Below, in pieces: positions 1 through 64,000 of a DNA stretch of 64,000 nucleotides. The notes under the pieces are model-generated. The model ran no database searches and was not told the DNA's origin. It saw nothing but the letters and a program-made list of their open reading frames with translations. A program made the translations under genes and the position numbers. Source of the DNA: Sphingomonas hankookensis (GTDB lineage: Bacteria > Pseudomonadota > Alphaproteobacteria > Sphingomonadales > Sphingomonadaceae); NCBI RefSeq assembly GCF_028551275.1, contig NZ_CP117025.1:1669501-1733500 (forward strand). The letters are read 5' to 3'. Positions within the stretch are counted from its first letter, which is position 1; each line of letters opens with the position of its first letter.

Positions 1-580
1 AATCCACCCACCGTTCCGCCGTCGCGGGATCGATCATACGCGCCAGATCGGTCTGCCCGGCCGCATCGAGATCGTCGATACCGCAGACGCTGACGATGGG
101 GTTGGCGCAGCGCGACACGGCCATGGCGAGAACAGGCGCCGACGGCAGTATCAGGTCCGGCCCGCATGCGGTCGGCCGCAGCTGCTCGATACCGAACGCT
201 CCGCCGACCGTCACGCCGACATGCGGCAACTCGGCCTGGCTCGCGATCCGGCGCGCGACGTGCGTGCGTCCGACCCCCGCAGGACCGCTCAGCATCAGCG
301 GGGGAAGCGTCAGCCAGTCGGCCCCGGTCGCCTCCTGCCGCAATACCGCGCGGTCGATCACGCCGCGCAGAGACGACTGCCAGCCGAAGCCCAGGTCCGC
401 GGTCAGCCGCCTGCGGATTCTGTCCCCGCCGCCACACAGCGGAAGCGCCGCGTCCAGGCCCAGCAGCATCGCGTCGGGCGTGAAGCCCTGCGCCACGAGG
501 ACCGACGCCGGCCCTTCGAAGGGGCGTTGCGCAGGCAGGCCGACGGCCAACGGGCCGCCGTCGGGAGCGGCCGCGTTCAT
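1..580 (-). CDS. AAA-type P-loop ATPase, partial (3' end beyond left edge)
   Basis: I translated the minus strand from ATG at 580 to the window edge: 193 codons with no stop. The upstream gene's TGA overlaps this ATG (ATGA), so the two are translationally coupled. A Walker A-like stretch GPAGVGRTH lies about 100 residues in, with Arg in place of the usual Lys before Thr. It is followed by ARRIASQAELP and, further on, by ISxVCGIDDLDAAGQTDL, which could be the Walker B or sensor region. That suggests an AAA or MoxR/ClpX-like ATPase. The Walker A Lys-to-Arg change may weaken nucleotide binding. Substrate and exact family cannot be told from the visible part. It is the last visible gene of an operon starting near 2951. 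Confidence 0.7.
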   Translation of the reverse strand, partial: MNAAAPDGGPLAVGLPAQRPFEGPASVLVAQGFTPDAMLLGLDAALPLCGGGDRIRRRLTADLGFGWQSSLRGVIDRAVLRQEATGADWLTLPPLMLSGPAGVGRTHVARRIASQAELPHVGVTVGGAFGIEQLRPTACGPDLILPSAPVLAMAVSRCANPIVSVCGIDDLDAAGQTDLARMIDPATAERWVD

Positions 581-1269
581 TCGCCCCTCCAGAACCTGAG
601 CGGGCGGCGGCCGCCTGAGCCCAGGCCGCGGCGCTTCACGTCCGCCTCCGTCTGTCGCATGCCGGCGATGACCACGCGTTCGAGCGCGACCGCCCCCTCG
701 GCCGCGACCAGGGTGCGAAACTCGGCGAAGCGCGGCCTCTGCCAGCGCATCCAGTCCAGCACGCGCTCGCGCTCCCACTTCTCGGAAAAGCGCATGACAA
801 AGAACGGCTTGTCCTCGTCCCCGCTTTCCAGCGACAGGCCGGGGCGCTGGTTCTTGGGATCGAGGATGAAGAGCTCGATGCGCTCGTGCAGCCGGCGGCG
901 CTCCTCGGCCTCGAGCCGCGCGGTCTCCTCCTGCACCGCGGCCTCATCCGCATCGCGGCGAGCGCCCTCGACCACGATGGCGGAGACGGCCTGGTCGCCG
1001 AACAGGAACGCCAGGCGCGCCCACAACGACCACTGATCGGGTCGCCTCGTCATCCAGTCGAAGACCTCGCGGGCCGACCGGGGATCGAGATGGGCGTCCC
1101 AGATGGCGTCGCGCCGCCCGGCATCCGGCGCAACGCGTCGGACGAGCAGCACCGATCCCGCTTCCGCGTCGACGGCGGGCCAGCAGCCCGCGCCGACGTC
1201 GGGCGCTTCGACGAGCAGCGCCGTGCGGTCCGCGGCGCGGCGGTCGCGGCGGTGGCCGGCGGCGGTCAC
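577..1269 (-). CDS. Hypothetical protein, middle gene of exonuclease/ATPase operon
   Basis: A 230-residue protein. The GTG start at 1269 overlaps the TGA of the exonuclease gene (GTGA), and its own TGA overlaps the ATG of the ATPase gene, so it is coupled on both sides. A longer in-frame ORF runs upstream, but that part is a shadow of the exonuclease gene with Arg/Gly/Ala-rich low-complexity sequence. The protein is acidic in the middle, with a likely helical charged stretch (EEETARLEAEERRRLHERIE region) and a Trp-rich segment WERERVLDWMRWQRPRF. No catalytic motif was recognised. Sitting between an exonuclease and an ATPase, it may be a subunit or adaptor of the same system; that is inference only. 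Confidence 0.7.
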   Translation of the reverse strand: MTAAGHRRDRRAADRTALLVEAPDVGAGCWPAVDAEAGSVLLVRRVAPDAGRRDAIWDAHLDPRSAREVFDWMTRRPDQWSLWARLAFLFGDQAVSAIVVEGARRDADEAAVQEETARLEAEERRRLHERIELFILDPKNQRPGLSLESGDEDKPFFVMRFSEKWERERVLDWMRWQRPRFAEFRTLVAAEGAVALERVVIAGMRQTEADVKRRGLGSGGRRPLRFWRGE

Positions 1270-2147
1270 AGGAACCTCGTCGTGGCCGAGATCTCCTCGA
1301 ACGTCGGCCCGAGCGCCCTCGCCGAAGTCGAATAGACGTTGGCCGCCAGCCAGAACTCCTCGCGCCCGCGCTCGTCGTCGGTGACCTCGGTCCACCAGGT
1401 CTTGCGGGCGGGGTCCCAACGGTATCCGCGCGACCGGAGCAGATCCTTGACCGAGAAGTCCGCACCCACGGCGCGCACCACCCAGCTCGGGCTTGCGGAA
1501 CGCTCGAGCAGATCGGCGAGCGCGGTCCGGCCGTCCTCGAACGGGTGACGAAGGAGCTGGATCACCGCATCCACGTCGGCGCCCGCCCGGTGGCCGTCGT
1601 GGAACCATCCTGCCTGACAGAGCAGGAAGCCGAGGCTCCGACCATCGAAGCCACGGCTGCGCCAGTCGACCTGCTCCATGGTGCAGGCCCAGGCGAGACC
1701 CTGTGCCCCCTCGAGCCGACGCTCGACCCAGCGACGGTCGAACCTACTGTGGTGGGCGATCACGATGGTGGCCGATCGCAGCAGGCGAACCGCAGCCTCG
1801 TCGTCGATGATCTGACCGGCGACGTCCTCGTCGCGAAGGCCGGTCAGCATCGCGATCTCCGGCGGGATCGGCTTTCCCGGGTCCTCGGTCCATTCGTAGG
1901 CGCGGTCGATGTGGGTGATGACGCCCTGATCGTCATACCTGAACCGGCGCATCGCAAGTTCGATGATGGCGTCGCGTTCGACGTCGAGGCCCGTGGTCTC
2001 CACGTCGAGCACCAGTCCGACATGCGGACCCTTGGCGATGCCGTCGCCGGTCGGCCCCTCCTGCACGTCGAGCCTGTGCAGGAGGCGAACGGACGAATCG
2101 CCGTCTTCCGCGGGCGCGAGTTCGCGCCCGACGTTCGAGAACGTCAT
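1266..2147 (-). CDS. DnaQ-like DEDDh 3'-5' exonuclease with C-terminal extension
   Basis: A 293-residue protein with the three exonuclease motifs of the DEDDh family. ExoI is LDVETTGL (Asp/Glu near residues 48-50), ExoII is AHHSRFDRRW (Asp), and ExoIII is HRAGADVDAV (His and Asp). These residues bind two metal ions and cleave nucleotides from DNA 3' ends; DnaQ proofreading subunits and many repair or plasmid exonucleases share the fold. The last 75 or so residues are extra. They hold FSVKDLLRSRGYRWDPARKTWW, reminiscent of the small GARWDxxxKxWY-type domain (DUF5710-like) on mobile-element enzymes. It lies between two unknown genes in one operon, with a 4-base overlap to the next. Proofreading for a replicative polymerase is unlikely in this context; a repair or defence role is inference. 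Confidence 0.85.
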   Translation of the reverse strand: MTFSNVGRELAPAEDGDSSVRLLHRLDVQEGPTGDGIAKGPHVGLVLDVETTGLDVERDAIIELAMRRFRYDDQGVITHIDRAYEWTEDPGKPIPPEIAMLTGLRDEDVAGQIIDDEAAVRLLRSATIVIAHHSRFDRRWVERRLEGAQGLAWACTMEQVDWRSRGFDGRSLGFLLCQAGWFHDGHRAGADVDAVIQLLRHPFEDGRTALADLLERSASPSWVVRAVGADFSVKDLLRSRGYRWDPARKTWWTEVTDDERGREEFWLAANVYSTSARALGPTFEEISATTRFL

Positions 2148-2213
2148 GGTCTGTCTCCATTTCGGTTGGGATAGGTTGCTGAGCGGTCGGCGCTGGGGGC
2201 GCCGTGGCGAGGA

Positions 2214-2951
2214 TCAGGAGGGGAGGCGCTGCTCGACCGTGATGTCCAGGCCCTCGAAGCTCGCGCGCCGCCGCCGCCGGCCCACCGCGATCAGGGTGTC
2301 GACCACCGCAGGCGGCACCATTCCGATCGTCGCCGGGCATTCCGGATCGAACCCGACGCGGATCTCGGCCTGCGCAGCAGCCGCGGACCCGAACCGCGCG
2401 CGGATGCGCTCGCGAACCACGGCGGCCGACGGCGCCAGCGAAGCGTGGAAGGCGTGGAGCAGCTCCCCACCGCGAGCGATCACGACGACCGCGCTATAGA
2501 GACGCAGCCGCGGAGCGCCCGGCGCGCCGCCCGAAACGTCGCCGCGGGCGCCGCCGGACCAAGGGCCGCCGAAGTCATCCTCGCCGAGGCCGTCGGCGAG
2601 GATGGCGTCGATACGCGCCGGCGCCGCATCGAGGCCGATCGACAGGCCGTGCAGCAGAACGGCGCGCAGGCAGTTGTCCCGGTCGAGGCAAGCCTCCAGC
2701 GCTGCCGATCCGCGGAAGAGGCGGCGGGGCGCCAACATCCACGCCATCGGATCGTGGCCGATACCTTCGCGCTGGAACCGCGCGCCCGCCTCGGCGGCGA
2801 CCAGCGCCACGCGGGTCAGGGCCCGGCGGGAGGTCGTCACCACGGCGTCGGAGCTTTCGTCCGCATCCAGGGGGTCCAGATACTCGACCGAGGTGCCTGC
2901 GGTCGATGCGGGGACGGTCTGGTATTTCGCATTCAGAGTCATGGCGTTCAT
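2214..2951 (-). CDS. Hypothetical protein, first gene of left-edge operon
   Basis: A 245-residue protein of unknown family. I chose ATG 2951 because GGGAG lies about 8 bases upstream; an upstream in-frame start at 3008 lacks this. The sequence begins MNAMTLNAKYQ and includes a Gly-rich linker (GGPWSGGARGDVSGG). A central stretch with hydrophobic beta-like runs (RLYSAVVVIARGGELLHAFHASL) precedes a basic C-terminal part. A plausible promoter sits at 3024-3051. The 66 bases between its stop and the exonuclease start hold nothing else, so co-transcription with the three genes to the left is likely. No function is assigned. Confidence 0.65.
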   Translation of the reverse strand: MNAMTLNAKYQTVPASTAGTSVEYLDPLDADESSDAVVTTSRRALTRVALVAAEAGARFQREGIGHDPMAWMLAPRRLFRGSAALEACLDRDNCLRAVLLHGLSIGLDAAPARIDAILADGLGEDDFGGPWSGGARGDVSGGAPGAPRLRLYSAVVVIARGGELLHAFHASLAPSAAVVRERIRARFGSAAAAQAEIRVGFDPECPATIGMVPPAVVDTLIAVGRRRRRASFEGLDITVEQRLPS

Positions 2952-3023
2952 GGCCTTGCTCCCGTCGCCGATGGACCTGACGCAGACCCGCCCGATCACG
3001 GCGACCAATGATCGGACCGGATC

Positions 3024-3051
3024 AATGTAGAACCAATCCCAATCATTTCAA
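3024..3051 (-). promoter_or_regulatory. Candidate promoter for the left-edge operon
   Basis: On the minus strand TTGAAA (3051-3046) and TACATT (3029-3024) are separated by 16 bases, about 75 bases upstream of the ATG at 2951. The surrounding DNA is AT-richer than the genes, with repeated AATC words. It fits a housekeeping promoter only loosely. Confidence 0.4.
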
Positions 3052-3124
3052 TCCTTCTAGGAATGCCGAAATGTATTTTGGTGGTTAACGGCGTGGAAAT
3101 CACCGCCGGCCGGATCATGAGCGC

Positions 3125-3152
3125 TTGCAGCGGCTGACGCTTCGACTATTCT
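3125..3152 (+). promoter_or_regulatory. Candidate arsR promoter
   Basis: TTGCAG (3125-3130) and TATTCT (3147-3152) are spaced by 16 bases, just upstream of the ArsR-family gene. ArsR proteins usually repress their own promoter, so an operator probably overlaps this stretch. No convincing dyad is visible. Confidence 0.35.
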
Positions 3153-3167
3153 AGTGGAGTGGAAAAG

Positions 3168-3488
3168 ATGAAAGCGATCGAGGTGATGAGCGCGCTGGCG
3201 CAGCCGACCCGTCTGGAGGTCTTCACCCACCTGTCGCGCGCGATGCCGGACGGTCTCTCCGCCGGCGGGCTTGCGGAGCGGATTGGGACGCCCGCCAGCA
3301 CCATGTCCGTCCATCTGACCATTCTCTCGCGCGCAGGGCTAGTCTCATCGACCAAGGCCGGCCGCAACGTAATCTACAAAGCGGAGCCAGGACCTGTGCG
3401 CGACCTTGCGACGTTCCTCGTGAGCGACTGCTGCGTTCAGCGTGGTGCGCCATCGATCACCTACGACGGCGGCAAGCCCAAGGCCTGA
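3168..3488 (+). CDS. ArsR/SmtB-family winged-helix metalloregulator
   Basis: A 106-residue dimeric DNA-binding repressor of the ArsR type. The core is visible: SALAQPTRLEVFTHL, then the recognition helix region IGTPASTMSVHLTILSRAGLV and a wing with GRNVIYKAEP. Near the C-terminus FLVSDCCVQRGAP carries a Cys-Cys pair, as in arsenite/antimonite or thiol-sensing members that bind the ligand with C-terminal cysteines. ATG 3168 is preferred over a GTG at 3159 because GGAG at 3156-3159 is correctly spaced for the ATG. No arsenic transporter or reductase is adjacent, so it is an orphan here. Which metal or oxidant it senses cannot be read from the sequence. Confidence 0.85.
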   Translation: MKAIEVMSALAQPTRLEVFTHLSRAMPDGLSAGGLAERIGTPASTMSVHLTILSRAGLVSSTKAGRNVIYKAEPGPVRDLATFLVSDCCVQRGAPSITYDGGKPKA

Positions 3489-3498
3489 GCCGGCGACT

Positions 3499-3747
3499 TC
3501 ACCTACATGCGATCAGTAGAAGCGCGCGGCACAGCGCATCGATGGCACCCGATTCCCAAGCGGCGAACGTGACAAGGCCGGCAGCCACCAAGCCTGCGAC
3601 CCAGTTGGCGCTCGTCTCGACCCGATCGTAAATCCGGCGCGACTCAGCCAGTGGCGTTCGTGCGAGCGCGTCGAACTCGGCATCGGATAGATAGGCGTAG
3701 CCCTTGTGCTGCGCGCAGCTTCTAGGCCTGCATAATGACCTAATCAC
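3499..3747 (-). CDS. Small hypothetical protein with one membrane segment
   Basis: An 82-residue ORF directly downstream of the ABC-3C ATPase gene (6 bases away, same strand). The second half holds a hydrophobic run WVAGLVAAGLVTFAAW suited to one transmembrane helix. The N-terminal Cys/Arg-rich part may not be translated, and no clear ribosome binding site was found. It could be the fourth gene of the defence operon or a chance ORF. Confidence 0.35.
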   Translation of the reverse strand: MIRSLCRPRSCAQHKGYAYLSDAEFDALARTPLAESRRIYDRVETSANWVAGLVAAGLVTFAAWESGAIDALCRALLLIACR

Positions 3748-3753
3748 GCTCTG

Positions 3754-5589
3754 CTAGAGCAGGCCCGCGCGTCCGCTCGACCCCCCTCGAAACACGATGA
3801 CCTTAGCGCCTGCTTCTAGGCCAGCGGGCGGGTCCACGTTCTCGACGACGATGAACTGACCCATTTCCTTCAACGATGCGAGATGGCTGAAGAAGTGCTG
3901 CTTGAGCGATGAGGCGACCAGAGCACGCTCGTCCTCCGTCAACGCATCGTCACCGATCGGATCGCGGTAGGTGAGCAGCGGCGTATCGAGCACCAGGAAG
4001 CCAGGATGCGGCAGCCCGCGCTCCTTGCAGAATACCAGCAGCGCCACCTTGAACGCGGCGTGCGTGATGGCACGCACGCCCTTTCCGTTATGACCTCGCA
4101 ACTTCCCGTCGATACGCAGATCGTAGCTCGCCTCGTCGAACGACACGTGGCGGTCGCCGGGAAAATTCCAGGCGCTCAGGACCTGGCTGACGACTTGGGC
4201 GAACTCGTGCACCGTCGGACCATCGACCCCTATCCGGGGGCGATCCGCCTTGCCTGCAGGCTTGCGCGCCGCAATCTCGGCGCGGCGTTCCAGAAGCGAC
4301 TTCCGCTGATCGAGCAGCGCCAGGCCACGCCTGACCTGGTCACGCACCTCCATGATCTCGGACATGGCGCGACGAGCCTCGGTGGCGCCCGGCGTCAGGC
4401 GCTCCAGCTGTGCCTCAGTATCCTGAAGGCTTTCTCGAACGGTAGGCAGATGGTCGACCAGCCTCAGCCGATCCGTAACCAGCTGAGCCATCGTGCTCGC
4501 CAGATCAGCGCGCTGCCTGACGATCTTCGCGGCTTCGGCAGCTGCCGCGGCGCGCACCCGCTCGACGTCACCGACCTCCTCATGATGATGCTGGCTGTCG
4601 GGCGCAGCCCCGCAGAGGGGACAGTCCCGCCCGCCGCCAAGCGTCAGCAGGAACCCCGCCTCGTCCAGCGCCTCAAGGCGCTGGATGTCGGACACATAAA
4701 CCGAATCGAGCTGCGCAAACCGCTCAAGGCTCAGGTCGATGTCGTCGAGGCGGGCCGTGGCCATCGAGACCTCCAACCCCAGTCGCCGCTTGCGTTCGAG
4801 CAGGTCCCGGATGGAACCCTGAGCCGCATCGAGATCGGCCTGAGCAGCGACGAACGTCGCCTCGAGGCGGTCGTTCTGCTCCTTCAGCTCGTCCGCATCG
4901 GCGAACCCGTTCTCGATCTCCGCGTCGACGGCCGCGAGCATGTCGTCCAGCATCTCGATCTGTGCCGAGGTCGATGACTTGAACGTGCGGCTGTCCACCA
5001 CTTCGACGATCGCGCTGTCGTCGATCCCGGTCAGCAGCAGCTTGAAGGCGCTGCGCTCCGCCGTCTGGGTGACCGGGCTTCCGGTCTGAATGGGCGAACC
5101 CTCGCTCTGGATCGTCGTCTCGTCGACGATGCAAAAGCGCGAGATATCGCGGAAGCTGAGCGACCGCTTCTTCCCGTTCGCGTCGACCGCGATCCGCTTC
5201 CCGCGCAGACCGACCTGACCCAACAGGAACTGCGATAGGTTCGCGTCGTCAGTGTGATCGTGCTTGGCGCCGAGGACGCGGACATCGTCCGCACCATCCT
5301 GCGGAACGGCCAGGCCTGGGCGGACGGCGAAGTTCCCGCCAGCCAGTGCGCGCGACAGCATCTCGTCGCCGTCTGGTGTCGACAGGCCTAGCCAGACCCG
5401 CTCATACGGGCGTCGCTCGCTGATGTCCGGCAGCAGCCGCGAGCCGCCCAGCATGTAGTCAATCGCCTTGGTGGCGAAGGACTTGCCCGTGTTCGAAGCG
5501 CCGTAGACGAGGTTGAGCCCATCGGCGAAGTCGAGTTCGGAGACGATGCCCGGACCCGAGAAGGCGATCTTGCGGATCACGATCGTCAT
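3754..5589 (-). CDS. ABC-3C system SMC/RecF-like ATPase
   Basis: A 611-residue ATPase of the ABC/SMC superfamily. The Walker A motif is GASNTGKS (residues 30-37), following the typical N-terminal FSGPGIVSELDFADGLNLVYG. The centre is predicted coiled coil, rich in Glu, Leu, Arg and Ala, broken by CPLCG with an His-rich flank (residues about 300-320). That resembles the Rad50 zinc hook. Near the C-terminus HPGFLVLDTPLLTY gives Walker B. ATG 5589 overlaps the upstream stop (TGATG); the in-frame extension upstream is a shadow. In ABC-three-component systems such an ATPase senses a trigger and licenses a linked effector nuclease. The two genes before it supply the other components. Confidence 0.85.
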   Translation of the reverse strand: MTIVIRKIAFSGPGIVSELDFADGLNLVYGASNTGKSFATKAIDYMLGGSRLLPDISERRPYERVWLGLSTPDGDEMLSRALAGGNFAVRPGLAVPQDGADDVRVLGAKHDHTDDANLSQFLLGQVGLRGKRIAVDANGKKRSLSFRDISRFCIVDETTIQSEGSPIQTGSPVTQTAERSAFKLLLTGIDDSAIVEVVDSRTFKSSTSAQIEMLDDMLAAVDAEIENGFADADELKEQNDRLEATFVAAQADLDAAQGSIRDLLERKRRLGLEVSMATARLDDIDLSLERFAQLDSVYVSDIQRLEALDEAGFLLTLGGGRDCPLCGAAPDSQHHHEEVGDVERVRAAAAAEAAKIVRQRADLASTMAQLVTDRLRLVDHLPTVRESLQDTEAQLERLTPGATEARRAMSEIMEVRDQVRRGLALLDQRKSLLERRAEIAARKPAGKADRPRIGVDGPTVHEFAQVVSQVLSAWNFPGDRHVSFDEASYDLRIDGKLRGHNGKGVRAITHAAFKVALLVFCKERGLPHPGFLVLDTPLLTYRDPIGDDALTEDERALVASSLKQHFFSHLASLKEMGQFIVVENVDPPAGLEAGAKVIVFRGGSSGRAGLL

Positions 5590-6086
5590 CAGGATCCACC
5601 GCCAGGTTGGGCGCCGTCCGAGCTGAACTCGACCGACCACCTGTCCAGCCGATGCTCCACCTGCCGCGCCAATTCCTCGGCGGACAGATCGGCGAAGTGG
5701 TCGACGAGCCACTTCGCGCAAGTCTTCAAGGCTTGGGCGTATTCGGTGCGCATCAGGCTGACGAACGGCGCCGCCTCGTCGCTCGCGCGGAACGAGACGC
5801 CATGTTCGTCTGCGACAGCGTCGACGAGGTGGACGCGCCGCATGAGCGTGAGACTGTCCTCGACAAGCCTTCGGCGGACGAGCAGCTCCCCGGTCCGCTC
5901 AGGCAACGGAGGGTGCAGGCTCGGCGGCCCGCCCGCGTCTCCCGTGTGAACGACCAGGTGGTCGAACCAGGTCAGCCGGGCGAGGTCGAGCGTCCGTGGA
6001 TAGGCCGCATCCAGCACGATGACCGCACGGGTGCCCGTCTCGAGCTTGCTGTTGAAAAGCCCGATCACCTCGGACCGGTCGATCAC
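5589..6086 (-). CDS. ABC-3C system middle component
   Basis: A 165-residue small protein between nuclease and ATPase genes. GTG 6086 overlaps the nuclease stop (GTGA), and its own stop overlaps the ATPase ATG. An alternative GTG lies at 6095. Sequence features include FNSKLETGTRAVIVLDAAYPRTLDLARL, FDHLVVHTGDAGGPPSLHP and a following RTGELLVRRRL. This pattern matches my recollection of the ABC-3C middle component type 2 family. In these systems the middle component is thought to bridge the ATPase to the effector. No catalytic residues are expected or seen. Assignment to a specific middle-component family would need an HMM search. Confidence 0.75.
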   Translation of the reverse strand: MIDRSEVIGLFNSKLETGTRAVIVLDAAYPRTLDLARLTWFDHLVVHTGDAGGPPSLHPPLPERTGELLVRRRLVEDSLTLMRRVHLVDAVADEHGVSFRASDEAAPFVSLMRTEYAQALKTCAKWLVDHFADLSAEELARQVEHRLDRWSVEFSSDGAQPGGGS

Positions 6087-7084
6087 CTCTTCCACACGAA
6101 CTTCCCGTCGTTGGCGAAGTGATGGCAGAAGCCCTGCTTCACCGGGACCCGCGCGTGCCGCGCGAGCAGTCCGCCGGGCGTCACGGCGGCCGCCTGCGAC
6201 ATCACGGCGTCGATCCGCCCGAGCGTGTCGCCATGATTGCCGCGATAATGGCCGCTGACGCCGTGATAGACATCGTCGTGAAGGGCCTCGAGATCCTCCT
6301 CCAGCGTGTTGTCCCTGTAGAACCGGTTGAAGGCGTCGGCTTCGAAGAACCGCTTGCGCTGATCCTGCAAGTGCTCGCCGAATTCGGGATGATCCCCCAC
6401 GGCGACGTGATCGTCGAACGGCGATCCGGCGCGCTCGCCATACGCGTCGATGAGCTGGCCGAGATACAGCTGTTCGCGGACGTCCACGTCCAACGGCACG
6501 ATACCGCGGGGCGCGGGGCCGGGGTCTGCGCCGAACCACTTCGCCAGCACGGGCGCCGCAGTCTCGTCGCCCAGGATGTCGTCGACCGTCAGCCGCTTGA
6601 CCTGGCCGAAGTCGAACGCGTTGACGAGCGCCAGCAGCGACCCCTCCAGCGCGATGGTCTGCCCGGTCACGATCTTCTTGGCGCAAACCGCGTTCCAGCG
6701 GTCGATCAGCGCCGTGCGCAACTCGGATGGATTGAAGACCAGTTTCTCCAGATCCCGGCCCATCCCGCGTGGGGCGACGAAGAAGTAGGCGGTCGGCGGC
6801 GTGAATTCGCCGCTATCGCTATGATACAGGATCTTGCCCAGCTCGAGCAGCGCTGACGACGTCGCCAAGGTCCGCCCATACTGCTTGCACTGATAGTTGT
6901 GCCATGGCCCCTCGTGACGTCGATCGGTCAGGAAGCCGACGATGTCGCGACCCAGGTCGCCCGCGCCGGAGAATCGCTGGACCTCGACATAGTCCGACGT
7001 CTTCCGCGCGATCCAGTCGCGGACGAACCGTTCCAAGTCCTCGTCTTCGAGCGCCAGAATCTCGCGGTGGAATCCCATCGACAT
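6083..7084 (-). CDS. ABC-3C effector: PD-(D/E)XK-like nuclease with ABC-3C C-terminal domain
   Basis: A 333-residue protein. The N-terminal 80 residues look like a restriction-type nuclease of the Mrr/PD-(D/E)XK group: helix FVRDWIARK, then FSGAGDLGRDIVGF (Asp47) and YQCKQY (Gln65 and Lys67), a D-QxK active site. The rest, with LVNAFDFGQVKRLTVDDIL and REQLYLGQLIDAYGERAG, matches the C-terminal domain typical of ABC-three-component effectors. I prefer ATG 7084; an upstream in-frame ATG at 7114 adds only basic residues. It is the first gene of a three-gene overlapping operon. The likely role is anti-phage or anti-plasmid DNA cleavage controlled by the ATPase; the activity is inferred. Confidence 0.82.
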   Translation of the reverse strand: MSMGFHREILALEDEDLERFVRDWIARKTSDYVEVQRFSGAGDLGRDIVGFLTDRRHEGPWHNYQCKQYGRTLATSSALLELGKILYHSDSGEFTPPTAYFFVAPRGMGRDLEKLVFNPSELRTALIDRWNAVCAKKIVTGQTIALEGSLLALVNAFDFGQVKRLTVDDILGDETAAPVLAKWFGADPGPAPRGIVPLDVDVREQLYLGQLIDAYGERAGSPFDDHVAVGDHPEFGEHLQDQRKRFFEADAFNRFYRDNTLEEDLEALHDDVYHGVSGHYRGNHGDTLGRIDAVMSQAAAVTPGGLLARHARVPVKQGFCHHFANDGKFVWKR

Positions 7085-7153
7085 GGCATAGCGGCGGCGT
7101 CGCGCACCCGGCAAGGATGTCGTGCCGGTGCATCTGATCCGACGAACGATGAG

Positions 7154-7573
7154 CTAGCTTGCGTTGTCGCGAAGTCTCTCGTCGCCGAACGCCTCCAGGA
7201 TGCGGCAGTCGCCCACCGTGCCACCCGCGCAGTTCGAGATGATGGCGGAGAGCTCGCGTCGCAGGCCGCGCAGGTCGGCGATCTTGCGATCCACGTCGGC
7301 CAGGTGCTTCGACGCGATGGCATCGATTGTGTCGCACGAACGGTCCCGTTGGCGCGCCAGGTCCAGCATCGCCCTGATCTCCTCGAGCGTGAAGCCTAGG
7401 TCCCGCGTCTTCCGGATGAAGCGCAGCCTGTCGAGATCGCCCGTTGAGTACGAGCGGTAGTTGCCGCCCGTCCTGGCCGGCGGCGCGATCAGGCCCGCCC
7501 GCTCGTAGTAGCGAATCGTCTCCACCTTCACACCGGTCGCGGCGGCCAGTCGTCCGATCGTCAGGTCGGCCAC
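7154..7573 (-). CDS. MerR-family metal-responsive regulator (CadR/PbrR/ZntR-like)
   Basis: A 139-residue activator. It has the MerR helix-turn-helix TIGRLAAATGVKVETIRYYERAGLI, the RTGGNYRSYSTGDLDRLRFI wing, a coiled dimer helix, and three cysteines at 80, 115 and 123. That is the arrangement used by Zn/Cd/Pb and Hg sensors of this family. GTG 7573 was chosen because the further upstream in-frame starts lie within or beyond the MerR operator at 7582-7612. It is divergent from the CDF-czc operon and likely represses, then activates, that promoter by DNA untwisting. The metal is probably Cd, Zn or Pb, given the CDF and CzcCBA genes it faces. Confidence 0.88.
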   Translation of the reverse strand: MADLTIGRLAAATGVKVETIRYYERAGLIAPPARTGGNYRSYSTGDLDRLRFIRKTRDLGFTLEEIRAMLDLARQRDRSCDTIDAIASKHLADVDRKIADLRGLRRELSAIISNCAGGTVGDCRILEAFGDERLRDNAS

Positions 7574-7581
7574 GAAACCCC

Positions 7582-7612
7582 TTGAGTCTATAGTTGCTAC
7601 AGGGTCCATATA
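7582..7612 (+). promoter_or_regulatory. MerR-type operator/promoter for the CDF-czcCBA operon
   Basis: TTGAGT (7582-7587) and CATATA (7607-7612) are separated by 19 bases, the overlong spacing typical of MerR-activated promoters. Between them CTATAGTTGCTACAG forms an imperfect dyad (CTATAG against CTACAG). The site sits between the divergent merR-like gene and the first efflux gene at 7643. Confidence 0.82.
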
Positions 7613-7642
7613 CCCATCCACGTCGAGTCGCACGAGGTGGAA

Positions 7643-8290
7643 ATGGCCTGCAGCAGCTGCGCGTCGGGGAAGCCCGACCCCAACAACAGCCCGTCGTGGC
7701 GCCGCGCGCTCTGGATCGCGCTCGCCGTGAACGCGACCATGTTCGTCGCCGAGATGGCGGCGGGCGTCGCGGGCGGCTCGAAGGCGCTGCAGGCGGACGC
7801 GCTCGACTTCCTGGGCGACGCCGCGAACTATGCGATCAGCCTCGGGGTCGCGGGCATGGCGCTCGCCTGGCGAGCCCGCGCGGCCCTGCTGAAGGGCGGC
7901 ACACTGGCGCTGCTCGGCATGTACGTGTTCGCCACGACGGCCTGGGCGGTCGGGCACGGCGGCACGCCCGAGGCCGAGGTGATGGGCGTGGTCGGCGTGG
8001 CCGCCCTAGTCGCCAACGCCGCCGTCGCGATGATGCTCTACCGCTACCGGACGGGCGACGCGAACATGCGCTCCGTCTGGATCTGCTCGCGCAACGACGC
8101 CATCGGCAACGTCGCCGTCGTCCTCGCCGCCGCCGGCGTGTTCGGCACCGGCACTGCCTGGCCGGACCTGCTCGTCGCCGGGACCATGGCCACGCTCGGC
8201 ATCTCGGGCGGCGTCCAGATCATCCGGCAGGCGCGCGCCGAGCTGAGCCGCGAGCGTCGCGCCCAGATCCTACAGAGGGGAGCAGCATGA
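7643..8290 (+). CDS. Short CDF-type cation transporter
   Basis: A 215-residue inner-membrane protein of the cation diffusion facilitator type, which exchanges divalent metal for protons. It begins MACSSCASG with a CxxC pair. Helices with ALQADALDFLGDAANYA and later CSRNDAIGNVAVVLAA carry the paired Asp/Asn metal-site motifs of CDF helices 2 and 5. Usual members are about 300 residues with a cytosolic metallochaperone-like C-terminal domain; this one stops right after the last helices, so the domain is missing. ATG 7643 follows GAGG at 7634-7637. It is the first gene under the MerR-type promoter and overlaps the DUF3703 gene. Confidence 0.82.
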   Translation: MACSSCASGKPDPNNSPSWRRALWIALAVNATMFVAEMAAGVAGGSKALQADALDFLGDAANYAISLGVAGMALAWRARAALLKGGTLALLGMYVFATTAWAVGHGGTPEAEVMGVVGVAALVANAAVAMMLYRYRTGDANMRSVWICSRNDAIGNVAVVLAAAGVFGTGTAWPDLLVAGTMATLGISGGVQIIRQARAELSRERRAQILQRGAA

Positions 8291-8655
8291 TGACGGACCT
8301 CGTCAAGTCGAGACTGCGCGAACTCGTCGGGCTTGAACTCGAGCGACACGACGCCTCGGCCGCCATCGGCGACATCGGCGCCGCCTGGTGGGCGCTGGAA
8401 CGTGCCCACATCCTTTCGCAACCCGATCTTCCGCTGCACCTGCGGGTGCACTGGACCTTGCTCGGCTATGCCGTTCGCCAGCGCGACCTGCGCGAAGTCG
8501 CGGGCCAGACGCTGCGGCTGGCCCTGGCGCCGATCGGCTCGCTGACGGGTCGGATACCGGTCGGCAACACGGGCCGCTCCAACGTCAGCGCGTTCCAGCC
8601 CATGCCGATCCCCGCAGACCTGCGTGCCACGATCGAAGCGGAGCCGAAACCGTGA
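8287..8655 (+). CDS. DUF3703 family protein
   Basis: A 122-residue soluble protein that resembles DUF3703, a family often found in heavy-metal efflux operons. Conserved-looking segments are WWALERAHILSQPDLPLHLRVH, GQTLRLALAPIGSLTGRIPVGNTG and a C-terminal MPIPADLRATI. His and Trp content suggests a compact helical fold. Its ATG overlaps the end of the CDF gene, and the next gene's GTG overlaps its own TGA. The biochemical role of DUF3703 is not known to me; genetic linkage to zinc/cadmium transport is the only clue. Confidence 0.8.
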   Translation: MMTDLVKSRLRELVGLELERHDASAAIGDIGAAWWALERAHILSQPDLPLHLRVHWTLLGYAVRQRDLREVAGQTLRLALAPIGSLTGRIPVGNTGRSNVSAFQPMPIPADLRATIEAEPKP

Positions 8656-9038
8656 CCGCTCCGTCGCTGACACGCCGGTCAGACGATGCTATGCGGTCCC
8701 TCGTGTCACGCATGCTGCGCTTCCTGATCGGCCTCGCGCTCCTAGCCTCCATGGGGCTGGGCGTGGCCGCGCACGCGAACGAGCAGATGTGCATCCCGGG
8801 TGTCGAAGCGGCCGCGGTCGCCGGTCACGTCGATGGCGATGCCGACCAGGTGCCCGCCGATTCCGAGAAGGGCTACCCGCATCACCACGGTGGCTGCCAC
8901 GGCCACCACGTCGCCGCCCCGCTCGACCGGGTGGCGCACGCCGCCCCGCGAGCGAGCGCGGGCGAGCACATGGCCGGCGACAGCGCCGAACTCGCGATGG
9001 TCCAGGCCGACTCCACGCTGAGACCGCCGATCGCCTGA
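8652..9038 (+). CDS. Exported His-rich small protein in czc operon
   Basis: About 128 residues. A hydrophobic segment (MLRFLIGLALLASMGLGVAAHA) is a likely signal peptide. The mature part has a His cluster GYPHHHGGCHGHHVAAP and several Met/His residues. This suggests a periplasmic metal-binding protein of the kind that precedes czcC in other operons (CzcI-like position). GTG 8652 overlaps the preceding TGA and has GGAG upstream; ATG 8691 is an alternative start giving a cleaner signal peptide. No enzymatic motif is visible. Confidence 0.65.
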   Translation: MTAPSLTRRSDDAMRSLVSRMLRFLIGLALLASMGLGVAAHANEQMCIPGVEAAAVAGHVDGDADQVPADSEKGYPHHHGGCHGHHVAAPLDRVAHAAPRASAGEHMAGDSAELAMVQADSTLRPPIA

Positions 9039-9092
9039 CGTGCGCCGCGCCGCCGGAACCCGGCGGCCGTCATCCCACGTCAGGAGCAACAC

Positions 9093-10358
9093 ATGCATCG
9101 CATCATCGCGGCCGCGCTGGCCGCATCCGTCTGCGCATCGTCCGCGCAGGCGCAGACCAGTCCACCGGCAGCCGCGCAGGATGGGCTCACGCTTGAACAG
9201 GCGCTCGACCTCGCAGGCGCCAATGCGCCGGGGATCGGGGCAGCGGACGCCGGGGTCAGGGCCGCCGAGGCCCAGCGCCGCGTCGCCGGGCAGCGGCCCA
9301 ACCCCTCGGTCAACGTGGAGGTCGAGAACGTCGTCGGCACGGGCGCATACAGCGGCATCCGCGGCGCCGAGACGACCGTCGGCATGTCGCTGCCGCTGGA
9401 GCTCGGCGGCAAGCGCTCCGCGCGGATCGCAGTGGCGGACACGCAGACCGCCCGTGCCCGACTGGCGGTGGTGACGGCCCGTGCCGATCTCAGGCTCCGC
9501 GTCACCCAGGCCTACAACGAGGCGGTGGCGTCCGAACGCCGGCTGCTGATCGCGCGCGACCAGCGGCGCATCGCCACCGAGGGACTGAGGGCGGCGAACG
9601 TGCGCGTCCGCGCCGGCCGGGCCTCCCCACTGGAGGAGCAGCGCGCCGACGTCGCTCGCATCAACGCGGACACCGCGCTCGCCCAGGCCGAGCGGGCGGT
9701 GACACTCGCGCGCGCCAACCTGGCACGGCTGATCGTGCGCGACCCCGGCGCCCTCGATCTCGGCTGGTTCGACAGGGTCGCCGCCGGCCTCGGCCCGCGG
9801 CTTCCCATCAGTCCGGAAGGGACGCTTGCCCTGGCCGCGGCGGAGGCGGAGGTCGCGACCGCCAATGCGCAGGTGCGGTTGGCGCGCAGCCAGCGGGTCC
9901 CGGACCTCACGCTGAGCGCAGGTGCCCGCCGGCTGGAGGCCACCAACGACGTGGCGGCGGTATTCGGCGTCAGCGTGCCGATCCCGTTGTTCAACAACGG
10001 CCGCGCCGGCGTCGACGCCGCCCGCGCAGAACGGGACCAGGCCGAGGCGCTGCGGCGGGTCGCGCTGTTCGACGCGCAGCGGGCGATCGCCACGGCGGAG
10101 ACCGACCTCGCCAACGCGGAGGCGAACGCGCGAGCGGCAAACGGCCCGGCGCTCGCGGCGGCTCAGGAGGCCGCCCGCATCGCCCGCATCGGTTACCGCG
10201 AGGGCAAGTTCGGCCAGCTCGACCTGCTCGAGGCGGAGCGCACGCTCGCCCAGACCCGCTCGGCCGCCATCGACGCGCTCGCCGCCTATCACGACGCCGA
10301 GGCGCGCCTGGAGCGGCTCACCGCCCGCGCGCCAGCCAACACGGAAGTCCAGCCATGA
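9093..10358 (+). CDS. czcC: CzcC-like outer membrane efflux channel (TolC family)
   Basis: A 421-residue outer-membrane factor. A signal peptide (IIAAALAASVCASSAQAQ) is followed by two repeats of the TolC/OEP fold. These are alpha-helical coiled-coil regions rich in Ala, Arg, Glu and Gln, with EAQRRVAGQRPNPSVNVEVENV and later GKFGQLDLLEAERTLAQTR, the characteristic end of the second repeat. It would form the trimeric exit duct for the RND pump encoded by the next two genes. Its TGA overlaps the czcB start (ATGA). Length matches the CzcC/CusC/CnrC group. The metal range, Co/Zn/Cd or Ni, cannot be decided from this subunit. Confidence 0.92.
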   Translation: MHRIIAAALAASVCASSAQAQTSPPAAAQDGLTLEQALDLAGANAPGIGAADAGVRAAEAQRRVAGQRPNPSVNVEVENVVGTGAYSGIRGAETTVGMSLPLELGGKRSARIAVADTQTARARLAVVTARADLRLRVTQAYNEAVASERRLLIARDQRRIATEGLRAANVRVRAGRASPLEEQRADVARINADTALAQAERAVTLARANLARLIVRDPGALDLGWFDRVAAGLGPRLPISPEGTLALAAAEAEVATANAQVRLARSQRVPDLTLSAGARRLEATNDVAAVFGVSVPIPLFNNGRAGVDAARAERDQAEALRRVALFDAQRAIATAETDLANAEANARAANGPALAAAQEAARIARIGYREGKFGQLDLLEAERTLAQTRSAAIDALAAYHDAEARLERLTARAPANTEVQP

Positions 10359-11506
10359 AGAAGACCATCCTGCGGGCGCTCGTCCCCGCGACCCTAGCAC
10401 TGACGCTCGCCGGCTGCGGCGGCGGCACCGAAGCGCCGGCGGAGAACGCCGCCGGCGAGCACGCGGCCGAGGAAGGCCACGCCGAGGAGGGCGTGGTCAC
10501 GCTCACCCAGCAGCAGATCACCGACGCGGGCATCGAGGTCGTCCGGCCGACGGTCGGCGGCGTCGCCGGCGCCATCGAGGTGAGCGCCACGATCGAGGGC
10601 GATCCGCAGGGCGTGCAGGTCGCGTCCGCCGCGATCGGCGGGCGGCTCGTATCGCTGACCAGGAACCTTGGGCAATCCGTCGGACGCGGCGACGTGCTCG
10701 CCGTGATCGAGAGCCGCGAGGCGGCATCGCTGAAGGGCGAGATCGAGGCGGCGCGCGCCCGGGCGGCACTGGCACAGTCCAACCTCCGGCGCGAGCAGCG
10801 TCTGTTCGCCGAGCGCGTCTCGCCCGAGCAGGACCTGATTGCCGCCCGCACGGCGGCGACCGAGGCCAACATCGCGCTCCGCCTCGCGCAGCAGCAGCTC
10901 GCCGCAACCGGCGGCGGCGGAGGGGCGCTCAACCGCGTCACCGTGCGCTCGCCCATCTCCGGGCAGGTCATCGCCCGGTCGGCCACCCTCGGCCAGACCG
11001 TGGCGGCGGACGCGGAGCTGTTCCGCATCGCCAACCTGTCGAAGGTATCGGTCGCGATGTCGCTGCTGCCGGCGGATGCCGGGCGCGTGCAGCCCGGCGC
11101 GCAGGTCGAGGTCACAGGTCCCGGGCGTCGGCAGGCCGCACGGGTCACGTTCGTGTCGCCGGTCCTCGACGAGACCACCCGGCTGGTGCCGGTCATCGCC
11201 ACGCTCGACAACGGCGGCAACACCTGGCGCGTGGGCGAGACCGTCAACGCGTCCGTCATCGTGCCGGCAGGCGGCGACCGGACCGTCGCCGTGCCGTCGG
11301 CCGCCGTCCAGATGATCGAGGACAAGCCGCACGTCTTCGTGCGCACCGCGACCGGCTTCAAGGCGGTGCCGGTGACGCTCGGCCGTCGCAACGGCGGCCA
11401 GGTCATAGTCACGGCCGGTCTCAACGGTGACGAACGCATCGCGTCCACCAACTCCTTCACCCTCAAGGCCGAGCTCGGAAAGGGCGAGGCGAGCCATGAG
11501 GACTGA
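10355..11506 (+). CDS. czcB: CzcB-like periplasmic adaptor (membrane fusion protein)
   Basis: A 383-residue adaptor linking the RND pump to the outer channel. The N-terminus is a lipoprotein signal with lipobox LAGC (Cys near residue 21), then a His/Glu-rich stretch EHAAEEGHAEEG that may bind metal. A barrel-sandwich/lipoyl half GGRLVSLTRNLGQSVGRGDVLAVIES, a helical hairpin rich in Ala, Arg and Glu (residues about 125-180), the second lipoyl half VRSPISGQVIARSATLGQTV and beta-barrel regions follow. That is the usual HlyD/MFP order. It overlaps czcC by 4 bases and lies 3 bases before czcA. Confidence 0.92.
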   Translation: MKKTILRALVPATLALTLAGCGGGTEAPAENAAGEHAAEEGHAEEGVVTLTQQQITDAGIEVVRPTVGGVAGAIEVSATIEGDPQGVQVASAAIGGRLVSLTRNLGQSVGRGDVLAVIESREAASLKGEIEAARARAALAQSNLRREQRLFAERVSPEQDLIAARTAATEANIALRLAQQQLAATGGGGGALNRVTVRSPISGQVIARSATLGQTVAADAELFRIANLSKVSVAMSLLPADAGRVQPGAQVEVTGPGRRQAARVTFVSPVLDETTRLVPVIATLDNGGNTWRVGETVNASVIVPAGGDRTVAVPSAAVQMIEDKPHVFVRTATGFKAVPVTLGRRNGGQVIVTAGLNGDERIASTNSFTLKAELGKGEASHED

Positions 11507-11509
11507 GCC

Positions 11510-14500
11510 ATGATCGCCCGCATCGTCACCTTCTCGGTGGAGCGGCGCTGGTTCGTCCTGCTGCTCACCGCCGTCGCCGCCATCGCCGGCATGCTCGCGC
11601 TCCAGCGGCTGCCGATCGATGCCGTCCCCGACATCACCAACAACCAGGTCCAGATCAACGTCGTCGCACCAGCGCTCTCACCCGACCAGGTCGAGAAGCA
11701 GGTCGCCTTCACGGTAGAGACCGCGCTCGCGGGCATCCCCGGCCTCGAATACACCCGCTCGCTCAGCCGCAACGGGTTCGCCCAGATCACGGCGGTGTTC
11801 GACGAGGGCACCGACATCTACTTCGCGCGCCAGCAGGTGTCCGAGCGCCTGCGCACGGCCGAGGAGGACCTGCCAGAGGGCGTGAACCCCGAGATGGGCC
11901 CGATCGCCACCGGCCTCGGCGACATCTTCATGTGGACCGTCGAATACCGCGAGCTCGACAAGGTCAACCACAAGAGCGGCGAGCCCGGGCTGCAGCCCGA
12001 CGGCAGCTACATCAGCCCCGAGGGCGACCATCTCGTCAGCGAGGCTGACAAGGCGACCTACCTCCGCACCGTGCAGGACTGGATCGTCGCGCCGCAGCTG
12101 AAGGGCACCGCCGGCCTGGCCGGCATCGACTCACTGGGCGGCTACACCAAGGAATATCTGGTCGTCCCCGACGTGCAGCGCATGGCGGCGATGAAGATCA
12201 CGCTGCAGGACCTCGCCACCGCACTCGAGCGCAACAACACCAGCGCCGGCGCGGGCGTCGTCAACCGCAACGGCGAGGGCCTGTCGGTGCGCGCCGACGG
12301 CCGCGTCCGCACGGCCGACGAACTGGCTCGGACGGTGATCGCCACGCGCGAAGGCGTGGCCATCGTGCTGAGCCAGGTGGCGGAGGTCAGGACCGGTCAG
12401 GGCCTGCGCATGGGCTCCGCGTCCGAGAACGGCCGCGAGGTGGTCGTCGGCACCGCCGTCATGCGGATCGGCGAGAACAGCCGCACCGTCTCGACGGGCG
12501 TGTCGGAGCGCCTGGAGGAGATCGGGCCGTCGCTGCCCGTCGACGTGGTGGTCAAGCCGGTGCTCAACCGCACCGACCTCGTCAACTCGACCATATCGAC
12601 CGTGGCGCGCAACCTCGCCGAGGGCGCGCTGCTCGTCATCGTCGTGCTGTTCGCGCTGCTGGGCAACTTCCGCGCGGCGCTCATCGCCGCGATGGTGATC
12701 CCCATCACCATGCTGCTGACCAGCATCGGCATGCTGCAGGCGGGCGTGTCCGCCAACCTGATGAGCCTCGGCGCGCTCGACTTCGGCCTGATCGTCGACG
12801 GGGCGGTGATCATCGTGGAGAACTCGCTGCGGCGGCTGGGCGAGGCGCAGCATGGACGCGGCGACGCGTTGCCGCTGAAGGAACGGCTCGCCATCGTCGC
12901 GGCGTCGGCGCGCGAGATGATCCGCCCGTCCGTCTACGGCCAGGCGATCATCATCCTCGTCTACGCGCCGCTGCTCACCTTCACGGGCGTCGAGGGCAAG
13001 ATGTTCGAACCCATGGCGCTGACAGTGATCATCGCGCTGGTCTTCGCGTTCGTCCTGTCGCTGACCTTCGTGCCCGCGGCGATCGCGATTTGGCTGAGCA
13101 AGCGGGTGGAGGAAAAGGAGGGGCGGATCATATCCGCGCTCCGCCGGCGCTACGAGCCGGGCCTCGACACCGCGCTGCGCCGCCCGAACGCCACGCTCGG
13201 CATCGCCCTCGGCGCGCTCGCGCTGTCGGCCGTCGCCTTCACGACGCTCGGACAGGAGTTCCTGCCGCAGCTCGACGAGGGCAACGTGCTGGTCCAGGCG
13301 ATCCGGATCCCCGGCACGTCGGTCGACCAGAGCCAGGCGATGCAGGCGCAGGTCGAGAAGGCGATCGCCAAGGAGCCCGAGGTCCAGTTCGCGTTTTCGC
13401 GGACCGGCACGTCGGAGATCGCCTCCGACCCGATGCCTGCGAACATCACCGACACCTTCGTGATCCTGAAGCCGAGGGAACAATGGCCCGACCCGAACCT
13501 CGGCAAGGCCGAGTTCGTCGAGCGGCTGGAAAGGCGACTCTCGACCCTCCCGGGCAACAACTACGAGATCACCCAGCCCATCCAGATGCGCTTCAACGAG
13601 CTGATCGCGGGCGTGCGCGGGGACGTCGCGGTGAAGGTGTTCGGCGACGACTTCGCCCAGATGAACGCGACGGCGGAGGCGATCGCCGGCGTGCTGCGCC
13701 GGACGCAGGGCGCGACCGACGTGCGGGTCGAGCAGACCGAGGGGCTGCCGATGCTGGACATCCGGCCGAACCGCACCGCGATGTCGCGGGTCGGGGTGAC
13801 CGCGGGCGACGTGCAGGACACGGTCGCCGCCGCGATCGGCGGGCGCGAGGCCGGCATGATCTTCGAGGGCGACCGGCGGTTCCCGGTCGTGATCCGCCTG
13901 CCGGAGTCGGCACGCTCCGATCTCACCGCCATCGCGCAGGTACCCGTGCCAACGGCCGAGGGCGGGTTCGTCCCGCTCTCGACCGTCGCGAACATCGAGA
14001 TCATCGACGGCCCGAACCAGATCAGCCGCGAGAACGGCAAGCGCCGCGTCGTCGTGCAGGCGAACGTGCGCGGCCGCGATGTCGCGGGCGTCGTGGCGGA
14101 CGCGCAGGCGGCGATCGGCGCCCGGGTGAAGATGCCGCCAGGCACCTACCTCGAATGGGGCGGCCAGTTCGAGAACCTGGCCTCGGCGCGTGACCGGCTG
14201 ATGGTCGTGGTGCCGATCTGCTTCGCGGTCATTATGCTGCTGCTCTACGGGGCGCTTGGCTCGGTCCGCGACGCGCTGATCGTCTTCACCGGCGTGCCGC
14301 TGGCCCTGGTCGGGGGCATCCTCGCGCTGCTGCTAAGGGGCATGCCATTCTCGATCTCGGCCGCCGTCGGGTTCATCGCGCTGTCCGGGGTCGCGGTGCT
14401 CAACGGACTGGTGATGCTGTCCGCGATCCAGGACCTGCTGGCGCGAGGCCTCGACCGCGCGGCAGCCGCCCGCGAGGGCGCGCTGGCAAGGCTGCGGCCG

Positions 14501-14740
14501 GTCGCGATGACGGCGCTCGTCGCCTCGCTCGGCTTCGTGCCGATGGCGCTCGGGCACGGGGCCGGTGCCGAGGTGCAGAAGCCGCTGGCGACGGTGGTCA
14601 TCGGCGGACTGATCTCGGCCACGCTGCTGACGCTGTTCGTCCTGCCGACGCTCTACGCCCGCTTCGGCCAGCGGCGGATCGAGGCGAGCGCGACGGACGC
14701 AACCACCGACATCGAAGGAGTGCAGACGCATGGCGCATGA
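11510..14740 (+). CDS. czcA: CzcA-family heavy-metal RND efflux pump
   Basis: A 1076-residue proton-driven inner-membrane pump of the HME-RND family. The N-terminus reads VERRWFVLLLTAVAAIAGMLALQRLPIDAVPDITNNQVQ (shown in parts), standard for CzcA/CusA. Helix 4 contains GALDFGLIVDGAVIIVEN, the DFGxxxDGA signature whose Asp residues carry protons and place the pump with divalent-cation (Zn/Co/Cd/Ni) CzcA-type transporters. Twelve membrane helices and two large periplasmic loops are evident. Length is normal (about 1040-1080). It ends inside the start of the next CDF gene (11-base overlap). With CzcC and CzcB it would export metal across both membranes. Confidence 0.94.
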   Translation: MIARIVTFSVERRWFVLLLTAVAAIAGMLALQRLPIDAVPDITNNQVQINVVAPALSPDQVEKQVAFTVETALAGIPGLEYTRSLSRNGFAQITAVFDEGTDIYFARQQVSERLRTAEEDLPEGVNPEMGPIATGLGDIFMWTVEYRELDKVNHKSGEPGLQPDGSYISPEGDHLVSEADKATYLRTVQDWIVAPQLKGTAGLAGIDSLGGYTKEYLVVPDVQRMAAMKITLQDLATALERNNTSAGAGVVNRNGEGLSVRADGRVRTADELARTVIATREGVAIVLSQVAEVRTGQGLRMGSASENGREVVVGTAVMRIGENSRTVSTGVSERLEEIGPSLPVDVVVKPVLNRTDLVNSTISTVARNLAEGALLVIVVLFALLGNFRAALIAAMVIPITMLLTSIGMLQAGVSANLMSLGALDFGLIVDGAVIIVENSLRRLGEAQHGRGDALPLKERLAIVAASAREMIRPSVYGQAIIILVYAPLLTFTGVEGKMFEPMALTVIIALVFAFVLSLTFVPAAIAIWLSKRVEEKEGRIISALRRRYEPGLDTALRRPNATLGIALGALALSAVAFTTLGQEFLPQLDEGNVLVQAIRIPGTSVDQSQAMQAQVEKAIAKEPEVQFAFSRTGTSEIASDPMPANITDTFVILKPREQWPDPNLGKAEFVERLERRLSTLPGNNYEITQPIQMRFNELIAGVRGDVAVKVFGDDFAQMNATAEAIAGVLRRTQGATDVRVEQTEGLPMLDIRPNRTAMSRVGVTAGDVQDTVAAAIGGREAGMIFEGDRRFPVVIRLPESARSDLTAIAQVPVPTAEGGFVPLSTVANIEIIDGPNQISRENGKRRVVVQANVRGRDVAGVVADAQAAIGARVKMPPGTYLEWGGQFENLASARDRLMVVVPICFAVIMLLLYGALGSVRDALIVFTGVPLALVGGILALLLRGMPFSISAAVGFIALSGVAVLNGLVMLSAIQDLLARGLDRAAAAREGALARLRPVAMTALVASLGFVPMALGHGAGAEVQKPLATVVIGGLISATLLTLFVLPTLYARFGQRRIEASATDATTDIEGVQTHGA

Positions 14741-15647
14741 TCACGGATCAGGCGGTCATTCCCACGACCACACCGCGGGCGCGAACGCGAAGATGCTCGG
14801 CTGGGCGCTCGCGCTCACGTCCACCTACCTAGTGGCCGAGGTCGTCGGCGGCTTCGTGTTCAACAGCCTCGCACTGCTGTCGGACGCCGCCCACATGCTC
14901 ACCGACGTCGCCGCGCTGGTGATCGCGCTGATGGCCATCCGGATCGGGCAGCGCCCGCCGGACGACCGCCGCACCTTCGGCTACCGGCGCTTCGAGATCC
15001 TGGCCGCCGCGTTCAACGCGATCCTGCTGTTCGGCATCGCGATCTACGTCTTCGTCGAGGCAATCCAGCGGTTCACCGATCCCGAGCCGGTGCAATCTTG
15101 GAGCATGCTGATCGTCGCGGCGATCGGCCTCGTCGTGAACCTGGTCTCGATGCGCCTGCTCACCGCGGGCAAGGAAGGCAGCTTCAACGTCAAGGGCGCC
15201 TATCTCGAGGTGTGGGCGGACATGATCGGGTCGGTCAGCGTCATCATCGGCGCGCTCGCCATCAAGTTCACCGGCTGGACCTGGATCGACCCGATCGTCG
15301 CCGTGGCGATCGGCCTGTGGGTGCTGCCACGGACCTGGGTCCTGCTGCGCGACACGACGAACGTCCTGCTCGAGGGCGTGCCTTCGGGCCTGCGGCTGGT
15401 CGAGGTGCGGGCGGCGGTCTCTGCCGTCCCCGGCGTCGCCGGCCTCCACGACCTCCACGTCTGGTCGATGTCGAACGACGACGTCAGCTGCACCATGCAT
15501 GTCACCTTGGCGCCGGGCGCCGATGCCGACACCGTCCGCAAGGCCGTCACCGAGCTGATCGACGAGCGGTTCGGCATCGAGCACGCGACGATCCAGACCG
15601 AGGGACCGGGCGAGGCGTGCGAGGAGAGCGAGCATCTCCACGACTGA
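14730..15647 (+). CDS. czcD: CzcD-like cation diffusion facilitator
   Basis: A 305-residue inner-membrane metal/proton antiporter. The N-terminus is His-rich (DHGSGGHSHDHT). Helix 2 has ALLSDAAHMLTDVAAL, the HxxxD zinc/cadmium site, and helix 5 has VWADMIGSVSVIIGA with the DxxxS variant. The C-terminal cytosolic domain with DLHVWSMSNDDVSCTMHVTL follows, so unlike the first CDF gene at 7643 this is a complete protein. It overlaps czcA by 11 bases and closes the operon. Known CzcD proteins lower cytosolic Zn, Co and Cd and modulate czc expression. Confidence 0.9.
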   Translation: MAHDHGSGGHSHDHTAGANAKMLGWALALTSTYLVAEVVGGFVFNSLALLSDAAHMLTDVAALVIALMAIRIGQRPPDDRRTFGYRRFEILAAAFNAILLFGIAIYVFVEAIQRFTDPEPVQSWSMLIVAAIGLVVNLVSMRLLTAGKEGSFNVKGAYLEVWADMIGSVSVIIGALAIKFTGWTWIDPIVAVAIGLWVLPRTWVLLRDTTNVLLEGVPSGLRLVEVRAAVSAVPGVAGLHDLHVWSMSNDDVSCTMHVTLAPGADADTVRKAVTELIDERFGIEHATIQTEGPGEACEESEHLHD

Positions 15648-15648
15648 T

Positions 15649-15864
15649 GACGAGAAGCCGCCGGCGGCGCGGCGGGCGCCGCGCCGATGGACGGACGAGG
15701 ACGACGCCGAACTCCGCGTCCGACTCGAGGCGCGCCAGCAGACGGCGCAGATCGCCCGGGAGATGGGAAGGACGATCGACGGGCTTCGTGGCCGGGCGCA
15801 GGTGCTGGGACTGACCCTCACGCCGTCGCAGCGGCCGTGGCGGTCGTTTCCGCGGCGCGGGTGA
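15649..15864 (+). pseudogene. SANT/Myb-like small DNA-binding ORF without a normal start
   Basis: This frame reads PRRWTDEDDAELRVRLEAR, QQTAQIAREMGRT and IDGLRGRAQVLGL, which is the tryptophan/helix pattern of a SANT/Myb-like or GcrA-like helix-turn-helix domain of about 45 residues. It ends in TGA 15862-15864, one base before the convergent merR-like gene. No ATG, GTG or TTG in frame precedes the domain back to a stop at 15556. An ATG at 15647 that overlaps the czcD stop is in another frame. A one- or two-base indel in the GC-rich run 15655-15685 would join them. It is either a frameshifted gene, a sequencing error or a rare-start gene. Confidence 0.45.
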
Positions 15865-16257
15865 TCAGGGCTCGAAGGCGGTGATGATGGGGCAGGCCCC
15901 TGCCGACCCGCTGCCACACGCGTCGGCCAGCCGAACGAGCGCCGACCGCGCGTCCTGCAGCTCTGCGATCCTCGCATCCAGCGCCGCCACGCGCGACCTC
16001 GCCAGCTCGCGCGCCCGCACGCGGTCATCGACGGCGTCCAGCTCGAGCAGTTCGCCGATCTCGTCCAGCGTGAACCCAGCACCCTGCGCCGACCGGATGA
16101 AGCGCAGACGACGGACGTCGGGCTCGCCGTAGCTGCGGAACCCGCTGCCGCCCGGCCGCTTGGGTTCGCTGAGCAAACCCCGGCGCTGATAGTAACGCAC
16201 CGTCTCGACGCCCACCCCGCCAGCCTCCGCCAATCGTGCGATCGTCATCCTCGACAT
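15865..16257 (-). CDS. MerR-family regulator, two-cysteine type
   Basis: A 130-residue regulator with MerR helix-turn-helix TIARLAEAGGVGVETVRYYQRRGLL, a wing RPGGSGFRSYGEPDVRRLRFI and a dimer helix. The C-terminal ACGSGSAGACPIITAFEP places cysteines at 114 and 122, as in mercury MerR. The first mercury-binding cysteine of MerR (near position 80) is absent; the segment reads LELDAVDDRVR. It may therefore bind a metal differently or sense another ion. It is divergent from the glutaredoxin-MauE fusion gene, with a MerR-type operator between them. ATG 16257 was used; ATG 16248 is an alternative. Confidence 0.85.
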   Translation of the reverse strand: MSRMTIARLAEAGGVGVETVRYYQRRGLLSEPKRPGGSGFRSYGEPDVRRLRFIRSAQGAGFTLDEIGELLELDAVDDRVRARELARSRVAALDARIAELQDARSALVRLADACGSGSAGACPIITAFEP

Positions 16258-16263
16258 GGGCTA

Positions 16264-16295
16264 TTGACTCCGGACCATACTACGGACCCTATATG
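16264..16295 (+). promoter_or_regulatory. MerR-type operator/promoter for glutaredoxin-MauE gene
   Basis: TTGACT (16264-16269) and CTATAT (16289-16294) are separated by 19 bases. Between them CGGACCATACTACGGACC forms a dyad: GGACC/ATACTAC with GTCCG on the opposite side. The layout is that of promoters untwisted by MerR proteins. The divergent regulator starts 7 bases to its left. Confidence 0.8.
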
Positions 16296-16331
16296 GGCCG
16301 GGTGCAGTTGAACAGCAAACCGGAGCGCCCC

Positions 16332-17081
16332 GTGTCCCAACGTCCCACCGCCGTCCTTCACCGCATGGTGATGCCGACCCATACCTGCCCCTATGGCCTC
16401 AAGGCCCTGGACCTGCTTCGGCGCAGGGGCTTCGAGGTCGAGGACCATCATCTCACGACGCGCGCCGAGACGGACGCGTTCAAGGATAAGCACGGCGTGA
16501 AGACGACGCCGCAGGTGTTCATCGATGGTCGGCGCATCGGTGGATACGACGACCTGCGGCGGCACTTCGGCATGCAGGTCGCCGAGCCCGGCGCCACCAG
16601 CTACCGCCCGGTGATCGCGCTCTTCGCCATGACCGCGCTGCTCGCGCTGGCGGCAAGCCATGCGGCGTTCGGATCCCCGTTCACGCTCCACGCGCTGCAG
16701 TGGTTCGGCGGGTTCAGCATGGCCGTCCTGGCGCTGCTCAAGCTGCAGGACGTCGAGAAGTTCTCGACCATGTTCCTCAACTATGACCTGCTCGCCAAGC
16801 GCTGGGTCCGCTACGGCTACGTCTACCCCTTCGCCGAGGGCTTGGCCGGCGTCCTCATGGTGGCCGGCGCGCTGAACTGGCTCTCCATCCCGATCGCGCT
16901 GTTCATCGGCACGGTCGGCGCCGTCTCGGTCTTCAAGGCGGTCTACATCGACAAACGCGAGCTCAAGTGCGCGTGCGTCGGCGGCAGCTCGAACGTGCCG
17001 CTCGGCTTCGTCAGCCTGACCGAGAATCTCGGCATGATCGCGATGGCGGTCTGGATGCTGACCGGCATGGGCGGAATGTGA
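16332..17081 (+). CDS. Glutaredoxin-MauE/DoxX-like membrane fusion protein
   Basis: A 249-residue protein. The first 80 residues are glutaredoxin-like, with active site TCPYG (Cys near residue 19), KTTPQVFIDGRRIGGYDDL (cis-Pro and glutathione-binding region) and a TCPYG single-Cys form. About four hydrophobic helices follow (residues 90-249), resembling MauE-type membrane proteins that pass electrons for thiol chemistry. They end in KRELKCACVGGSSNVPLGFVSL with a CxC pair. GTG 16332 is used because GGAG lies 6 bases upstream and the earlier ATG at 16293 falls in the promoter. Regulation by the divergent MerR protein suggests a role in metal-thiol redox; the substrate is unknown. Confidence 0.8.
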   Translation: MSQRPTAVLHRMVMPTHTCPYGLKALDLLRRRGFEVEDHHLTTRAETDAFKDKHGVKTTPQVFIDGRRIGGYDDLRRHFGMQVAEPGATSYRPVIALFAMTALLALAASHAAFGSPFTLHALQWFGGFSMAVLALLKLQDVEKFSTMFLNYDLLAKRWVRYGYVYPFAEGLAGVLMVAGALNWLSIPIALFIGTVGAVSVFKAVYIDKRELKCACVGGSSNVPLGFVSLTENLGMIAMAVWMLTGMGGM

Positions 17082-17085
17082 GGCC

Positions 17086-17116
17086 GTGCGGGCAGCCGTC
17101 GCGCAGCTGCCCGCAC
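17086..17116. terminator. Bidirectional hairpin terminator between convergent genes
   Basis: A perfect 11-bp stem, GTGCGGGCAGC (17086-17096) with GCTGCCCGCAC (17106-17116), and a 9-base loop. It fills the gap between the ends of the MauE fusion and copD. There is no T-run, so intrinsic termination strength is uncertain. Confidence 0.65.
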
Positions 17117-17118
17117 CG

Positions 17119-18045
17119 TCATCCGGCCGCCGAGACCGGCTCCAGCGTGCCCAGCCACGCGACGAGCGCCAGCACCGCGATACCCAGCGCGGCCTCGAAC
17201 GCCAGGCTCAGCCGCAACGCGCCGATCTCACGTCGCGCCGCCCCCGATGACGCGACGGATCCAAGGGCCGGGGTCAGCCGAAACCTGTTCAAGGATGCCA
17301 GCCCCACCATCGCGGCGAACGCGCCCAGCTTGGCAAGCAGCAGCTGGCCGTAAAGCGTGAAGGGCAGGCTGGGCATACCGTCGGGCCCTATGATCAGCCA
17401 GCCGTTCACGACCCCCGTGACGACGATGATCGCCACCGCCGCCGTGCCCGCGCGCGAGAAGCCGTGAAGCGCGCGCCAGGACAGATCGAGATGCCCGGCG
17501 TCGATCCTTGCCGCCGGTCTGGCGACGAGCAGGACGAGGCCGAGAAGGGATCCCATCCAGATGGCCGCCCCGAGCAGGTGGAGTATGTCCGCGCCCAGGT
17601 GAAGAAGGCCGAGCGCGCCCTCGCTCATCGCGCCGTGTCCGCCCCAGGCAAGCGTGGCGACCGCCAGCCCGAAGGCGATCGCCGACGCCGCGATGCGCGT
17701 CGGTGGGGGCTCCGCGCCGCGGATGGTCGATGCCGATCCGACCGCCAGGACGAGCGCGACCATCCGAATCGTCCAGGCGGCGCCATAGGGCGTCTCGTCG
17801 ACGATCATCGTCAGAGTCTCGCGGTCGACCTGCGCCAGGGTCGTGCCCGCCATCGCCGCCGTCATGACGAGCAGGCCGCCTGCGGAAAGCACGAGACCAA
17901 GGCACCCGCACGCGACAAGCACCGCGCGCAGCGGCATGACCCTGGCGGTGCCAGCCGGCGCGGTCAGCGCGAAAGCTGCCAGGCCGCAGGCTAGCATCAG
18001 GTCGAGGTAGAGCGCGAACCGGATGGCGATTCCCGCCCAGTCCAT
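17119..18045 (-). CDS. copD: CopD-like copper transport membrane protein
   Basis: A 308-residue inner-membrane protein with about eight hydrophobic helices. Histidines are placed as in CopD/PcoD: GALGLLHLGADILHLLGAAIWMGSLLGLVLL (two histidines on one helix, then WMGSL) and ALHGFSRAGTAAVAIIVVTGVVNGWLI. The family takes copper from periplasmic CopC into the membrane or cytoplasm. It follows copC by 2 bases on the same strand. The C-terminus aligns with the usual length. Copper specificity rests on the CopC neighbour. Confidence 0.87.
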   Translation of the reverse strand: MDWAGIAIRFALYLDLMLACGLAAFALTAPAGTARVMPLRAVLVACGCLGLVLSAGGLLVMTAAMAGTTLAQVDRETLTMIVDETPYGAAWTIRMVALVLAVGSASTIRGAEPPPTRIAASAIAFGLAVATLAWGGHGAMSEGALGLLHLGADILHLLGAAIWMGSLLGLVLLVARPAARIDAGHLDLSWRALHGFSRAGTAAVAIIVVTGVVNGWLIIGPDGMPSLPFTLYGQLLLAKLGAFAAMVGLASLNRFRLTPALGSVASSGAARREIGALRLSLAFEAALGIAVLALVAWLGTLEPVSAAG

Positions 18046-18047
18046 CG

Positions 18048-18422
18048 TCAGGCGACCTTGAAGGCGTAGCTGCCCTTCACCCGGTGGGTATCGGCCGATA
18101 CGCCGTGCCAGTCGAGGCGGTAGGTGCCCTTGGGCAGCGGCTTCGCCAGCGTGAGGATCATCGTCTTGCGATCAGGGCTGACGGCCATCTTGGCAGGCAT
18201 CTTCATCGGCGGGTGCGAGTCCATCCCGGGCATGCCCGTCATCACGATGTCCGCGCCCGAGAGCTTGGGCAGCAGCGCCTCGGTGAAGGTCACCTGGACC
18301 CGCGCCGTCGGTGCGACCGTGGCGTTCGGCGCCGGATTGGCCGAGACCAGCTTGGGGTGGGCCATGGCAGGTGCCGCGATCACCGCGAGGGCGGCAGCGG
18401 CGACGACAGCTTGGAAACGCAT
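18048..18422 (-). CDS. copC: CopC-like periplasmic copper-binding protein
   Basis: A 124-residue exported protein. A signal peptide (AVVAAAALAVIAAPAMA) is cleaved before HPKLVSANPAPNATV, giving the N-terminal His that binds Cu(II) in CopC. DWHGVSADTHRVKGSYAF near the C-terminus supplies further conserved Asp/His residues. A Met-rich loop TGMPGMDSHPPMKMPAKM may bind Cu(I). ATG 18422 has GGAG at the right distance; upstream in-frame starts do not. It is the first gene of a copC-copD pair, transcribed away from the cnrYXH-like genes. Confidence 0.9.
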   Translation of the reverse strand: MRFQAVVAAAALAVIAAPAMAHPKLVSANPAPNATVAPTARVQVTFTEALLPKLSGADIVMTGMPGMDSHPPMKMPAKMAVSPDRKTMILTLAKPLPKGTYRLDWHGVSADTHRVKGSYAFKVA

Positions 18423-18567
18423 CTTCGACTCCATCGTGAGATCAGGGATCATCGAGGAATACGCGCCGCGCCGCTCGGACCCTCGCGGACGTCGGTGCAC
18501 TTCTCGACTGCGCGCACCGGCGAGGGCTGCTAGCAACTAACCCGTATTAGGGGGAATGGAGAACCAC

Positions 18568-18843
18568 ATGGACTTCGATCTCGATGCCGCACTCCGTCGG
18601 GTCGCCGACGACGAGCATCCCGGGCTGAGCACGATCGACGCGGCCGTGTTCAATCGCGTGCGGGCCAACCGGACGAGCGCGCGGACCGGCATCGGCGCCG
18701 TCGCCTTCGCCGCCGTCGGTGCGATCGTGCTGGGCACGATGACTGCCGGCCCCGCGGCTTCGCCCGCGAGCGCCGCCCCCATCGATCCCTTCGGCGTGGC
18801 GGGTCCACTCGCACCGTCGACGCTGCTGCTCACCGAGCGATGA
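18568..18843 (+). CDS. CnrY-like membrane anti-sigma factor
   Basis: A 91-residue protein. The N-terminal 45 residues are cytoplasmic, charged and helical (DLDAALRRVADDEHPGLSTIDAAVFNRVR). One transmembrane helix (GIGAVAFAAVGAIVLGTM) and a short Ala/Pro-rich periplasmic tail follow. This is the size and layout of CnrY/NccY anti-sigma factors, which trap the ECF sigma until the CnrX-type sensor detects metal. ATG 18568 is preceded by GGAG; an ATG at 18556 is also in frame. Its TGA overlaps the next start. Identity rests mostly on the gene order Y-X-H. Confidence 0.7.
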   Translation: MDFDLDAALRRVADDEHPGLSTIDAAVFNRVRANRTSARTGIGAVAFAAVGAIVLGTMTAGPAASPASAAPIDPFGVAGPLAPSTLLLTER

Positions 18844-19280
18844 CGCGCGGACGCTGGACCGCGCTGGTCGCGGTCGTCGCCTTCCTCGCCGCGATCGGCG
18901 GCGTGTTCGTCGGCCGCGTGCTCATCCCGGCGCGGCATGCGCAGACGTCGGAACTGCACGCCCTGCTGCACCATGACCTCAAGCTCGATGCCAGTCAGGA
19001 AGCCAGCATCGAGCAGCTCGAGCGCGAGTTCGCGGGCAAGCGCAAGTCGCTGGAGGCGGAGCTGCGCGCCGACAACGCGCGGCTCGCCGCCGCCATCGAG
19101 GCCGAGCACGGGAATGGCCCCAAGGTAGCCGCGGCCGTGGACGCGTCGCACCGCGCCATGGGCGAGCTGCAGAAGGCGACGCTCACGCACGTGTTCGCCA
19201 TGCGCGAAGTGCTGCGCCCCGAGCAGAGGGCGGCATTCGACCGCGCGGTCACCAAGTCGCTGACCACCGGCGACCGGTGA
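18840..19280 (+). CDS. cnrX: CnrX-like periplasmic metal sensor
   Basis: A 146-residue protein with an N-terminal membrane anchor (residues 7-29) and a helical periplasmic domain. The metal-binding pattern of CnrX/NccX is present: ELHALLHHDL gives His40, His44 and His45; Glu61 and Glu63 lie in QLEREFAG; LTHVFAMREVL gives His117 and Met121. In Cupriavidus CnrX these positions bind Ni or Co and switch the anti-sigma. It overlaps cnrY-like and sigma genes by 4 bases each. The related ZraP/CpxP-type chaperone fold is possible, but the Met and gene order favour CnrX. Confidence 0.85.
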   Translation: MTRGRWTALVAVVAFLAAIGGVFVGRVLIPARHAQTSELHALLHHDLKLDASQEASIEQLEREFAGKRKSLEAELRADNARLAAAIEAEHGNGPKVAAAVDASHRAMGELQKATLTHVFAMREVLRPEQRAAFDRAVTKSLTTGDR

Positions 19281-19846
19281 GGGCCGATCTGGCGGCACTC
19301 GCCGATGGCGACCTCGCAAGCCGTTCGGCTGCCGGGGACGACGAGGCGTTCGCCGAGATCATGCGAAGGCACCGCCAGCGGGTCTACCGCCTTATCCTCG
19401 CCAACGTCGCCGACGCGGACGAGGCGCTGGACCTCGTGCAGGAGACGTTCGTATCGGCCCACGGCGCGCTCCGCCGGTTCGATCCGAACCGGCCCATGTC
19501 GGCGTGGCTCGCGCGCATCGCGCTCAACAAGTCGCGCGACTGGGCCCGCCGGCGCGCGGTCAGGCGTATGCTCGGCCTGGCCACGCCCGTCGAGGAGATC
19601 GCCGAGCTGCATGCCGACGACCAGCCCCTGCAGGACGTGCAGGCGTCCGACCGAGCCGAGCTCAACCGGCTGGCCCGAGCCGTGGCGCAGCTGCCGTCGT
19701 CACAGCGAGAGCCGCTCGTGCTCTGCGCGGTCGATGGGCTCAGCCAGGCCGAGGCGAGCGAGGTGCTCGCGATCAGCGAGAAGGCCGTCGAGACGCGCAT
19801 CCGGCGGGCCCGGCTGACCCTGGCGCAGCTGCTCGGCCGGAACTGA
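19277..19846 (+). CDS. cnrH: CnrH-like ECF sigma factor
   Basis: A 189-residue sigma-70 family ECF factor. Region 2 is EIMRRHRQRVYRLILANVADADEALDLVQETFVSAHGALRRFDPN, and the region 4 helix-turn-helix is LPSSQREPLVLCAVDGLSQAEASEVLAISEKAVETRIRRARLTL (given here in order, in parts). Length is normal for ECF factors. GTG 19277 overlaps the cnrX-like stop. With the two preceding genes it forms a trans-envelope metal response circuit. No cnrCBA pump follows; likely targets are the czc or cop genes in this block, which is inference. Confidence 0.88.
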   Translation: MRADLAALADGDLASRSAAGDDEAFAEIMRRHRQRVYRLILANVADADEALDLVQETFVSAHGALRRFDPNRPMSAWLARIALNKSRDWARRRAVRRMLGLATPVEEIAELHADDQPLQDVQASDRAELNRLARAVAQLPSSQREPLVLCAVDGLSQAEASEVLAISEKAVETRIRRARLTLAQLLGRN

Positions 19847-19925
19847 CGCCTGCACGTCCACCCGAACCGGATGGTCGCCAATTCCGGCGGCGAGGGCTGA
19901 CACCGCACGAGCCGTATGCGCTCCC

Positions 19926-21107
19926 ATGGGGGATGCGCAGCGACCGAAAGACGAAGGACGGGAAGGCCGGCGGGACGGCTGCCTTCACGGTGAAGCCGGT
20001 GCCGGTGCCTTCGGTTGGATGGACGCGATGCGATGCGTGCTCGCCACCGCGGTCGCGTTCGCCCACGCGTGGTATCTGCTCATCGAGGACTATCGGCAGC
20101 CCGCGTCCCTGCCTGCGAGGGCCGGGTATTTCCTCGCCGGCTATGCGCACGCATGCGTCATCCTCTTCTTCGTCCTGAGCGGCTTCTGGATCACGCGCAG
20201 CGTGAGCCGGCGGCTGGATGGCGGCTGGCGCTGGCAACCCTATCTGATCGACCGCCTCTCGCGCCTCGGCATCGTGCTGGTGCCCGCGCTGGCGCTCGGC
20301 GGTATGCTCGACTGGATAGGGCTCGACCTTCTCGGCTCGACCACCCACCGCGGCCTAACCGACACATACGTCATGCGGCCGGACCTCGCCGACACGCTGA
20401 GCTGGCGGACGCTGCTCGGCAACCTCCTCTTCCTGCAGACCATCCTGGTGGCGCCGTTCGGCAGCAACGGGCCGCTCTGGAGCCTGGCGTTCGAGTTCTG
20501 GTTCTACATCTGGTTTCCCGCGCTGGCGGTCAGCCTGCGCTCGCGCCGGCCCTCGCCACTGCTGATCACCGCCGGCCTGATCGCGTTCAACCCACATCTG
20601 GCGATCAGCTTCGGCTGCTGGCTCTGCGGCACGCTGCTCCATTGGGCGAACGGTGAGCGCGATGCGAAGGCGCCCCCGCCGCGCGGCTGGCTGGTCCTTT
20701 CCGCGCTGATGTTCGCCGTGATGCTCGTCGTCGTGCGGCTACGCGGGCTGGACGGCCTGGAGCTGCCGCTCGCCGCGGCGTTCGCGGTCCTTCTCCACAC
20801 GCTGATGCGCGTCGATCCGGCCCTGCCTGCATGGGCCCGGCCGTTGGCGTCCTACGGTTCGAAGGCGAGCTTCTCGCTCTACGCGGTCCACTTCCCGCTG
20901 CTCGCGCTGATGGCCGGCATCGTCATAAACGAGCAGCGCCTGCCACCAACGACCGTCGGTATGGCCATGGTGGCTGCCGCCGTCTCGATCACCGTCGCGT
21001 TCTGCTGGGCGTTCGCCTGGTGCACCGAGCGCCACACCGGCCGTCTCCGCGATGCGCTGTCGCGCATGCCCCGGCAGCCAGCCCATCCCAGATCCGCTAG
21101 CGAATGA
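19926..21107 (+). CDS. Acyltransferase 3 family membrane protein
   Basis: A 393-residue integral membrane protein with about ten helices, of the OafA/NodX/ExoZ acyltransferase type that O-acetylates sugars or other surface molecules. Visible signs are WMDAMRCVLATAVAFAHAWYL with the helix 1 His, SGFWITRSVSRRL, SLAFEFWFYIWFPAL and the C-terminal SKASFSLYAVHFPLLAL. The region before WMDAMR is not typical and the start is uncertain; no better in-frame start was found. Its presence among metal genes is unexplained. Its TGA overlaps an ATG of the next ORF. Confidence 0.85.
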   Translation: MGDAQRPKDEGREGRRDGCLHGEAGAGAFGWMDAMRCVLATAVAFAHAWYLLIEDYRQPASLPARAGYFLAGYAHACVILFFVLSGFWITRSVSRRLDGGWRWQPYLIDRLSRLGIVLVPALALGGMLDWIGLDLLGSTTHRGLTDTYVMRPDLADTLSWRTLLGNLLFLQTILVAPFGSNGPLWSLAFEFWFYIWFPALAVSLRSRRPSPLLITAGLIAFNPHLAISFGCWLCGTLLHWANGERDAKAPPPRGWLVLSALMFAVMLVVVRLRGLDGLELPLAAAFAVLLHTLMRVDPALPAWARPLASYGSKASFSLYAVHFPLLALMAGIVINEQRLPPTTVGMAMVAAAVSITVAFCWAFAWCTERHTGRLRDALSRMPRQPAHPRSASE

Positions 21108-21172
21108 GCAAGCGCCCGCCTTTGCTGGATCGAGTGTTGTGGCTGCCACGCCGCTGCATTAAAACGGTCGCC

Positions 21173-21523
21173 ATGTCCGGATCACACCCGTTCCGCATGC
21201 TTGCCTTGGCGCTCATCGGCGTCATGCTCGTTGTGCGCGCGGGCCCCGCGTGTGCGGGGATGCTCCAGCCAGTCCCGCTAGTCGCGCAAGCACGCGCCGA
21301 TGCTAACATGGATTGCCATGGCATGGCTGGGTCCCATGAACGCAGCAAGGACGGCGATCGCAAGAACGTCCAGGCGACCTGTGGCGCCGCCTGCGTGGCC
21401 GTGCCCCCGATGTCACCTTCACCTCAGGCCTCGGCGCCTAAGCCTCCGGCAGCGTTGGAAACCGGTGGGCTGGTGATGGCCGGCATGAGCCTAGCGCTGA
21501 TCCCGCCCCCTCCTCGAGCGTGA
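21173..21523 (+). CDS. Hypothetical exported protein (DUF2946-like position)
   Basis: About 116 residues. A hydrophobic segment MLALALIGVMLVVRAGPACAG looks like a signal peptide. The mature part is short, with Cys and Met residues (DCHGMAGSHER, ATCGAACVAVPPM) and a second hydrophobic stretch near the C-terminus. Such small Cys/His/Met proteins commonly accompany copper-resistance genes. A longer in-frame start at 21104 overlaps the previous gene's stop. No function is assigned. Confidence 0.55.
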   Translation: MSGSHPFRMLALALIGVMLVVRAGPACAGMLQPVPLVAQARADANMDCHGMAGSHERSKDGDRKNVQATCGAACVAVPPMSPSPQASAPKPPAALETGGLVMAGMSLALIPPPPRA

Positions 21524-21566
21524 CCCGCCGACTTCGCACACGAACATCGAGTTTGAGGAATATCAC

Positions 21567-21782
21567 ATGAACACGTTGAAGATCATGGGCGCAGCGTTGG
21601 CGCTGACCATCTCCGGCGCTGCGGCTGCAGCCACCGCCGACTGCTGCAAGGACATGGCCTGCTGCAAGGAAGGCGCGGACTGCTGCAAGGAGAAGGGCGG
21701 CAAGAAGTCGGACTGCTGCCATGACATGAAGAAGGGCGGCGATCACGCCGGCCATGACATGTCGGGCACTCCGAAGAAGTGA
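21567..21782 (+). CDS. Small exported Cys-Cys-Lys repeat protein
   Basis: A 71-residue protein. A signal peptide (IMGAALALTISGAAAAATA) is followed by a mature part of only about 48 residues with four CC pairs: ADCCKDMACCKEGADCCKE and then SDCCHDMKKGG, ending with DHAGHDMSG. Spacing of the pairs is regular at first (CCKDMACCKEGADCCK). Cys, His and Met richness strongly suggests a periplasmic soft-metal (Cu, Ag, Hg or Cd) chelator, metallothionein-like. I do not know a named family. GAGGAATATCAC precedes the ATG. A strong hairpin lies 6 bases after the stop. Confidence 0.75.
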   Translation: MNTLKIMGAALALTISGAAAAATADCCKDMACCKEGADCCKEKGGKKSDCCHDMKKGGDHAGHDMSGTPKK

Positions 21783-21787
21783 TCGGG

Positions 21788-21812
21788 GCGGGGGCGGCCA
21801 TGCCGCCCCCGC
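21788..21812. terminator. Hairpin terminator between convergent genes
   Basis: A perfect 11-bp stem GCGGGGGCGGC (21788-21798) / GCCGCCCCCGC (21802-21812) with a 3-base loop CAT. It lies between the stops of the Cys-repeat protein gene and the dmeF-like gene, so it may serve both directions. Confidence 0.75.
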
Positions 21813-21815
21813 AAA

Positions 21816-22787
21816 TCAAGCCGCCCGGAATTGCGGGTGTCCGCCGGTGCAGCGGTGCGGCTCCACCGTGACGTGGACCAGTTCCTCGTGGATCGTCACC
21901 CGCGCGGCGTATTCGGCCGGTGACAGTGGCTGGTCGGCGACGAGCGAGACGATCGCTGCGAACTTGCCGGGGCCGACCTGCCAGACATGCAGGTCGGTGA
22001 TGACCGCATCGCCGTCCTCTATGCCTTCGCGGATCTCCTGCTCGAGCCCTGGATTCGCGCTTGCGTCGACCAGCACCCGGCCGGTGTCGCGCAGCAGGCC
22101 CCATGACCAGCGGGCGATGACGATGGCGCCGACGACGCCCATCGCGGCGTCGGCCCAGGCCCACCCGAGATAGCGCCCCGCGAGCAGCGCGACGATGGCC
22201 AGGACCGACGTCAGCGCGTCGGCCAGGACGTGGAAGTAGGCGGAACGCAGGTTGTTGTCGTGATGGCCGTGCCCGTGGGCATGGTGATCGTGACCATGGT
22301 GGTCATGTCCGTGCGAATGCCCGTGGTGGTGATCGGCACCGAGCAGCCAGGCGCTGACGAGGTTCACGGCGAGGCCGAGAACCGCGATCCAGAGCGCTTC
22401 GCCATAGGCGATGGTCGACACCGCGAAGAGGCGCATGATCGACTCCGCCCCGATCCCAAGCGCTATGAGGGCCAGCACGAGCGCGCTTGCAAACCCGGCG
22501 AGCTCGCCGACCTTGCCGGTCCCGAAGGTGAAGCGCGCATCGGAAGCGTGGCGGCGGGCATAGCCGTAGGCGAGCGCCGCGACGCCGAGCGCCCCTGCAT
22601 GGGTCGCCATGTGGAACCCGTCGGCAAGCAGCGCCATCGAGCCGGTGAGCCAGCCGGCGACGATCTCGACGACCATCATGGCGGCGGTGAGGACGACGAC
22701 GTAGCGCGTGCGCCGGGCGTGATGGTCATGTGCGTCGCCCAGGAACACGTGTTCGTGCACATGCGCGCTGGTCTGAGCGTGGTGCAT
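21816..22787 (-). CDS. dmeF: DmeF-like CDF exporter with His-rich loop
   Basis: A 323-residue CDF transporter resembling DmeF, a Co/Ni exporter. The N-terminus is HEHVFLGDAHDHHARRTRYVVVLTAAMMVVEIVAGWLTGSMALLADGFHM (in parts), with the HM..THAGAL metal site. A cytosolic loop of about 25 residues between helices 4 and 5 is nearly all His, Gly and Asp (residues about 150-178). YFHVLADALTSVLAIVALL gives the second HxxxD site. The C-terminal domain is complete. It is not in an operon with the other genes. No dmeR-like regulator was seen next to it. Confidence 0.88.
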   Translation of the reverse strand: MHHAQTSAHVHEHVFLGDAHDHHARRTRYVVVLTAAMMVVEIVAGWLTGSMALLADGFHMATHAGALGVAALAYGYARRHASDARFTFGTGKVGELAGFASALVLALIALGIGAESIMRLFAVSTIAYGEALWIAVLGLAVNLVSAWLLGADHHHGHSHGHDHHGHDHHAHGHGHHDNNLRSAYFHVLADALTSVLAIVALLAGRYLGWAWADAAMGVVGAIVIARWSWGLLRDTGRVLVDASANPGLEQEIREGIEDGDAVITDLHVWQVGPGKFAAIVSLVADQPLSPAEYAARVTIHEELVHVTVEPHRCTGGHPQFRAA

Positions 22788-22879
22788 GGGCTGCCCCGGG
22801 TGAAGGTAAATTGACCGGCGCCTATACAGGCTCAGTCCGATCCCGAACAGTCGGGCGCCTCGATTGGGAAGCGGCCGGT

Positions 22880-22901
22880 GGCCCCCGCCGCAGCGGGGGC
22901 C
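22880..22901 (-). terminator. Hairpin terminator after DUF305 gene
   Basis: A 9-bp perfect stem GGCCCCCGC (22880-22888) / GCGGGGGCC (22893-22901) with loop CGCA. It lies 6 bases past the stop of the DUF305 gene on the minus strand and before the dmeF-like gene. Confidence 0.65.
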
Positions 22902-22907
22902 GGGGGG

Positions 22908-23285
22908 TCACTGGGTGCGCTTGCCGCGCGCGCGCAGCCACGCGTTGAGCTGCCCGACTTCCCGCGTCTGGTCCGCGATGGTCTTCGTCGCCATCTGGCG
23001 GACCCGGGCGTCGCGGGTCTCGCGCAGCACGATGCGCGACATCTCGATGCCGCCGCGATGGTGCTCGATCATCTTGCGGACCCAGGTCTCCGTCGCGTCG
23101 GCGCCGACGGCGGCCATCATCTTCTCGTGCATCCGCATCTCGGCCGGCGGATATGGATTGGCAGGCGTCGCCTGCATCGTCATTCCGCCCGGTTGGCGGT
23201 GACCGGCATGGCCGCTCTGCTGCGCAACGGCGGTGCCGCCCGCGATGGCGGCGAGGGCGATGGCGCTCAGGACTGCTTTTTTCAC
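22908..23285 (-). CDS. DUF305 periplasmic protein
   Basis: A 125-residue exported protein. Its signal peptide is AVLSAIALAAIAGGTAVAQ. The mature part is a DUF305 (ferritin-like four-helix) domain with MRMHEKMMAAVGADATETWVRKMIEHHRGGIEMSRIVL. The MIEHHRGGIEM His/Met motif is typical. DUF305 proteins often sit with copper-resistance genes and are proposed to bind copper. GTG 23285 is preferred: GGAG is 8 bases upstream and it gives the signal peptide directly. It is followed by a strong hairpin. Confidence 0.85.
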   Translation of the reverse strand: MKKAVLSAIALAAIAGGTAVAQQSGHAGHRQPGGMTMQATPANPYPPAEMRMHEKMMAAVGADATETWVRKMIEHHRGGIEMSRIVLRETRDARVRQMATKTIADQTREVGQLNAWLRARGKRTQ

Positions 23286-23333
23286 ACGAACTCTCCAGTT
23301 GCCCCGCTCATCCACCATACGGGGGAGCGCCGG

Positions 23334-24050
23334 CTACCCCTCCGCCCTGCGGCGCCTTTTTCTCGGCCAGCGCAGATAGAGCAGGATCGTCCCGGCGATC
23401 GCGAGCAGAAGCCCCCCGGCGGCGAAGGCCTTGAGCCATGGCGTGTTGAAGTTCTCGTGCTCGCTCCAGTCCATGATGTGGAGCGCCCAGAAGAAGTCGT
23501 AGAAGCGCCAAGTTTCGGTGCGCACGGCGGCGATCCGCCCGGCCTCGTCGACATAGACGCGCGTCGCATCCGGATCGGCGAACGCGACCTGCCAGGCGGG
23601 CAGCCGTCCCTTATACTCGGCGGTGTTGGCAGTGACTCGGGTCACCTCGAACAGGGGTTTCGGTCGGCCCGTGTAGGCGGCCGATGCGATCTCGCCCGCG
23701 GCCGGGGCACCGACCGCGGGAAGCAGCGCCCCGGTCAAGGCATCGTGAATCCGAAACGTGCCCGGCGCGGTCTCGATCTCGACGATCGGCCGATCGAGAA
23801 GCAGGCGATAGCGCGCGCTGCGTATTTGCGATCCCGCCGCGATCCGCTCCAGCGGGGCATAGGACCGCGTCGGAAGCACCCCGGCGGGTTCGCGCTGCAC
23901 GAGATGCTCGCCACGCACGCGCTCGATCGGCAGCAGGCTCATCACCAGACCACTGGTGAACCAGAGCAGGAGCTGAACCCCCACGACGAGCGCCAGCCAG
24001 CGGTGAAGCCGGCTCGCGCCTATGTGCAGCTGCATCCTCGTGCTTCGCAT
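23334..24050 (-). CDS. PepSY-domain membrane protein
   Basis: A 238-residue protein with an N-terminal helix (HRWLALVVGVQLLLWFTSGLVMSLLPI), a periplasmic PepSY-like part with WQVAFADPDATRVYVDEAGRIAAVR, and a C-terminal helix after WRFYDFFWALHIMDWSEHENFNT. This is the layout of PepSY-associated transmembrane proteins found with iron or copper uptake and resistance genes. Possible roles include metal-ion reduction or chaperoning, which is unproven. It lies between two DUF305 genes on the same strand. Confidence 0.8.
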   Translation of the reverse strand: MRSTRMQLHIGASRLHRWLALVVGVQLLLWFTSGLVMSLLPIERVRGEHLVQREPAGVLPTRSYAPLERIAAGSQIRSARYRLLLDRPIVEIETAPGTFRIHDALTGALLPAVGAPAAGEIASAAYTGRPKPLFEVTRVTANTAEYKGRLPAWQVAFADPDATRVYVDEAGRIAAVRTETWRFYDFFWALHIMDWSEHENFNTPWLKAFAAGGLLLAIAGTILLYLRWPRKRRRRAEG

Positions 24051-24076
24051 TCGCCCCCCTTGACGTCAGGCGCGCC

Positions 24077-24520
24077 TCACTGGCGCGCAAGCATGCCCTT
24101 CATCTGATCGATTTCCTGCTGCTGCGAGCGGATGATGTCCTGGCACAGCGTCTTCAGCTCGGGGTCACGCAGCGACGCCTCGCGGCACATCAGGATCGCG
24201 CCCGAGTGGTGGGGGATCATCGACCGCAGGAACGCCGTGTCGCCGATCGTCGTCTGCGTGCGGATGAGCGCAAAGCTCGCGACGAACACGACGATCGATC
24301 CGACCAGCAGCAAGCCGTTGGCGCGCTTCGACGGGAACATGTGCGGCATGGCGACGATCATCAGCACGATCATCGGCGTGACCATCATCAGCGCCATGTA
24401 GAACATGTTGAGGTTGTTGTAGAAGCTCGACAGGCGGTCGATCATCACGAACATGACGAAATACATGATGATGCCGCCGACCAGCGACTGCACCGCGAGG
24501 TTCACATAGGGGTTCTTCAT
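24077..24520 (-). CDS. Membrane-anchored DUF305 protein
   Basis: A 147-residue protein: three hydrophobic helices (residues about 8-92, including NLNMFYMALMMVTPMIVLMIVAMPHM), then a short DUF305 part IGDTAFLRSMIPHHSGAILMCREASL with the MIPHHSGAIxM motif. Met-rich helices suggest copper or silver handling. ATG 24520 has GGGAG about 8 bases upstream. It follows copB by 37 bases and is probably co-transcribed with copA-copB. The related protein at 22908 is soluble. Confidence 0.83.
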   Translation of the reverse strand: MKNPYVNLAVQSLVGGIIMYFVMFVMIDRLSSFYNNLNMFYMALMMVTPMIVLMIVAMPHMFPSKRANGLLLVGSIVVFVASFALIRTQTTIGDTAFLRSMIPHHSGAILMCREASLRDPELKTLCQDIIRSQQQEIDQMKGMLARQ

Positions 24521-24557
24521 CCGGCTACTCCCTGCTGCCCGCTCGCCCCCCGGCCAA

Positions 24558-25766
24558 TCAGAACCAGGCGCGAACGCCCGCCACCACGCTGAAGCCGCCG
24601 GTGCCCTCGCCCGCGGCGCGGGCATAGCGCGCCGTGTCGCCGAGCCTGCGCTCCCACGACACGCCGACATAGGGCGCGAACTCGCGTTTGATCTCGTAGC
24701 GCAGCCGCAGCCCGGCTTCCGCGTCCGTCAGTCCGGACCCCAGGCCGCTGGACGGCACGTCCTGCGCCGACAGGTTCAACTCGACGCGAGGCTGCAGCAC
24801 GAGCCGCTGGGTGATGCGCTGGTCGTAATAGCCTTCCAGGCGCCCGAACACGTCGCCCTTGTCGGACAGGAACAGCGCGCCTTCGACGTCGAACCAGTAA
24901 GGTGCGAGCCCTTCGAAGCCGACCGTGGCGTAGGTGCGGTCCGGGCCGGGCCCGAAGTCCTGGCGGACGCCGGCCTGCAGGTTGAAATAGGGCCCGACGG
25001 CCCGGCTGTAGAGCGCCTGCACCTCGCCCTCGGTATTCTCGCGGAACGTCCCTTCGCCCTCGCTCTTGATCGTCAGGCGGTTGATGTCGCCGCCATACCA
25101 GAACTCGCCGTCCCACCTGTAGCCGTCACGGCCGTCGCGGAACTGCACCTCGGCAAGGTTCAGCATCAGCTGCGAATACGACATGCCGCCATGCTCGCGG
25201 CGCAGTGCCGTCCGCGCGGGTGCCATCGCGTCGCGGCCCCACACGCGATCGGCGTAGTTCGCCTCCGGCGCAGCGGGCGCGGGTGCGTTCCCGGCCGGCA
25301 GCGCGGTGCCGCCCTTGCCCATGGGGGCCGAAGAGACGGCAGGCGCGGTCGCCTTGGGGGTGCAGTGACCCTTCGCGGCATGCTCGGGCGGACAATCGGG
25401 ATCGGTCGCGGCCGCAGGTGCAGGTGCAGCAGCCGCAGCGGGTGCCGACTGTTGCGCCGCCGACGTCTTGGGCGTGCAGTGGCCCATCGCCGCATGCTCG
25501 GGCGGGCACGAGGGATCGATCGGTGCCGCACCTGGGGCCGCCGCGGCGGATGATGGCGACGTTGAGGCACGCGGTGCCGGACGCGCAGGCGCCTTGACCG
25601 CCGGCTTCGGCTTAGCCTTCGGCTTCGGCCTCGCCTTCGGCGCGGGCTTGGCCGCCGCAGCCTTCGGCTTGGCGGGCACGGGCATCTTGCAATGGCCCAT
25701 CGCCGCGTGTTCGGGCGTGCACTGGGCGGCCGAAGCCAGCAGCATGGCGCTGAGGACGAGGCTCAT
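24558..25766 (-). CDS. copB: CopB-like outer membrane copper resistance protein with CPPEHAAMGHC repeats
   Basis: A 402-residue protein. After a signal sequence come a long linker of Lys/Pro/Ala repeats and three copies of an 11-residue motif: CTPEHAAMGHC, CPPEHAAMGHC and CPPEHAAKGHC. The C-terminal 220 residues are the CopB/PcoB outer membrane beta-barrel (LMLNLAEVQFRDGRDGYRWDGEFWYGG, ending FSVVAGVRAWF with a terminal Phe). The Cys/His/Met motif probably binds copper. CopA carries the same motif. ATG 25766 overlaps the copA TGA. The repeat-bearing N-terminal part is longer than in classical CopB. Confidence 0.87.
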   Translation of the reverse strand: MSLVLSAMLLASAAQCTPEHAAMGHCKMPVPAKPKAAAAKPAPKARPKPKAKPKPAVKAPARPAPRASTSPSSAAAAPGAAPIDPSCPPEHAAMGHCTPKTSAAQQSAPAAAAAPAPAAATDPDCPPEHAAKGHCTPKATAPAVSSAPMGKGGTALPAGNAPAPAAPEANYADRVWGRDAMAPARTALRREHGGMSYSQLMLNLAEVQFRDGRDGYRWDGEFWYGGDINRLTIKSEGEGTFRENTEGEVQALYSRAVGPYFNLQAGVRQDFGPGPDRTYATVGFEGLAPYWFDVEGALFLSDKGDVFGRLEGYYDQRITQRLVLQPRVELNLSAQDVPSSGLGSGLTDAEAGLRLRYEIKREFAPYVGVSWERRLGDTARYARAAGEGTGGFSVVAGVRAWF

Positions 25767-27649
25767 TTCGTATCTCCGTCGCGCGGCCGGACGGAGACGA
25801 CCTGCATCATCCCGGCGTGCATGTGGTAGAGCATGTGGCAGTGGAACGCCCAGTCGCCGACGGCATCGGTGGTGACGTCGAACGTGGCGGTGCCGCCCGG
25901 CTGGACCTGGATCGTGTGCTTGCGCGGCGCGAACTCGCCATGACCCGTGACGAGCTCGAAGAAGTGCCCGTGCAGATGGATCGGGTGACCCATCATCGTG
26001 TCGTTGACCAGCGTGACGCGCACCCGCTCGTCCTTCAGGAACGGTATCGGCTTCCTGACCTCGCTGAGCTTCTCGCCGTCGAACGCCCACATGTAGCGTT
26101 CCATGTTGCCGGTGAGGTGGATGCGCATCGACCGGTCGGGCGCGCGCACGTCCGGGTTGCGGTCGACCGCCATCAGGTCGGTGTAGACCAGAACCTTGTG
26201 GCCGACGTCCTCGAGGCCCTGACCCGGCTCGCCCATCCGGTCGACCGGCATCGGCGAAATGGTCTGCACGGTCGGCGTCTTCTTGACCTCCGGCGCGACC
26301 GAGAAGTCGCGCATCGAGTGATCCATGCCGCCCGACGCGTGGTCCATCGCGCCCTGCTGACCACCGCCGGTCGCAGCGTCGCCGGTCGGCTTGCAATGGC
26401 CCATGGCGGCGTGTTCCGGCGGACATGCCGGTGCCGCCGCGCCTGCCGGCTTGGCGTGGCCCATGGCGGAATGGTCCATGCCCGCCATCGATCCGCCGGA
26501 GCCGTGGTCCATGCCGCCCATGCCCATGTCCTTCATGTCGGCGAGCGGTCGGCGGCGCAGCGGCGGGACGGCAGCGGCCATGCCCTCACGCGGCGCGAGG
26601 GTGGCGCGCGCCATGCCGGACCGGTCGACGCTTTCGCCGACGATCGTGTAGGCGCGCTCATCGGCGGGCTGGACGATGACGTCGTATGTCTCGGCGACCG
26701 CGATCTGCATCTCGTCGACGGCGACGGGGCGGACCGGCAGGCCGTCGGCCTGGACGACCGTCATCTTGAGGCCGGGGATGCGGAAGTTGAAGGTGGTCAT
26801 AGCCGAAGCGTTGATGATCCGCAGCCGCACCTGCTCGCCGGGGCGGAAGAGGCCGGTCCAGTTGTCGCGCGGGCCGTGGCCGTTGACGAGATAGGTGTAG
26901 GTGCTGCCGGTCACGTCGGCGACGTCGGTGGGGTCCATGCGCATGGCGCCCCATTCCAGCCGTTCCTTGGCCGACTGGTCCTTGCCCGCGAGCAGGCCGG
27001 CCAGCGTCTGCTTCTGGAAGTTGAAGTAGCCGCCCTGCTGCTTGAGCTTCTTGAAGATGATGTGCGGGTGCATCTGGCTGTGGTCGGACAGCACGATCAC
27101 GTGCTCGCGGTCCGACTGGATCGGGTCGACGCCCTTGGGGTCGATGACGATCGGGCCGTAGTGGCCGAGCTGCTCCTGCAGGCCCGAATGGCTGTGATAC
27201 CAGTAGGTGCCCGACTGCACGATCGGGAATTCGTAGGTGAAGGTCGAGCGCGGCTTGATGCCGGGGAAGCTGACGCCGGGCACGCCGTCCATGTGGAACG
27301 GCAGGATGAGCCCGTGCCAGTGGATCGAGCTGTCCTCGTCGAGCGCGTTCTCGACGTGCAGCCGCACGTTCTGGCCTTCGCGCAGGCGGATGAGCGGGGC
27401 CGGCACCGTGCCGTTGATGCCGATGGCGTGGCTCTCGCGACCGTCGATCATCATCATCTGGTGCGCGATGCGCAGGGTGATGTCCTCGCCCGACACCGTC
27501 GGCAGCGGCTTGACGATCCCTGCGGATACCGACTGCGCCCAGGCGGGCATGTAGGCCGCGAGAGCGAGGCCGCCGCCGGTCAGCGTGGCACCGCGCAGAA
27601 GCTGGCGGCGATCGATGGTGCGCGTCATGGATGTTCCGGTGTCTGCCAT
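25763..27649 (-). CDS. copA: CopA-family multicopper oxidase
   Basis: A 628-residue Tat-exported oxidase. The N-terminus has a twin-Arg signal DRRQLLRGATLTGGG. All copper motifs are visible: HWHGLILPFHMDGVPG, YWYHSHSGLQEQLGHYG, HPIHLHGHFFELV and HCHMLYHMHAGMM. The Met/His-rich middle (residues about 370-440) has MGGMDHGSGGSMAGMDHSAMGH and a CPPEHAAMGHCK motif shared with CopB. It oxidises Cu(I) in the periplasm. ATG 27649 is used; ATG 27628 is an alternative that keeps the Tat signal. It is the first gene of a copA-copB-DUF305 operon. Confidence 0.92.
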   Translation of the reverse strand: MADTGTSMTRTIDRRQLLRGATLTGGGLALAAYMPAWAQSVSAGIVKPLPTVSGEDITLRIAHQMMMIDGRESHAIGINGTVPAPLIRLREGQNVRLHVENALDEDSSIHWHGLILPFHMDGVPGVSFPGIKPRSTFTYEFPIVQSGTYWYHSHSGLQEQLGHYGPIVIDPKGVDPIQSDREHVIVLSDHSQMHPHIIFKKLKQQGGYFNFQKQTLAGLLAGKDQSAKERLEWGAMRMDPTDVADVTGSTYTYLVNGHGPRDNWTGLFRPGEQVRLRIINASAMTTFNFRIPGLKMTVVQADGLPVRPVAVDEMQIAVAETYDVIVQPADERAYTIVGESVDRSGMARATLAPREGMAAAVPPLRRRPLADMKDMGMGGMDHGSGGSMAGMDHSAMGHAKPAGAAAPACPPEHAAMGHCKPTGDAATGGGQQGAMDHASGGMDHSMRDFSVAPEVKKTPTVQTISPMPVDRMGEPGQGLEDVGHKVLVYTDLMAVDRNPDVRAPDRSMRIHLTGNMERYMWAFDGEKLSEVRKPIPFLKDERVRVTLVNDTMMGHPIHLHGHFFELVTGHGEFAPRKHTIQVQPGGTATFDVTTDAVGDWAFHCHMLYHMHAGMMQVVSVRPRDGDTK

Positions 27650-27946
27650 AGGTGGATCTGCCTTCTGATACGCGCCGGACGCCCTTAGCCCTCGATCGTT
27701 CCAGCGCCCGTTCGGGCATGCCTCGCCGAAGCGGGGGCGCTCGTCGCACGCCCGGCTGGCGACGGCTGGCGCGGCGCGCTTCAGATCGGTCCGCGACGAG
27801 TGGCCGCGCTTCGGCCAGCGCCGCCGCGTCGATGCGAGGCGGATCGGGAGCGCCGTCCCGAGCGCGATCGCGCCGTCAAGCTGACGGCACCTGACTGCCA
27901 GTCCGGGGGGAGGGGCGGGGAAGAGCCTTACGAGAAGGAAAAGAGC
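27650..27946. other. Intergenic region between copA and the integrase-like gene
   Basis: About 300 bases separate the divergent copA and 27947 genes and must hold both promoters. GC is high. Only a purine-rich ribosome binding stretch (GAGAAGGAAAAG, 27931-27942) before the 27947 ATG is clear. I found no MerR- or CopR-type operator that I could defend. Confidence 0.4.
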
Positions 27947-28891
27947 ATGAGCGAACTCGACCTGTCGGGTATCGACCCGCTGCGTCGCGGCGAGGTCAGG
28001 CGCCGGATCGGCGTGCTGGACCGCTATCTCGCCATCGAGCGCCCGACGCGCGCCGATGCGGAACGGCATGCCGGCGAGATCGGCATCGGCGTCGCCCAGT
28101 TCTACCGGCTGGCCAAGGCCTGGCGCCTCCACCGCAAGCCGCAGATGGTCGGGGCGGGAGAGCGCGGGCGGCCCAGGACGCGGCGCGACGGCGTGCCCGA
28201 GAAATCGCGGTCAATCGTGGTCGAGGTCATCGGCGAACTCGGCGCGGATGCGAAGCTGGCCGACCTGCTCCGCGAGGTGGCACGACGATGCGAGGCAGCG
28301 GGCACCGTCACGCCCTCGCGCGGCGCCCTGTGGACCTATGTCATGGACGCGCGCGCCACCAGCCCCATCCGGACCAACGAGCCGCGCCGCATCGTGGTTG
28401 GACGCGTATGGGCCGAACTGCCCACGTTGCACGGCGACGGCAACATGTTTCCCGAAGTCGCGATCGCGATGCTCCTGCCCGAACGGACGATCATCGGCAG
28501 CGACGTCTCACTGGACCCCGGCAAGCGCGGCAGTGCGGCACTGGCGCTCGCCCGAGCGTTCGCGACCATGGGCGACGTCCCCGCCGACCTGCAGGTCGAG
28601 GTCTCCGCCGCCGACCGCGAAGAAGTGCTGCCGGTGCACCTCGCGCGTCTCGGCCGCGAACCGCTCCTTGGCGGAAGGTCCACAGGGACGACGATCGCCA
28701 GCAACCTGGGCCGCATGGTCGGCGGGCTGCGTATCCTGCACCGGCCGCACACCGCCAACCCGGATCGCCTGCTGGCTGCCCGATCCGTCAAACCGCTGGA
28801 CGGTGACGCCGCGGCGACCGAGGTGGAACGCGCCATCCGCCGCCACAACGAGGTGATCAGCGGCGATACGGTAGCCGCCGAACCGACCTAG
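27947..28891 (+). CDS. Degenerate integrase-like protein, paralogue 1, next to Tn7-like genes
   Basis: A 314-residue protein. AERHAGEIGIGVAQFYRLAKAWR is a helix-turn-helix like those at the start of Mu/TnsB-type transposases; TPSRGALWTYV forms a second. An RNase H-like strand pattern follows: RIVVGRVWAELPTL, PEVAIAMLLPERTIIGSDVSL. The catalytic Asp of the first strand is replaced (VGRVW where TnsB has YIDGT) and no second Asp or Glu is evident. C-terminal IASNLGRMVGG, LLAARS and AIRRHNEVI match segments of the convergent 28888 protein, so the two are paralogues. It may be a targeting or regulatory subunit of the transposon. Confidence 0.65.
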   Translation: MSELDLSGIDPLRRGEVRRRIGVLDRYLAIERPTRADAERHAGEIGIGVAQFYRLAKAWRLHRKPQMVGAGERGRPRTRRDGVPEKSRSIVVEVIGELGADAKLADLLREVARRCEAAGTVTPSRGALWTYVMDARATSPIRTNEPRRIVVGRVWAELPTLHGDGNMFPEVAIAMLLPERTIIGSDVSLDPGKRGSAALALARAFATMGDVPADLQVEVSAADREEVLPVHLARLGREPLLGGRSTGTTIASNLGRMVGGLRILHRPHTANPDRLLAARSVKPLDGDAAATEVERAIRRHNEVISGDTVAAEPT

Positions 28892-29985
28892 TCGTGCTTG
28901 CCGCCCAGCGTCGCCAACGCCTTGTAAAGGTGCGGCGGCGGTTCAGGCGCTCCCGCGCGAGACAGGTCCAGCGCGTCGTTGTGCGCGTCGGCGGCGCGGC
29001 GTAGCGCGTCGTATGCGTCAGCCTCGGTCCAGGCGGTCATGTCGCTATTCGCGGCGAGCGCATCGCCCGCCAGGGTGCGCGTGGGCGTGAAGGTCACCTT
29101 GCCGAGGCGAGGACCGAGCGTCCTGGCGATCATCCGACCATAGCGTCGCTCGCCGCGCTCAAGGATGAAGTGGGTATCCCTGAACCGGGAATTCAGCTCG
29201 TGCATGACGCTCGAGATCCGGTCGATGTCCTCGCCGGCCGTGATGCGCATCACCGAGAACACGTTCGACCAGCGCCACCGCCCGCCCTCGCGTTCGATCG
29301 TCCGCAGCGCGTCGTTGGCGGCGCCGTTGTGGCCGCGAATCACCGCCTCGATCGCGCCGACGCCGACGCCCAGCACCGCGCCGGTTCCCGCATCCATGCA
29401 GAGGAAGGCGATGTGGGGCCGCCCATCGACACGAGGCAGCGATGTCGCGACGCAATCGGACAGAAGCACCTGACCGAGCGGCATCGAGGAAGCGATCCGC
29501 CGCTGCTCCGCCTGCACGATTTCGCGCAGCTTCGTCATGCCGGGGACCTTCGCGCCCTCCGGCAGGCGCGCGAAGCGAACCATCCTGTCGACCAAGGCGC
29601 TGGTCGACATGTCGCCGAACAGCAGGACCACCTGGCGAGCGGCATCGCTCAACGCTTCCAGAACGTCGCTGTCGACCTTGGACTTGCGCGCGCCCGCGCG
29701 CGCGAAGACGCCGAGCGACGCGAGCGACGGAGTGTCGCGCCATTCGGCGGCGATGCGGTAGAAGCGACTGACGCTCATGTCGCCCGCGAGAGCGGCGGCG
29801 GACACGACGTCCAACTCGCCGCGGCCGCCATCCCATTGCCGCAGCGCCGCGAAGCGCGCCAAAGCCCGCGCCCTCTGCGCCGGCGTAAGGCGCCGCCAGA
29901 CATCCGCCTCGCCGGCCGCACGATCCTGAAAGGCCGCGACCAGCTCCGACGGCAGCGAAACCTCGCGATCGCGGTCCGTTTCCAT
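28888..29985 (-). CDS. Degenerate integrase-like protein, paralogue 2, divergent from tnsA
   Basis: A 365-residue protein. MSVSRFYRIAAEWRD is the helix-turn-helix matching FYRLAKAWR of the 27947 protein. VPGMTKLREIV matches its second helix, and VLLSDCVATSLPRVDGRPHIAFLCMDAGTGAVLGVGVG is the RNase H-like core. Here an Asp is kept on the first strand (SDCVA), but no DDE triad is apparent. GERRYGRMIARTLGPRLGKV and LAANSDMTAW align with the paralogue, as does AADAHNDAL. The last 4 bases overlap the end of the convergent gene. It is divergent from tnsA, with shared upstream repeats. Confidence 0.65.
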   Translation of the reverse strand: METDRDREVSLPSELVAAFQDRAAGEADVWRRLTPAQRARALARFAALRQWDGGRGELDVVSAAALAGDMSVSRFYRIAAEWRDTPSLASLGVFARAGARKSKVDSDVLEALSDAARQVVLLFGDMSTSALVDRMVRFARLPEGAKVPGMTKLREIVQAEQRRIASSMPLGQVLLSDCVATSLPRVDGRPHIAFLCMDAGTGAVLGVGVGAIEAVIRGHNGAANDALRTIEREGGRWRWSNVFSVMRITAGEDIDRISSVMHELNSRFRDTHFILERGERRYGRMIARTLGPRLGKVTFTPTRTLAGDALAANSDMTAWTEADAYDALRRAADAHNDALDLSRAGAPEPPPHLYKALATLGGKHD

Positions 29986-30012
29986 CCGCGCTCATTAACC
30001 ATCGAAGGCGCC

Positions 30013-30092
30013 ATTGTCGAATAAAAACGCGAGTTTTTCATTGCCGCATCGTTCAAGTCATATATATGCAACTTCCGAATAAGAATGCGACT
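30013..30092. repeat. Direct repeats between paralogue 2 and tnsA
   Basis: ATTGTCGAATAAAAACGCGA (from 30013) and ACTTCCGAATAAGAATGCGA (from 30071) match at 16 of 22 positions over their full length and lie 58 bases apart. A partial third copy CATTGCCGCAT is at 30039-30049. The region is AT-richer than all neighbours. Such repeats in front of tnsA are candidates for TnsB-binding sites at an element end, or for operators controlling the divergent genes. Confidence 0.5.
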
Positions 30093-30157
30093 GGTTGAGT
30101 CGTTGCGGCGTCGGCGACGCTGCCGCTCCGCCACGCAGGTTGTGAAAGGCGTCGCGG

Positions 30158-31132
30158 ATGTTGCGAGACGAACAGCGGAACGGGGATGTAGAAACCGAAC
30201 AGTCGATGGCTGCCGCGGGTGGCTCGCCAGCCGCGGGTGCACCGAGTGTCCCGACCTCGCGGCTCCCCGTCTTCACCCACGCGCATCCGCTCGCGGGCTG
30301 GAGCCCGTCGCGGCGTCCCCCTCGGCATCGGGTGATGCGCGTGCCGCACCGGCACGTCGTCGCCGACCATCTCAACGGGGTGAAGGACCCGGCTCGCTGG
30401 GTGCTGATCGGCATCGAGGCCGCGGATGATCTCGGCATGGTGCGCACGGGCATGACCTACGACAAGGACTATGGGACGAGCGCCGGCTTTTTCGAGAAGC
30501 CGCAGCGCCTCCAATTCTTTGAGGGGCCGAACGAGCCGGCGGTCGCCGACCATCTGGAAATGTCGCCGCGCTACCTGGACTTCCAGTTCCAGCCGCTCCG
30601 GCTGACGTTCCGCCGCGCGGACGGCCGCGTGATCCACAAGTATCCCGACGTCGGGATCGAATACGACGACCACAGCGTCCGGTTCGGCGAGATCAAGTCG
30701 GACGACGCGTGGTTCCAAGCGGCAGGCATCCGACGTCCGCTCGAGCGGATCGACATGGCGATGTCGGCCTCGGGCATGGACACGCTGCTCAGAATTAAGG
30801 GGACAGTCTTTCGCAGGGACGAGGTGCAGAAGGCGCACGGCATCGCGATGGAGGCCCGCCTGACGACCTTCGATCCGTCGACCGACGGCGGCCGGGCCCG
30901 CGCGGCCGTCATGGCCGCCGGCGGCCGGGCCCGCTACGCCGACGTCGTCGCCGCCCTCGGCGGCCACCGCGCGCACGCGGTCGACAAGCTCTACGCGATG
31001 CTCATGCGGCGCGTGGTCGACTTCGACCTTTCGTCCGAGCCGACCGCCGACACGCTCGTCACGGCGCCGCGACCCGCGAGCGCGTTCGCGCTCCGCGAGC
31101 TGCTCGCGCGCTTCCAGCGGAAGGTCGCCTGA
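30158..31132 (+). CDS. tnsA: TnsA-like transposon end-cleaving endonuclease
   Basis: A 324-residue protein. In Tn7, TnsA cuts the 5' ends of the element so that TnsA+B give cut-and-paste transposition. The restriction-like active site is visible: Glu134 in DHLEMSPRYLDFQFQP, Asp164 in YPDVGIEYDD, and Glu178-Ile-Lys180 in VRFGEIKSDD. A helical C-terminal region follows, as in the part of TnsA that contacts TnsC. GAAAGG precedes the ATG by 8 bases. The N-terminal 40 residues are unusual and the real start may be later. The TGA overlaps the tnsB ATG. Confidence 0.88.
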   Translation: MLRDEQRNGDVETEQSMAAAGGSPAAGAPSVPTSRLPVFTHAHPLAGWSPSRRPPRHRVMRVPHRHVVADHLNGVKDPARWVLIGIEAADDLGMVRTGMTYDKDYGTSAGFFEKPQRLQFFEGPNEPAVADHLEMSPRYLDFQFQPLRLTFRRADGRVIHKYPDVGIEYDDHSVRFGEIKSDDAWFQAAGIRRPLERIDMAMSASGMDTLLRIKGTVFRRDEVQKAHGIAMEARLTTFDPSTDGGRARAAVMAAGGRARYADVVAALGGHRAHAVDKLYAMLMRRVVDFDLSSEPTADTLVTAPRPASAFALRELLARFQRKVA

Positions 31133-33360
31133 TGCCGAGTCCGCTGCGCATCCCCGCCGGCACCGTCTTCGCGCACGACGGCACGCGGATCTCCTTCGTC
31201 GAGGAGGTGGACGACTTCGTCCTGCGCTTCGTCATCGAAGGGACCGACGACGAGTTCTTCGTCGAGGCGGCCCCGGGCGTGATGGTGCGACCGACCGTCC
31301 AGTGGCTGCTGGACGAGTTCGCGGCGGGGCGTCTGCGCGAGTTCACCGCAAGCGAGGCGACGCTCACCGAATGGCGCGGACGCTATCTCGGCTGGGACCG
31401 GACGGCCTGCCTCGCCAAGCAGCCCAAGGCCGTCCGCAAATACGAGCTCGCGCTGGCGGCGCTCGTCCAGGGCAAGCCCAAATCCGCGACGGCGCTCGAG
31501 GACTTCGCCAAGGAGATGTATCCGGACGACGAGGTCGCATCGGGCCGCTCGATCATCCGCTGGATGAACAATCTCGAAGCCTTCGGCGAGAAGGTCGGCG
31601 TCATGATGAACCGCAGCGGCCGTGAGAAGGGCCGCTCGCCGCTGCCGCGGATCGTCGACCGGCTCGTCCATCAGGCCATGGCGCTGCACTGGTCCGTCGA
31701 CGCCATCAAGAAGATGGACGCCTATTCGCTGACCGTCGCCGCTTGGCACCGGCTGAAGGACGCGGGTGCCACCGGCATCGGCGACGCTCCGCCGCACAAG
31801 AGCACGGTCGTGAACCGCATCAACAAGTGCGAGGACATGGAGGCCTGGACGTCCAAGCACGGGCCGCATGAAGCCAATCGTTATTTCCTCGCCTCGGGCG
31901 AGAGCATGCCCATCACCCGTCCGTTCCAGCTCGCCTACATCGACGGCACCGAGTTCGAGCAGGTGTGTCTGTTCTCGGCCGACGCCGAGATCCCCAGCAA
32001 CAAGATGAAGATCGTGCAGGTCATCGATGCCTGCGCGCTCTTCGCATATCCAACCACGCCCTTCAGCGGACCCTATCGGTCCGAAATGGGGATGTACGCG
32101 CTCATGGGTGCGCTCACGCCCCCCGTGCTTACCAAGGAGCAGATGGCGGCCGATCCCATGCGCGTGCTGTTCTTCGGCCGTCAGGGCCTGCTGCGCGGCG
32201 ACAACGACAAGGCCATCATACCGCCGTCCGCGATCGGAAACCTGGCGAGCGTCATCGGACGCGTCGAACTGGCGAAGAGATACGGGTCGGACGAGAAGTC
32301 CAACGTCGAGAACTATTTCGGATGGCTGAAGCACAGGTTGGAAGGCGAACCCGGCACTGTTCTGTCCGCCCGTAGCCGCCGGCGCTCGATCCGCCGCGAT
32401 CCGATGAAGGAGGCGGCAATGACCCGCGCCAGCTTCGCGCAGAAGCTGGAGGCGCTACGGCTCGAGTGGAACGACACAGCGCACGAGGCCATCGGCTGGC
32501 GGAAGCCCAACGACGTCATGCTCGAGTTCATCTCGGCCCAGCGGACCCGCTTCAGCGACCCCAAGGACGTCCGGCGCAACCTCGCGCGAACGGTCCCCGG
32601 GGTTCTCACCACCGATGGCGTCGTCCACGACAACATCACCTACAGGTGGAACCGCGAGGGCGTGACGCAGACGCTGTCGAGCAACCTCGCCGCCCAGGCG
32701 TTCTCCAAACGGCTGGAAGGCACCGCGCGGTGCGACGTGTGGCTGCGCGTCTTCGACTGGAACCTCGACATCATCGAGATCGTGGACGAGGCCGGCAACG
32801 ACTTCGTCGAGCTCTGGTCCGACGATCCCGACTACACCCAGTTCCTCACCCGGTTCGAGCACAAGTTCCACCAGTCCTGCGTGATCGCGGGCAGCACCGG
32901 CGCGCAGACGGCCGAGCAGAAAGCCCTGCGCCGGGCGGAATCCCTTCAGCAGCAGTGGGAGGATCTGCACAATCTGCCCTATGCCATCGCCAAGAAGGCA
33001 GGGGCGGTCCTCGAGCGTGCTGAGGTGCGCGCGAAGGCGCGCAACGTCGCCGACGATCCCGATCTCACCGACTTCTCCGCCTTCATGATCCCGACGGACA
33101 TAGGCGGCTCGAAGCGAGCGGACGTTCCGCTCGGTCCCACGCAGTCGCGCTCCGCAGACGCACCGGACGACGGCACGGACGCGCGCGCGGACACCAACCG
33201 TGGCCCGGCAGGCGACTGGGGCGGACTCGATCCCGCACCCCGATCCAACCTCGACATGCTCGCCGCCGACCAGGAGCAGGAGGACCTGGACGGCGGCATC
33301 GACTGGGACGCGGACGATGACCGCCGCTCCGAGAATTCCTCTTCGGGAGATGATGCGTGA
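31132..33360 (+). CDS. tnsB: TnsB-like DDE transposase
   Basis: A 742-residue transposase that binds the ends and makes the 3' cuts and strand transfer. N-terminal DNA-binding domains cover residues 1-250. The catalytic core has Asp271 (LAYIDGTEF), Asp357 (LRGDNDKA) and Glu393 (SNVENYFG). The last two are 35 residues apart, a classical DD35E. LRLEWNDTAHEAIGWRKPNDVM is the typical integrase-core end. The acidic C-terminal tail (residues about 690-742) may bind TnsC. It overlaps tnsA and tnsC. All three catalytic residues are intact, so the enzyme looks active. Confidence 0.92.
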   Translation: MPSPLRIPAGTVFAHDGTRISFVEEVDDFVLRFVIEGTDDEFFVEAAPGVMVRPTVQWLLDEFAAGRLREFTASEATLTEWRGRYLGWDRTACLAKQPKAVRKYELALAALVQGKPKSATALEDFAKEMYPDDEVASGRSIIRWMNNLEAFGEKVGVMMNRSGREKGRSPLPRIVDRLVHQAMALHWSVDAIKKMDAYSLTVAAWHRLKDAGATGIGDAPPHKSTVVNRINKCEDMEAWTSKHGPHEANRYFLASGESMPITRPFQLAYIDGTEFEQVCLFSADAEIPSNKMKIVQVIDACALFAYPTTPFSGPYRSEMGMYALMGALTPPVLTKEQMAADPMRVLFFGRQGLLRGDNDKAIIPPSAIGNLASVIGRVELAKRYGSDEKSNVENYFGWLKHRLEGEPGTVLSARSRRRSIRRDPMKEAAMTRASFAQKLEALRLEWNDTAHEAIGWRKPNDVMLEFISAQRTRFSDPKDVRRNLARTVPGVLTTDGVVHDNITYRWNREGVTQTLSSNLAAQAFSKRLEGTARCDVWLRVFDWNLDIIEIVDEAGNDFVELWSDDPDYTQFLTRFEHKFHQSCVIAGSTGAQTAEQKALRRAESLQQQWEDLHNLPYAIAKKAGAVLERAEVRAKARNVADDPDLTDFSAFMIPTDIGGSKRADVPLGPTQSRSADAPDDGTDARADTNRGPAGDWGGLDPAPRSNLDMLAADQEQEDLDGGIDWDADDDRRSENSSSGDDA

Positions 33361-34358
33361 CCAACGCGAAAAAGGATCCGCTCGGCGTCCAGCCGCCGCC
33401 CGTCCGCGGCGATCCCAAGCCGGTGTTCACCGACCCGGCCCGCAACGCGCGGGTCGAGGCGGTCGTGCCGTTCTTCAAGACGAACTACATCGAGCACGAG
33501 CCCCAGACCATCGTGGTAGAGCAGCTGCTCAGCTACCTCAAATCCATGCAGTCGCTTCTTGGTGGGCCGATCGACGGCCGCTGCCTGTCCGAGCACAGCA
33601 ATGCCGGAAAGTCGCGCATGATCGAACATCTCGTTCGCATGGCGGCATTGAGGCGGGCCGAGGCGGGGCTGCCACCCAATCCACACCAGATCCTGTGCAT
33701 CGAGCTGGACAAGACGACATCGGTCGCCACCTGGCTCCGCCGCATCCTATACGAGATGGGCGACGACCACTGGAACGACCGCAACGCGAAGATCGAGGAC
33801 CTCGAGGATCGCATCCTCACCATGTCTCGCAGGCTCGGCGTGGAGGGGATCGTCGGTGACGAGGTCCAGCACCTCGATCGCAAGACGACCGACGCCCGAC
33901 AGGTCACCGACCGCTTCAAGACGTTCCTGAACCGCGGCATCCTGCCGCTCATCCTAGTCGGTGACGAGGACGCGGAGAAGTTCTTCGAGAAGAACGGCAA
34001 GTTCGCCTCCCGCCTCGGCACGCCGCTCGAGCTGAGGCCGCTCAATCCCCGTGGCGACGCTCACGACAAGGAACTCTTCCTCACCTTCTGCGAACGCCTC
34101 GACCAGTCGATGGTCGAGGGCGGGATCATCGACGAGCTGAGCGGCCTGAACAAGATTGGCTTCCGGACCCAACTCGTGACGGTCAGCAGCGGGCACGTCG
34201 GTCGCGTGTGCCGTGTGGTGTGCGAGGCGGCGCAGCACGCGCTGCGTCGCGGATCGCCCGCGATCGAACGGCACGACATGAGCGTCGCGACCCGGGGCTT
34301 CGCCATGAAGCTGAAGTGGGTGCTCCACGATCCGTTCTCGAATCGCGGCGGCTCGTGA
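33357..34358 (+). CDS. tnsC: TnsC/TniB-like AAA+ transposition regulator
   Basis: A 333-residue ATPase that connects target selection to the transposase. The P-loop is SEHSNAGKS (Lys85, Ser86); the usual first Gly is Glu79. Walker B is GIVGDEVQHL (Asp168, Glu169). LGTPLELRPLNPRG and TVSSGHVGRVCRVV are the expected sensor regions. GTG 33357 overlaps the tnsB stop. Length is as for TniB/TnsC of about 300-350 residues, shorter than Tn7 TnsC (555). The first residue of the P-loop is unusual but the key Lys is kept. Confidence 0.9.
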   Translation: MTNAKKDPLGVQPPPVRGDPKPVFTDPARNARVEAVVPFFKTNYIEHEPQTIVVEQLLSYLKSMQSLLGGPIDGRCLSEHSNAGKSRMIEHLVRMAALRRAEAGLPPNPHQILCIELDKTTSVATWLRRILYEMGDDHWNDRNAKIEDLEDRILTMSRRLGVEGIVGDEVQHLDRKTTDARQVTDRFKTFLNRGILPLILVGDEDAEKFFEKNGKFASRLGTPLELRPLNPRGDAHDKELFLTFCERLDQSMVEGGIIDELSGLNKIGFRTQLVTVSSGHVGRVCRVVCEAAQHALRRGSPAIERHDMSVATRGFAMKLKWVLHDPFSNRGGS

Positions 34359-36283
34359 AGGTCGCCGAGGCCCCGTTCAAGCGCCTGCGGTTCGAATACG
34401 ATCCCGGGCCCCGCGAAAGCGTGATCGGTGCACTCGCCGCCGCCTGCCGGGAGCACCGACTCCCCAGGATCGCCACCGCGCTCGAAGGCGGCGGCGTCCA
34501 TGTCGCCAGGATCGGCTTGATACAGTGCGTCCCAACCGACATGCTCGATCGCATCGCGCGCGTCATCCGCACCGAGCCGGCGAACCTTCACACGATCGCC
34601 TTCACATGGTCCGACCGACGAGATCGCATCGTTCTGGGCGATCTCGTTGCGCCCAGGTCCGCGTTCGACCTGGAGAGACGCCGCATAAGCCCGGTGTCAT
34701 TGCGCAAGGGGCCATACCATCGCAGCGACTGGCTCAACCTGCTGCTGCCCTACTGCCCGGAATCCCTCGAACTGCTCGTCGACGCCTGCCCGGATTGCGG
34801 ACCCCTGGGGTGGCGCTGGACCCGGGGGCTCGACGCCTGCGAAGGCTGCGGCAAGCAGATCGCACCGTCGAAGGCCCCGCCGCTGCCGCTCTATGCGGCC
34901 GACGACTACCGCCTCTTCGCCGATCTGATGTCGCGGGATCCGGACGCCGGCGCGAAAGCGGTCGAACAATTGCCCTCGGTCATCCAGTCCTTCTCGCGCA
35001 CGGCGCTGGTGGGTGTGGCACTGCGCGCGGGGATCGTCGCGACGTCCGGTCGACGAGGAGGGGGCGTCGAGAAGTTGGCGGAGGCAGGGCCGGACGTGGT
35101 GGTGAAGGTGGTTGCGACGGGGGCGGCGCTGCTGCGGCGGTGGCCCGCCTCCATGCAGGCGTTCGCCGACAGGCGGCTTGACGCGATCGCCGGCGACGTG
35201 GCCGCCTATGAGACCATGCGTCGCGATATCCGATGGATCGCGCAACGTCAGCACATGGAGGAAGGGCGCCTCGTCGCCCTCGCGTTCCCCGACATCGATG
35301 GTCGCAAGGTCCAGACCTTCGCGAAGGACACGCGCTACTACACGGCGACGGAGACGAACATCCAACTCTGGACCTCGTCGCAGCAGCTGAAACAGCTTCG
35401 CGACGCCAAGGCAGTCCGCTTCGAGGAGTTGCCGGGCGGACAACGCAAGCGCGTGCGGTATGACGCAGACGACGTGGATGCGCTGCGGAACCTGCTTCGC
35501 ACTTCCACGACCGCGGAATCCGTCGCCGCCCGGTTCGAGATCCCCGTCTACGCCATCAGCCAGATCGCATTCCCCCAGCCGGTCCCGACCGCGAGCGACG
35601 GCCCCGACAGCTCGGACACTGCTCTGCTCACGGCCTTGAATCATCCGGGCGTCGTGATCCTCCAGGGTCAGAAGCTGGACGCCACGTCCGTCGAGAATTT
35701 CGCTCGCGAACTCGATTCCATCGCCATCCGTCACCAACCGCCCCCGGGGATCATCACGCTGCGGAGCGCGATGATCAGGTATCCGGGTGAAAAGCCCTGG
35801 GGTCGCGTGCTGGCGGCATTGCTTGGGAGGCGAATCCCATACTACGTGGCCGGGACCCAGCCGGCGACCGCACGCAGCATTCATGTCGATCCAGCCAGAC
35901 TGCCCAAGCTCCCGCTCTGCCAGCGCGAGCGGGACGAGGGTTTCCTGAGGTTCACGCACGTGTCCATGCGCGACGCCGGCGAGATCCTCGGCGCCGGCTT
36001 CGAGGAAACCGCCGAGGCGATCGCATCGCGCGGCATCGAAATCTCACGCTACGGCAAGGGGAACGGGGTCTCGCGCGAGGCAGTTGACGCGCTGGCCCGC
36101 ATCATCGCCTTCACCGGCGAGGCCGCCGTCTTCTCCAACCGCAATGCGGTCGGCCTCTACCACGAGCTGAAGCGAGCCGGCGTCGCCCGCCTGCATGGCG
36201 GATGGTCTCGCCGTGAACTCGTTGAGCGCGGGCTGGTCAGCCATGCTCGAGCGGGCTGCGGACAGTCGTTGCGAACCAAATGA
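34355..36283 (+). CDS. tniQ: TniQ/TnsD-like target-site protein
   Basis: A 642-residue protein. RKGPYHRSDWLNLLLPYCPESLELLVDACPDCGPLGWRW (in parts) and DACEGCGKQI form the TniQ zinc-binding core, with Cys134, 145, 148, 162 and 165. The remaining 470 residues are helical, with several helix-turn-helix-like segments (SVAARFEIPVYAISQIAF; RDAGEILGAGFEETAEAIASRG), as in TnsD proteins that read a specific attachment site. GTG 34355 overlaps the tnsC stop. A longer in-frame ORF from 34208 is a shadow of tnsC. Length fits TnsD (about 500-700) better than short TniQ. It is the only TniQ gene in the window. Confidence 0.88.
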   Translation: MKVAEAPFKRLRFEYDPGPRESVIGALAAACREHRLPRIATALEGGGVHVARIGLIQCVPTDMLDRIARVIRTEPANLHTIAFTWSDRRDRIVLGDLVAPRSAFDLERRRISPVSLRKGPYHRSDWLNLLLPYCPESLELLVDACPDCGPLGWRWTRGLDACEGCGKQIAPSKAPPLPLYAADDYRLFADLMSRDPDAGAKAVEQLPSVIQSFSRTALVGVALRAGIVATSGRRGGGVEKLAEAGPDVVVKVVATGAALLRRWPASMQAFADRRLDAIAGDVAAYETMRRDIRWIAQRQHMEEGRLVALAFPDIDGRKVQTFAKDTRYYTATETNIQLWTSSQQLKQLRDAKAVRFEELPGGQRKRVRYDADDVDALRNLLRTSTTAESVAARFEIPVYAISQIAFPQPVPTASDGPDSSDTALLTALNHPGVVILQGQKLDATSVENFARELDSIAIRHQPPPGIITLRSAMIRYPGEKPWGRVLAALLGRRIPYYVAGTQPATARSIHVDPARLPKLPLCQRERDEGFLRFTHVSMRDAGEILGAGFEETAEAIASRGIEISRYGKGNGVSREAVDALARIIAFTGEAAVFSNRNAVGLYHELKRAGVARLHGGWSRRELVERGLVSHARAGCGQSLRTK

Positions 36284-36400
36284 CGAGCTTGCCTCGACGC
36301 GCTAGCGCCGGCATTATCTGCAAGGTGCTCGGCGGTTCAGGTCAAGAAACCTGTGACAAAGTTAAAGCGCCGCAGCGCCGGGATTTGTTAGCGTTCGCCG
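36284..36400. other. Probable boundary between mobile element and chromosome
   Basis: The 117 bases between tniQ and the DUF3617 gene must hold the right-hand end of the element if the accessory DNA is one Tn7-like transposon. Tn7-like ends finish in ACA-3' on this side; TGTGACA at 36352-36358 is one candidate. No left-end partner is in view to confirm it. A short GCGC-rich dyad lies at 36368-36379. Confidence 0.35.
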
Positions 36401-36934
36401 TTACTTAGTTTCGCATTCGCCGATGCGCTTGCCCTCGATGCGGACCTTCTGCGACATCGCCGTCCGGCCGGTCATTTCCATCTGCTGATCGGTCGTGAAG
36501 CTTGTCGGGGTGAACGTGCCCGTCGTCTTGCCGGTCATCTGCGTGTCGCCGGGCAATTTGCAGCTGACGTCGCTTTCCATCCTGCCGCCGGCAAAGCTGT
36601 TGCTGGCAACGGTGCAGTCCGCGCCCGACTGCTTCAGCATTTCCTCCGGTCCCTTCGCCGCCTGCTCCGGCGTGATGCAGATGGTGTTGGTCTGCGCCGG
36701 CGGGTTGGCGGGCATGCCGGCGGGCATGTTCGCCATCTTCAGGTCGCTGACCTGCGTGCGGATCTCCCACTTGCCCGGTTGCAGCTTGGGCGTTTCCGCG
36801 CCCGCCCCGGTTTCGGACGACACCACTTGACCGGTCGCCGAATTGCTGGTCAGCGTGGTCGATCCGGTCTTCTGGTCGCCGCAGGCCGTCAGGGCCAGCG
36901 CACCCAGCGCTGCCAGGGGGATCAGCTTTTTCAT
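36401..36934 (-). CDS. DUF3617 lipoprotein
   Basis: A 177-residue exported lipoprotein. The signal ends in lipobox LTAC (Cys18). The mature part contains LQPGKWEIRTQVSDLKM, a Met/Pro-rich loop MANMPAGMPANPP, CITPEQAAKGPEEMLKQSGADCTVASNSFAGG and a C-terminal GKRIGECETK. This is the DUF3617 pattern, a small beta-rich periplasmic domain of unknown function common in Sphingomonads. Four cysteines in the mature part may form disulfides. Its 3' end faces the end of the tniQ gene 117 bases away. Confidence 0.85.
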   Translation of the reverse strand: MKKLIPLAALGALALTACGDQKTGSTTLTSNSATGQVVSSETGAGAETPKLQPGKWEIRTQVSDLKMANMPAGMPANPPAQTNTICITPEQAAKGPEEMLKQSGADCTVASNSFAGGRMESDVSCKLPGDTQMTGKTTGTFTPTSFTTDQQMEMTGRTAMSQKVRIEGKRIGECETK

Positions 36935-36997
36935 GCAACGCTCTCCTGTTTTCGTTTCGGGGGTAACACTTTAGCCCCCTTCTGCGTTGCGCCCTGC

Positions 36998-37681
36998 ATG
37001 AACGAAACCCTTCGTCCCGAACCCCGCCCGTCCCGCCGTACGCCGTGGAGCATCATCGGCATCGCCGCCGCCGGCTTCGTCCTGCTGCTACTGTTCTTCC
37101 TCGCCGATCAGGTAGTGCGGGGAAGCAGCTTCGCGTTCGACCGGCAGCTGCTGCTGGCGCTGCGGGGGACCGATGGCGCGCCGGTCGCGTCGGAGAAATT
37201 CACGTCGATGGTCCGCGACGTCACCGCGCTCGGCAGTACGACGGTGCTGACCATCGTCGTCGCCTTCGTCGCGCTGCTGCTGGCCAGTACCGGACGGTGG
37301 CGGACCGGGCTGCTGATCGCGGCGGCGTGCGCCAGTGGCAGCTGGGCCAATATGCTGTTCAAGCAGGCGGTGTCCCGCGCGCGTCCCGATCTGGTCCCGC
37401 ACCTGATGGCGGAGACGTCGAACAGTTTCCCCAGCGGCCATGCCGCCAATTCGGCGATCGTGTACCTGACACTGGCGACGCTCGCCTGGCCGCTGTTGCG
37501 CCAGCGCGCCGCACGGGCGTTCGCGATGGCGGCCGCGGCATCGCTGGTCGTCGCGATCGGGGTCAGCCGGGTTTATCTGGGCGTGCACTGGCCGAGCGAC
37601 GTGCTGGCCGGATGGCTGTTCGGGGCGCTGTGGGCGATCGGATGGTGGCGGATCGAACTGCGCGTGCTGGGCGGACGGTAA
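36998..37681 (+). CDS. PAP2-family membrane phosphatase
   Basis: A 227-residue protein with six helices and all three PAP2 motifs: KQAVSRARPD (KxxxxxxRP), SFPSGHAAN (PSGH) and SRVYLGVHWPSD (SRxxxxxHxxxD). These enzymes dephosphorylate lipid phosphates such as undecaprenyl pyrophosphate or phosphatidic acid at the membrane. The substrate cannot be told. ATG 36998 gives the usual short cytoplasmic N-terminus. It stands alone, divergent from the DUF3617 gene. Confidence 0.9.
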   Translation: MNETLRPEPRPSRRTPWSIIGIAAAGFVLLLLFFLADQVVRGSSFAFDRQLLLALRGTDGAPVASEKFTSMVRDVTALGSTTVLTIVVAFVALLLASTGRWRTGLLIAAACASGSWANMLFKQAVSRARPDLVPHLMAETSNSFPSGHAANSAIVYLTLATLAWPLLRQRAARAFAMAAAASLVVAIGVSRVYLGVHWPSDVLAGWLFGALWAIGWWRIELRVLGGR

Positions 37682-37752
37682 CGACGGAAACCTTTGCGGC
37701 GGCGCGAGCGGCGGCGTAACGTTAGCGCAAACAATCAGCGATGGAGGGATGG

Positions 37753-38199
37753 ATGAGCGCGAAATTCCGGGGCGTGGCGGCAACGTTGCTGCTGGTGGCG
37801 GGGGCGGCGCAGGCGCAGATCGCGCCGGTCGGCGGGGCGCCGAGCAGCTCGCCCAATTCCGAGGACACGACGCGCAGCGTCACCAGCGACCGCGACCAGC
37901 AATTCGCGCTCGACCGTATCCGCGACGAGGCAGGCACGACCGTCGACGCACGCGCGTCGCGGCGCAGCGCCAAGCGGATCGTCGCGGCCAAACCGTCCGA
38001 CCTGGTCATCGGCGCATCGGTGTTCGACAAGACCGGCGTGCCGCTGGGCACGATCGAGGCGGTGAAGCCGGAGGGCGTGCAGCTGTTGTCGGGCAGCTCG
38101 CGGGCGATGGTCCCGGCGGATGTGTTCGGCACGATCCGGGGGCAGCTGGTGCTGAACGTGACCAAGGCCGAGTTCGCGCAGCAGACCGGGGCACGGTAA
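37753..38199 (+). CDS. Exported protein with PRC-barrel-like segment
   Basis: A 148-residue protein. A signal peptide (GVAATLLLVAGAAQAQ) is followed by a Ser-rich spacer and charged helix. SDLVIGASVFDKTGVPLGTIEAVKPEGVQLL resembles a PRC-barrel beta fold. ATG 37753 has GGAGG 6 bases upstream; an earlier ATG at 37741 lacks this. It has no obvious partner genes. Role unknown. Confidence 0.65.
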   Translation: MSAKFRGVAATLLLVAGAAQAQIAPVGGAPSSSPNSEDTTRSVTSDRDQQFALDRIRDEAGTTVDARASRRSAKRIVAAKPSDLVIGASVFDKTGVPLGTIEAVKPEGVQLLSGSSRAMVPADVFGTIRGQLVLNVTKAEFAQQTGAR

Positions 38200-38239
38200 T
38201 CGCAGCGGCAGGAGGCGATCGACAAGCGACCGATCATCT

Positions 38240-38322
38240 CGTCACCCCGGACTTGATCCGGCGTCCTGCTTTTGCGTCGGGCGACTAAGAAGCGGGACCC
38301 CGGGTCAAGCCCGGGGTGACGA
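38240..38322. repeat. Extragenic inverted repeat pair
   Basis: GTCACCCCGGACTTGATCCGG and, about 55 bases on, ACCCCGGGTCAAGCCCGGGGTGAC. Two opposed copies of the common alphaproteobacterial GTCATCCCGG-type extragenic element can form a long hairpin. It lies between two genes and codes for nothing. Confidence 0.7.
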
Positions 38323-38386
38323 TGAGACGTTATCCTGTGAACCGCGAACCTTGCTTGAGCGGCTGAACGCGGATCTGCTGCGAGCC

Positions 38387-38941
38387 TCAGTGAAACGGAG
38401 TGATGATGTCCGCGCCGTGGCGGGTCGCCTTGTCATAGGCGACGTCGTGCTCGGCGATCGTGCGCACCGCCGCCATGCCGGCGTCCTTGATCCCGTCGCA
38501 GCCGGCGGCGTTGATCGCGTCGGCCACCTCGCCGCGATGGTCCCACGCATAGCGGACATGGCCTTCCTCATGCTTCAGCAGCGTGGCGAGGTAGCGGTCG
38601 AACTGCGCGCGGACCCTGGCCGGGACGTCGGAGTCGGCGAGGCGGGGAACGGTGACGACCGCTTCGAACCCGATATTGTCGAGCGTCGTGCTGCACGTGC
38701 CCGCCGCATCGCGCCGCCAGCGCCAGTTGATGTTCCAGCGGCTGAGCCCGTCGACGCGCTTGCCGTCGTTCGGATCGGTCGGGCGGGCAGCGTCGATCGA
38801 TCGACGGATCGCGGCCACGCTGCGGCCGGTGACGGCATATTCCTCGACCCGGACATTGGCGATGCCGTCGAACGGGGTGGCGGAGCCTTGCAGCGTCAGC
38901 AGCGCGGCGAACAGGGCGGTGGCGGCGGGGGCGGTCGGCAT
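38387..38941 (-). CDS. DUF922-like putative secreted zinc protease
   Basis: A 184-residue protein with a short signal-like N-terminus (APAATALFAALLTLQGSA). LLKHEEGHVRYAWDH holds an HExxH-type zincin motif (HEEGH), followed by a further His/Asp. This matches the DUF922 family, thought to be secreted zinc-dependent proteases. ATG 38941 was taken; an in-frame ATG at 39052 would add 37 residues before the signal. Neighbours give no hint. Activity is inferred from the motif only. Confidence 0.72.
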   Translation of the reverse strand: MPTAPAATALFAALLTLQGSATPFDGIANVRVEEYAVTGRSVAAIRRSIDAARPTDPNDGKRVDGLSRWNINWRWRRDAAGTCSTTLDNIGFEAVVTVPRLADSDVPARVRAQFDRYLATLLKHEEGHVRYAWDHRGEVADAINAAGCDGIKDAGMAAVRTIAEHDVAYDKATRHGADIITPFH

Positions 38942-39260
38942 GGGGCGGAGCGTAGCCGGGGCGCGGCGGAAGGCAATGGCGGAGTTAAGGGTGGGCAATG
39001 CGCAGTCGGTCCTGGGCATGGCCTCTGCGAACGTCGCTCGCCCAACTGCCACCGCTTCGTACCCCGGCCTTCGCCCGGGTACGGAACAGGCATTTGGGCA
39101 GAGGTCTTATCTGAGCCAAGTGAGCTTGGTCATGCCGCGGCAGAGAGCGTGGTCCCATCGGGTAGCCCATTCGGCACGTCGCGGTTCAACAGTTCGGGGC
39201 AGCCGTTGCAGTCCACCGCGCTACGGGGCGGGCGGCGAAGGCAAAACCATTGGAGTGGGC

Positions 39261-39953
39261 TCAGTCGCCCAGTTGCGCGAGCAACGTCTTCGCCGCCAGC
39301 GTCTCGGCCTCCTGCTTCGACGTGCCGGTGGCTTCGGCCGCCGCCAGCTTGCCGATGGTTACGCGCACGGTGAAGCGCGGCGCGTGGCCGGGGCCGCTCT
39401 TGTCGACGATCGCATATTCGGGCGGACGGCGATTGTTCGCGGCGGCCCATTCCTGCAGCGCCGATTTCGGGTGGCGCGGCACGCGCAGTTGCGCGTCGAT
39501 CCGCGATCCCCATAGCGTGCGGACCAACGCGCGCGCGGCGTCATGGCCATGGTCGAGATAATAGGCGCCGATCAGCGCCTCCATCACATCGCCCAGCACA
39601 TTGTCGCTGTCGCCGGCGCCGTCGTCGCGCGCCTGCTTGCCGAGCTTCAGATGCGGGACCACGCCGATGCCGCGCGCGATTTCCGCACAGACGGCACCGG
39701 TCACCAACGCGTTGAACCGCTTCGACAGCGCGCCTTCGCTCTCCGAGGGAAAGCGTTCGTAGAGCCATTCGGCGACGGCGAGCCCCAGCACGCGGTCGCC
39801 GAGAAATTCGAGCCGCTCATAGGTCGCGCGTGCCGTGCTGCCATGGGTCAGCGCGCGGGCGTAATCGTCGATGCGGGTCGGCGCACGGCCCAGCGCCTGG
39901 CCGACCCAGTCGTGCAGGGCGTCGCTCAGAAGCCTTCCCCGATCCGGTGCCAC
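39261..39953 (-). CDS. rnc: Ribonuclease III
   Basis: About 222-230 residues. The RNase III signature ERLEFLGDRVLGLAVAEWL is clear, with GDVMEALIGAYYLDHG supplying the second acidic pair. The double-stranded RNA-binding domain is LQEWAAANNRRPPEYAIV through SKQEAETLAAKTLLAQL. It cleaves double-stranded RNA in rRNA processing. It overlaps the end of lepB. Start is either GTG 39953 or a CTG at 39929 next to GGGGAAGG; the annotated span uses the GTG. The lepB-rnc order is common in alphaproteobacteria. Confidence 0.93.
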   Translation of the reverse strand: MAPDRGRLLSDALHDWVGQALGRAPTRIDDYARALTHGSTARATYERLEFLGDRVLGLAVAEWLYERFPSESEGALSKRFNALVTGAVCAEIARGIGVVPHLKLGKQARDDGAGDSDNVLGDVMEALIGAYYLDHGHDAARALVRTLWGSRIDAQLRVPRHPKSALQEWAAANNRRPPEYAIVDKSGPGHAPRFTVRVTIGKLAAAEATGTSKQEAETLAAKTLLAQLGD

Positions 39954-40765
39954 CGCGCGGCCGAGAACCACGTCCACGGCAGCAGCCATTCGGCCGAGCC
40001 ATCGGTCGAGAAGAAGTTCACGACGGCCTTGCCCTCGATATTCTCCAGCGGGACGATGCCGATGCCGCCGCCTTCGCGTGCCGGGAAGCGGCTGTCGGCG
40101 CTGTCGTCGCGATTGTCGCCCATCAGGAACGCATGGCCGGCCGGCACGGTGAACACGCCGGTATCGTCCGCCTCGGTCGTGCCGAGGTCGAGGACGTTGT
40201 AGCTCTTGCCGTTCGGCAACGTCTCGCGGAACTGCGGATAGGCGCAGACCGGCTGTTCGGCGACGATCCGCTGGAAGGCATAGTCGCAATTGGTGTTGGG
40301 CGATACCGGCGCGACCCAGTCGGCGACGCGCTGCTTCGGGATCGCCTTGCCGTTCAGGAACAGCTGTCCGCCGCGCATCTGTACCGTGTCGCCGGGGATG
40401 CCGATCACGCGCTTGATATAGTCCTGCTTCGCGCTCGGCGGCGCCTTGAACACCACCACGTCGCCGCGCGCGGGCGTGCGCGGCAGGATGCGGCCGGGGA
40501 TCAGCGGGATGCCCCAAGGCAGCGAATAGCGCGAATAGCCGTAGTTCCATTTGGTGATGAACAGATAGTCGCCGATCATCAATCGCGGCTGCATCGATCC
40601 CGACGGGATCGAGAAGGGCGAGAACAGGAACGAGCGGATGATGAACACCACGATGGCGAGCTTCAGCAGGAAGACCATCAGGTCCGCCCCTTCCGAACGC
40701 TTCGGCTTGGTGGCGGGCGCGGGCGGAGTCGGCGTGGGGGTAGCCGGGGCGGGGTCGAGAGCCAT
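39926..40765 (-). CDS. lepB: Signal peptidase I
   Basis: A 279-residue membrane protease that removes signal peptides on the outer face of the inner membrane. A Pro/Thr-rich N-terminus precedes one helix (LMVFLLKLAIVVFIIRSFLF). Active-site Ser is in FSIPSGSMQPRL and the Lys base in KQDYIKRVIGIPGD. LMGDNRDDSADSR is the conserved box E. ATG 40765 is chosen; ATG 40777 is near. It is followed by an overlapping rnc. All catalytic residues are present. Confidence 0.93.
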   Translation of the reverse strand: MALDPAPATPTPTPPAPATKPKRSEGADLMVFLLKLAIVVFIIRSFLFSPFSIPSGSMQPRLMIGDYLFITKWNYGYSRYSLPWGIPLIPGRILPRTPARGDVVVFKAPPSAKQDYIKRVIGIPGDTVQMRGGQLFLNGKAIPKQRVADWVAPVSPNTNCDYAFQRIVAEQPVCAYPQFRETLPNGKSYNVLDLGTTEADDTGVFTVPAGHAFLMGDNRDDSADSRFPAREGGGIGIVPLENIEGKAVVNFFSTDGSAEWLLPWTWFSAARWHRIGEGF

Positions 40766-40843
40766 GGACCGTGCCATGCGTGGGGCGGGGCGGGGCGTCA
40801 AGTGGGTGGGGGTTTGTCGGGTGATCGGGCAGGAGCCGAGGGA

Positions 40844-40921
40844 GACCCCAGCTTTCGCTGGGGTGAGGTTTGGGGCAGGGCCGTTTCCCATTTACGTCAC
40901 CCCAGCGCAGGCTGGGGTCTT
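40844..40921. repeat. Extragenic repeat pair, CCCCAGC type
   Basis: ACCCCAGCTTTCGCTGGGGT and, 30 bases further, GTCACCCCAGCGCAGGCTGGGGTC. Each arm is a hairpin. Nearly the same words recur at 44204-44286. Confidence 0.72.
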
Positions 40922-40928
40922 TCTCGGC

Positions 40929-41216
40929 TCAAACGATGTCGTCGAACAAATCCCGCCATTCCGGGTTGGCGTCTGCGATCAACTGGTGCTTCCATTCGGC
41001 CCGCCACGCCTTGAGCGCCTTCTCCCGCCGGATAGCGCTTTCGATATCATCATGCTTTTCCGCGAGAACCAGCGTCCTGATACCGTACTTCCGGCAATAG
41101 GCAGACCCACTATCCCGCCTGTGCTGCCACACCCGCGCGGCAAGGTCGGCCGTCACCCCGACATAGGTCATGCCGAACCGGCGGTTCGCCATGATGTAGG
41201 TCCAGCCCCCGCGCAT
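40929..41216 (-). CDS. GIY-YIG domain small nuclease
   Basis: A 95-residue protein that is little more than one GIY-YIG domain: WTYIMANRRFGMTYVGVTADLAARVWQHR, then KYGIRTLVLAEKHDD and ESAIRREKALKAWRAEWK. The first GIY strand is altered (TYI), as usual for this UPF0213-like group; Arg of RVWQHR and Glu of RREKALK are present. Members are stand-alone and of unclear function. Flanking extragenic repeats on both sides are typical of such cassettes in this organism. Confidence 0.85.
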   Translation of the reverse strand: MRGGWTYIMANRRFGMTYVGVTADLAARVWQHRRDSGSAYCRKYGIRTLVLAEKHDDIESAIRREKALKAWRAEWKHQLIADANPEWRDLFDDIV

Positions 41217-41243
41217 CGGGCAGGCGTATCGAGATGCTCAGGG

Positions 41244-41269
41244 AGATGCCAGCCTGCGCCGGCATGACG
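41244..41269. repeat. Single extragenic repeat unit
   Basis: GATGCCAGCCTGCGCCGGCATGAC, one unit related to the other CCAGCCT-type hairpins in the window. It lies between the GIY-YIG gene and pgi. Confidence 0.55.
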
Positions 41270-41346
41270 ATAGAAGGGAGTGGACCTGCCCCCTTGGTCC
41301 GCTCTAGGGCGACGGCATCCTAACCGACGACATGACGAGGGACGAT

Positions 41347-42843
41347 ATGGCGATGCAGGACTGGTCCGCGATCGAGGGGCTTGGCAGCACGAAGCTCACC
41401 GAATTGTTCGCAAAGGATCCCGACCGGCTGGCCAAGCTGACCGTCGATGTCGGCGGGCTGCATTTCGATTTCGCCAAGACCCATCTGGACGATGCGGCGA
41501 TCGACGCGTTCACCGGGCTGGCCGCGACGATGGAGCTGGCGGCGAAGCGCGACGCGCTGTTCGCCGGGCAGGTGGTGAATGTCACCGAAGGGCGCGCTGC
41601 GACCCATACCGCCGAGCGCGGCGAGGGTAACCCGGACGATGTCGCACAGGCGCGCGCGTTCCAGTCGCGGATGCGGCAGGTGATCGACGCGATCGAGGCG
41701 GATGCGTTCGGGCCGGTACGCCACATCCTGCATGTCGGCATCGGCGGGTCGGCGCTCGGCCCCGACCTGATCTTCGACGCGCTGGGGCGTGACGAGGACA
41801 AGTATGACGTGGCGATCGTGTCGAACGTCGACGGCGTGGCGATGGAAGAGGCGGTCAAGGGCTTCGACCCCGCCGCCACGCTGCTGGTCGTCGCGTCCAA
41901 GACCTTCACCACGACCGAGACGATGCTGAACGCGGAATCGGCGATGGCGTGGATGCGCGAGGGCGGGGTCGAGGACCCTTATGGCCGCGTGATCGCGCTG
42001 ACCGCCTCGCCCGACCGCGCGGTGGAATGGGGCGTCGACGAAACCCGCGTGCTGCCGTTCGCCGAGTCGGTCGGCGGGCGCTATTCGCTGTGGTCGACGC
42101 TGGGGTTCCCGTTCGCGCTGGCGCTGGGGTTCCAGGCCTATGAGGAACTTCTGGAAGGCGCGGCCGAGATGGATCGGCATTTCCGCTTGAGCGAACCGGC
42201 GAAGAATGCGCCGGTGCTGGCGGCCTTTGCCGACCTTTATTATTCGCAGGTGAAGGGTTGCGAGACGCGGGCGACGTTTGCCTATGACGAGCGGTTGCGG
42301 TTGCTGCCGTCCTATCTCCAGCAGCTTGAGATGGAATCGAACGGCAAGTCGGTGACGGCGGCCGGCGAGCCGCTGGGGCGCAATTCGGCGGCGATCACCT
42401 GGGGCGGGGTCGGCACCGATGCCCAGCATGCGGTGTTCCAGCTGCTGCATCAGGGTACGCGCATCGTGCCGCTGGAATTCGTCGCGGTGGTCGAGGCGGG
42501 CGACACCCTCGACCCGGCGCATCACCGGCAGCTGCTGCTTAACGCCTTTGCGCAGGGGGCGGCGCTGATGGCGGGGAAGGCCAATGCCGATCCGGCGCGC
42601 GCCTATGCCGGCGACCGGCCGTCGTCGACGATCCTGCTGAAGGATTTGGACCCGCGCACGCTGGGGGCGCTGATCGCGTTCTATGAGGCGCGGACGTTCG
42701 TGAATGCCGCGTTGCTGGGCATCAACCCGTTCGACCAGTTCGGTGTCGAGCTGGGCAAGGAAATGGCGAAGGCAGCCGATCAGGGTGGTCAGACGTTCGA
42801 TGCGTCGACCAACGACCTTCTGGCACGGGCAGGACTTGCATGA
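41347..42843 (+). CDS. pgi: Glucose-6-phosphate isomerase
   Basis: A 498-residue cytosolic enzyme converting glucose-6-phosphate and fructose-6-phosphate. Signatures are LHVGIGGSALGPDL, LVVASKTFTTTETMLN, KGCETRATFAYDERLRLLPSYLQQLEMESNGKSV (in parts; Glu of MESNGKSV is the base) and ALIAFYEARTFVNAALLGINPFDQFGVELGK. ATG 41347 has GAGGGA upstream; an in-frame ATG at 41332 adds five residues. It overlaps gor by 4 bases. This supports glycolysis or Entner-Doudoroff recycling, and links to NADPH supply with gor. Confidence 0.95.
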   Translation: MAMQDWSAIEGLGSTKLTELFAKDPDRLAKLTVDVGGLHFDFAKTHLDDAAIDAFTGLAATMELAAKRDALFAGQVVNVTEGRAATHTAERGEGNPDDVAQARAFQSRMRQVIDAIEADAFGPVRHILHVGIGGSALGPDLIFDALGRDEDKYDVAIVSNVDGVAMEEAVKGFDPAATLLVVASKTFTTTETMLNAESAMAWMREGGVEDPYGRVIALTASPDRAVEWGVDETRVLPFAESVGGRYSLWSTLGFPFALALGFQAYEELLEGAAEMDRHFRLSEPAKNAPVLAAFADLYYSQVKGCETRATFAYDERLRLLPSYLQQLEMESNGKSVTAAGEPLGRNSAAITWGGVGTDAQHAVFQLLHQGTRIVPLEFVAVVEAGDTLDPAHHRQLLLNAFAQGAALMAGKANADPARAYAGDRPSSTILLKDLDPRTLGALIAFYEARTFVNAALLGINPFDQFGVELGKEMAKAADQGGQTFDASTNDLLARAGLA

Positions 42844-44189
42844 GCGATTACGACTACGACCTCTTCGTCATCGGCGCGGGATCGGGCGGCACCCGCGCCG
42901 CCCGCGTGTCGGCGGCGCATGGCGCGAAGGTGGCGGTGGCGGAGGAGTATCGCGTCGGCGGCACCTGCGTCATCCGCGGCTGCGTGCCGAAGAAGCTGCT
43001 GGTGTACGGCGCTCATTTCGCCGAGGATCTGCGCGATGCGAAGGCGTTCGGCTGGGACGTGCCGCCGCAATGCGACTTTTCCTGGCCGCGGCTGCGCGAC
43101 AATGTGCTGAGCGAGGTCGACCGGATCAACGGCGCGTACACCAGCACGCTGGAGAATCACGGCGTCGACATCATTCACGAACGCGCGACCGTGACCGGTC
43201 CGCATTCGGTCAAGCTGGCGGGCGGGCGCGAGGTGACGGCCGAGCGCATCCTGATCGCGGTCGGGGCCAAGCCGGCGGTGCCGTCCTGTCCGGGGGCGGA
43301 GCATGGCATCACTTCGAACGAGGCGTTCCATCTGGATGCGATCCCGAAGCGGGTGCTGATCGCCGGCGCGGGCTATATCGCCAACGAGTTCGCGGGCGTG
43401 TTCCACCAGTTCGGCGCGCATGTCATCCTGATCAACCGCACCGACGTCATCCTGCGCGGCTATGACGAATCGATCCGCGACCGGCTGCTGCAGATTTCGA
43501 TGACCAAGGGCATCGAGTTCCGCTTCCACGCCGAGTTCGAGGGGATCGAGAAGGGCGACGATGGCTGCCTGACCGTCAAGATGTCGGGGCATGAGCCGGT
43601 GACGGTCGACATGGTGATGTTCGCGACTGGGCGCGTGCCGAACACCGAGGGGCTGGGGCTGGAGAGCGCGGGCGTCGAGCTGGACGACAAGGGCGCGGTG
43701 AAGGTCGATGACAAGGCGCAATCGACCTGCCCGTCCATCTATGCGGTCGGCGACGTCACCAACCGGGTGCAGCTGACCCCGGTCGCGATCCGCGAAGGCC
43801 AGGCGTTCGCCGACCGCACCTATGGCGGCAAGGACGTGACGGTCGATTACGACTGTATCCCGAGCGCGGTGTTCAGCCATCCGCCGATGGCGGGCGTCGG
43901 CATGACCGAGGGCGAGGCGAAGACCACGCTGGGCTCGGTCAAGGTGTACCTGTCCGACTTCCGCCCGATGAAGAACGTGCTGGCCGGCCGCAACGAACGC
44001 GCGCTGTACAAGATGATCTGCGAGGAGACGACCGGGCGGATCGTGGGCCTGCACATGATCGGGCCGGACGCGCCGGAGATTTTGCAGGCGGCAGCGATCG
44101 CGGTGAAGGCCGGGCTGACCAAGGATCAGTTCGACCAGACGGTCGCGCTGCATCCGACCATGGCGGAAGAGCTGGTGCTGATGAAGTAG
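42840..44189 (+). CDS. gor: Glutathione reductase
   Basis: A 449-residue FAD/NADPH disulfide reductase. FAD-binding GAGSGGTRAARVSA is N-terminal and the redox disulfide is GGTCVIRGCVPKKL. NADPH-binding VLIAGAGYIANEFAGVFHQFG is central, and the C-terminal interface has LHPTMAEELVLMK with the catalytic His. It lacks the features of lipoamide or mercuric reductase. ATG 42840 overlaps the pgi stop. Co-expression with pgi is likely. Confidence 0.94.
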   Translation: MSDYDYDLFVIGAGSGGTRAARVSAAHGAKVAVAEEYRVGGTCVIRGCVPKKLLVYGAHFAEDLRDAKAFGWDVPPQCDFSWPRLRDNVLSEVDRINGAYTSTLENHGVDIIHERATVTGPHSVKLAGGREVTAERILIAVGAKPAVPSCPGAEHGITSNEAFHLDAIPKRVLIAGAGYIANEFAGVFHQFGAHVILINRTDVILRGYDESIRDRLLQISMTKGIEFRFHAEFEGIEKGDDGCLTVKMSGHEPVTVDMVMFATGRVPNTEGLGLESAGVELDDKGAVKVDDKAQSTCPSIYAVGDVTNRVQLTPVAIREGQAFADRTYGGKDVTVDYDCIPSAVFSHPPMAGVGMTEGEAKTTLGSVKVYLSDFRPMKNVLAGRNERALYKMICEETTGRIVGLHMIGPDAPEILQAAAIAVKAGLTKDQFDQTVALHPTMAEELVLMK

Positions 44190-44203
44190 GGTGCTGGCCG
44201 CAA

Positions 44204-44286
44204 ACGTCACCCCGGCGCAGGCTGGGTCTCCCGCGACGATACGCGCGCTCCCTTACCGGGAGATCCCAGCCTTCGCTGGGATGACG
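44204..44286. repeat. Extragenic repeat pair, CCCCAGC type
   Basis: CGTCACCCCGGCGCAGGCTGGG and later GATCCCAGCCTTCGCTGGGATGACG, opposed units about 35 bases apart. The first is nearly identical to the second unit at 40895-40920. It lies between the convergent ends of gor and the symporter gene and could act as a transcription stop. Confidence 0.7.
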
Positions 44287-44302
44287 TTTCCCTTCTGGCC
44301 TC

Positions 44303-45568
44303 TTAGCCTTCCGCGAGAATCACATCCGCCTCGCTGGTCGCCGAACCCCCAACGCGCTCGCCGATGGTCGCGGTCACCGCGACGTTCATCGTCACATTGC
44401 CCAGCGTCCGCACGATATCCGGCATCGTCTCCACCGCGACCAGCAGCGCCAGCGGTTCGACCGGCACCCCCATCGCCACCGCGATCGGCGCGATCGAGGA
44501 CACGAAGCTGATCTGCCCCGGCAGGCTGGCCGCGCCCATCGTCGTGATCGCGCCCGCCGCGATCCCCGCCGCGATCTGCCCCGCCCCCAGCGGCACGCCG
44601 AACACATGCGCGACATAGAGCGCGACGCCGAGGTTCATCGCCGGTCCCGTCGCACGGAACAGCGCCACCGCCATCGGCAGCACCACGCCCGACGTCGCCA
44701 CCGGCACGCCGACATCGCCCGCCCCCTTCAGCATCGCCGGCAGCGAGGCGAGCGAGCTTTGCGTCGAGATCGCGACCGCCTGTGCCGGTGCCGTCGCCTT
44801 CAGGAAACGGCCGATCGGCACGCGTCCGCCGATCCGCGCCAGCGGGTAGGCGAGCAGCCAGACGCCCATCCCGACGCTCATCAGTACCAGCACATAATGG
44901 ACCAGCGCGCCGAACGCCGCCGTGCCCGCCCGCGCGCCGACGACATAGCCTAGGGCGAACACGCCGATCGGCCCCAGCCACAGCACCCAGTTGATGACGA
45001 TCAGCATCGTGTCGGCAATCGCCTGGAACAGCCGCACCAGCACCGAGCGATTGTCCTGCGGCAGGCGCGTCAGCGCAAAGCCGAAGACGAGCGTGAACAG
45101 GATCAGCGGCAGGAACTGGTCGTTCGCCGCCGCCGATACCGGATTGGTCGGCACGATCGCGACGAGGAAGTCGGTGAACGGCGGCACCTTCGCGGCCGGC
45201 GCAGCCGTGCCGAAGGTCGAGCGCAACGCTTCGGCGGCGGTTTGCCCCAGCGGGAACAGGTCGAGCAGCGTCAGCGTGAACAGCGCGCCCAGCGCCGACG
45301 ACGTCCACAGGATGACGATGAACAGCAGCAGCGACCGGGTGGCGATCCGCCCGGCGCGCGCCGCCTCCGCCGTCTGGGCGATGCCGGTGATGAGCAGCGC
45401 GACGACCAGCGGCACGATGGTCATGCGCAGCGCGTTCAGCCACGCCGTACCGATCGGTTCGGCGATGGCGATGCCCGACAGGGCGGTGTCCGGCGACTGT
45501 CCCGCCAGGAAAACGCCCAGCGCCAGCCCCGCACCCAGTCCCGCCAATATTCGTGTCGCCTGCGACAT
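44303..45568 (-). CDS. Dicarboxylate/amino acid:cation symporter (DAACS family)
   Basis: A 421-residue inner-membrane transporter of the GltP/DctA group. Eight helices and two hairpins can be placed. [15 protein letters not shown] is the Ser-rich HP1 tip, and [19 protein letters not shown] matches helix 7 with the NMxx(T/G) site in a variant form (MNLGVAL). [19 protein letters not shown] is HP2. It would import glutamate, aspartate or C4-dicarboxylates with Na+ or H+. Substrate cannot be fixed. It is divergent from glmM. Confidence 0.9.
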
Positions 45569-45639
45569 GCTCGCCCTTTTGCAAAAGTGGCGGTAATACC
45601 CCGCCCAACCGAACGCTCAACCTGAAGGCGTATGTGACG

Positions 45640-46980
45640 ATGGCAAGGAAATATTTCGGCACCGACGGGATTCGCGGGCTGACCAACACCAAGCCGATGA
45701 CCGCCGAGATGGCGATGCGCATCGGCATGGCGGCAGGCGCGCACTTCCGCCGGGGCGATCACCGGCACCGCGTGGTGATCGGCAAGGACACGCGCCTGTC
45801 GGGCTATATGCTCGAAAATGCGATGGTCGCGGGGTTCACTTCGGTCGGCATGGACGTGGTGCTGGTCGGCCCGCTGCCGACCCCGGCGGTGGCGATGCTG
45901 ACCCATTCGATGCGCGCCGATATGGGCGTGATGATCTCCGCCAGCCACAACCCGTATCAGGACAATGGCATCAAGCTGTTCGGCCCGGACGGCTACAAGC
46001 TGTCCGATGCCGACGAACTGGCGATCGAGGAACTGATCGACAGCGAGATCGAGCTGTCGGCGCCGGGTGATATCGGACGCGCCAACCGGATCGAGGACGC
46101 GCGCGGACGCTATATCCACTTCGCCAAGTCGACCTTTCCCGAAAACCTGCGATTGGACGGCATGAAGCTGGTCGTCGATTGCGCCAATGGCGCGGCGTAC
46201 AATGTCGCCCCCTCGGCGCTATGGGAACTGGGCGCGGAGGTCATCGCGATCGGCGTGACCCCCAATGGCAAGAACATCAACGACCGCGTCGGATCGACCG
46301 CGCCGCAGACGCTGTCGGAAACGGTCGTCGCATCGGGCGCGCAGGTCGGCATCGCGCTGGACGGTGACGCCGACCGGCTGATCGTGGTCGACGAAGCGGG
46401 CAAGGTGATCGACGGCGATCAGCTGATGGCGACCATCGCCGCCAGCTGGGCGCGCGCCGGAAGGTTGAAGGGCGGCGGCCTCGTCGCCACCGTCATGTCG
46501 AACCTGGGGCTGGAGCGGCATCTGGCGGCGCAGGGGCTGGGACTGGTGCGCACCGCCGTCGGCGATCGCCACGTCCTCGAAAAGATGCGGACGTCGGGCT
46601 ATAATGTCGGGGGGGAACAGTCGGGGCATATCATCCTGTCCGACTATGCGACGACCGGCGACGGGCTGGTCGCGGCATTGCAGGTGCTGGCGGAAATCCA
46701 GCGATCGGGCGCACCGGCCAGCGAAGTGCTGCACCGCTTCGACCCGCTGCCGCAGCTGCTCAAGAATGTGCGCTTCGCCGGGGGCAAGCCGCTCGACGAT
46801 CCGCGGGTGAAGGATGTCGTTGCCGGCGTCGAGGCGGAACTGGCCGGGCGCGGACGGCTGGTGCTGCGCGCGTCGGGCACCGAACCGGTGATCCGGGTGA
46901 TGGCGGAGGGCGAGGACGCCGCCCATGTCGAACAGGTGGTCGACCGCATCTGCGACGCGGTGCGGCAGGCGGCGGCCTGA
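45640..46980 (+). CDS. glmM: Phosphoglucosamine mutase
   Basis: A 446-residue enzyme making glucosamine-1-phosphate for peptidoglycan and LPS. The start reads [18 protein letters not shown]. The phosphoserine loop is [20 protein letters not shown], metal-binding loop [16 protein letters not shown], sugar loop [19 protein letters not shown], and C-terminal phosphate loop [19 protein letters not shown] 45640 gives the usual N-terminus. It overlaps the DUF1272 gene by one base. Confidence 0.95.
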
Positions 46981-47156
46981 TGCTGGCAATGAAGCCGGCA
47001 TGCGAGCGATGCGACGCGCCGCTGCCGGCGGCAGCGCATGGCGCGTTCATCTGCTCGCACGAATGCACCTTCTGCGCGGATTGTGCGGATGACCTCGATG
47101 AGGTGTGTCCGAACTGTCGCGGCGAGTTGGTGGATCGGCCGACGCGGCGCAAATAG
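46980..47156 (+). CDS. DUF1272 small zinc-ribbon protein
   Basis: A 58-residue protein read directly after glmM (TGATG overlap). It holds CERCDAPLP, FICSHECTFCADCADDL and VCPNCRGELVDRP, that is eight cysteines and a His arranged as two zinc knuckles. This is the DUF1272 family, tiny metal-binding proteins of unknown role. A second ATG at 46989 is also possible. It is coupled to glmM. Confidence 0.85.
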   Translation: MLAMKPACERCDAPLPAAAHGAFICSHECTFCADCADDLDEVCPNCRGELVDRPTRRK

Positions 47157-47290
47157 ATCCTCCCCGCTGCGCGGGGAGGGGGAGCGTCCGAAGGACGGTG
47201 GAGGGGGTTGGCCGCGCAACGCAACCGTTCCGTATGCCGACATCCCCCTCCACCAGCTTCGCTGGTCCCCCTCCCCGTACCGGGGAGGAG
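47156..47290. repeat. Long extragenic inverted repeats, CTCCCC-GGGGAG type
   Basis: TCCTCCCCGCTGCGCGGGGAGG followed by GGAGCGTCCGAAGGACGGTGG, then, on the other side of 40 bases, CCCCCTCCACCAGCTTCGC and CCCCTCCCCGTACCGGGGAGG. The two halves can pair over a long distance (GGTGGAGGGGG with CCCCCTCCACC). This family is common in sphingomonad genomes. Confidence 0.72.
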
Positions 47291-47326
47291 CTTGTCGCGT
47301 CCGCATCGCAAGGCTAACCCCACCCC

Positions 47327-48481
47327 ATGACCACACCCCGTATCCTGATCGTCGCCGGTTCCGATTCCGGCGGGGGCGCCGGTATCCAGGCGGATATCAA
47401 GACCGCGACGATGCTGGGCGCGCACGCCATGACCGCGATCACCGCGATCACCGCGCAGAACACGCTGGGCGTCGATGCAGTGCATCCCATCCCGACCGAC
47501 ATGGTGATGGCGCAGATCGATGCGGTAGTGCGCGATATCGGCGTCGATGCGGTGAAGATCGGCATGATCGGATCGGCGCGCACGGCGCACGCGCTGGCCG
47601 ACCGGCTGCGCGACCTGCCCGGCGTCCCGGTGGTGTTCGACCCGGTGATGATCTCGACCAGCGGTGCGCGGCTCGCCGACGAAGCGACGGTCGCCGCGTT
47701 CGAGCGGCTGATGGCGGTCGCGACGGTCGCGACGCCGAACCTGCCCGAACTGGAAGCCCTGGGCGGCGTGGACGACATGCTGTCGCATGGCTGTGCCGTC
47801 CTGCAAAAGGGCGGGCACGGCGAGGGCGAGGTACTGGTCGACCGGCTGCATCAACGCGGCAGCGGTGCCGCGCCGTTGGTCGAATGGTCGTCCCCGCGCA
47901 TCGACGGGATGGCGACGCATGGCACCGGCTGTACCCTGTCGACCGCGATCGCGTGCGAGCTGGCGAAGGAATGGACGCTGGTCGAGGCGATCGGCCGCGC
48001 GCGCAGTTTCGTGCGGATCGCGATGCTGGGTGCCGACGAACTGGGGCGCGGCGCGGGACCGATGGCGCAGCAGGGGGTGCGACTCGACCTCAACCAGTCG
48101 CGCTGGTCGCCGATGCTGAACCAGGTGACGGTGCCGGCCAGCGACGTGCCGGCGAGCGAGCATTTCTACCGCCTGCTCGGCCTCAAGGCGATCGTGCGGT
48201 CCAGCCGCCGCTATGCCCGGTTCGAGACCGAGGGCGGGGCGACCTTCTCGATCGAGATGACCGAGGAGCGCAAGGTGCCGGCGGTGTATTTCGAAGTCGG
48301 CGACCTGAACGTCGTGGTCCACTATCTGAAAGGGCAGGGGTTGTCGTTCGCGCAGGAGCCGATCGACCGGCCCTGGGGCTGGCGCGAGGCGCGGCTGTTC
48401 GATCCGGCGGGCAACGAGGTTTGCCTGTACCAGGCGGGCGAGATGCGGCGGTTTCCGCCATGGCGCATCGCCGATGCCTGA
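47327..48481 (+). CDS. thiD: Hydroxymethylpyrimidine (phosphate) kinase fused to VOC/glyoxalase-like domain
   Basis: A 384-residue fusion. Residues 1-260 are Thi[54 protein letters not shown] and [21 protein letters not shown], the ribokinase-type active site with Asp/Gly/Cys. This phosphorylates hydroxymethylpyrimidine in thiamine synthesis. Residues about 270-384 form a VOC domain: [48 protein letters not shown] and [17 protein letters not shown]. Standard ThiD ends near 265. The VOC part may act in sugar or methylglyoxal chemistry; unknown. It overlaps rnhB by 8 bases. Confidence 0.9.
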
Positions 48482-49070
48482 CTGGACGCACGAGGCGCGC
48501 CATGTCGGGCCGGTGGCGGGGGTGGACGAAGCGGGGCGCGGGCCGCTGGCCGGGCCGGTGGTCGCCGCCGCCGTCATCCTCGACCGCGATTGCGTGCCGG
48601 ACGGGCTGAACGATTCCAAACAGTTGAGCGCGAAGCGGCGGGCGGACCTCCACGCCCGGCTGCTGGAATGCGCGACGGTCGGCGTCGGGATCGCCAGCGT
48701 CGAGGAGATCGACCGGCTCAACATCCTGTGGGCGACGATGCTGGCGATGGAACGCGCGGTCGACGCATTGGGGATGGCGTGCGGTATGGTGCTGGTCGAC
48801 GGCAATCGCTGTCCGAACTGGGGCCATCCGAGCATCGCGGTGGTCGGCGGCGACGCGATCAGCCTGTCGATCGCCGCCGCCTCGATCGTCGCGAAACAGA
48901 CCCGCGACGCGATGATGGTCGAAGCGGATGCCCGGCATCCCGGCTATGGCTGGGCATCGAACAAGGGATACGGCGCGAAGGTGCATCTGGAGGCGCTTCG
49001 GACGCTGGGTCCGACGCCGCTGCACCGCAGAAGTTTCGCACCGGTCGCGCAGGCGTGTCTGACGCTTTGA
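48474..49070 (+). CDS. rnhB: Ribonuclease HII
   Basis: A 198-residue enzyme that nicks DNA at ribonucleotides and degrades RNA in hybrids. Motifs are VAGVDEAGRGPLAGPVVAAAVIL (Asp-Glu), LNDSKQLSAKRRADL, SIAAASIVAKQTRDAMM and HPGYGWASNKGYGAKVHLEAL. All four acidic active-site positions are present. It starts within the end of the thiD fusion. It is followed by the methylation-site-rich ccrM upstream region. Confidence 0.94.
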   Translation: MPDWTHEARHVGPVAGVDEAGRGPLAGPVVAAAVILDRDCVPDGLNDSKQLSAKRRADLHARLLECATVGVGIASVEEIDRLNILWATMLAMERAVDALGMACGMVLVDGNRCPNWGHPSIAVVGGDAISLSIAAASIVAKQTRDAMMVEADARHPGYGWASNKGYGAKVHLEALRTLGPTPLHRRSFAPVAQACLTL

Positions 49071-49099
49071 CCTGCGCGGTTTTGCGACGAACCGAGTGA

Positions 49100-50382
<1,283 letters not shown>

Positions 50383-50383
<1 letters not shown>

Positions 50384-51459
50384 TGTATCTGCGCCCGGTC
50401 CGCTTCGTCGACACGCCGGTCGGGCTGCCCGATGGCGGCGCGTTGCGGCTGGCCGGGGGGATGCTGTGGTTCGCGGCCTATGAGGTGACCGACCGGGCGG
50501 GATTGCGGATGACCGTGCCGGTCGAGCGGTTTGACGATTGGGTCGCGACGTCGCCGCCGGACCGGGCGGATCGTGCGCGCCAGCTGCATCGCCGGATCAC
50601 CGCGCCGCGTCCGTCGTTGACGGTCGGCGAGCGGGTGCTGCGGTTCGACCAGCCGCAGGTCATGGCGATCCTGAATGTCACGCCGGACAGCTTTTCGGAC
50701 GGCGGGGCGCATGTCGGCGATCCGGCAGGCGCGGCGGCGGCCGGGGTCGCTATGGCGGCGGCGGGCGCGGCTCTGATCGATCTGGGCGGGGAATCCACGA
50801 GGCCGGGTGCCGCGACCGTGTGGGAAGGCGACGAGATCGCCCGCGTCGTGCCGGTCGCCGAGCGGCTGGCGGCGGCGGGGGTCGCGGTCTCGGTCGACAC
50901 GCGCAAGGCGGCGGTGATGGAGGCGGCGCTGGCGGCGGGGGCGCATGTCGTCAACGATGTGGCTGCGCTGGCCTATGATCCCCGCGCGCTGGGCGTCGTC
51001 GCCGCGAGCGGGTGTCCGGTGGTGCTGATGCACTCGCCCGCCCCGGCGCAGGGGCCGCATGCCGGGGACGGCTATGGCGACCCGCTGCTCGATGTGTTCG
51101 ACTGGCTGGAGGCGCGGGTCGAGACAGTGGTTGCCGGCGGGGTCGACCGGGCGAAGATCGTCGTCGATCCTGGCATCGGGTTTGGGAAGGCGCTGTCGGA
51201 CAATCTGGCGCTAGTGAACGGGCTGGCGCTGTTCCACGGCTTAGGCTGCCCGGTGTCGCTGGGGGCCAGCCGCAAGCGGATCATCGGCGCGCTGTCGAAC
51301 GAGGCGCCGGCGGACCAGCGACTGGGCGGGTCGGTCGCGCTGGCGCTGGCCGGCGTCGATCGCGGGGCGCAGATCGTGCGGGTGCATGACGTCGCGGAGA
51401 CGGTGCAGGCGATCCGGGTGTGGCGCGGCCTGCGCGATGCGGCGCTGGTGGCGCGGTAG
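50383..51459 (+). CDS. folP: Dihydropteroate synthase
   Basis: A 358-residue enzyme joining p-aminobenzoate to hydroxymethyldihydropterin, the sulfonamide target. Motifs are MAILNVTPDSFSDGG, LIDLGGESTRPGA, VSVDTRKAAVMEAALAAGAHVVNDVAAL, KIVVDPGIGFGK and VSLGASRKRIIG. About 90 extra N-terminal residues (LRPVRFVDTPVGLPDG onward) precede the barrel, as in other sphingomonad FolP proteins. ATG 50383 overlaps the ccrM stop. Confidence 0.94.
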
Positions 51460-51528
51460 CCTTCCCGGTCGTTGCACAACGGCCAAGCCGGTGGATCAAC
51501 TGTCCCTCCGTCCGCTATAGCCGGCCCC

Positions 51529-53868
51529 ATGGTTCGCGTACTCCTGTTGCTCGCCGCGCTGTCGGCATTGTTTGCCGATCCGGCCCGTGCCCAGCAGAAC
51601 GGGTTCGACCTCGACGGGCCGGAGGTCGCGGTCAGCGTCACGCGGGGGGCGGTCGAACTGCCGGTCGCGGCGGTGCCGGCGCTCAGGGGCGGGGACAGGC
51701 TGACCGCGCGGGCGCTGCTGCCGGCGGACCAGTCGGCACGCTATCTGCTGGTCGTCGCGTTCCTGCGCGGCGCGACCAATCCGCCGCCCAAGGACTGGTT
51801 CTTTTCGGTCGAGACGTGGAAACCGAAAAAGGATGTGCTGACCGTCACCGTGCCGGAGGGCGCGGAGCAGGCGATGCTGTTCCTGGCACCCGAAGCAGGC
51901 GGCGGGTTTTCAGCGGTGCGCGGCGCGGTGCGGGGGCGGCCCGGCGTCTTCGTGCGCGCGGCGCAGGACCTGTATCAGGCATCGCTCGACCGGCAGCGGC
52001 TGGACGCATTCGTCGGTGCCATCGGACGGATCGGCGATGCCGCGCCCGAACGGCTGGCGAGCGCCGCCCCGGTACTGGCCGATGCGCTGCGCATCAAGCT
52101 GAACGCCGATTGCCTGCTGAAACAGCGGGCGTTGCAGGCGGCGTGCCTGACTCAGCAGCGCGACGCGCTGGTGTTGCAGGCGCAGCGCGGCGCGACACTG
52201 ACCGAGACGCTGACCGGAGCACCGGTCGACCTGGCCTATCGCGTGGCCGCGACGCGCGAGGGCGGGGCGGGCTATTACAGCCCCTATATCGGCCTAGCGC
52301 GCGATCTGGCCCGGCTGTTCGGGGCGTTTCGCAGCGCGCAATATCAATATCTGCCGGCATTGGCGCTGGGGCAGGGCGATGCGATCCACCTGCAGCTGAA
52401 CAGCGCCCCGTCGTTCCAGAATCCGCGATCGGTGCTGGTCGCGCCGCTGCCCCCGATCGGCGACGCGCCACCGCCCTTGTGGCGATCGGGAGCGCAAGGG
52501 GCGCTGTGCCTTGCCCGGCCGGACCTCGTGCTGCCGCTGGACGATGCCGCGCTGCTGTTCGCGACCGATTACGCCCGCGACCTGACGCTGAAGGTGACGG
52601 CGGCGGACGGCAAGGTGTCGCTGCTGAAGCTGACGCCCGATGCCGAGCGCGGCGGGCTGGTGCTGGCGGGCGGGGCGTCGGTCGCCGGGCCGATCACCGA
52701 TGCGGTGGTACAGGGCAGCTGGGGCTTCGACCGGTTCAGCGGGCCCCGCGTGCCGGCGCAGATCGACGGGCCGGGCGCATGGACGCCGCAACCCGATGCC
52801 AATGTGATCGTCGGGCGCGATCATCCGCTGGTGTTGCGCGGCGGTGCCTCGGCCTGCGTGTCCGGGCTGACGCTGCGCGATGCCGGGGGGCTCAGCCGAT
52901 CGCTGACGTGGAAGGCGGCGGCGCCGGATGCGATCGAGACGACGTTGCCGCTCAGCAAGACCCGGCCGGGGCCGTTGACGCTCACTGTCGTGCGGCACGG
53001 GGCGGTCGCGCCGGACCAGATTGCACTGACCGGTCGGGCGGAGCCGAGCCGGCTGGACCGGTTCACCCTCCATCGCGGCGACAAGGAAGGGGTGTTGGAG
53101 GGTGCGCGGCTGGATCAGGTGGCAGGCCTGACGCTGGGCGGCGTGTGCTTCACGGCCGGCGCGTTGACCCGGGTCGGTGAGGGGGACCGGTTGGTGCTGG
53201 TGGCCGAACAACCGCTGGGCGATGCGACCGATACGAGTGCCAGCGTGCAGCTGCGCGACGGGCGCAGCGCCACGGTCGCCGCGACCGTGGCGCCGTCGCG
53301 TCCCGCCGTGCAACTGCTCGACCGGCGAGTGGCGTTCGATTCGCCCGCGGGCGCACGGCCGATCGACTTGCCGGCCGGGCTGGTCCCGACGACCGCGACT
53401 CTTACCTTTTCGGCAAGGATCGCTGGAGGTCTGGGCGGACCGGACGACGGCATCGAGATCGCGGCGGGCGACGTGAGCCGGCGGCTGACGATCGCGTCGG
53501 GCGCCGTGCAGCGGATCGGCGATGACGTGGTGGTCGCGACCATCGCCCCGCAGGCGGCGTTCGGCCCGGCGGTGTCGGGTCCGATCCGGGTCCGGGTATG
53601 GCGCGGCGGTACGGCGGGCGATTGGCAGGCGGTGGCGACACTGGTCCGGCTGCCGGTGGTGACCGGTATCGAGTGCCGCGAGAGCTGCACGGTGAGCGGG
53701 CGCGACCTGTTCCTGGTCGCTGCGATCGGGACGACCCCCGACATGGCCGGGGCGGTGACGCTGCCCGGTGGGTTCGTCGGAACGAGCGTTACCGTACCGC
53801 GTGGCGGCGATGGTGCTATCTATCTGAAACTCCACGACGCCGCCGACGCGGTGTTGCGGGTGCGCTAG
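51529..53868 (+). CDS. Large exported protein of unknown function
   Basis: A 779-residue protein. A signal peptide (VLLLLAALSALFADPARAQ) gives a mature N-terminus QNGFDLDGPEVAV. The rest is beta-rich with many Ala, Arg, Asp and Gly residues and no obvious catalytic motif. A few paired Cys residues (ADCLLKQRALQAACL; GIECRESCTVSG) may form disulfides. It contains no helices long enough for membrane passage beyond the signal. ATG 51529 is chosen because it gives the signal peptide. It looks like a periplasmic or surface multi-domain beta protein; no family recognised. Confidence 0.75.
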   Translation: MVRVLLLLAALSALFADPARAQQNGFDLDGPEVAVSVTRGAVELPVAAVPALRGGDRLTARALLPADQSARYLLVVAFLRGATNPPPKDWFFSVETWKPKKDVLTVTVPEGAEQAMLFLAPEAGGGFSAVRGAVRGRPGVFVRAAQDLYQASLDRQRLDAFVGAIGRIGDAAPERLASAAPVLADALRIKLNADCLLKQRALQAACLTQQRDALVLQAQRGATLTETLTGAPVDLAYRVAATREGGAGYYSPYIGLARDLARLFGAFRSAQYQYLPALALGQGDAIHLQLNSAPSFQNPRSVLVAPLPPIGDAPPPLWRSGAQGALCLARPDLVLPLDDAALLFATDYARDLTLKVTAADGKVSLLKLTPDAERGGLVLAGGASVAGPITDAVVQGSWGFDRFSGPRVPAQIDGPGAWTPQPDANVIVGRDHPLVLRGGASACVSGLTLRDAGGLSRSLTWKAAAPDAIETTLPLSKTRPGPLTLTVVRHGAVAPDQIALTGRAEPSRLDRFTLHRGDKEGVLEGARLDQVAGLTLGGVCFTAGALTRVGEGDRLVLVAEQPLGDATDTSASVQLRDGRSATVAATVAPSRPAVQLLDRRVAFDSPAGARPIDLPAGLVPTTATLTFSARIAGGLGGPDDGIEIAAGDVSRRLTIASGAVQRIGDDVVVATIAPQAAFGPAVSGPIRVRVWRGGTAGDWQAVATLVRLPVVTGIECRESCTVSGRDLFLVAAIGTTPDMAGAVTLPGGFVGTSVTVPRGGDGAIYLKLHDAADAVLRVR

Positions 53869-53878
53869 TCCGCCGGGG

Positions 53879-53917
53879 CTTGTGAAAACGGCCAAAAGCA
53901 ATATGTACCGGTCGTTA
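53879..53917 (+). promoter_or_regulatory. Promoter and operator of the TetR gene
   Basis: TTGTGA (53879-53884) and TATGTA (53902-53907), 17 bases apart, form a good promoter. TACCGGTCGTTA (53906-53917) overlaps the -10 and the start codon. The same 12-base word pattern TACC-N5-GTA/TTA recurs at 54603 and 54650. The transcript would be nearly leaderless. Confidence 0.55.
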
Positions 53918-54528
53918 TGGAAAATGTGATCACCGCTGCACCCAAGGGGCGGCCACGCGAATTCTGTGTCGATCAGGCATTGGCGGCGGCGCTCGGCGTC
54001 TTCTGGTCCAAGGGCTATGAAGGCGCGTCGATGGCCGACCTGACCGAGGCGATGGGAATCACCAAGCCCAGCCTCTATGCCGCGTTCGGCAACAAGGAGG
54101 CGTTGTTCCACAAGGCGCTCGACCTCTACGAGGCCGAGAAGTTGGAATATATGCGCAAGGCGCTGGAACAGCCGACCGCGCGCGCGGTGGTCGAGCATCT
54201 GCTGCGCGGCGCGATCGATGCGCAGATGAGCAGCTGCGATCCCAAGGGGTGCCTGGGCGTCATCAGCATGAGCGCGTGCGGGGCCGAGGCCGAATCGATC
54301 AAGGCCGATGTAATGCAGCGTCGCGCGTCGTCGCAGGCGGCGCTGGTCGAACGGTTCGAACAGGCGAAGCGTGAGGGCGACCTGCCCGAGGATGTCGATA
54401 TCGCCGGGCTGACCGGGTATCTCTTCGCCATCTTTCAGGGGATGGCGGTGCAGGCCGGTTCGGGCGCGACGCGTGCCGATCTGGAACGGGTCGTGGCGAC
54501 CAGTCTGATGATGTGGCCGGGGCGTTAG
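53917..54528 (+). CDS. TetR/AcrR-family regulator
   Basis: A 203-residue repressor. The N-terminal helix-turn-helix is CVDQALAAALGVFWSKGYEGASMADLTEAMGITKPSLYAAFGNKEALF (in parts), followed by the all-helical ligand-binding half. SSCDPKGCLGVIS carries two Cys residues and aligns with the C-terminal domain of a TetR group that is often thiol- or electrophile-sensitive. No ribosome binding site precedes the ATG. Predicted operators lie on its own promoter and downstream at 54603-54661, so it probably controls itself and the 54924 gene. Confidence 0.88.
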   Translation: MENVITAAPKGRPREFCVDQALAAALGVFWSKGYEGASMADLTEAMGITKPSLYAAFGNKEALFHKALDLYEAEKLEYMRKALEQPTARAVVEHLLRGAIDAQMSSCDPKGCLGVISMSACGAEAESIKADVMQRRASSQAALVERFEQAKREGDLPEDVDIAGLTGYLFAIFQGMAVQAGSGATRADLERVVATSLMMWPGR

Positions 54529-54602
54529 CGTTCGATCCGGCATAGCTGGATCGACGCGGCGCCGTGCCTTTACGCGACCGGATCAGGACCTAAATATTAT
54601 AC

Positions 54603-54663
54603 TACCGAGCGGTACAGAAAGTCGTTGACGAGTCGGCCGGCCGTTAATATACCAGTCAGTATA
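54603..54663 (+). promoter_or_regulatory. Promoter with two TetR-type operators
   Basis: TTGACG (54625-54630) and TATACC (54648-54653) are exactly 17 bases apart. TACCAGTCAGTA (54650-54661), within the palindrome TATAC-N6-GTATA, overlaps the -10. A second perfect dyad TACCGAGCGGTA (54603-54614) lies just upstream of the -35. Both resemble the site in the TetR promoter. Confidence 0.6.
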
Positions 54664-54923
54664 GAAGGGGCGGCCGACTCGGCATTGCCCGGCTTTCGCA
54701 AGGATGCCGCTATGACCGAACCTGTTTTCCGCGCGCCGTCCCCGTAACCGGACGGCACGCCCAACCGCTTAGCTTCATCGACAGACCGTTTTCCGTCCTG
54801 ACCATCGTGTCCGGGCGATCGATGGTCGGCGTCATCATCACAGCGCCACGGACCCAACGGGGGCGGGCGGCGGCATCATCGTGCCGCCGGTCGGAGGGCG
54901 CTAGCCATTTCGGGAGGATATCC
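54664..54923 (+). other. Long leader with small ORF and hairpin upstream of 54924
   Basis: About 260 bases lie between the predicted start of transcription and the gene at 54924. They hold an 11-codon ORF (54712-54747, MTEPVFRAPSP, AAGGA upstream) and an 8-bp perfect hairpin CGGCGGCA/TGCCGCCG at 54868-54889, 35 bases before the next ATG. No longer gene is visible. Confidence 0.4.
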
Positions 54924-55355
54924 ATGGCCTATCTGCATTTTTCCGGCGATCCGGTTCTCGCGCCCTATACCGATGCCACGGTCGTGGCACCGGCGCGGGA
55001 GCGCAAGGCGTCGGCGACCGGGCTGACCGCGCTCGAATGGTCGGTCGTGGCGCTGGCGCAGCATGATCGCCTTTCCTCGCTGCGCGAGCCGTCGGCGCTG
55101 TCGATCGCGCTGGGCAAGGTGTTCGGGCGGGGCGGGCGGTCGCCGACGCTGGCCGATCCGAAGCTGGAGGCATTGCGGCGCATGGCGGTGCTCAGCTGGC
55201 ATCGCGGCTTCGCGGTCCCGGCCGAGGAGCTGACGGCGTTCCTGCGCGCAGGGTTCACCACCGATCAGTATGAAACCATGCTCGCCAGCATCGGTGCGGC
55301 GCGCAGCCGCGACGAACGCGCCGCGCGCGACAAATGGGCGGTGTCGGGGCTGTAA
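54924..55355 (+). CDS. Hypothetical protein downstream of TetR-type promoter
   Basis: A 143-residue soluble protein. ATG 54924 follows a strong GGGAGGATATCC. Sequence is helical: SLREPSALSIALGKVFGRGG, LEALRRMAVLSWHRGFAVPAEELTAFLRAG and FTTDQYETMLASIGAAR. No motif was recognised. It is the first gene after the promoter with TetR-type operators, so it is a probable target of the 53917 regulator. The sirtuin gene follows closely and may be co-transcribed. Confidence 0.7.
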   Translation: MAYLHFSGDPVLAPYTDATVVAPARERKASATGLTALEWSVVALAQHDRLSSLREPSALSIALGKVFGRGGRSPTLADPKLEALRRMAVLSWHRGFAVPAEELTAFLRAGFTTDQYETMLASIGAARSRDERAARDKWAVSGL

Positions 55356-55415
55356 TCGTCAGTGGCGGCGTCCGACACCCTTCCGGACGCCGCTTCGGTC
55401 GCCTATGCCACGACC

Positions 55416-56120
55416 ATGCGTGCGATCCGTAATATCGTGGTCCTGACCGGAGCCGGCGTATCGGCGGAATCGGGCATCGCCACCTTTCGCGGCCCCGGCG
55501 GGTTGTGGGAAGGGCACCGGGTCGAGGATGTGTGCACGCCACCGGCGCTGCGGGCCGATCCGGCGCTGGTCCATCGCTTCTACGACCTCAGGCGCGCGGC
55601 GCTGGCGACGGTGGAGCCCAATGCGGCGCATCATGCGCTGGCGGCGCTCGACCGTGCATGGGCCGACGAGCTGCTGATCGTCACGCAGAATGTCGACGAT
55701 CTGCACGAACGGGCGGGGACGGAGCGGCTGCTGCACATGCACGGCGCGCTCAGGTCCGCATTGTGCGCGCAGTGCGGCGCGCGCCAGGAATGGAGCGGGC
55801 CGCTGCCGCCGGGCAGCCGCTGCGGCACGTGCGATGCACCGGCGCTGCGGCCCGACATCGTGTTCTTCGGCGAAATCCCCTATGCGATGGACCGGATCGT
55901 CGAGGCGATCGGCGCGTGCGACCTGTTCGTGTCGATCGGCACGTCGGGCGCGGTCTATCCCGCCGCCGGCTTCGTCGAATGGGCGAACGATCGCGGCGCG
56001 GCGACGCTCGAACTCAATCTGGAGCGATCGGCCGGGTCGGACCGGTTCGACGACAGCCGGCTCGGCCCGGCGGGCGAGCTGGTGCCCGCCTGGGTCGCCG
56101 AACTGCTATCGTCACAATAG
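55416..56120 (+). CDS. cobB: CobB-type class III NAD-dependent sirtuin
   Basis: A 234-residue protein deacylase. NAD-binding VVLTGAGVSAESGIATFRG is N-terminal. FYDLRR gives the Tyr and Arg of class III sirtuins, which favour succinyl or malonyl lysines. TQNVDDLHERAG, the catalytic His in LLHMHGAL and zinc ligands CAQC and CGTC follow, then RPDIVFFGEIP. GTG 55362 would add 18 residues; ATG 55416 gives the standard length. It overlaps the end of the oppositely oriented molybdenum enzyme gene by 9 bases. Confidence 0.92.
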   Translation: MRAIRNIVVLTGAGVSAESGIATFRGPGGLWEGHRVEDVCTPPALRADPALVHRFYDLRRAALATVEPNAAHHALAALDRAWADELLIVTQNVDDLHERAGTERLLHMHGALRSALCAQCGARQEWSGPLPPGSRCGTCDAPALRPDIVFFGEIPYAMDRIVEAIGACDLFVSIGTSGAVYPAAGFVEWANDRGAATLELNLERSAGSDRFDDSRLGPAGELVPAWVAELLSSQ

Positions 56121-58454
56121 CCGGTCGAGCGTGATCGGCAGGTCGCGGACGCGGGTGCCGGTCGCGTTGTAGACCGCGTTGGCGACCGCCGCCGCGACGC
56201 CGGTAATGCCGATCTCGCCGATGCCATGCGCACCCATCGGTGCGTGCGGATCGGGAATGTCGGTCCAGATCACGTCGATCTCCGGCACGTCGAGATGCAC
56301 GGGGACGTGATATTCGGCCAAGCTGGGGTTCATGATCCGGCCGTTGCGTTCGTCGAAGTGCGTTTCCTCCATCAACGCCATGCCCAGCCCCATGACGATG
56401 CCGCCCCTGAACTGGCTGGCGGCGGTGCGGGGGTTGAGGATGCGGCCGCAGTCGAACGAGCCGAGGAAGCGGCGGATACGGATCTCGCCGGTGACGCGGT
56501 TGACGCCGACTTCGCAGAACAGGGCGCTGTGCGAATGCATCGACCAGTGCATGAATTCGAACGGCATCGATCCGGCCTTGGTCACGCTGACGCTATCACG
56601 CTGCGCTCGGGCGAGGATCGAGGCGTAGCGTTCGCGCCGGGTCGGGTCATCCAGCTTCGCAAGCGCGCCGCCGTCGCTGCCGACCTCGTCCGCCGACAGG
56701 CCGGCCAGCGGGGAGTCGTTGCCGGCCAGCTTCAGCAGGGTCGTCACCAGTTCGGCATGCGCCGACATGACCGCCGCGCCGATCGCGGCGGTCTGTTGCG
56801 AACCGCCGGCCATGATCGCGCCGGGAATGTCGCTGTCGCCATAGCCAACCTCGACATGATCCAGCGGAAGGCCGAGGCGTTCGGCGGCGACGATCGCGGT
56901 TGTGGTCGCGGTGCCCATGCCCATTTCGGCGGCGGCGACCTCTACCTTCGCATAGATCTCATCGCCTGCGCGGCGCAGCGTGATGCGCGCCTTGGCCCCG
57001 GGCATGCGGTAATAGGGATAGGTGCCGGTCGCGCAACCCATGCCGATCTGCCATTCGCCCTCGCTCCGGGCGCCGGGGGCGGCGGGGCGGGCGTCCCAGC
57101 CGAAGCGCTGCGCCCCGTCACGCCAGGCCTGTACGATATGGCGCGAGGAGAAGGGCAGGCCGCTGGTCGGGTCCTTGTCCGGCTCGTTGCGGATGCGCAG
57201 TTCGACCGGATCGATGCCCAGGTCGACCGCCAGCTCGTCGATCGCCGATTCCAGCGCGAACGTGCCGACCGCCTCGCCCGGCGCGCGCATGAAGGTGTTG
57301 GCGATCATGTTCATCCGCGCCACGTCGACCTGCAGCAGCAGGTTCGGCACGGCATAGGCGCTGCGGGTGCCGAGGATGAACGGTTCGGGCATGGCGTTGT
57401 GCGGCGTCATCACCGACAGGCCGGTATGGACCAGCGCCTCGAACCGGCCGTCCGCGCTCGCGCCGATCGCCACCCGTTGTTCGGTCAGCGTGCGTCCGCC
57501 GACGGTGCGGTACATCCCCTCGCGCGACAGGGCGATGCGGACCGGCCGACCGGACAGGCGTGCGGCGGCGGCGGCGATCACCTGATGATCCCACAGCCCC
57601 TTGCAGCCGAAACCGCCCCCGACATAGGGCGAGGTCAGGCGGACCTGGTCGGGCTTCAATCCGAAGACGTCGGCCATGGTCTGCGCCTGCTGCGTCACCA
57701 TCTGGCTGGCGTCGCGAATGATCAGACGGTCGCCGTCCCATTTCAGCGTCGCGGCATGGGGTTCGATCGGGTTGTGGTTGTGGCGCGGCGTGCGATAGCG
57801 CTGGTCGACCCGGTGCGCCGCCTTTGCCAGCGCCCCCTCCGCATCGCCGATCGCGTTGCGCAGCGGCTGGCCCATGAACAGCGCCTGTTCGGTGCCGTTC
57901 GCCTTTGCCGTGGCAAGGTCGGTGGTCGACGGCGCTGCGGCATAGGTCACGTCGAGCAGCGCGACGGCGTGATCCGCCTGTTGCTGCGTTTCGGCCAGGA
58001 CGCAGGCGACCGGCTGCCCGTTCCAGTGGATGCGGTCGTCCTGGAAGATGGCGAGGTCGTGGGGACCGACGGCGCTCGGCGAACTGCCGAACATCGGCGC
58101 CTTGGCCATGTGCGGGGCGTTGCGATGGGTCATCACCAGCAAGACGCCCGGCGCCGCCTCCGCCGCCTGCGTATCGATCGCCGCGATCCGTCCGCGCGCG
58201 ATCGTCGAATAGGCAAGCGCGGCATAGACCATGCCATCGAAGCGGTGCTCCGCCGCGAAGGCCGCGCCGCCGGTCACCTTCAGATTGCCGTCGAGGCGCG
58301 AGACGGGCTTGCCGATCAAACCGTGCTTGCGCGCGATCAGCGGGTCGGGGGTGCCACCGGGCATCCAGCGGTCGGGGGCGAGCGGCACGACCTTTTGCAG
58401 CGTACCCATCACCAGCCCCTGCATCTTCTGCTTGGCGGAATCGACAATGCTCAT
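56112..58454 (-). CDS. Molybdopterin-binding subunit of a xanthine dehydrogenase-family enzyme (PaoC-like)
   Basis: A 780-residue large subunit of a molybdenum hydroxylase. KHGLIGKPVSRLDGNLKVTGGAAFAAEH is the typical start. TSPYVGGGFGCKGL and ANTFMRAPGEAVGTFALESAIDELA match Moco contacts, and VEVAAAEMGMGTATTTAIVAAERL and GAHGIGEIGITG (Glu active site region) complete the pattern. With the next two genes it forms an aldehyde oxidoreductase of the PaoABC/YagTSR type. ATG 58454 overlaps the FAD-subunit stop. Substrate, probably an aromatic aldehyde or N-heterocycle, is inference. Confidence 0.92.
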   Translation of the reverse strand: MSIVDSAKQKMQGLVMGTLQKVVPLAPDRWMPGGTPDPLIARKHGLIGKPVSRLDGNLKVTGGAAFAAEHRFDGMVYAALAYSTIARGRIAAIDTQAAEAAPGVLLVMTHRNAPHMAKAPMFGSSPSAVGPHDLAIFQDDRIHWNGQPVACVLAETQQQADHAVALLDVTYAAAPSTTDLATAKANGTEQALFMGQPLRNAIGDAEGALAKAAHRVDQRYRTPRHNHNPIEPHAATLKWDGDRLIIRDASQMVTQQAQTMADVFGLKPDQVRLTSPYVGGGFGCKGLWDHQVIAAAAARLSGRPVRIALSREGMYRTVGGRTLTEQRVAIGASADGRFEALVHTGLSVMTPHNAMPEPFILGTRSAYAVPNLLLQVDVARMNMIANTFMRAPGEAVGTFALESAIDELAVDLGIDPVELRIRNEPDKDPTSGLPFSSRHIVQAWRDGAQRFGWDARPAAPGARSEGEWQIGMGCATGTYPYYRMPGAKARITLRRAGDEIYAKVEVAAAEMGMGTATTTAIVAAERLGLPLDHVEVGYGDSDIPGAIMAGGSQQTAAIGAAVMSAHAELVTTLLKLAGNDSPLAGLSADEVGSDGGALAKLDDPTRRERYASILARAQRDSVSVTKAGSMPFEFMHWSMHSHSALFCEVGVNRVTGEIRIRRFLGSFDCGRILNPRTAASQFRGGIVMGLGMALMEETHFDERNGRIMNPSLAEYHVPVHLDVPEIDVIWTDIPDPHAPMGAHGIGEIGITGVAAAVANAVYNATGTRVRDLPITLDRLL

Positions 58455-59440
58455 GCCGCTTCTCCCTTGGTCAGCGCGCCCAGCACGGCGGCCATCGTCC
58501 GGCCGGCCAGTGCCGGTTTGAAGCCGTTGTCCCGCAGCGGCTGTGCATCGGCAAATTCGGCGGCGGCGGCGTCGAGGAACGCCTGATGACCGGCCGGGCG
58601 CCCGCGCAGCATCGTCTCAGCGGTCGAGGCGCGCCACGGTTTGTGCGCGACGCCGCCGAACGCGATGCGCAGGTCGGCGATGCGGTCGCCGTCCATCTCG
58701 ACTGCCGCCGCGACCGAGACGAGCGCGAAGGCATAGCTCGAACGGTCGCGGACCTTGCGATAGGTCGAATTCGCACCGAAGCGCAGCGGCGGCAGCTCGA
58801 TCGCGGTGACGAGGTCGCCGGGCTCCAGCACCGTATCCCGATCCGGCCGGTCGCCGGGCAGGCGGTGCAACTCGGCAAGTGGCAACGTCCGCGATCCCGT
58901 CGCGCCGTCGACATGGACGATGGCGTCCAGCGCGGTCAGCGCGACGCACATGTCGGACGGGTGCGTCGCGACACAGGCGTCGGACGCCCCCAGCACGGCA
59001 TGGATGCGGTTGAACCCGCCCAGCGCGTCGCAACCGGTGCCGGGCGCACGCTTGTTACAGCGCGACCCTTCGGCATCGTAGAAATAGGTGCAGCGCGTCC
59101 GCTGGAGCAGGTTGCCGCCGACCGTCGCCATGTTGCGGATCTGCGCCGACGCCCCGGCCAAGATCGCGCGGGTCAGCATCGGGTAGCGGCGGCGCACCAG
59201 CCGATGTTCGGCGAGCGCGGTGTTGCGCGTGGCGGCTCCGATCATCAACCCGCCCTCGGCGGTTTCGTCGATCGCGGCGGGCAGGGCGCTGACATCGACC
59301 AGCATCGACGGTTCGGCCAGCCGCTCGCGCATCAGGTCGACGAGATTGGTGCCGCCGCCGAGATAGGCGGCACCGTTCGCGCCGCCCATCCGCTGCGCCT
59401 CGGCACGATCGGTGGCGCGGGCATAGGTGAACGGGGTCAT
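58451..59440 (-). CDS. FAD-binding subunit of molybdenum hydroxylase (PaoB-like)
   Basis: A 329-residue FAD subunit. NGAAYLGGGTNLVDLMRERL is the FAD loop and IRNMATVGGNLLQRTRC the second contact. A Cys-rich stretch (RTRCTYFYDAEGSRCNKRAPGTGCDALGG) has the spacing that binds a [4Fe-4S] cluster in PaoB. It overlaps both neighbours by 4 bases. It would pass electrons from the iron-sulfur subunit to FAD. Confidence 0.92.
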   Translation of the reverse strand: MTPFTYARATDRAEAQRMGGANGAAYLGGGTNLVDLMRERLAEPSMLVDVSALPAAIDETAEGGLMIGAATRNTALAEHRLVRRRYPMLTRAILAGASAQIRNMATVGGNLLQRTRCTYFYDAEGSRCNKRAPGTGCDALGGFNRIHAVLGASDACVATHPSDMCVALTALDAIVHVDGATGSRTLPLAELHRLPGDRPDRDTVLEPGDLVTAIELPPLRFGANSTYRKVRDRSSYAFALVSVAAAVEMDGDRIADLRIAFGGVAHKPWRASTAETMLRGRPAGHQAFLDAAAAEFADAQPLRDNGFKPALAGRTMAAVLGALTKGEAA

Positions 59441-59943
59441 GCCGCGACCTCCGCCGCGACGGTCGCGCGAATGGCATCGATGATCCCGTTATGCGCGCCG
59501 CAGCGGCAGAGATTGCCGCTCATCCGCTCGCGGATCTCCTCGCCGGTAAGCGTGACCGTCGCCGACAGGTCGTCGGTCACCACGCTCGGCACCCCGCGCC
59601 GTGCCTCCGCCGCCATGCCGATCGCCGAACAGATCTGCCCCGGCGTGCAATAGCCGCACTGGAAGCCGTCATGGTCGATGAACGCCTGTTGCAGCGGGTG
59701 GAGCGCGTCGCCGTCCGCGACCCCTTCGATCGTTGTGATCTGCCGCCCGGCATATTGCACCGCCAGCGCGAGGCACGACAGGATGCGTTCGCCATCGACC
59801 AGCACGGTGCAGGCTCCGCATGCGCCCTGGTTGCAGCCCATCTTGGTGCCGGTCAGGTGCAGCCCCTCGCGCAGATGTTCCAGCAGCGAGACGCGGGGAT
59901 CGGCGGGGAGCGCCACTTCCTTTCCATTGACGATCAACGACAT
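59437..59943 (-). CDS. [2Fe-2S] subunit of molybdenum hydroxylase (PaoA-like)
   Basis: A 168-residue small subunit. The plant-ferredoxin cluster is GCNQGACGACTVLVDGERILSCL, and the second cluster FQCGYCTPGQICSA with GNLCRCGAHNGIIDAI. E. coli PaoA is exported by a Tat signal; none is present here, so the enzyme is probably cytoplasmic. ATG 59943 follows GGAG by 8 bases. It is the first gene of the three-subunit operon. Confidence 0.93.
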   Translation of the reverse strand: MSLIVNGKEVALPADPRVSLLEHLREGLHLTGTKMGCNQGACGACTVLVDGERILSCLALAVQYAGRQITTIEGVADGDALHPLQQAFIDHDGFQCGYCTPGQICSAIGMAAEARRGVPSVVTDDLSATVTLTGEEIRERMSGNLCRCGAHNGIIDAIRATVAAEVAA

Positions 59944-60087
59944 GGCAAGTCTCCGATTCCGAAGCTGACGCGCAGGAGCAGAACAGGTTGCGGGCCTGCC
60001 GTCGAGCAGTTTCGGTCGAACGGTACGGACGCTGCGGTAGCCGGCGGGCCTGCGCGAAACTCGCTCGCGCAGACCGGCTGTCCGCAA

Positions 60088-60954
60088 TCAGCTACCCGGT
60101 CGCGCAAAGCTATCACGATGATCGCGAACGAAGTCCGCGAAGCTGTGTGGTGCCTGTCCGGTAAGGCGTTCGATCTCGAACGTCGGGTCGATGTCGTGAT
60201 GCCCGGCGACGACGTCGGCGAACTGCACCACCAGTCCCTTCGCCATCCAGCGCGAATTGCCGGTCAGGCGGAGGAGCGCGCGAAATAGCGGGGTCGGCAG
60301 GTCGAGATAACGGACCTTGTGGCCGACCGCCGCCGACAGGCGCTTCGCGGCCTCCTTCATGTCGAGCGTTTCCGGCCCGGTCAGAAAATAGGTCGCGCTG
60401 TCATGGCCATCCTGCATCAGGACCGTCGCGGCGACGCGGGCGACGTCGCGCGTATCGATCCAGGAAACCGATCCCGTGCCGGTCACCTGCGGCAGGAAGC
60501 CCCGGGCGATCGGGTCCTTGAACCACAGGAAATTCTGCATGAAGGCGGTGGGCTTCAGGATCGTCCAGCCGATGCCTGCCGCGCGCAGATGATGATCAAT
60601 CAGCGCATGCGTCCGCGCCCACGGCACCGGCGATCGCACATTCCCGTCCGATGCGGAAATCTTGACGATCCGGCCGATCCCCGCGCGTTTGGCCGCGTCG
60701 ATCGCTGCGGTTTCCTGCGCGAACTGGTTCGGGGTGGGCGGCGTAATCAGGAACATCGTGTCGCAACCCTGCATCGCGCCCGCCAGCGTCTCCGGCCGAT
60801 CGAAGTCGCCGAGGACGCCGTCGATGCCCTGCCTGGCGAACGCGTCGACCTGTTCCTGCTTGCGCGCCATGGCGCGGAACGGCGTTCCTGCGGCCTTGAG
60901 CAGCCGGCACACTTCGCCACCGATGCCGCCGGTGGCTCCGGAGATCAGAATCAT
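60088..60954 (-). CDS. NmrA-like NAD(P)-binding protein (atypical SDR)
   Basis: A 288-residue Rossmann protein. ILISGATGGIGGEVCRLLKAAG is the nucleotide loop, and GDFDRPETLAGAMQGCDTMFLITP and KISASDGN are typical of the NmrA/QOR2-like group. The usual YxxxK pair of classical SDRs is not evident. Such proteins act as quinone or aldehyde reductases or redox sensors. It lies downstream of a MarR gene on the same strand (27 bases), probably one operon. Confidence 0.87.
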   Translation of the reverse strand: MILISGATGGIGGEVCRLLKAAGTPFRAMARKQEQVDAFARQGIDGVLGDFDRPETLAGAMQGCDTMFLITPPTPNQFAQETAAIDAAKRAGIGRIVKISASDGNVRSPVPWARTHALIDHHLRAAGIGWTILKPTAFMQNFLWFKDPIARGFLPQVTGTGSVSWIDTRDVARVAATVLMQDGHDSATYFLTGPETLDMKEAAKRLSAAVGHKVRYLDLPTPLFRALLRLTGNSRWMAKGLVVQFADVVAGHHDIDPTFEIERLTGQAPHSFADFVRDHRDSFARPGS

Positions 60955-60981
60955 GGGGGAGGGTCCTTCGACGTTGAGGAA

Positions 60982-61443
60982 CTAGAGAGCGTCGGACGGG
61001 TCGAGCCGCTCCGAAATCACCGCGATCATGGCGTGGAGCGTCGCGATCGCCTCGCGGATGCGCGGCACGCCGATCCGATCGACGATCGCTTCGTCCAGCG
61101 GTGCGACGGCCTGCTCGGCGCTGATCAGCGTCGTCGATCCGGCGGGCGTCAGCACGACCAGCTTGGCCCGGCGGTGATGCGGGTTGGGATAGAAGGCGAC
61201 CAGCCCCCGTTCGGCCAGCAGATCGGCGATGCGCTGCACCGCCTGCCGGGTCAGCCCCATGGCGCGGGCGATCGACGCCACGGTATGCGGGGCGGGCGAA
61301 TAGTGCAGGGCGGCCAGCACCTGCCACCACGCGCTGGTCAACCCGAGCGCGGCGACCAGATCGTTACCCGCACTGACCAGCCGCCCATTGGCGCCGAAGA
61401 CCGACAGCGCGAGTTCGCGGACATCGGGGTGAAGATCGGACAT
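60982..61443 (-). CDS. MarR-family regulator
   Basis: A 153-residue winged-helix repressor. The DNA-binding part is TVASIARAMGLTRQAVQRIADLLAERGLV, then the wing FYPNPHHRRAKLVVLTPAG. Dimer helices flank it. ATG 61443 is chosen; a TTG at 61458 is also in frame and its reading starts right after a strong palindrome. It likely represses itself and the NmrA-like gene, released by a phenolic or electrophile. Confidence 0.87.
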   Translation of the reverse strand: MSDLHPDVRELALSVFGANGRLVSAGNDLVAALGLTSAWWQVLAALHYSPAPHTVASIARAMGLTRQAVQRIADLLAERGLVAFYPNPHHRRAKLVVLTPAGSTTLISAEQAVAPLDEAIVDRIGVPRIREAIATLHAMIAVISERLDPSDAL

Positions 61444-61460
61444 AGCCGCTGTACTCAAGT

Positions 61461-61476
61461 TGACAATATGTTGTCA
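61461..61476. promoter_or_regulatory. MarR-type operator palindrome
   Basis: TGACAATATGTTGTCA, perfect 6-base arms TGACAA/TTGTCA around TATG, lies 18 bases upstream of the MarR start codon. MarR dimers typically bind such 16-base dyads over their own promoter. Confidence 0.7.
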
Positions 61477-61567
61477 TAATCAGGATGGGCCGGGTTGGTT
61501 CCATAGCCAAGTGGCTACCCTGCAGTCCTTTGGGTTCAGAAGGGCGAGGCGACGGTGCCGGCCCCGG

Positions 61568-62494
61568 TCAATAGGCCCATTCGGGATCGGTGGTGAACAC
61601 GATCGTCAGCCACCGGTCGGGGCTATCCTTGCCCAACGCATCGCCAATGGCGTCGCGCAGCAGGTCCCATTCCTCCAGCCGGCGGGCCGGCCAATGTTCG
61701 GGAACGATGAAGGCAAGCTCGATCTGGATGCCCCGGCCGACCCGGGCGACGAACGCGCGGTGGCCGACGAAACCGTGCTGCTCGACCACCTTGCCGGCAA
61801 CTTCCTCAACCTGAGTCCACAGGTCGCGGGGCGTCACCAGCAGGATTTCGGACAGCGCCTTGCGCACGGTCGCGAACGGCCCGGGGATGATGACGACGCA
61901 GACGAGGATCAACGCGATCGGATCGACATAGGGCGCGATCCAGCCATATGGCCCGCCCTGTACGGCAAAGCCGATGATGAATGACAGGAACAGCGCACCG
62001 CTCAGCGCCGATGTCATCGCCCATGCCCGCGCATCGAGCGCGACGAAGGCCGATCCGATCGAACGGTTGGCGCGCCGGACGAGTACGGCCATGCCCATAT
62101 CGACCAGCAGGCTGGCGCCGGTAAAGGCCATTACCGGCCCGAAGGCGAGCGCATGGCCGCCGGAAAGGATCGCGCCGACGGCGTTGATGATCGCATAGAC
62201 GCTCGCACCGATCAGCAGGGTGCCGTTGACCCCCAGCACGAGCGGTTCGAGGTGCCAGAACCCCATGGTGAAGCGCCGGCTGTAGATGCCGCCCGCCGCG
62301 TCGGCGGTATTGGAGGCGGCGATCAACCGGGCGACGAGCAATGCCATCCCGGTCATCGCCGCGTCGATCAAGCCATAGACCCCGTCGAACACGATAGCCG
62401 ACGACCCGACCACGATGCCAATACCGGCGCCGGCCATCGCCAACACGATGGTAACGACGACGGACAGGCGCAGTATACCTTGTTCGGTCTTCAT
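61568..62494 (-). CDS. Cation diffusion facilitator family transporter
   Basis: A 308-residue membrane protein of the CDF superfamily. SAIVFDGVYGLIDAAMTGMALL carries the DxxxD helix-2 site in a variant form (DGVYGLID). Helix 5 reads ALDARAWAMTSALSGALFLSF. A C-terminal domain (QIELAFIVPEHWPARRLEEWDLLRDAIGDALG) is present. Metal preference is unclear; the Asp-rich site lacks the zinc-type His. ATG 62494 was chosen over longer in-frame starts, whose upstream sequence is low-complexity. Confidence 0.8.
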   Translation of the reverse strand: MKTEQGILRLSVVVTIVLAMAGAGIGIVVGSSAIVFDGVYGLIDAAMTGMALLVARLIAASNTADAAGGIYSRRFTMGFWHLEPLVLGVNGTLLIGASVYAIINAVGAILSGGHALAFGPVMAFTGASLLVDMGMAVLVRRANRSIGSAFVALDARAWAMTSALSGALFLSFIIGFAVQGGPYGWIAPYVDPIALILVCVVIIPGPFATVRKALSEILLVTPRDLWTQVEEVAGKVVEQHGFVGHRAFVARVGRGIQIELAFIVPEHWPARRLEEWDLLRDAIGDALGKDSPDRWLTIVFTTDPEWAY

Positions 62495-63109
62495 GCCGCA
62501 CCTGTGCCTCATTTCGAGGGCCGCTGTCATCGCCATTCCCGCAAAACCCGGGACTAGCGGTTTCGCTAGTGGAACGCCCGGCGACGAGGCGGAGCAGCAA
62601 TGGCGTCCGAAGCAGGATCGGCGCCTTTGCGGATCGTTGGAGGCGGTGTCGTCACGCGATGGCCGGAGGTAGCCGGTCGGACGCATTCAAATCCGGGCAA
62701 ATGTCCTAAAGCAACCCGCTCATGCACCGGGGGTAGCGTTCGCAGCGACGCGCAAATCATAAGGGAAAAGGTTGCCGCACCTTCCGCGAAATATCGCTGG
62801 AATGGTGACCCCTACGGGAGGTGCAGGCAACTGCATACACCCAGTGAAATCAGTACTTTAGAAGATGCGCTTTAGCGTAATCGTAGCCGTTTCGTAGCAC
62901 TTTCACGAATGTTATAAAAGGCCGAACGCGTCTCGTTGGGATCGGGTCCGCAACGAGGGTGAAGGTACGTCGAAACCTGATCGCTTCTTCTTCTTCCATC
63001 GACGCCTTGCGTGCTTCAGGCATACCTTTTGGCCTGAACCGGGTAGATCTTATTAAGGTATAGAACGGTATTTGACGGAATAGGGTAAGGTATCGAAGGA
63101 AATGAAAAA
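62495..63109. other. Non-coding, lower-GC region
   Basis: About 615 bases without a convincing gene. GC falls from left to right. TTGACG at 63072-63077 may be the -35 of a promoter for the 63110 gene. GCGTAATCGTAGCCGTTTCGTAG (62872-62894) holds a short internal repeat of CGTAG. No tRNA, attachment site or clear repeat was found. Confidence 0.4.
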
Positions 63110-63718
63110 ATGGCTGTCGATCTACTTTTTGAGAAATTAGATAAAATCTCTGACATGCTGCTGCGGCAGGTTTCAAGCCGTTGGGAAGATCTGTCCTTTC
63201 CGGAGGCAGCGGGGTTTGCGGTCACAAGGGTGACTCATGACCCGCAAAACGGTTCATCCTACTTTTGTTCGACGCTGGTGGAGTCTACAAGCGGTATAAA
63301 AATTCCGCTCGTCCATAGGCTTCATGACAGTGATATTTCGTCCTTGAATGCAGCCGACTTTGTGGAGGCCGCACTTGTGACGATCGCAAATCTCCAGGCG
63401 ACTCGGGTTGGCGACGTTTATTGTGAATTGCTGAATACGATCGTGGATCTTCTGGGATCGAACTGCTCAGCTGAAGCTCCACTGCGTCTCATATCGCTTG
63501 ATGCGCTTCCGGTCGGGGTCGGAGGCATTCACGCCGCCCCCGGTTTCGAGGCCAATCTTCAAATGCTAAGTGCCGATCTTGCGGCGAAAATCTATGTGAT
63601 GAAAATTAAGGACGCTCGAGATTTCCGTGACTGCTTCTTTGCGGAAATCCTGCCTGAACAACGGGCCCGGGCAGCCGGCATGGCGGGGTATGATGTACCC
63701 GAGGCGGTCAACGATTAA
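63110..63718 (+). CDS. Hypothetical protein in low-GC region
   Basis: A 202-residue soluble protein with AAGGAA before the ATG. GC and codon choice are noticeably lower and less biased than in the genes to the left (AAA, ATA and TTT codons are frequent). Sequence is LLFEKLDKISDMLLRQVSSRWEDL at the start, a central FVEAALVTIANLQATRVGDVYCEL and a C-terminal LAAKIYVMKIKDARDFRDCFFAEIL. No family recognised. It may belong to a foreign segment together with the next partial gene. Confidence 0.6.
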   Translation: MAVDLLFEKLDKISDMLLRQVSSRWEDLSFPEAAGFAVTRVTHDPQNGSSYFCSTLVESTSGIKIPLVHRLHDSDISSLNAADFVEAALVTIANLQATRVGDVYCELLNTIVDLLGSNCSAEAPLRLISLDALPVGVGGIHAAPGFEANLQMLSADLAAKIYVMKIKDARDFRDCFFAEILPEQRARAAGMAGYDVPEAVND

Positions 63719-63788
63719 GGCGTCGGCGCGCCCCGGCCTCTATAATATCAATCGGGCCGCACTGCCTCTTTGAGACGGAACCGCGAAG

Positions 63789-64000
63789 ATGAATCAAACT
63801 GGCGATGAACCTGCAGCTCAACCTGATACGCCGATGAGCCTGGTCGGGTTGGTGCAGGCTGAGCTGGTAGAATATACTGAACGACGCGAGCATCTCCTTG
63901 CCGCCATCAAAGGGCTGGCTGCTGGTCGTCGGGTTGAAATTTACCGTCGTCACCTTGAAGGCATGACGCTGAAAACTACGTACAATTATCATCGTGTACG
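63789..64000 (+). CDS. Hypothetical protein, partial (continues beyond right edge)
   Basis: The frame from ATG 63789 stays open for 70 codons to the end of the window. It reads MNQTGDEPAAQPDTPMS, then SLVGLVQAELVEYTERREHLLAAIKGLAAGRRVEIYRRH (helical, charged). GC is again low. The fragment is too short for recognition. Confidence 0.55.
   Translation, partial: MNQTGDEPAAQPDTPMSLVGLVQAELVEYTERREHLLAAIKGLAAGRRVEIYRRHLEGMTLKTTYNYHRV

Follow-up and report, generated by a model that had tools for sequence, protein, structure and literature searches.

Research on Tn7-like elements is directed at programmable insertion. In phage immunity regions, and for the Mu c repressor and its operator, a repressor gene and an operator between divergent genes are exchanged as a block. 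To our knowledge, none of these repressors is an inactivated copy of an entire transposase core. That Tn7-like elements home to tRNA genes by means of TnsD/TniQ is known, as the accessible part of PMC11406308 describes. A broad survey sought new parts of such elements among genes that share an operon with tniQ/tnsD or tnsC (accessible part of PMC10293859). Element-encoded regulators have also been described. CvkR, a protein of the MerR type, is a transcriptional regulator of a CRISPR-associated transposon (accessible part of PMC9938897), and RtaC/RtbC, of the Xre type, regulate CRISPR-associated transposons, with zygotic induction in I-F3 elements (accessible part of PMC11406308).

Here, a window of 64,000 nucleotides, meaning the whole stretch of DNA that was analyzed, was examined in a Sphingomonas hankookensis-like genome. 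Strain CN3, recorded as Sphingomonas hankookensis, matches it with 99.99% identity over 21 kb, and its record is the source of the family and genus names used. A 38.6-kb Tn7-like transposon spans G000:C1:1667241 to window position 36377, and two genes, termed A and B, are internal to it. Like CvkR and RtaC/RtbC, they encode proteins with DNA-binding-like domains beside a Tn7-like core, and a regulator role is putative. Unlike these regulators, as the accessible parts of the sources present them, A and B are derived from the transposase itself, are paired and are found with unrelated cores. With TnsF of Tn6022 they share that a disabled recombinase is retained by a Tn7-like transposon. In contrast to A and B, TnsF belongs to a different enzyme superfamily, shares an operon with tniQ and has comM as its target (accessible part of PMC10293859), whereas A and B are divergent from tnsA and follow neither target nor TniQ. 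Because of this divergent position, an operon-based screen is expected to miss the pair. The A/B cassette together with the intergenic DNA between divergent genes resembles a phage immunity region, an analogy in which the function of A/B is putative. In the open-access literature searched, we found no description of a regulator built of two dead transposase copies. If our reading is true, the pair would show, in a form open to direct test, how a transposase has been turned into the regulator of its own transposon.

A Tn7-like transposon downstream of tRNA genes

The core of the element is formed by tnsA, tnsB, tnsC and tniQ (Table 1). In TnsA, residues E134, D164 and K180 are invariant in 10 of 10 aligned rows, and the acidic/Lys active site of the endonuclease is present; the Pfam TnsA-like N domain was detected in 2 of these rows. 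Profile matching linked TnsB to TnsB of Tn6677 with an E value of 2.6e-67, and its catalytic residues D271, D357 and E393 are invariant (12/12 rows). The same holds for H122, C145, C162 and C165 of TniQ (12/12). Pfam TniQ was found in 7 of the 12 TniQ rows, the copy of the window not being among them. The tniQ gene is the final gene before the right end, with its stop 94 bp from that end. Thus, the TnsA active site, the TnsB DDE triad, TnsC, TniQ/TnsD, inverted ends and a 5-bp duplication at the att site were all found, identifying the element as Tn7-like. The sequence-only reading had placed A and B beside a Tn7-like operon. The adjacency is correct, but the description was too narrow, since the pair lies inside the transposon.

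Table 1. Positions of genes, ends, duplications and operator-like repeats (window coordinates unless a contig or stretch is named)
Feature	Position	Strand	Remark
gene A	27947..28891	+	314 aa; degenerate TnsB-like paralogue
gene B	28888..29985	-	365 aa; degenerate TnsB-like paralogue
operator-like direct repeat, copy 1	30019..30032	+	GAATAAAAACGCGA
operator-like direct repeat, copy 2	30077..30090	+	GAATAAGAATGCGA; 58 bp from copy 1
tnsA	30158..31132	+	true start possibly further in
tnsB	31132..33360	+	DDE intact: D271, D357, E393
tnsC (TniB/AAA)	33357..34358	+	Pfam TniB E 6e-12
tniQ/tnsD-size gene	34355..36283	+	~640 aa; start placed by the analyst
right terminal inverted repeat	36350..36377	-	CGCTGCGGCGC..TAAC..TGTCACA, read inward
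left terminal inverted repeat	G000:C1:1667241 (L064:5242)		2260 bp left of window
target duplication CCGGG, right copy	36378..36382	.	5 bp
target duplication CCGGG, left copy	L064:5237-5241		11 bp after tRNA-Lys

The element begins 16 bp downstream of the 3' end of tRNA-Lys. An empty site was found in the relative G381, where the sequence of the right flank of the window runs directly into tRNA-Lys(ttt); the gene next to this tRNA is one that we take to be folK. In the genome of the window, tRNA-Lys and the adjoining gene lie 38.6 kb from the right flank. TGT...ACA termini are absent from the element of the window, which ends in CGCTG; the mapped ends of elements G009, G187, G472 and G146 start with TGT.

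In ten elements the 3' end of a tRNA gene faces the left end at a distance of 6 to 16 nt. The targets are tRNA-Lys (window, G920, G397), tRNA-Cys (G059, G460, G921, G146) and tRNA-Arg (G009, G187, G472). The 5-bp duplication is exact in 8 of these ten, matches in 4 of 5 positions in G397 and is inexact in G146. As a control, combined scores for terminal inverted repeats (TIR) and duplication were compared with those of 25 random places for all of these elements except G920 and G921. Scores above all random places were obtained for the window, G059, G460, G009 and G187. G472 only drew level with the random places, and G397 and G146 scored below them; the ends of these three therefore rest mainly on the tRNA position. 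TIR detection without the tRNA as anchor gave a clear outcome only for the window and G059. In G205 and G043 a tRNA is present on the left side, yet the TIR score was not above control. G081 carries tRNA-Gly 40 bp right of tniQ and G091 carries tRNA-Leu 3 kb right of tniQ. A left-side tRNA was not seen in the available stretches of G134, G081, G091, G225, G229, G444, G256, G206, G419 and THN1.

A/B and core are near-identical in G059, G460 and G921, and the three elements have three different duplications, hence they are separate insertions. In G059, two frames that overlap make up tnsB (L015:13585-15063, 492 aa, and 15060-15983, 307 aa), and likewise in G460 and G921. With three different target duplications among these close elements, the two-piece TnsB seems to transpose. 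Insertion just downstream of tRNA genes and a large TniQ/TnsD are features shared with known tRNA-homing Tn7-like elements (accessible parts of PMC11406308, PMC10293859 and PMC8649781). In contrast to the I-B2/I-D branch with its fused TnsAB, as far as the accessible text describes it, TnsA and TnsB are separate here, tniQ is terminal and a dead TnsB pair is present.

Genes A and B and their linkage to the core

By alignments, the structural model and hhalign, the product of gene A consists of a pair of helical DNA-binding-like domains at its N terminus and an RNase H-like region that lacks the triad. B has retained the first Asp (D177); the second Asp is missing and the Glu column is variable (alignment, model, fold search and hhalign). 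The DDE triad is absent from both proteins and intact in TnsB of the same element (alignments, hhalign). Like TnsB and MuA, to which they are similar in profile and fold, A and B have N-terminal helical DNA-binding-like domains in front of an RNase H-like region; the two structure models are of modest quality, and it is these helical domains that are well predicted in both. Unlike TnsB and MuA, they have lost the triad, are about half as long as TnsB of this element and have no match to Pfam Mu-transpos_C, which was absent from the A and B rows and present in 5 of 12 TnsB rows. The sequence-only reading had proposed that A and B are catalytically degenerate paralogues derived from TnsB. Profile comparison and fold search bear this out, both grouping the two proteins with TnsB/MuA. 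Structure prediction and fold search, run for both, did not give a fold unrelated to RNase H/integrase, and an intact triad was found in neither alignment.

Pfam, NCBIfam, PHROGs and PADLOC did not place A or B; zero PADLOC models matched either at E 0.1. The best PHROGs match of B was a transposase (E 0.019), and weak Pfam HTH_23 matches occurred in 2 of 11 B rows and 3 of 10 A rows. Of the families that Pfam matched in the A and B rows, none was a tyrosine recombinase, nor was there one among the 50 fold matches listed for A or the 50 listed for B. Comparison of G059 or G921 with G472 gave dN/dS values of 0.08-0.12 for A and B, which are rough, as are all values with dS above 1 (here 1.4-1.6). 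Near-identical A/B copies gave 0.26-0.47, and B of the window versus G920 gave 0.33. These values argue against free decay. Judged from their sequences, A and B are real genes, kin of TnsB that have lost the catalytic triad. In L021 and L023, protein A is without the RNase H-like part and has, by eye, an apparent extra repeat of the N-terminal helical domain; thus, DNA binding seems to be what counts in A.

Each gene was found at a single location in the source genome. The coordinates confirm the convergent arrangement with 4 overlapping bases and the divergence of B from tnsA (30158), both of which had been read from the sequence earlier. In a family sample of 249 genomes, 12 relatives of B besides itself were found, and 10 of these show the arrangement A><B-tnsA-tnsB-tnsC-tniQ with order and polarity unchanged. 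L025 and L026 have a lone B-like gene adjoining another TnsB. The B profile matched 28 of 397 family genomes at E 1e-6; several weak matches are frames of 555-568 aa, aligned over the RNase H region only. Across the class, 3 of 385 sampled genomes matched: that of the window, a second one from its genus and, weakly, one from outside the family. The TnsB profile matched 55 of 397 family genomes at E 1e-15, and the 24 loci with E values of at most 1.1e-97 were defined as the core set, the following match being at 5e-61. Both genes lie by tnsA at 19 of these 24 loci, so that the proposed conserved linkage to tnsABC-tniQ holds. One locus has A only (G043:C7), two have neither (G140, G086) and two end at a contig edge (G081:C8, G303:C19). 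Position and polarity of A/B by tnsA are nearly constant among relatives; in G256 both genes are on the same strand. In 21 convergent pairs, the stop-to-stop distance ranges from -46 to 1137 and is -4 in 6 of them.

Several loci deviate from the common arrangement. G086, without A/B, has two genes upstream of tnsA (L191:5374-6270 and 6267-7157) that read as ParB/RepB-like. In G134 a second, partly decayed A/B-like pair (L018:7868-9193 and 9223-9453) lies left of the intact pair. At other Tn7-like loci, those of G248, G100 and G200, there is a single TnsB-like gene divergent from a tnsB operon (L026:11337-12686 with 13482-15818; L132:996-2660), in which the second Asp is absent by eye; this gene is possibly a one-copy form of the A/B pair. 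A full-length A was not found beside B in Sphingomonas sp. 1F27F7B (G920). An 81-aa N-terminal fragment of A is located there at the left end by tRNA-Lys, far from B (L036:7929-8450; G920:C27:13682-13927). In viral contigs we found no relative. Searching plasmids gave 0 matches for B of the window and 2 for B of G009.

Co-variation, the intergenic region and possible roles of A and B

Pairwise similarities of 16 elements (120 pairs) were compared by Mantel tests. Similarities of A and B are correlated (r=0.88, p=0.0002), as are those of tnsA, tnsB, tnsC and tniQ among themselves (r 0.71-0.83, p=0.0002). In contrast, A or B versus any core gene gave r -0.06 to -0.16 (p 0.71-0.98). Pairs with the same target were closer to each other in TnsB (p 0.025) and in TniQ (p 0.031); TnsA (p 0.054) and TnsC (p 0.056) were borderline, and neither A (p 0.87) nor B (p 0.76) was closer. 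These p-values come from eight elements, which is few, and are therefore indicative only. Among elements whose target is known, the closest core pairs have it in common (window-G397, Lys; G059-G146, Cys; G187-G472, Arg). For A/B, the closest pairs mostly differ in target (G059-G472, Cys/Arg; G397-G009, Lys/Arg; G397-G146, Lys/Cys), the exception being window-G920 (Lys/Lys). G059 and G472 are 74% identical in A and 82% in B, versus 22% in TnsB. For the window and G920 the values are 72% in A (over the 81-aa fragment), 57% in B and 22% in TnsB. The reverse case is the window versus G444, with 59-60% in TnsA/B/C and only 25% in A and 35% in B. Thus, the transposon of this family consists of two independently varying halves, the machine with its target on one side and the dead-transposase pair on the other. 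Homology and triad loss, linkage, A-B co-variation and the independence from core, ends and target are shown here, as is the common B-tnsA intergenic DNA within each of the two closest A/B pairs that differ in core.

The region between B and tnsA comprises 172 bp (29986-30157), and no match to a sigma-70-type promoter was found in it. The window and G920 share B plus 109 bp past its start, up to about 30094, just beyond the second repeat. In G059 and G472 the shared DNA covers some 950 bp on the left of A, A and B themselves and 181 bp past the start of B. Between the window and G444, shared DNA sets in no earlier than 138 nt into the tnsA ORF. Among the three distantly A/B-related pairs formed by G397, G146 and G009, DNA similarity lies within B (two pairs) or is absent (one), and in none does it reach the intergenic region. 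The intergenic DNA is hence shared in 2 of 5 A/B-related pairs; the two close pairs show it moving along with A/B, and in the three distant ones it is not traceable.

Direct repeats in this region were evaluated with 60 shuffles per region, p being uncorrected for multiple tests. The repeats of the window gave p 0.03 at 58 bp and are the sole exact matches of their pattern in the 3.95 Mb genome. In G920, GATTAAAATGCGA and GAATTAAAATGCGA are 59 bp apart (0/60 shuffles). WTTCTAMATGCCAAYGC occurs twice at 44 bp in both G059 and G472; in G472 (p 0.02) the first copy overlaps the start of the longest ORF of B. The spacing is also 44 bp in G921 (p 0.05). G225 has a perfect 14-mer pair 56 bp apart (0/60 shuffles), and G146 has a pair at 19 bp (p 0.35). 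Overall, 5 of 18 regions, near-copies included, reached p<=0.05 and 13 of 18 did not. Each of five elements was scanned with its own motif. All exact matches fell either within the B-tnsA region or right at the start of the longest ORF of B, and no match with <=3 mismatches occurred in the end 400 bp; a single match with 4 mismatches was found there in G920. Since the motifs were derived from these same sequences, the informative part is their absence elsewhere, not their presence. The repeats were also considered as a transposon end, which was ruled out because the mapped ends lie elsewhere.

Three roles had been suggested for the pair, and of these the regulatory one fits best; target choice at the tRNA site and end binding are unlikely. 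Recognition of the transposon ends, as a dominant-negative TnsB, or of the tRNA att site could follow from the homology to TnsB, and a tRNA-site selector was tempting because the window and G920 share both the A/B type and tRNA-Lys. However, G059 (tRNA-Cys, ends TATCAGATTGCAC) and G472 (tRNA-Arg, ends TGTTGGTTC, TIR weak) share A/B despite different tRNAs and unrelated terminal repeats, G397, G146 and G009 share B at 46-52% identity across Lys, Cys and Arg targets, and the window and G920 have the A/B type in common but not the ends. The selector was rejected on these cases together with the missing relation of A/B similarity to target, and end binding by the different ends and the motif scan of the end 400 bp. 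One A/B type thus serves unrelated cores, ends and tRNAs, and recognition of either site is highly improbable. The Mu operator/enhancer acts with MuA in transpososome assembly. By analogy, A/B might bind an internal enhancer and aid assembly, for which the internal repeats between divergent genes and the TnsB/MuA-like architecture would speak; assembly factors should co-evolve with TnsB, which A/B do not, and we consider this very unlikely.

A role outside transposition, such as keeping out other mobile elements or phages, with the tnsA side as a favoured slot, would agree with the independence from the core and with the different gene pair that occupies the slot in G086. The nearly constant position and polarity by tnsA, the TnsB homology, which points toward transposition, and the lack of a PADLOC match at E 0.1 make it quite unlikely. 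A second target selector like TnsE/TnsF would send the element to a non-tRNA target, e.g. plasmids, while TniQ homes to tRNA genes. TnsF, an inactivated tyrosine recombinase, is a target selector (Faure et al. 2023, accessible part of PMC10293859), and among Tn7-like elements a lifestyle with two pathways is common (accessible part of PMC11406308). Two plasmid-borne related cores, THN1 and YK209, carry A- and B-like genes; THN1 is typed as conjugative, and the 37 kb examined left of its element are tRNA-free. Yet the YK209 copy has a tRNA gene on the left that faces the element (candidate ends score 18, control maximum 24), and a selector would have to work with TnsC or TniQ, whereas A/B similarity is uncorrelated with any core protein. 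We therefore regard a second selector as unlikely.

A factor that touches ends, att site, TnsB, TnsC or TniQ should track them, and A/B track none; in the two pairs that allow it to be seen, they accompany the B-tnsA intergenic DNA. A self-contained control unit that binds an operator is the simplest reading. That A/B evolve and are swapped as their own unit likewise suggests an exchangeable control switch and not a part of the jumping machine. We propose that A and B, two catalytically dead TnsB descendants that would have kept DNA binding, form a control unit of the transposon. Probably as a heteromer, they would bind the direct repeats in the region that separates B from the divergent tnsA and would thereby set how strongly tnsABC-tniQ and B itself are expressed. 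The operon of a settled element would be kept low by them. The unit may move onto unrelated Tn7-like cores, comparable to exchanged prophage immunity regions. For this heteromeric, operator-binding and exchangeable control cassette we estimate a probability of roughly 0.47, slightly below even; DNA binding, the heteromer, the repressive sign and the immunity consequence are parts that we infer. Several observations count against such a control role. The RNase H-like region and Asp177 in B exceed the needs of a simple repressor, cores without A/B exist (G086, G140), and the A fragment of G920 is far from B. Significant repeats are lacking in 13 of 18 regions, the operator is shared in only 2 of 5 pairs, and the B-tnsA region shows no sigma-70-type promoter match. 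The dN/dS values of 0.26-0.47 and 0.33 given above count on this side as well. More tentatively, the cassette and its operator might repress resident as well as incoming elements of the same type and so act as an immunity region made from dead transposases. Frequency-dependent selection would then have diversified the cassette and shuffled it between unrelated cores, resulting in heteroimmune transposons.

Cargo genes

Cargo on the far side of A includes an RND pump and a cation efflux protein, in addition to multiubiquitin and ThiF-like genes at the left end. The latter lie in L064:5347-8279, where ThiF-like (under the Pfam cut-off), multiubiquitin and weakly AAA-like genes occur together, a possible bacterial ubiquitin-like system carried as cargo. 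Near the left end, a 3'-5' exonuclease gene (window 1266-2147, minus strand; Pfam RNase_T) recurs in 15 of 20 other stretches searched, and a 3'-5' exonuclease is annotated in the YK209 plasmid element too. Also near this end, a 264-aa protein of no assigned family (window 2214-3008, minus strand) recurs in 16 of 20 other stretches. Cargo of about 94% identity was found over 11.5 kb between G059:6289-17784 and G472:17088-28584, the cores of which are unrelated, and over 8.2 kb between G059:9632-17784 and G146:37609-45762, with distantly related cores (coordinates of oriented joined stretches). Such identity despite unrelated or distant cores points to recent exchange of cargo.
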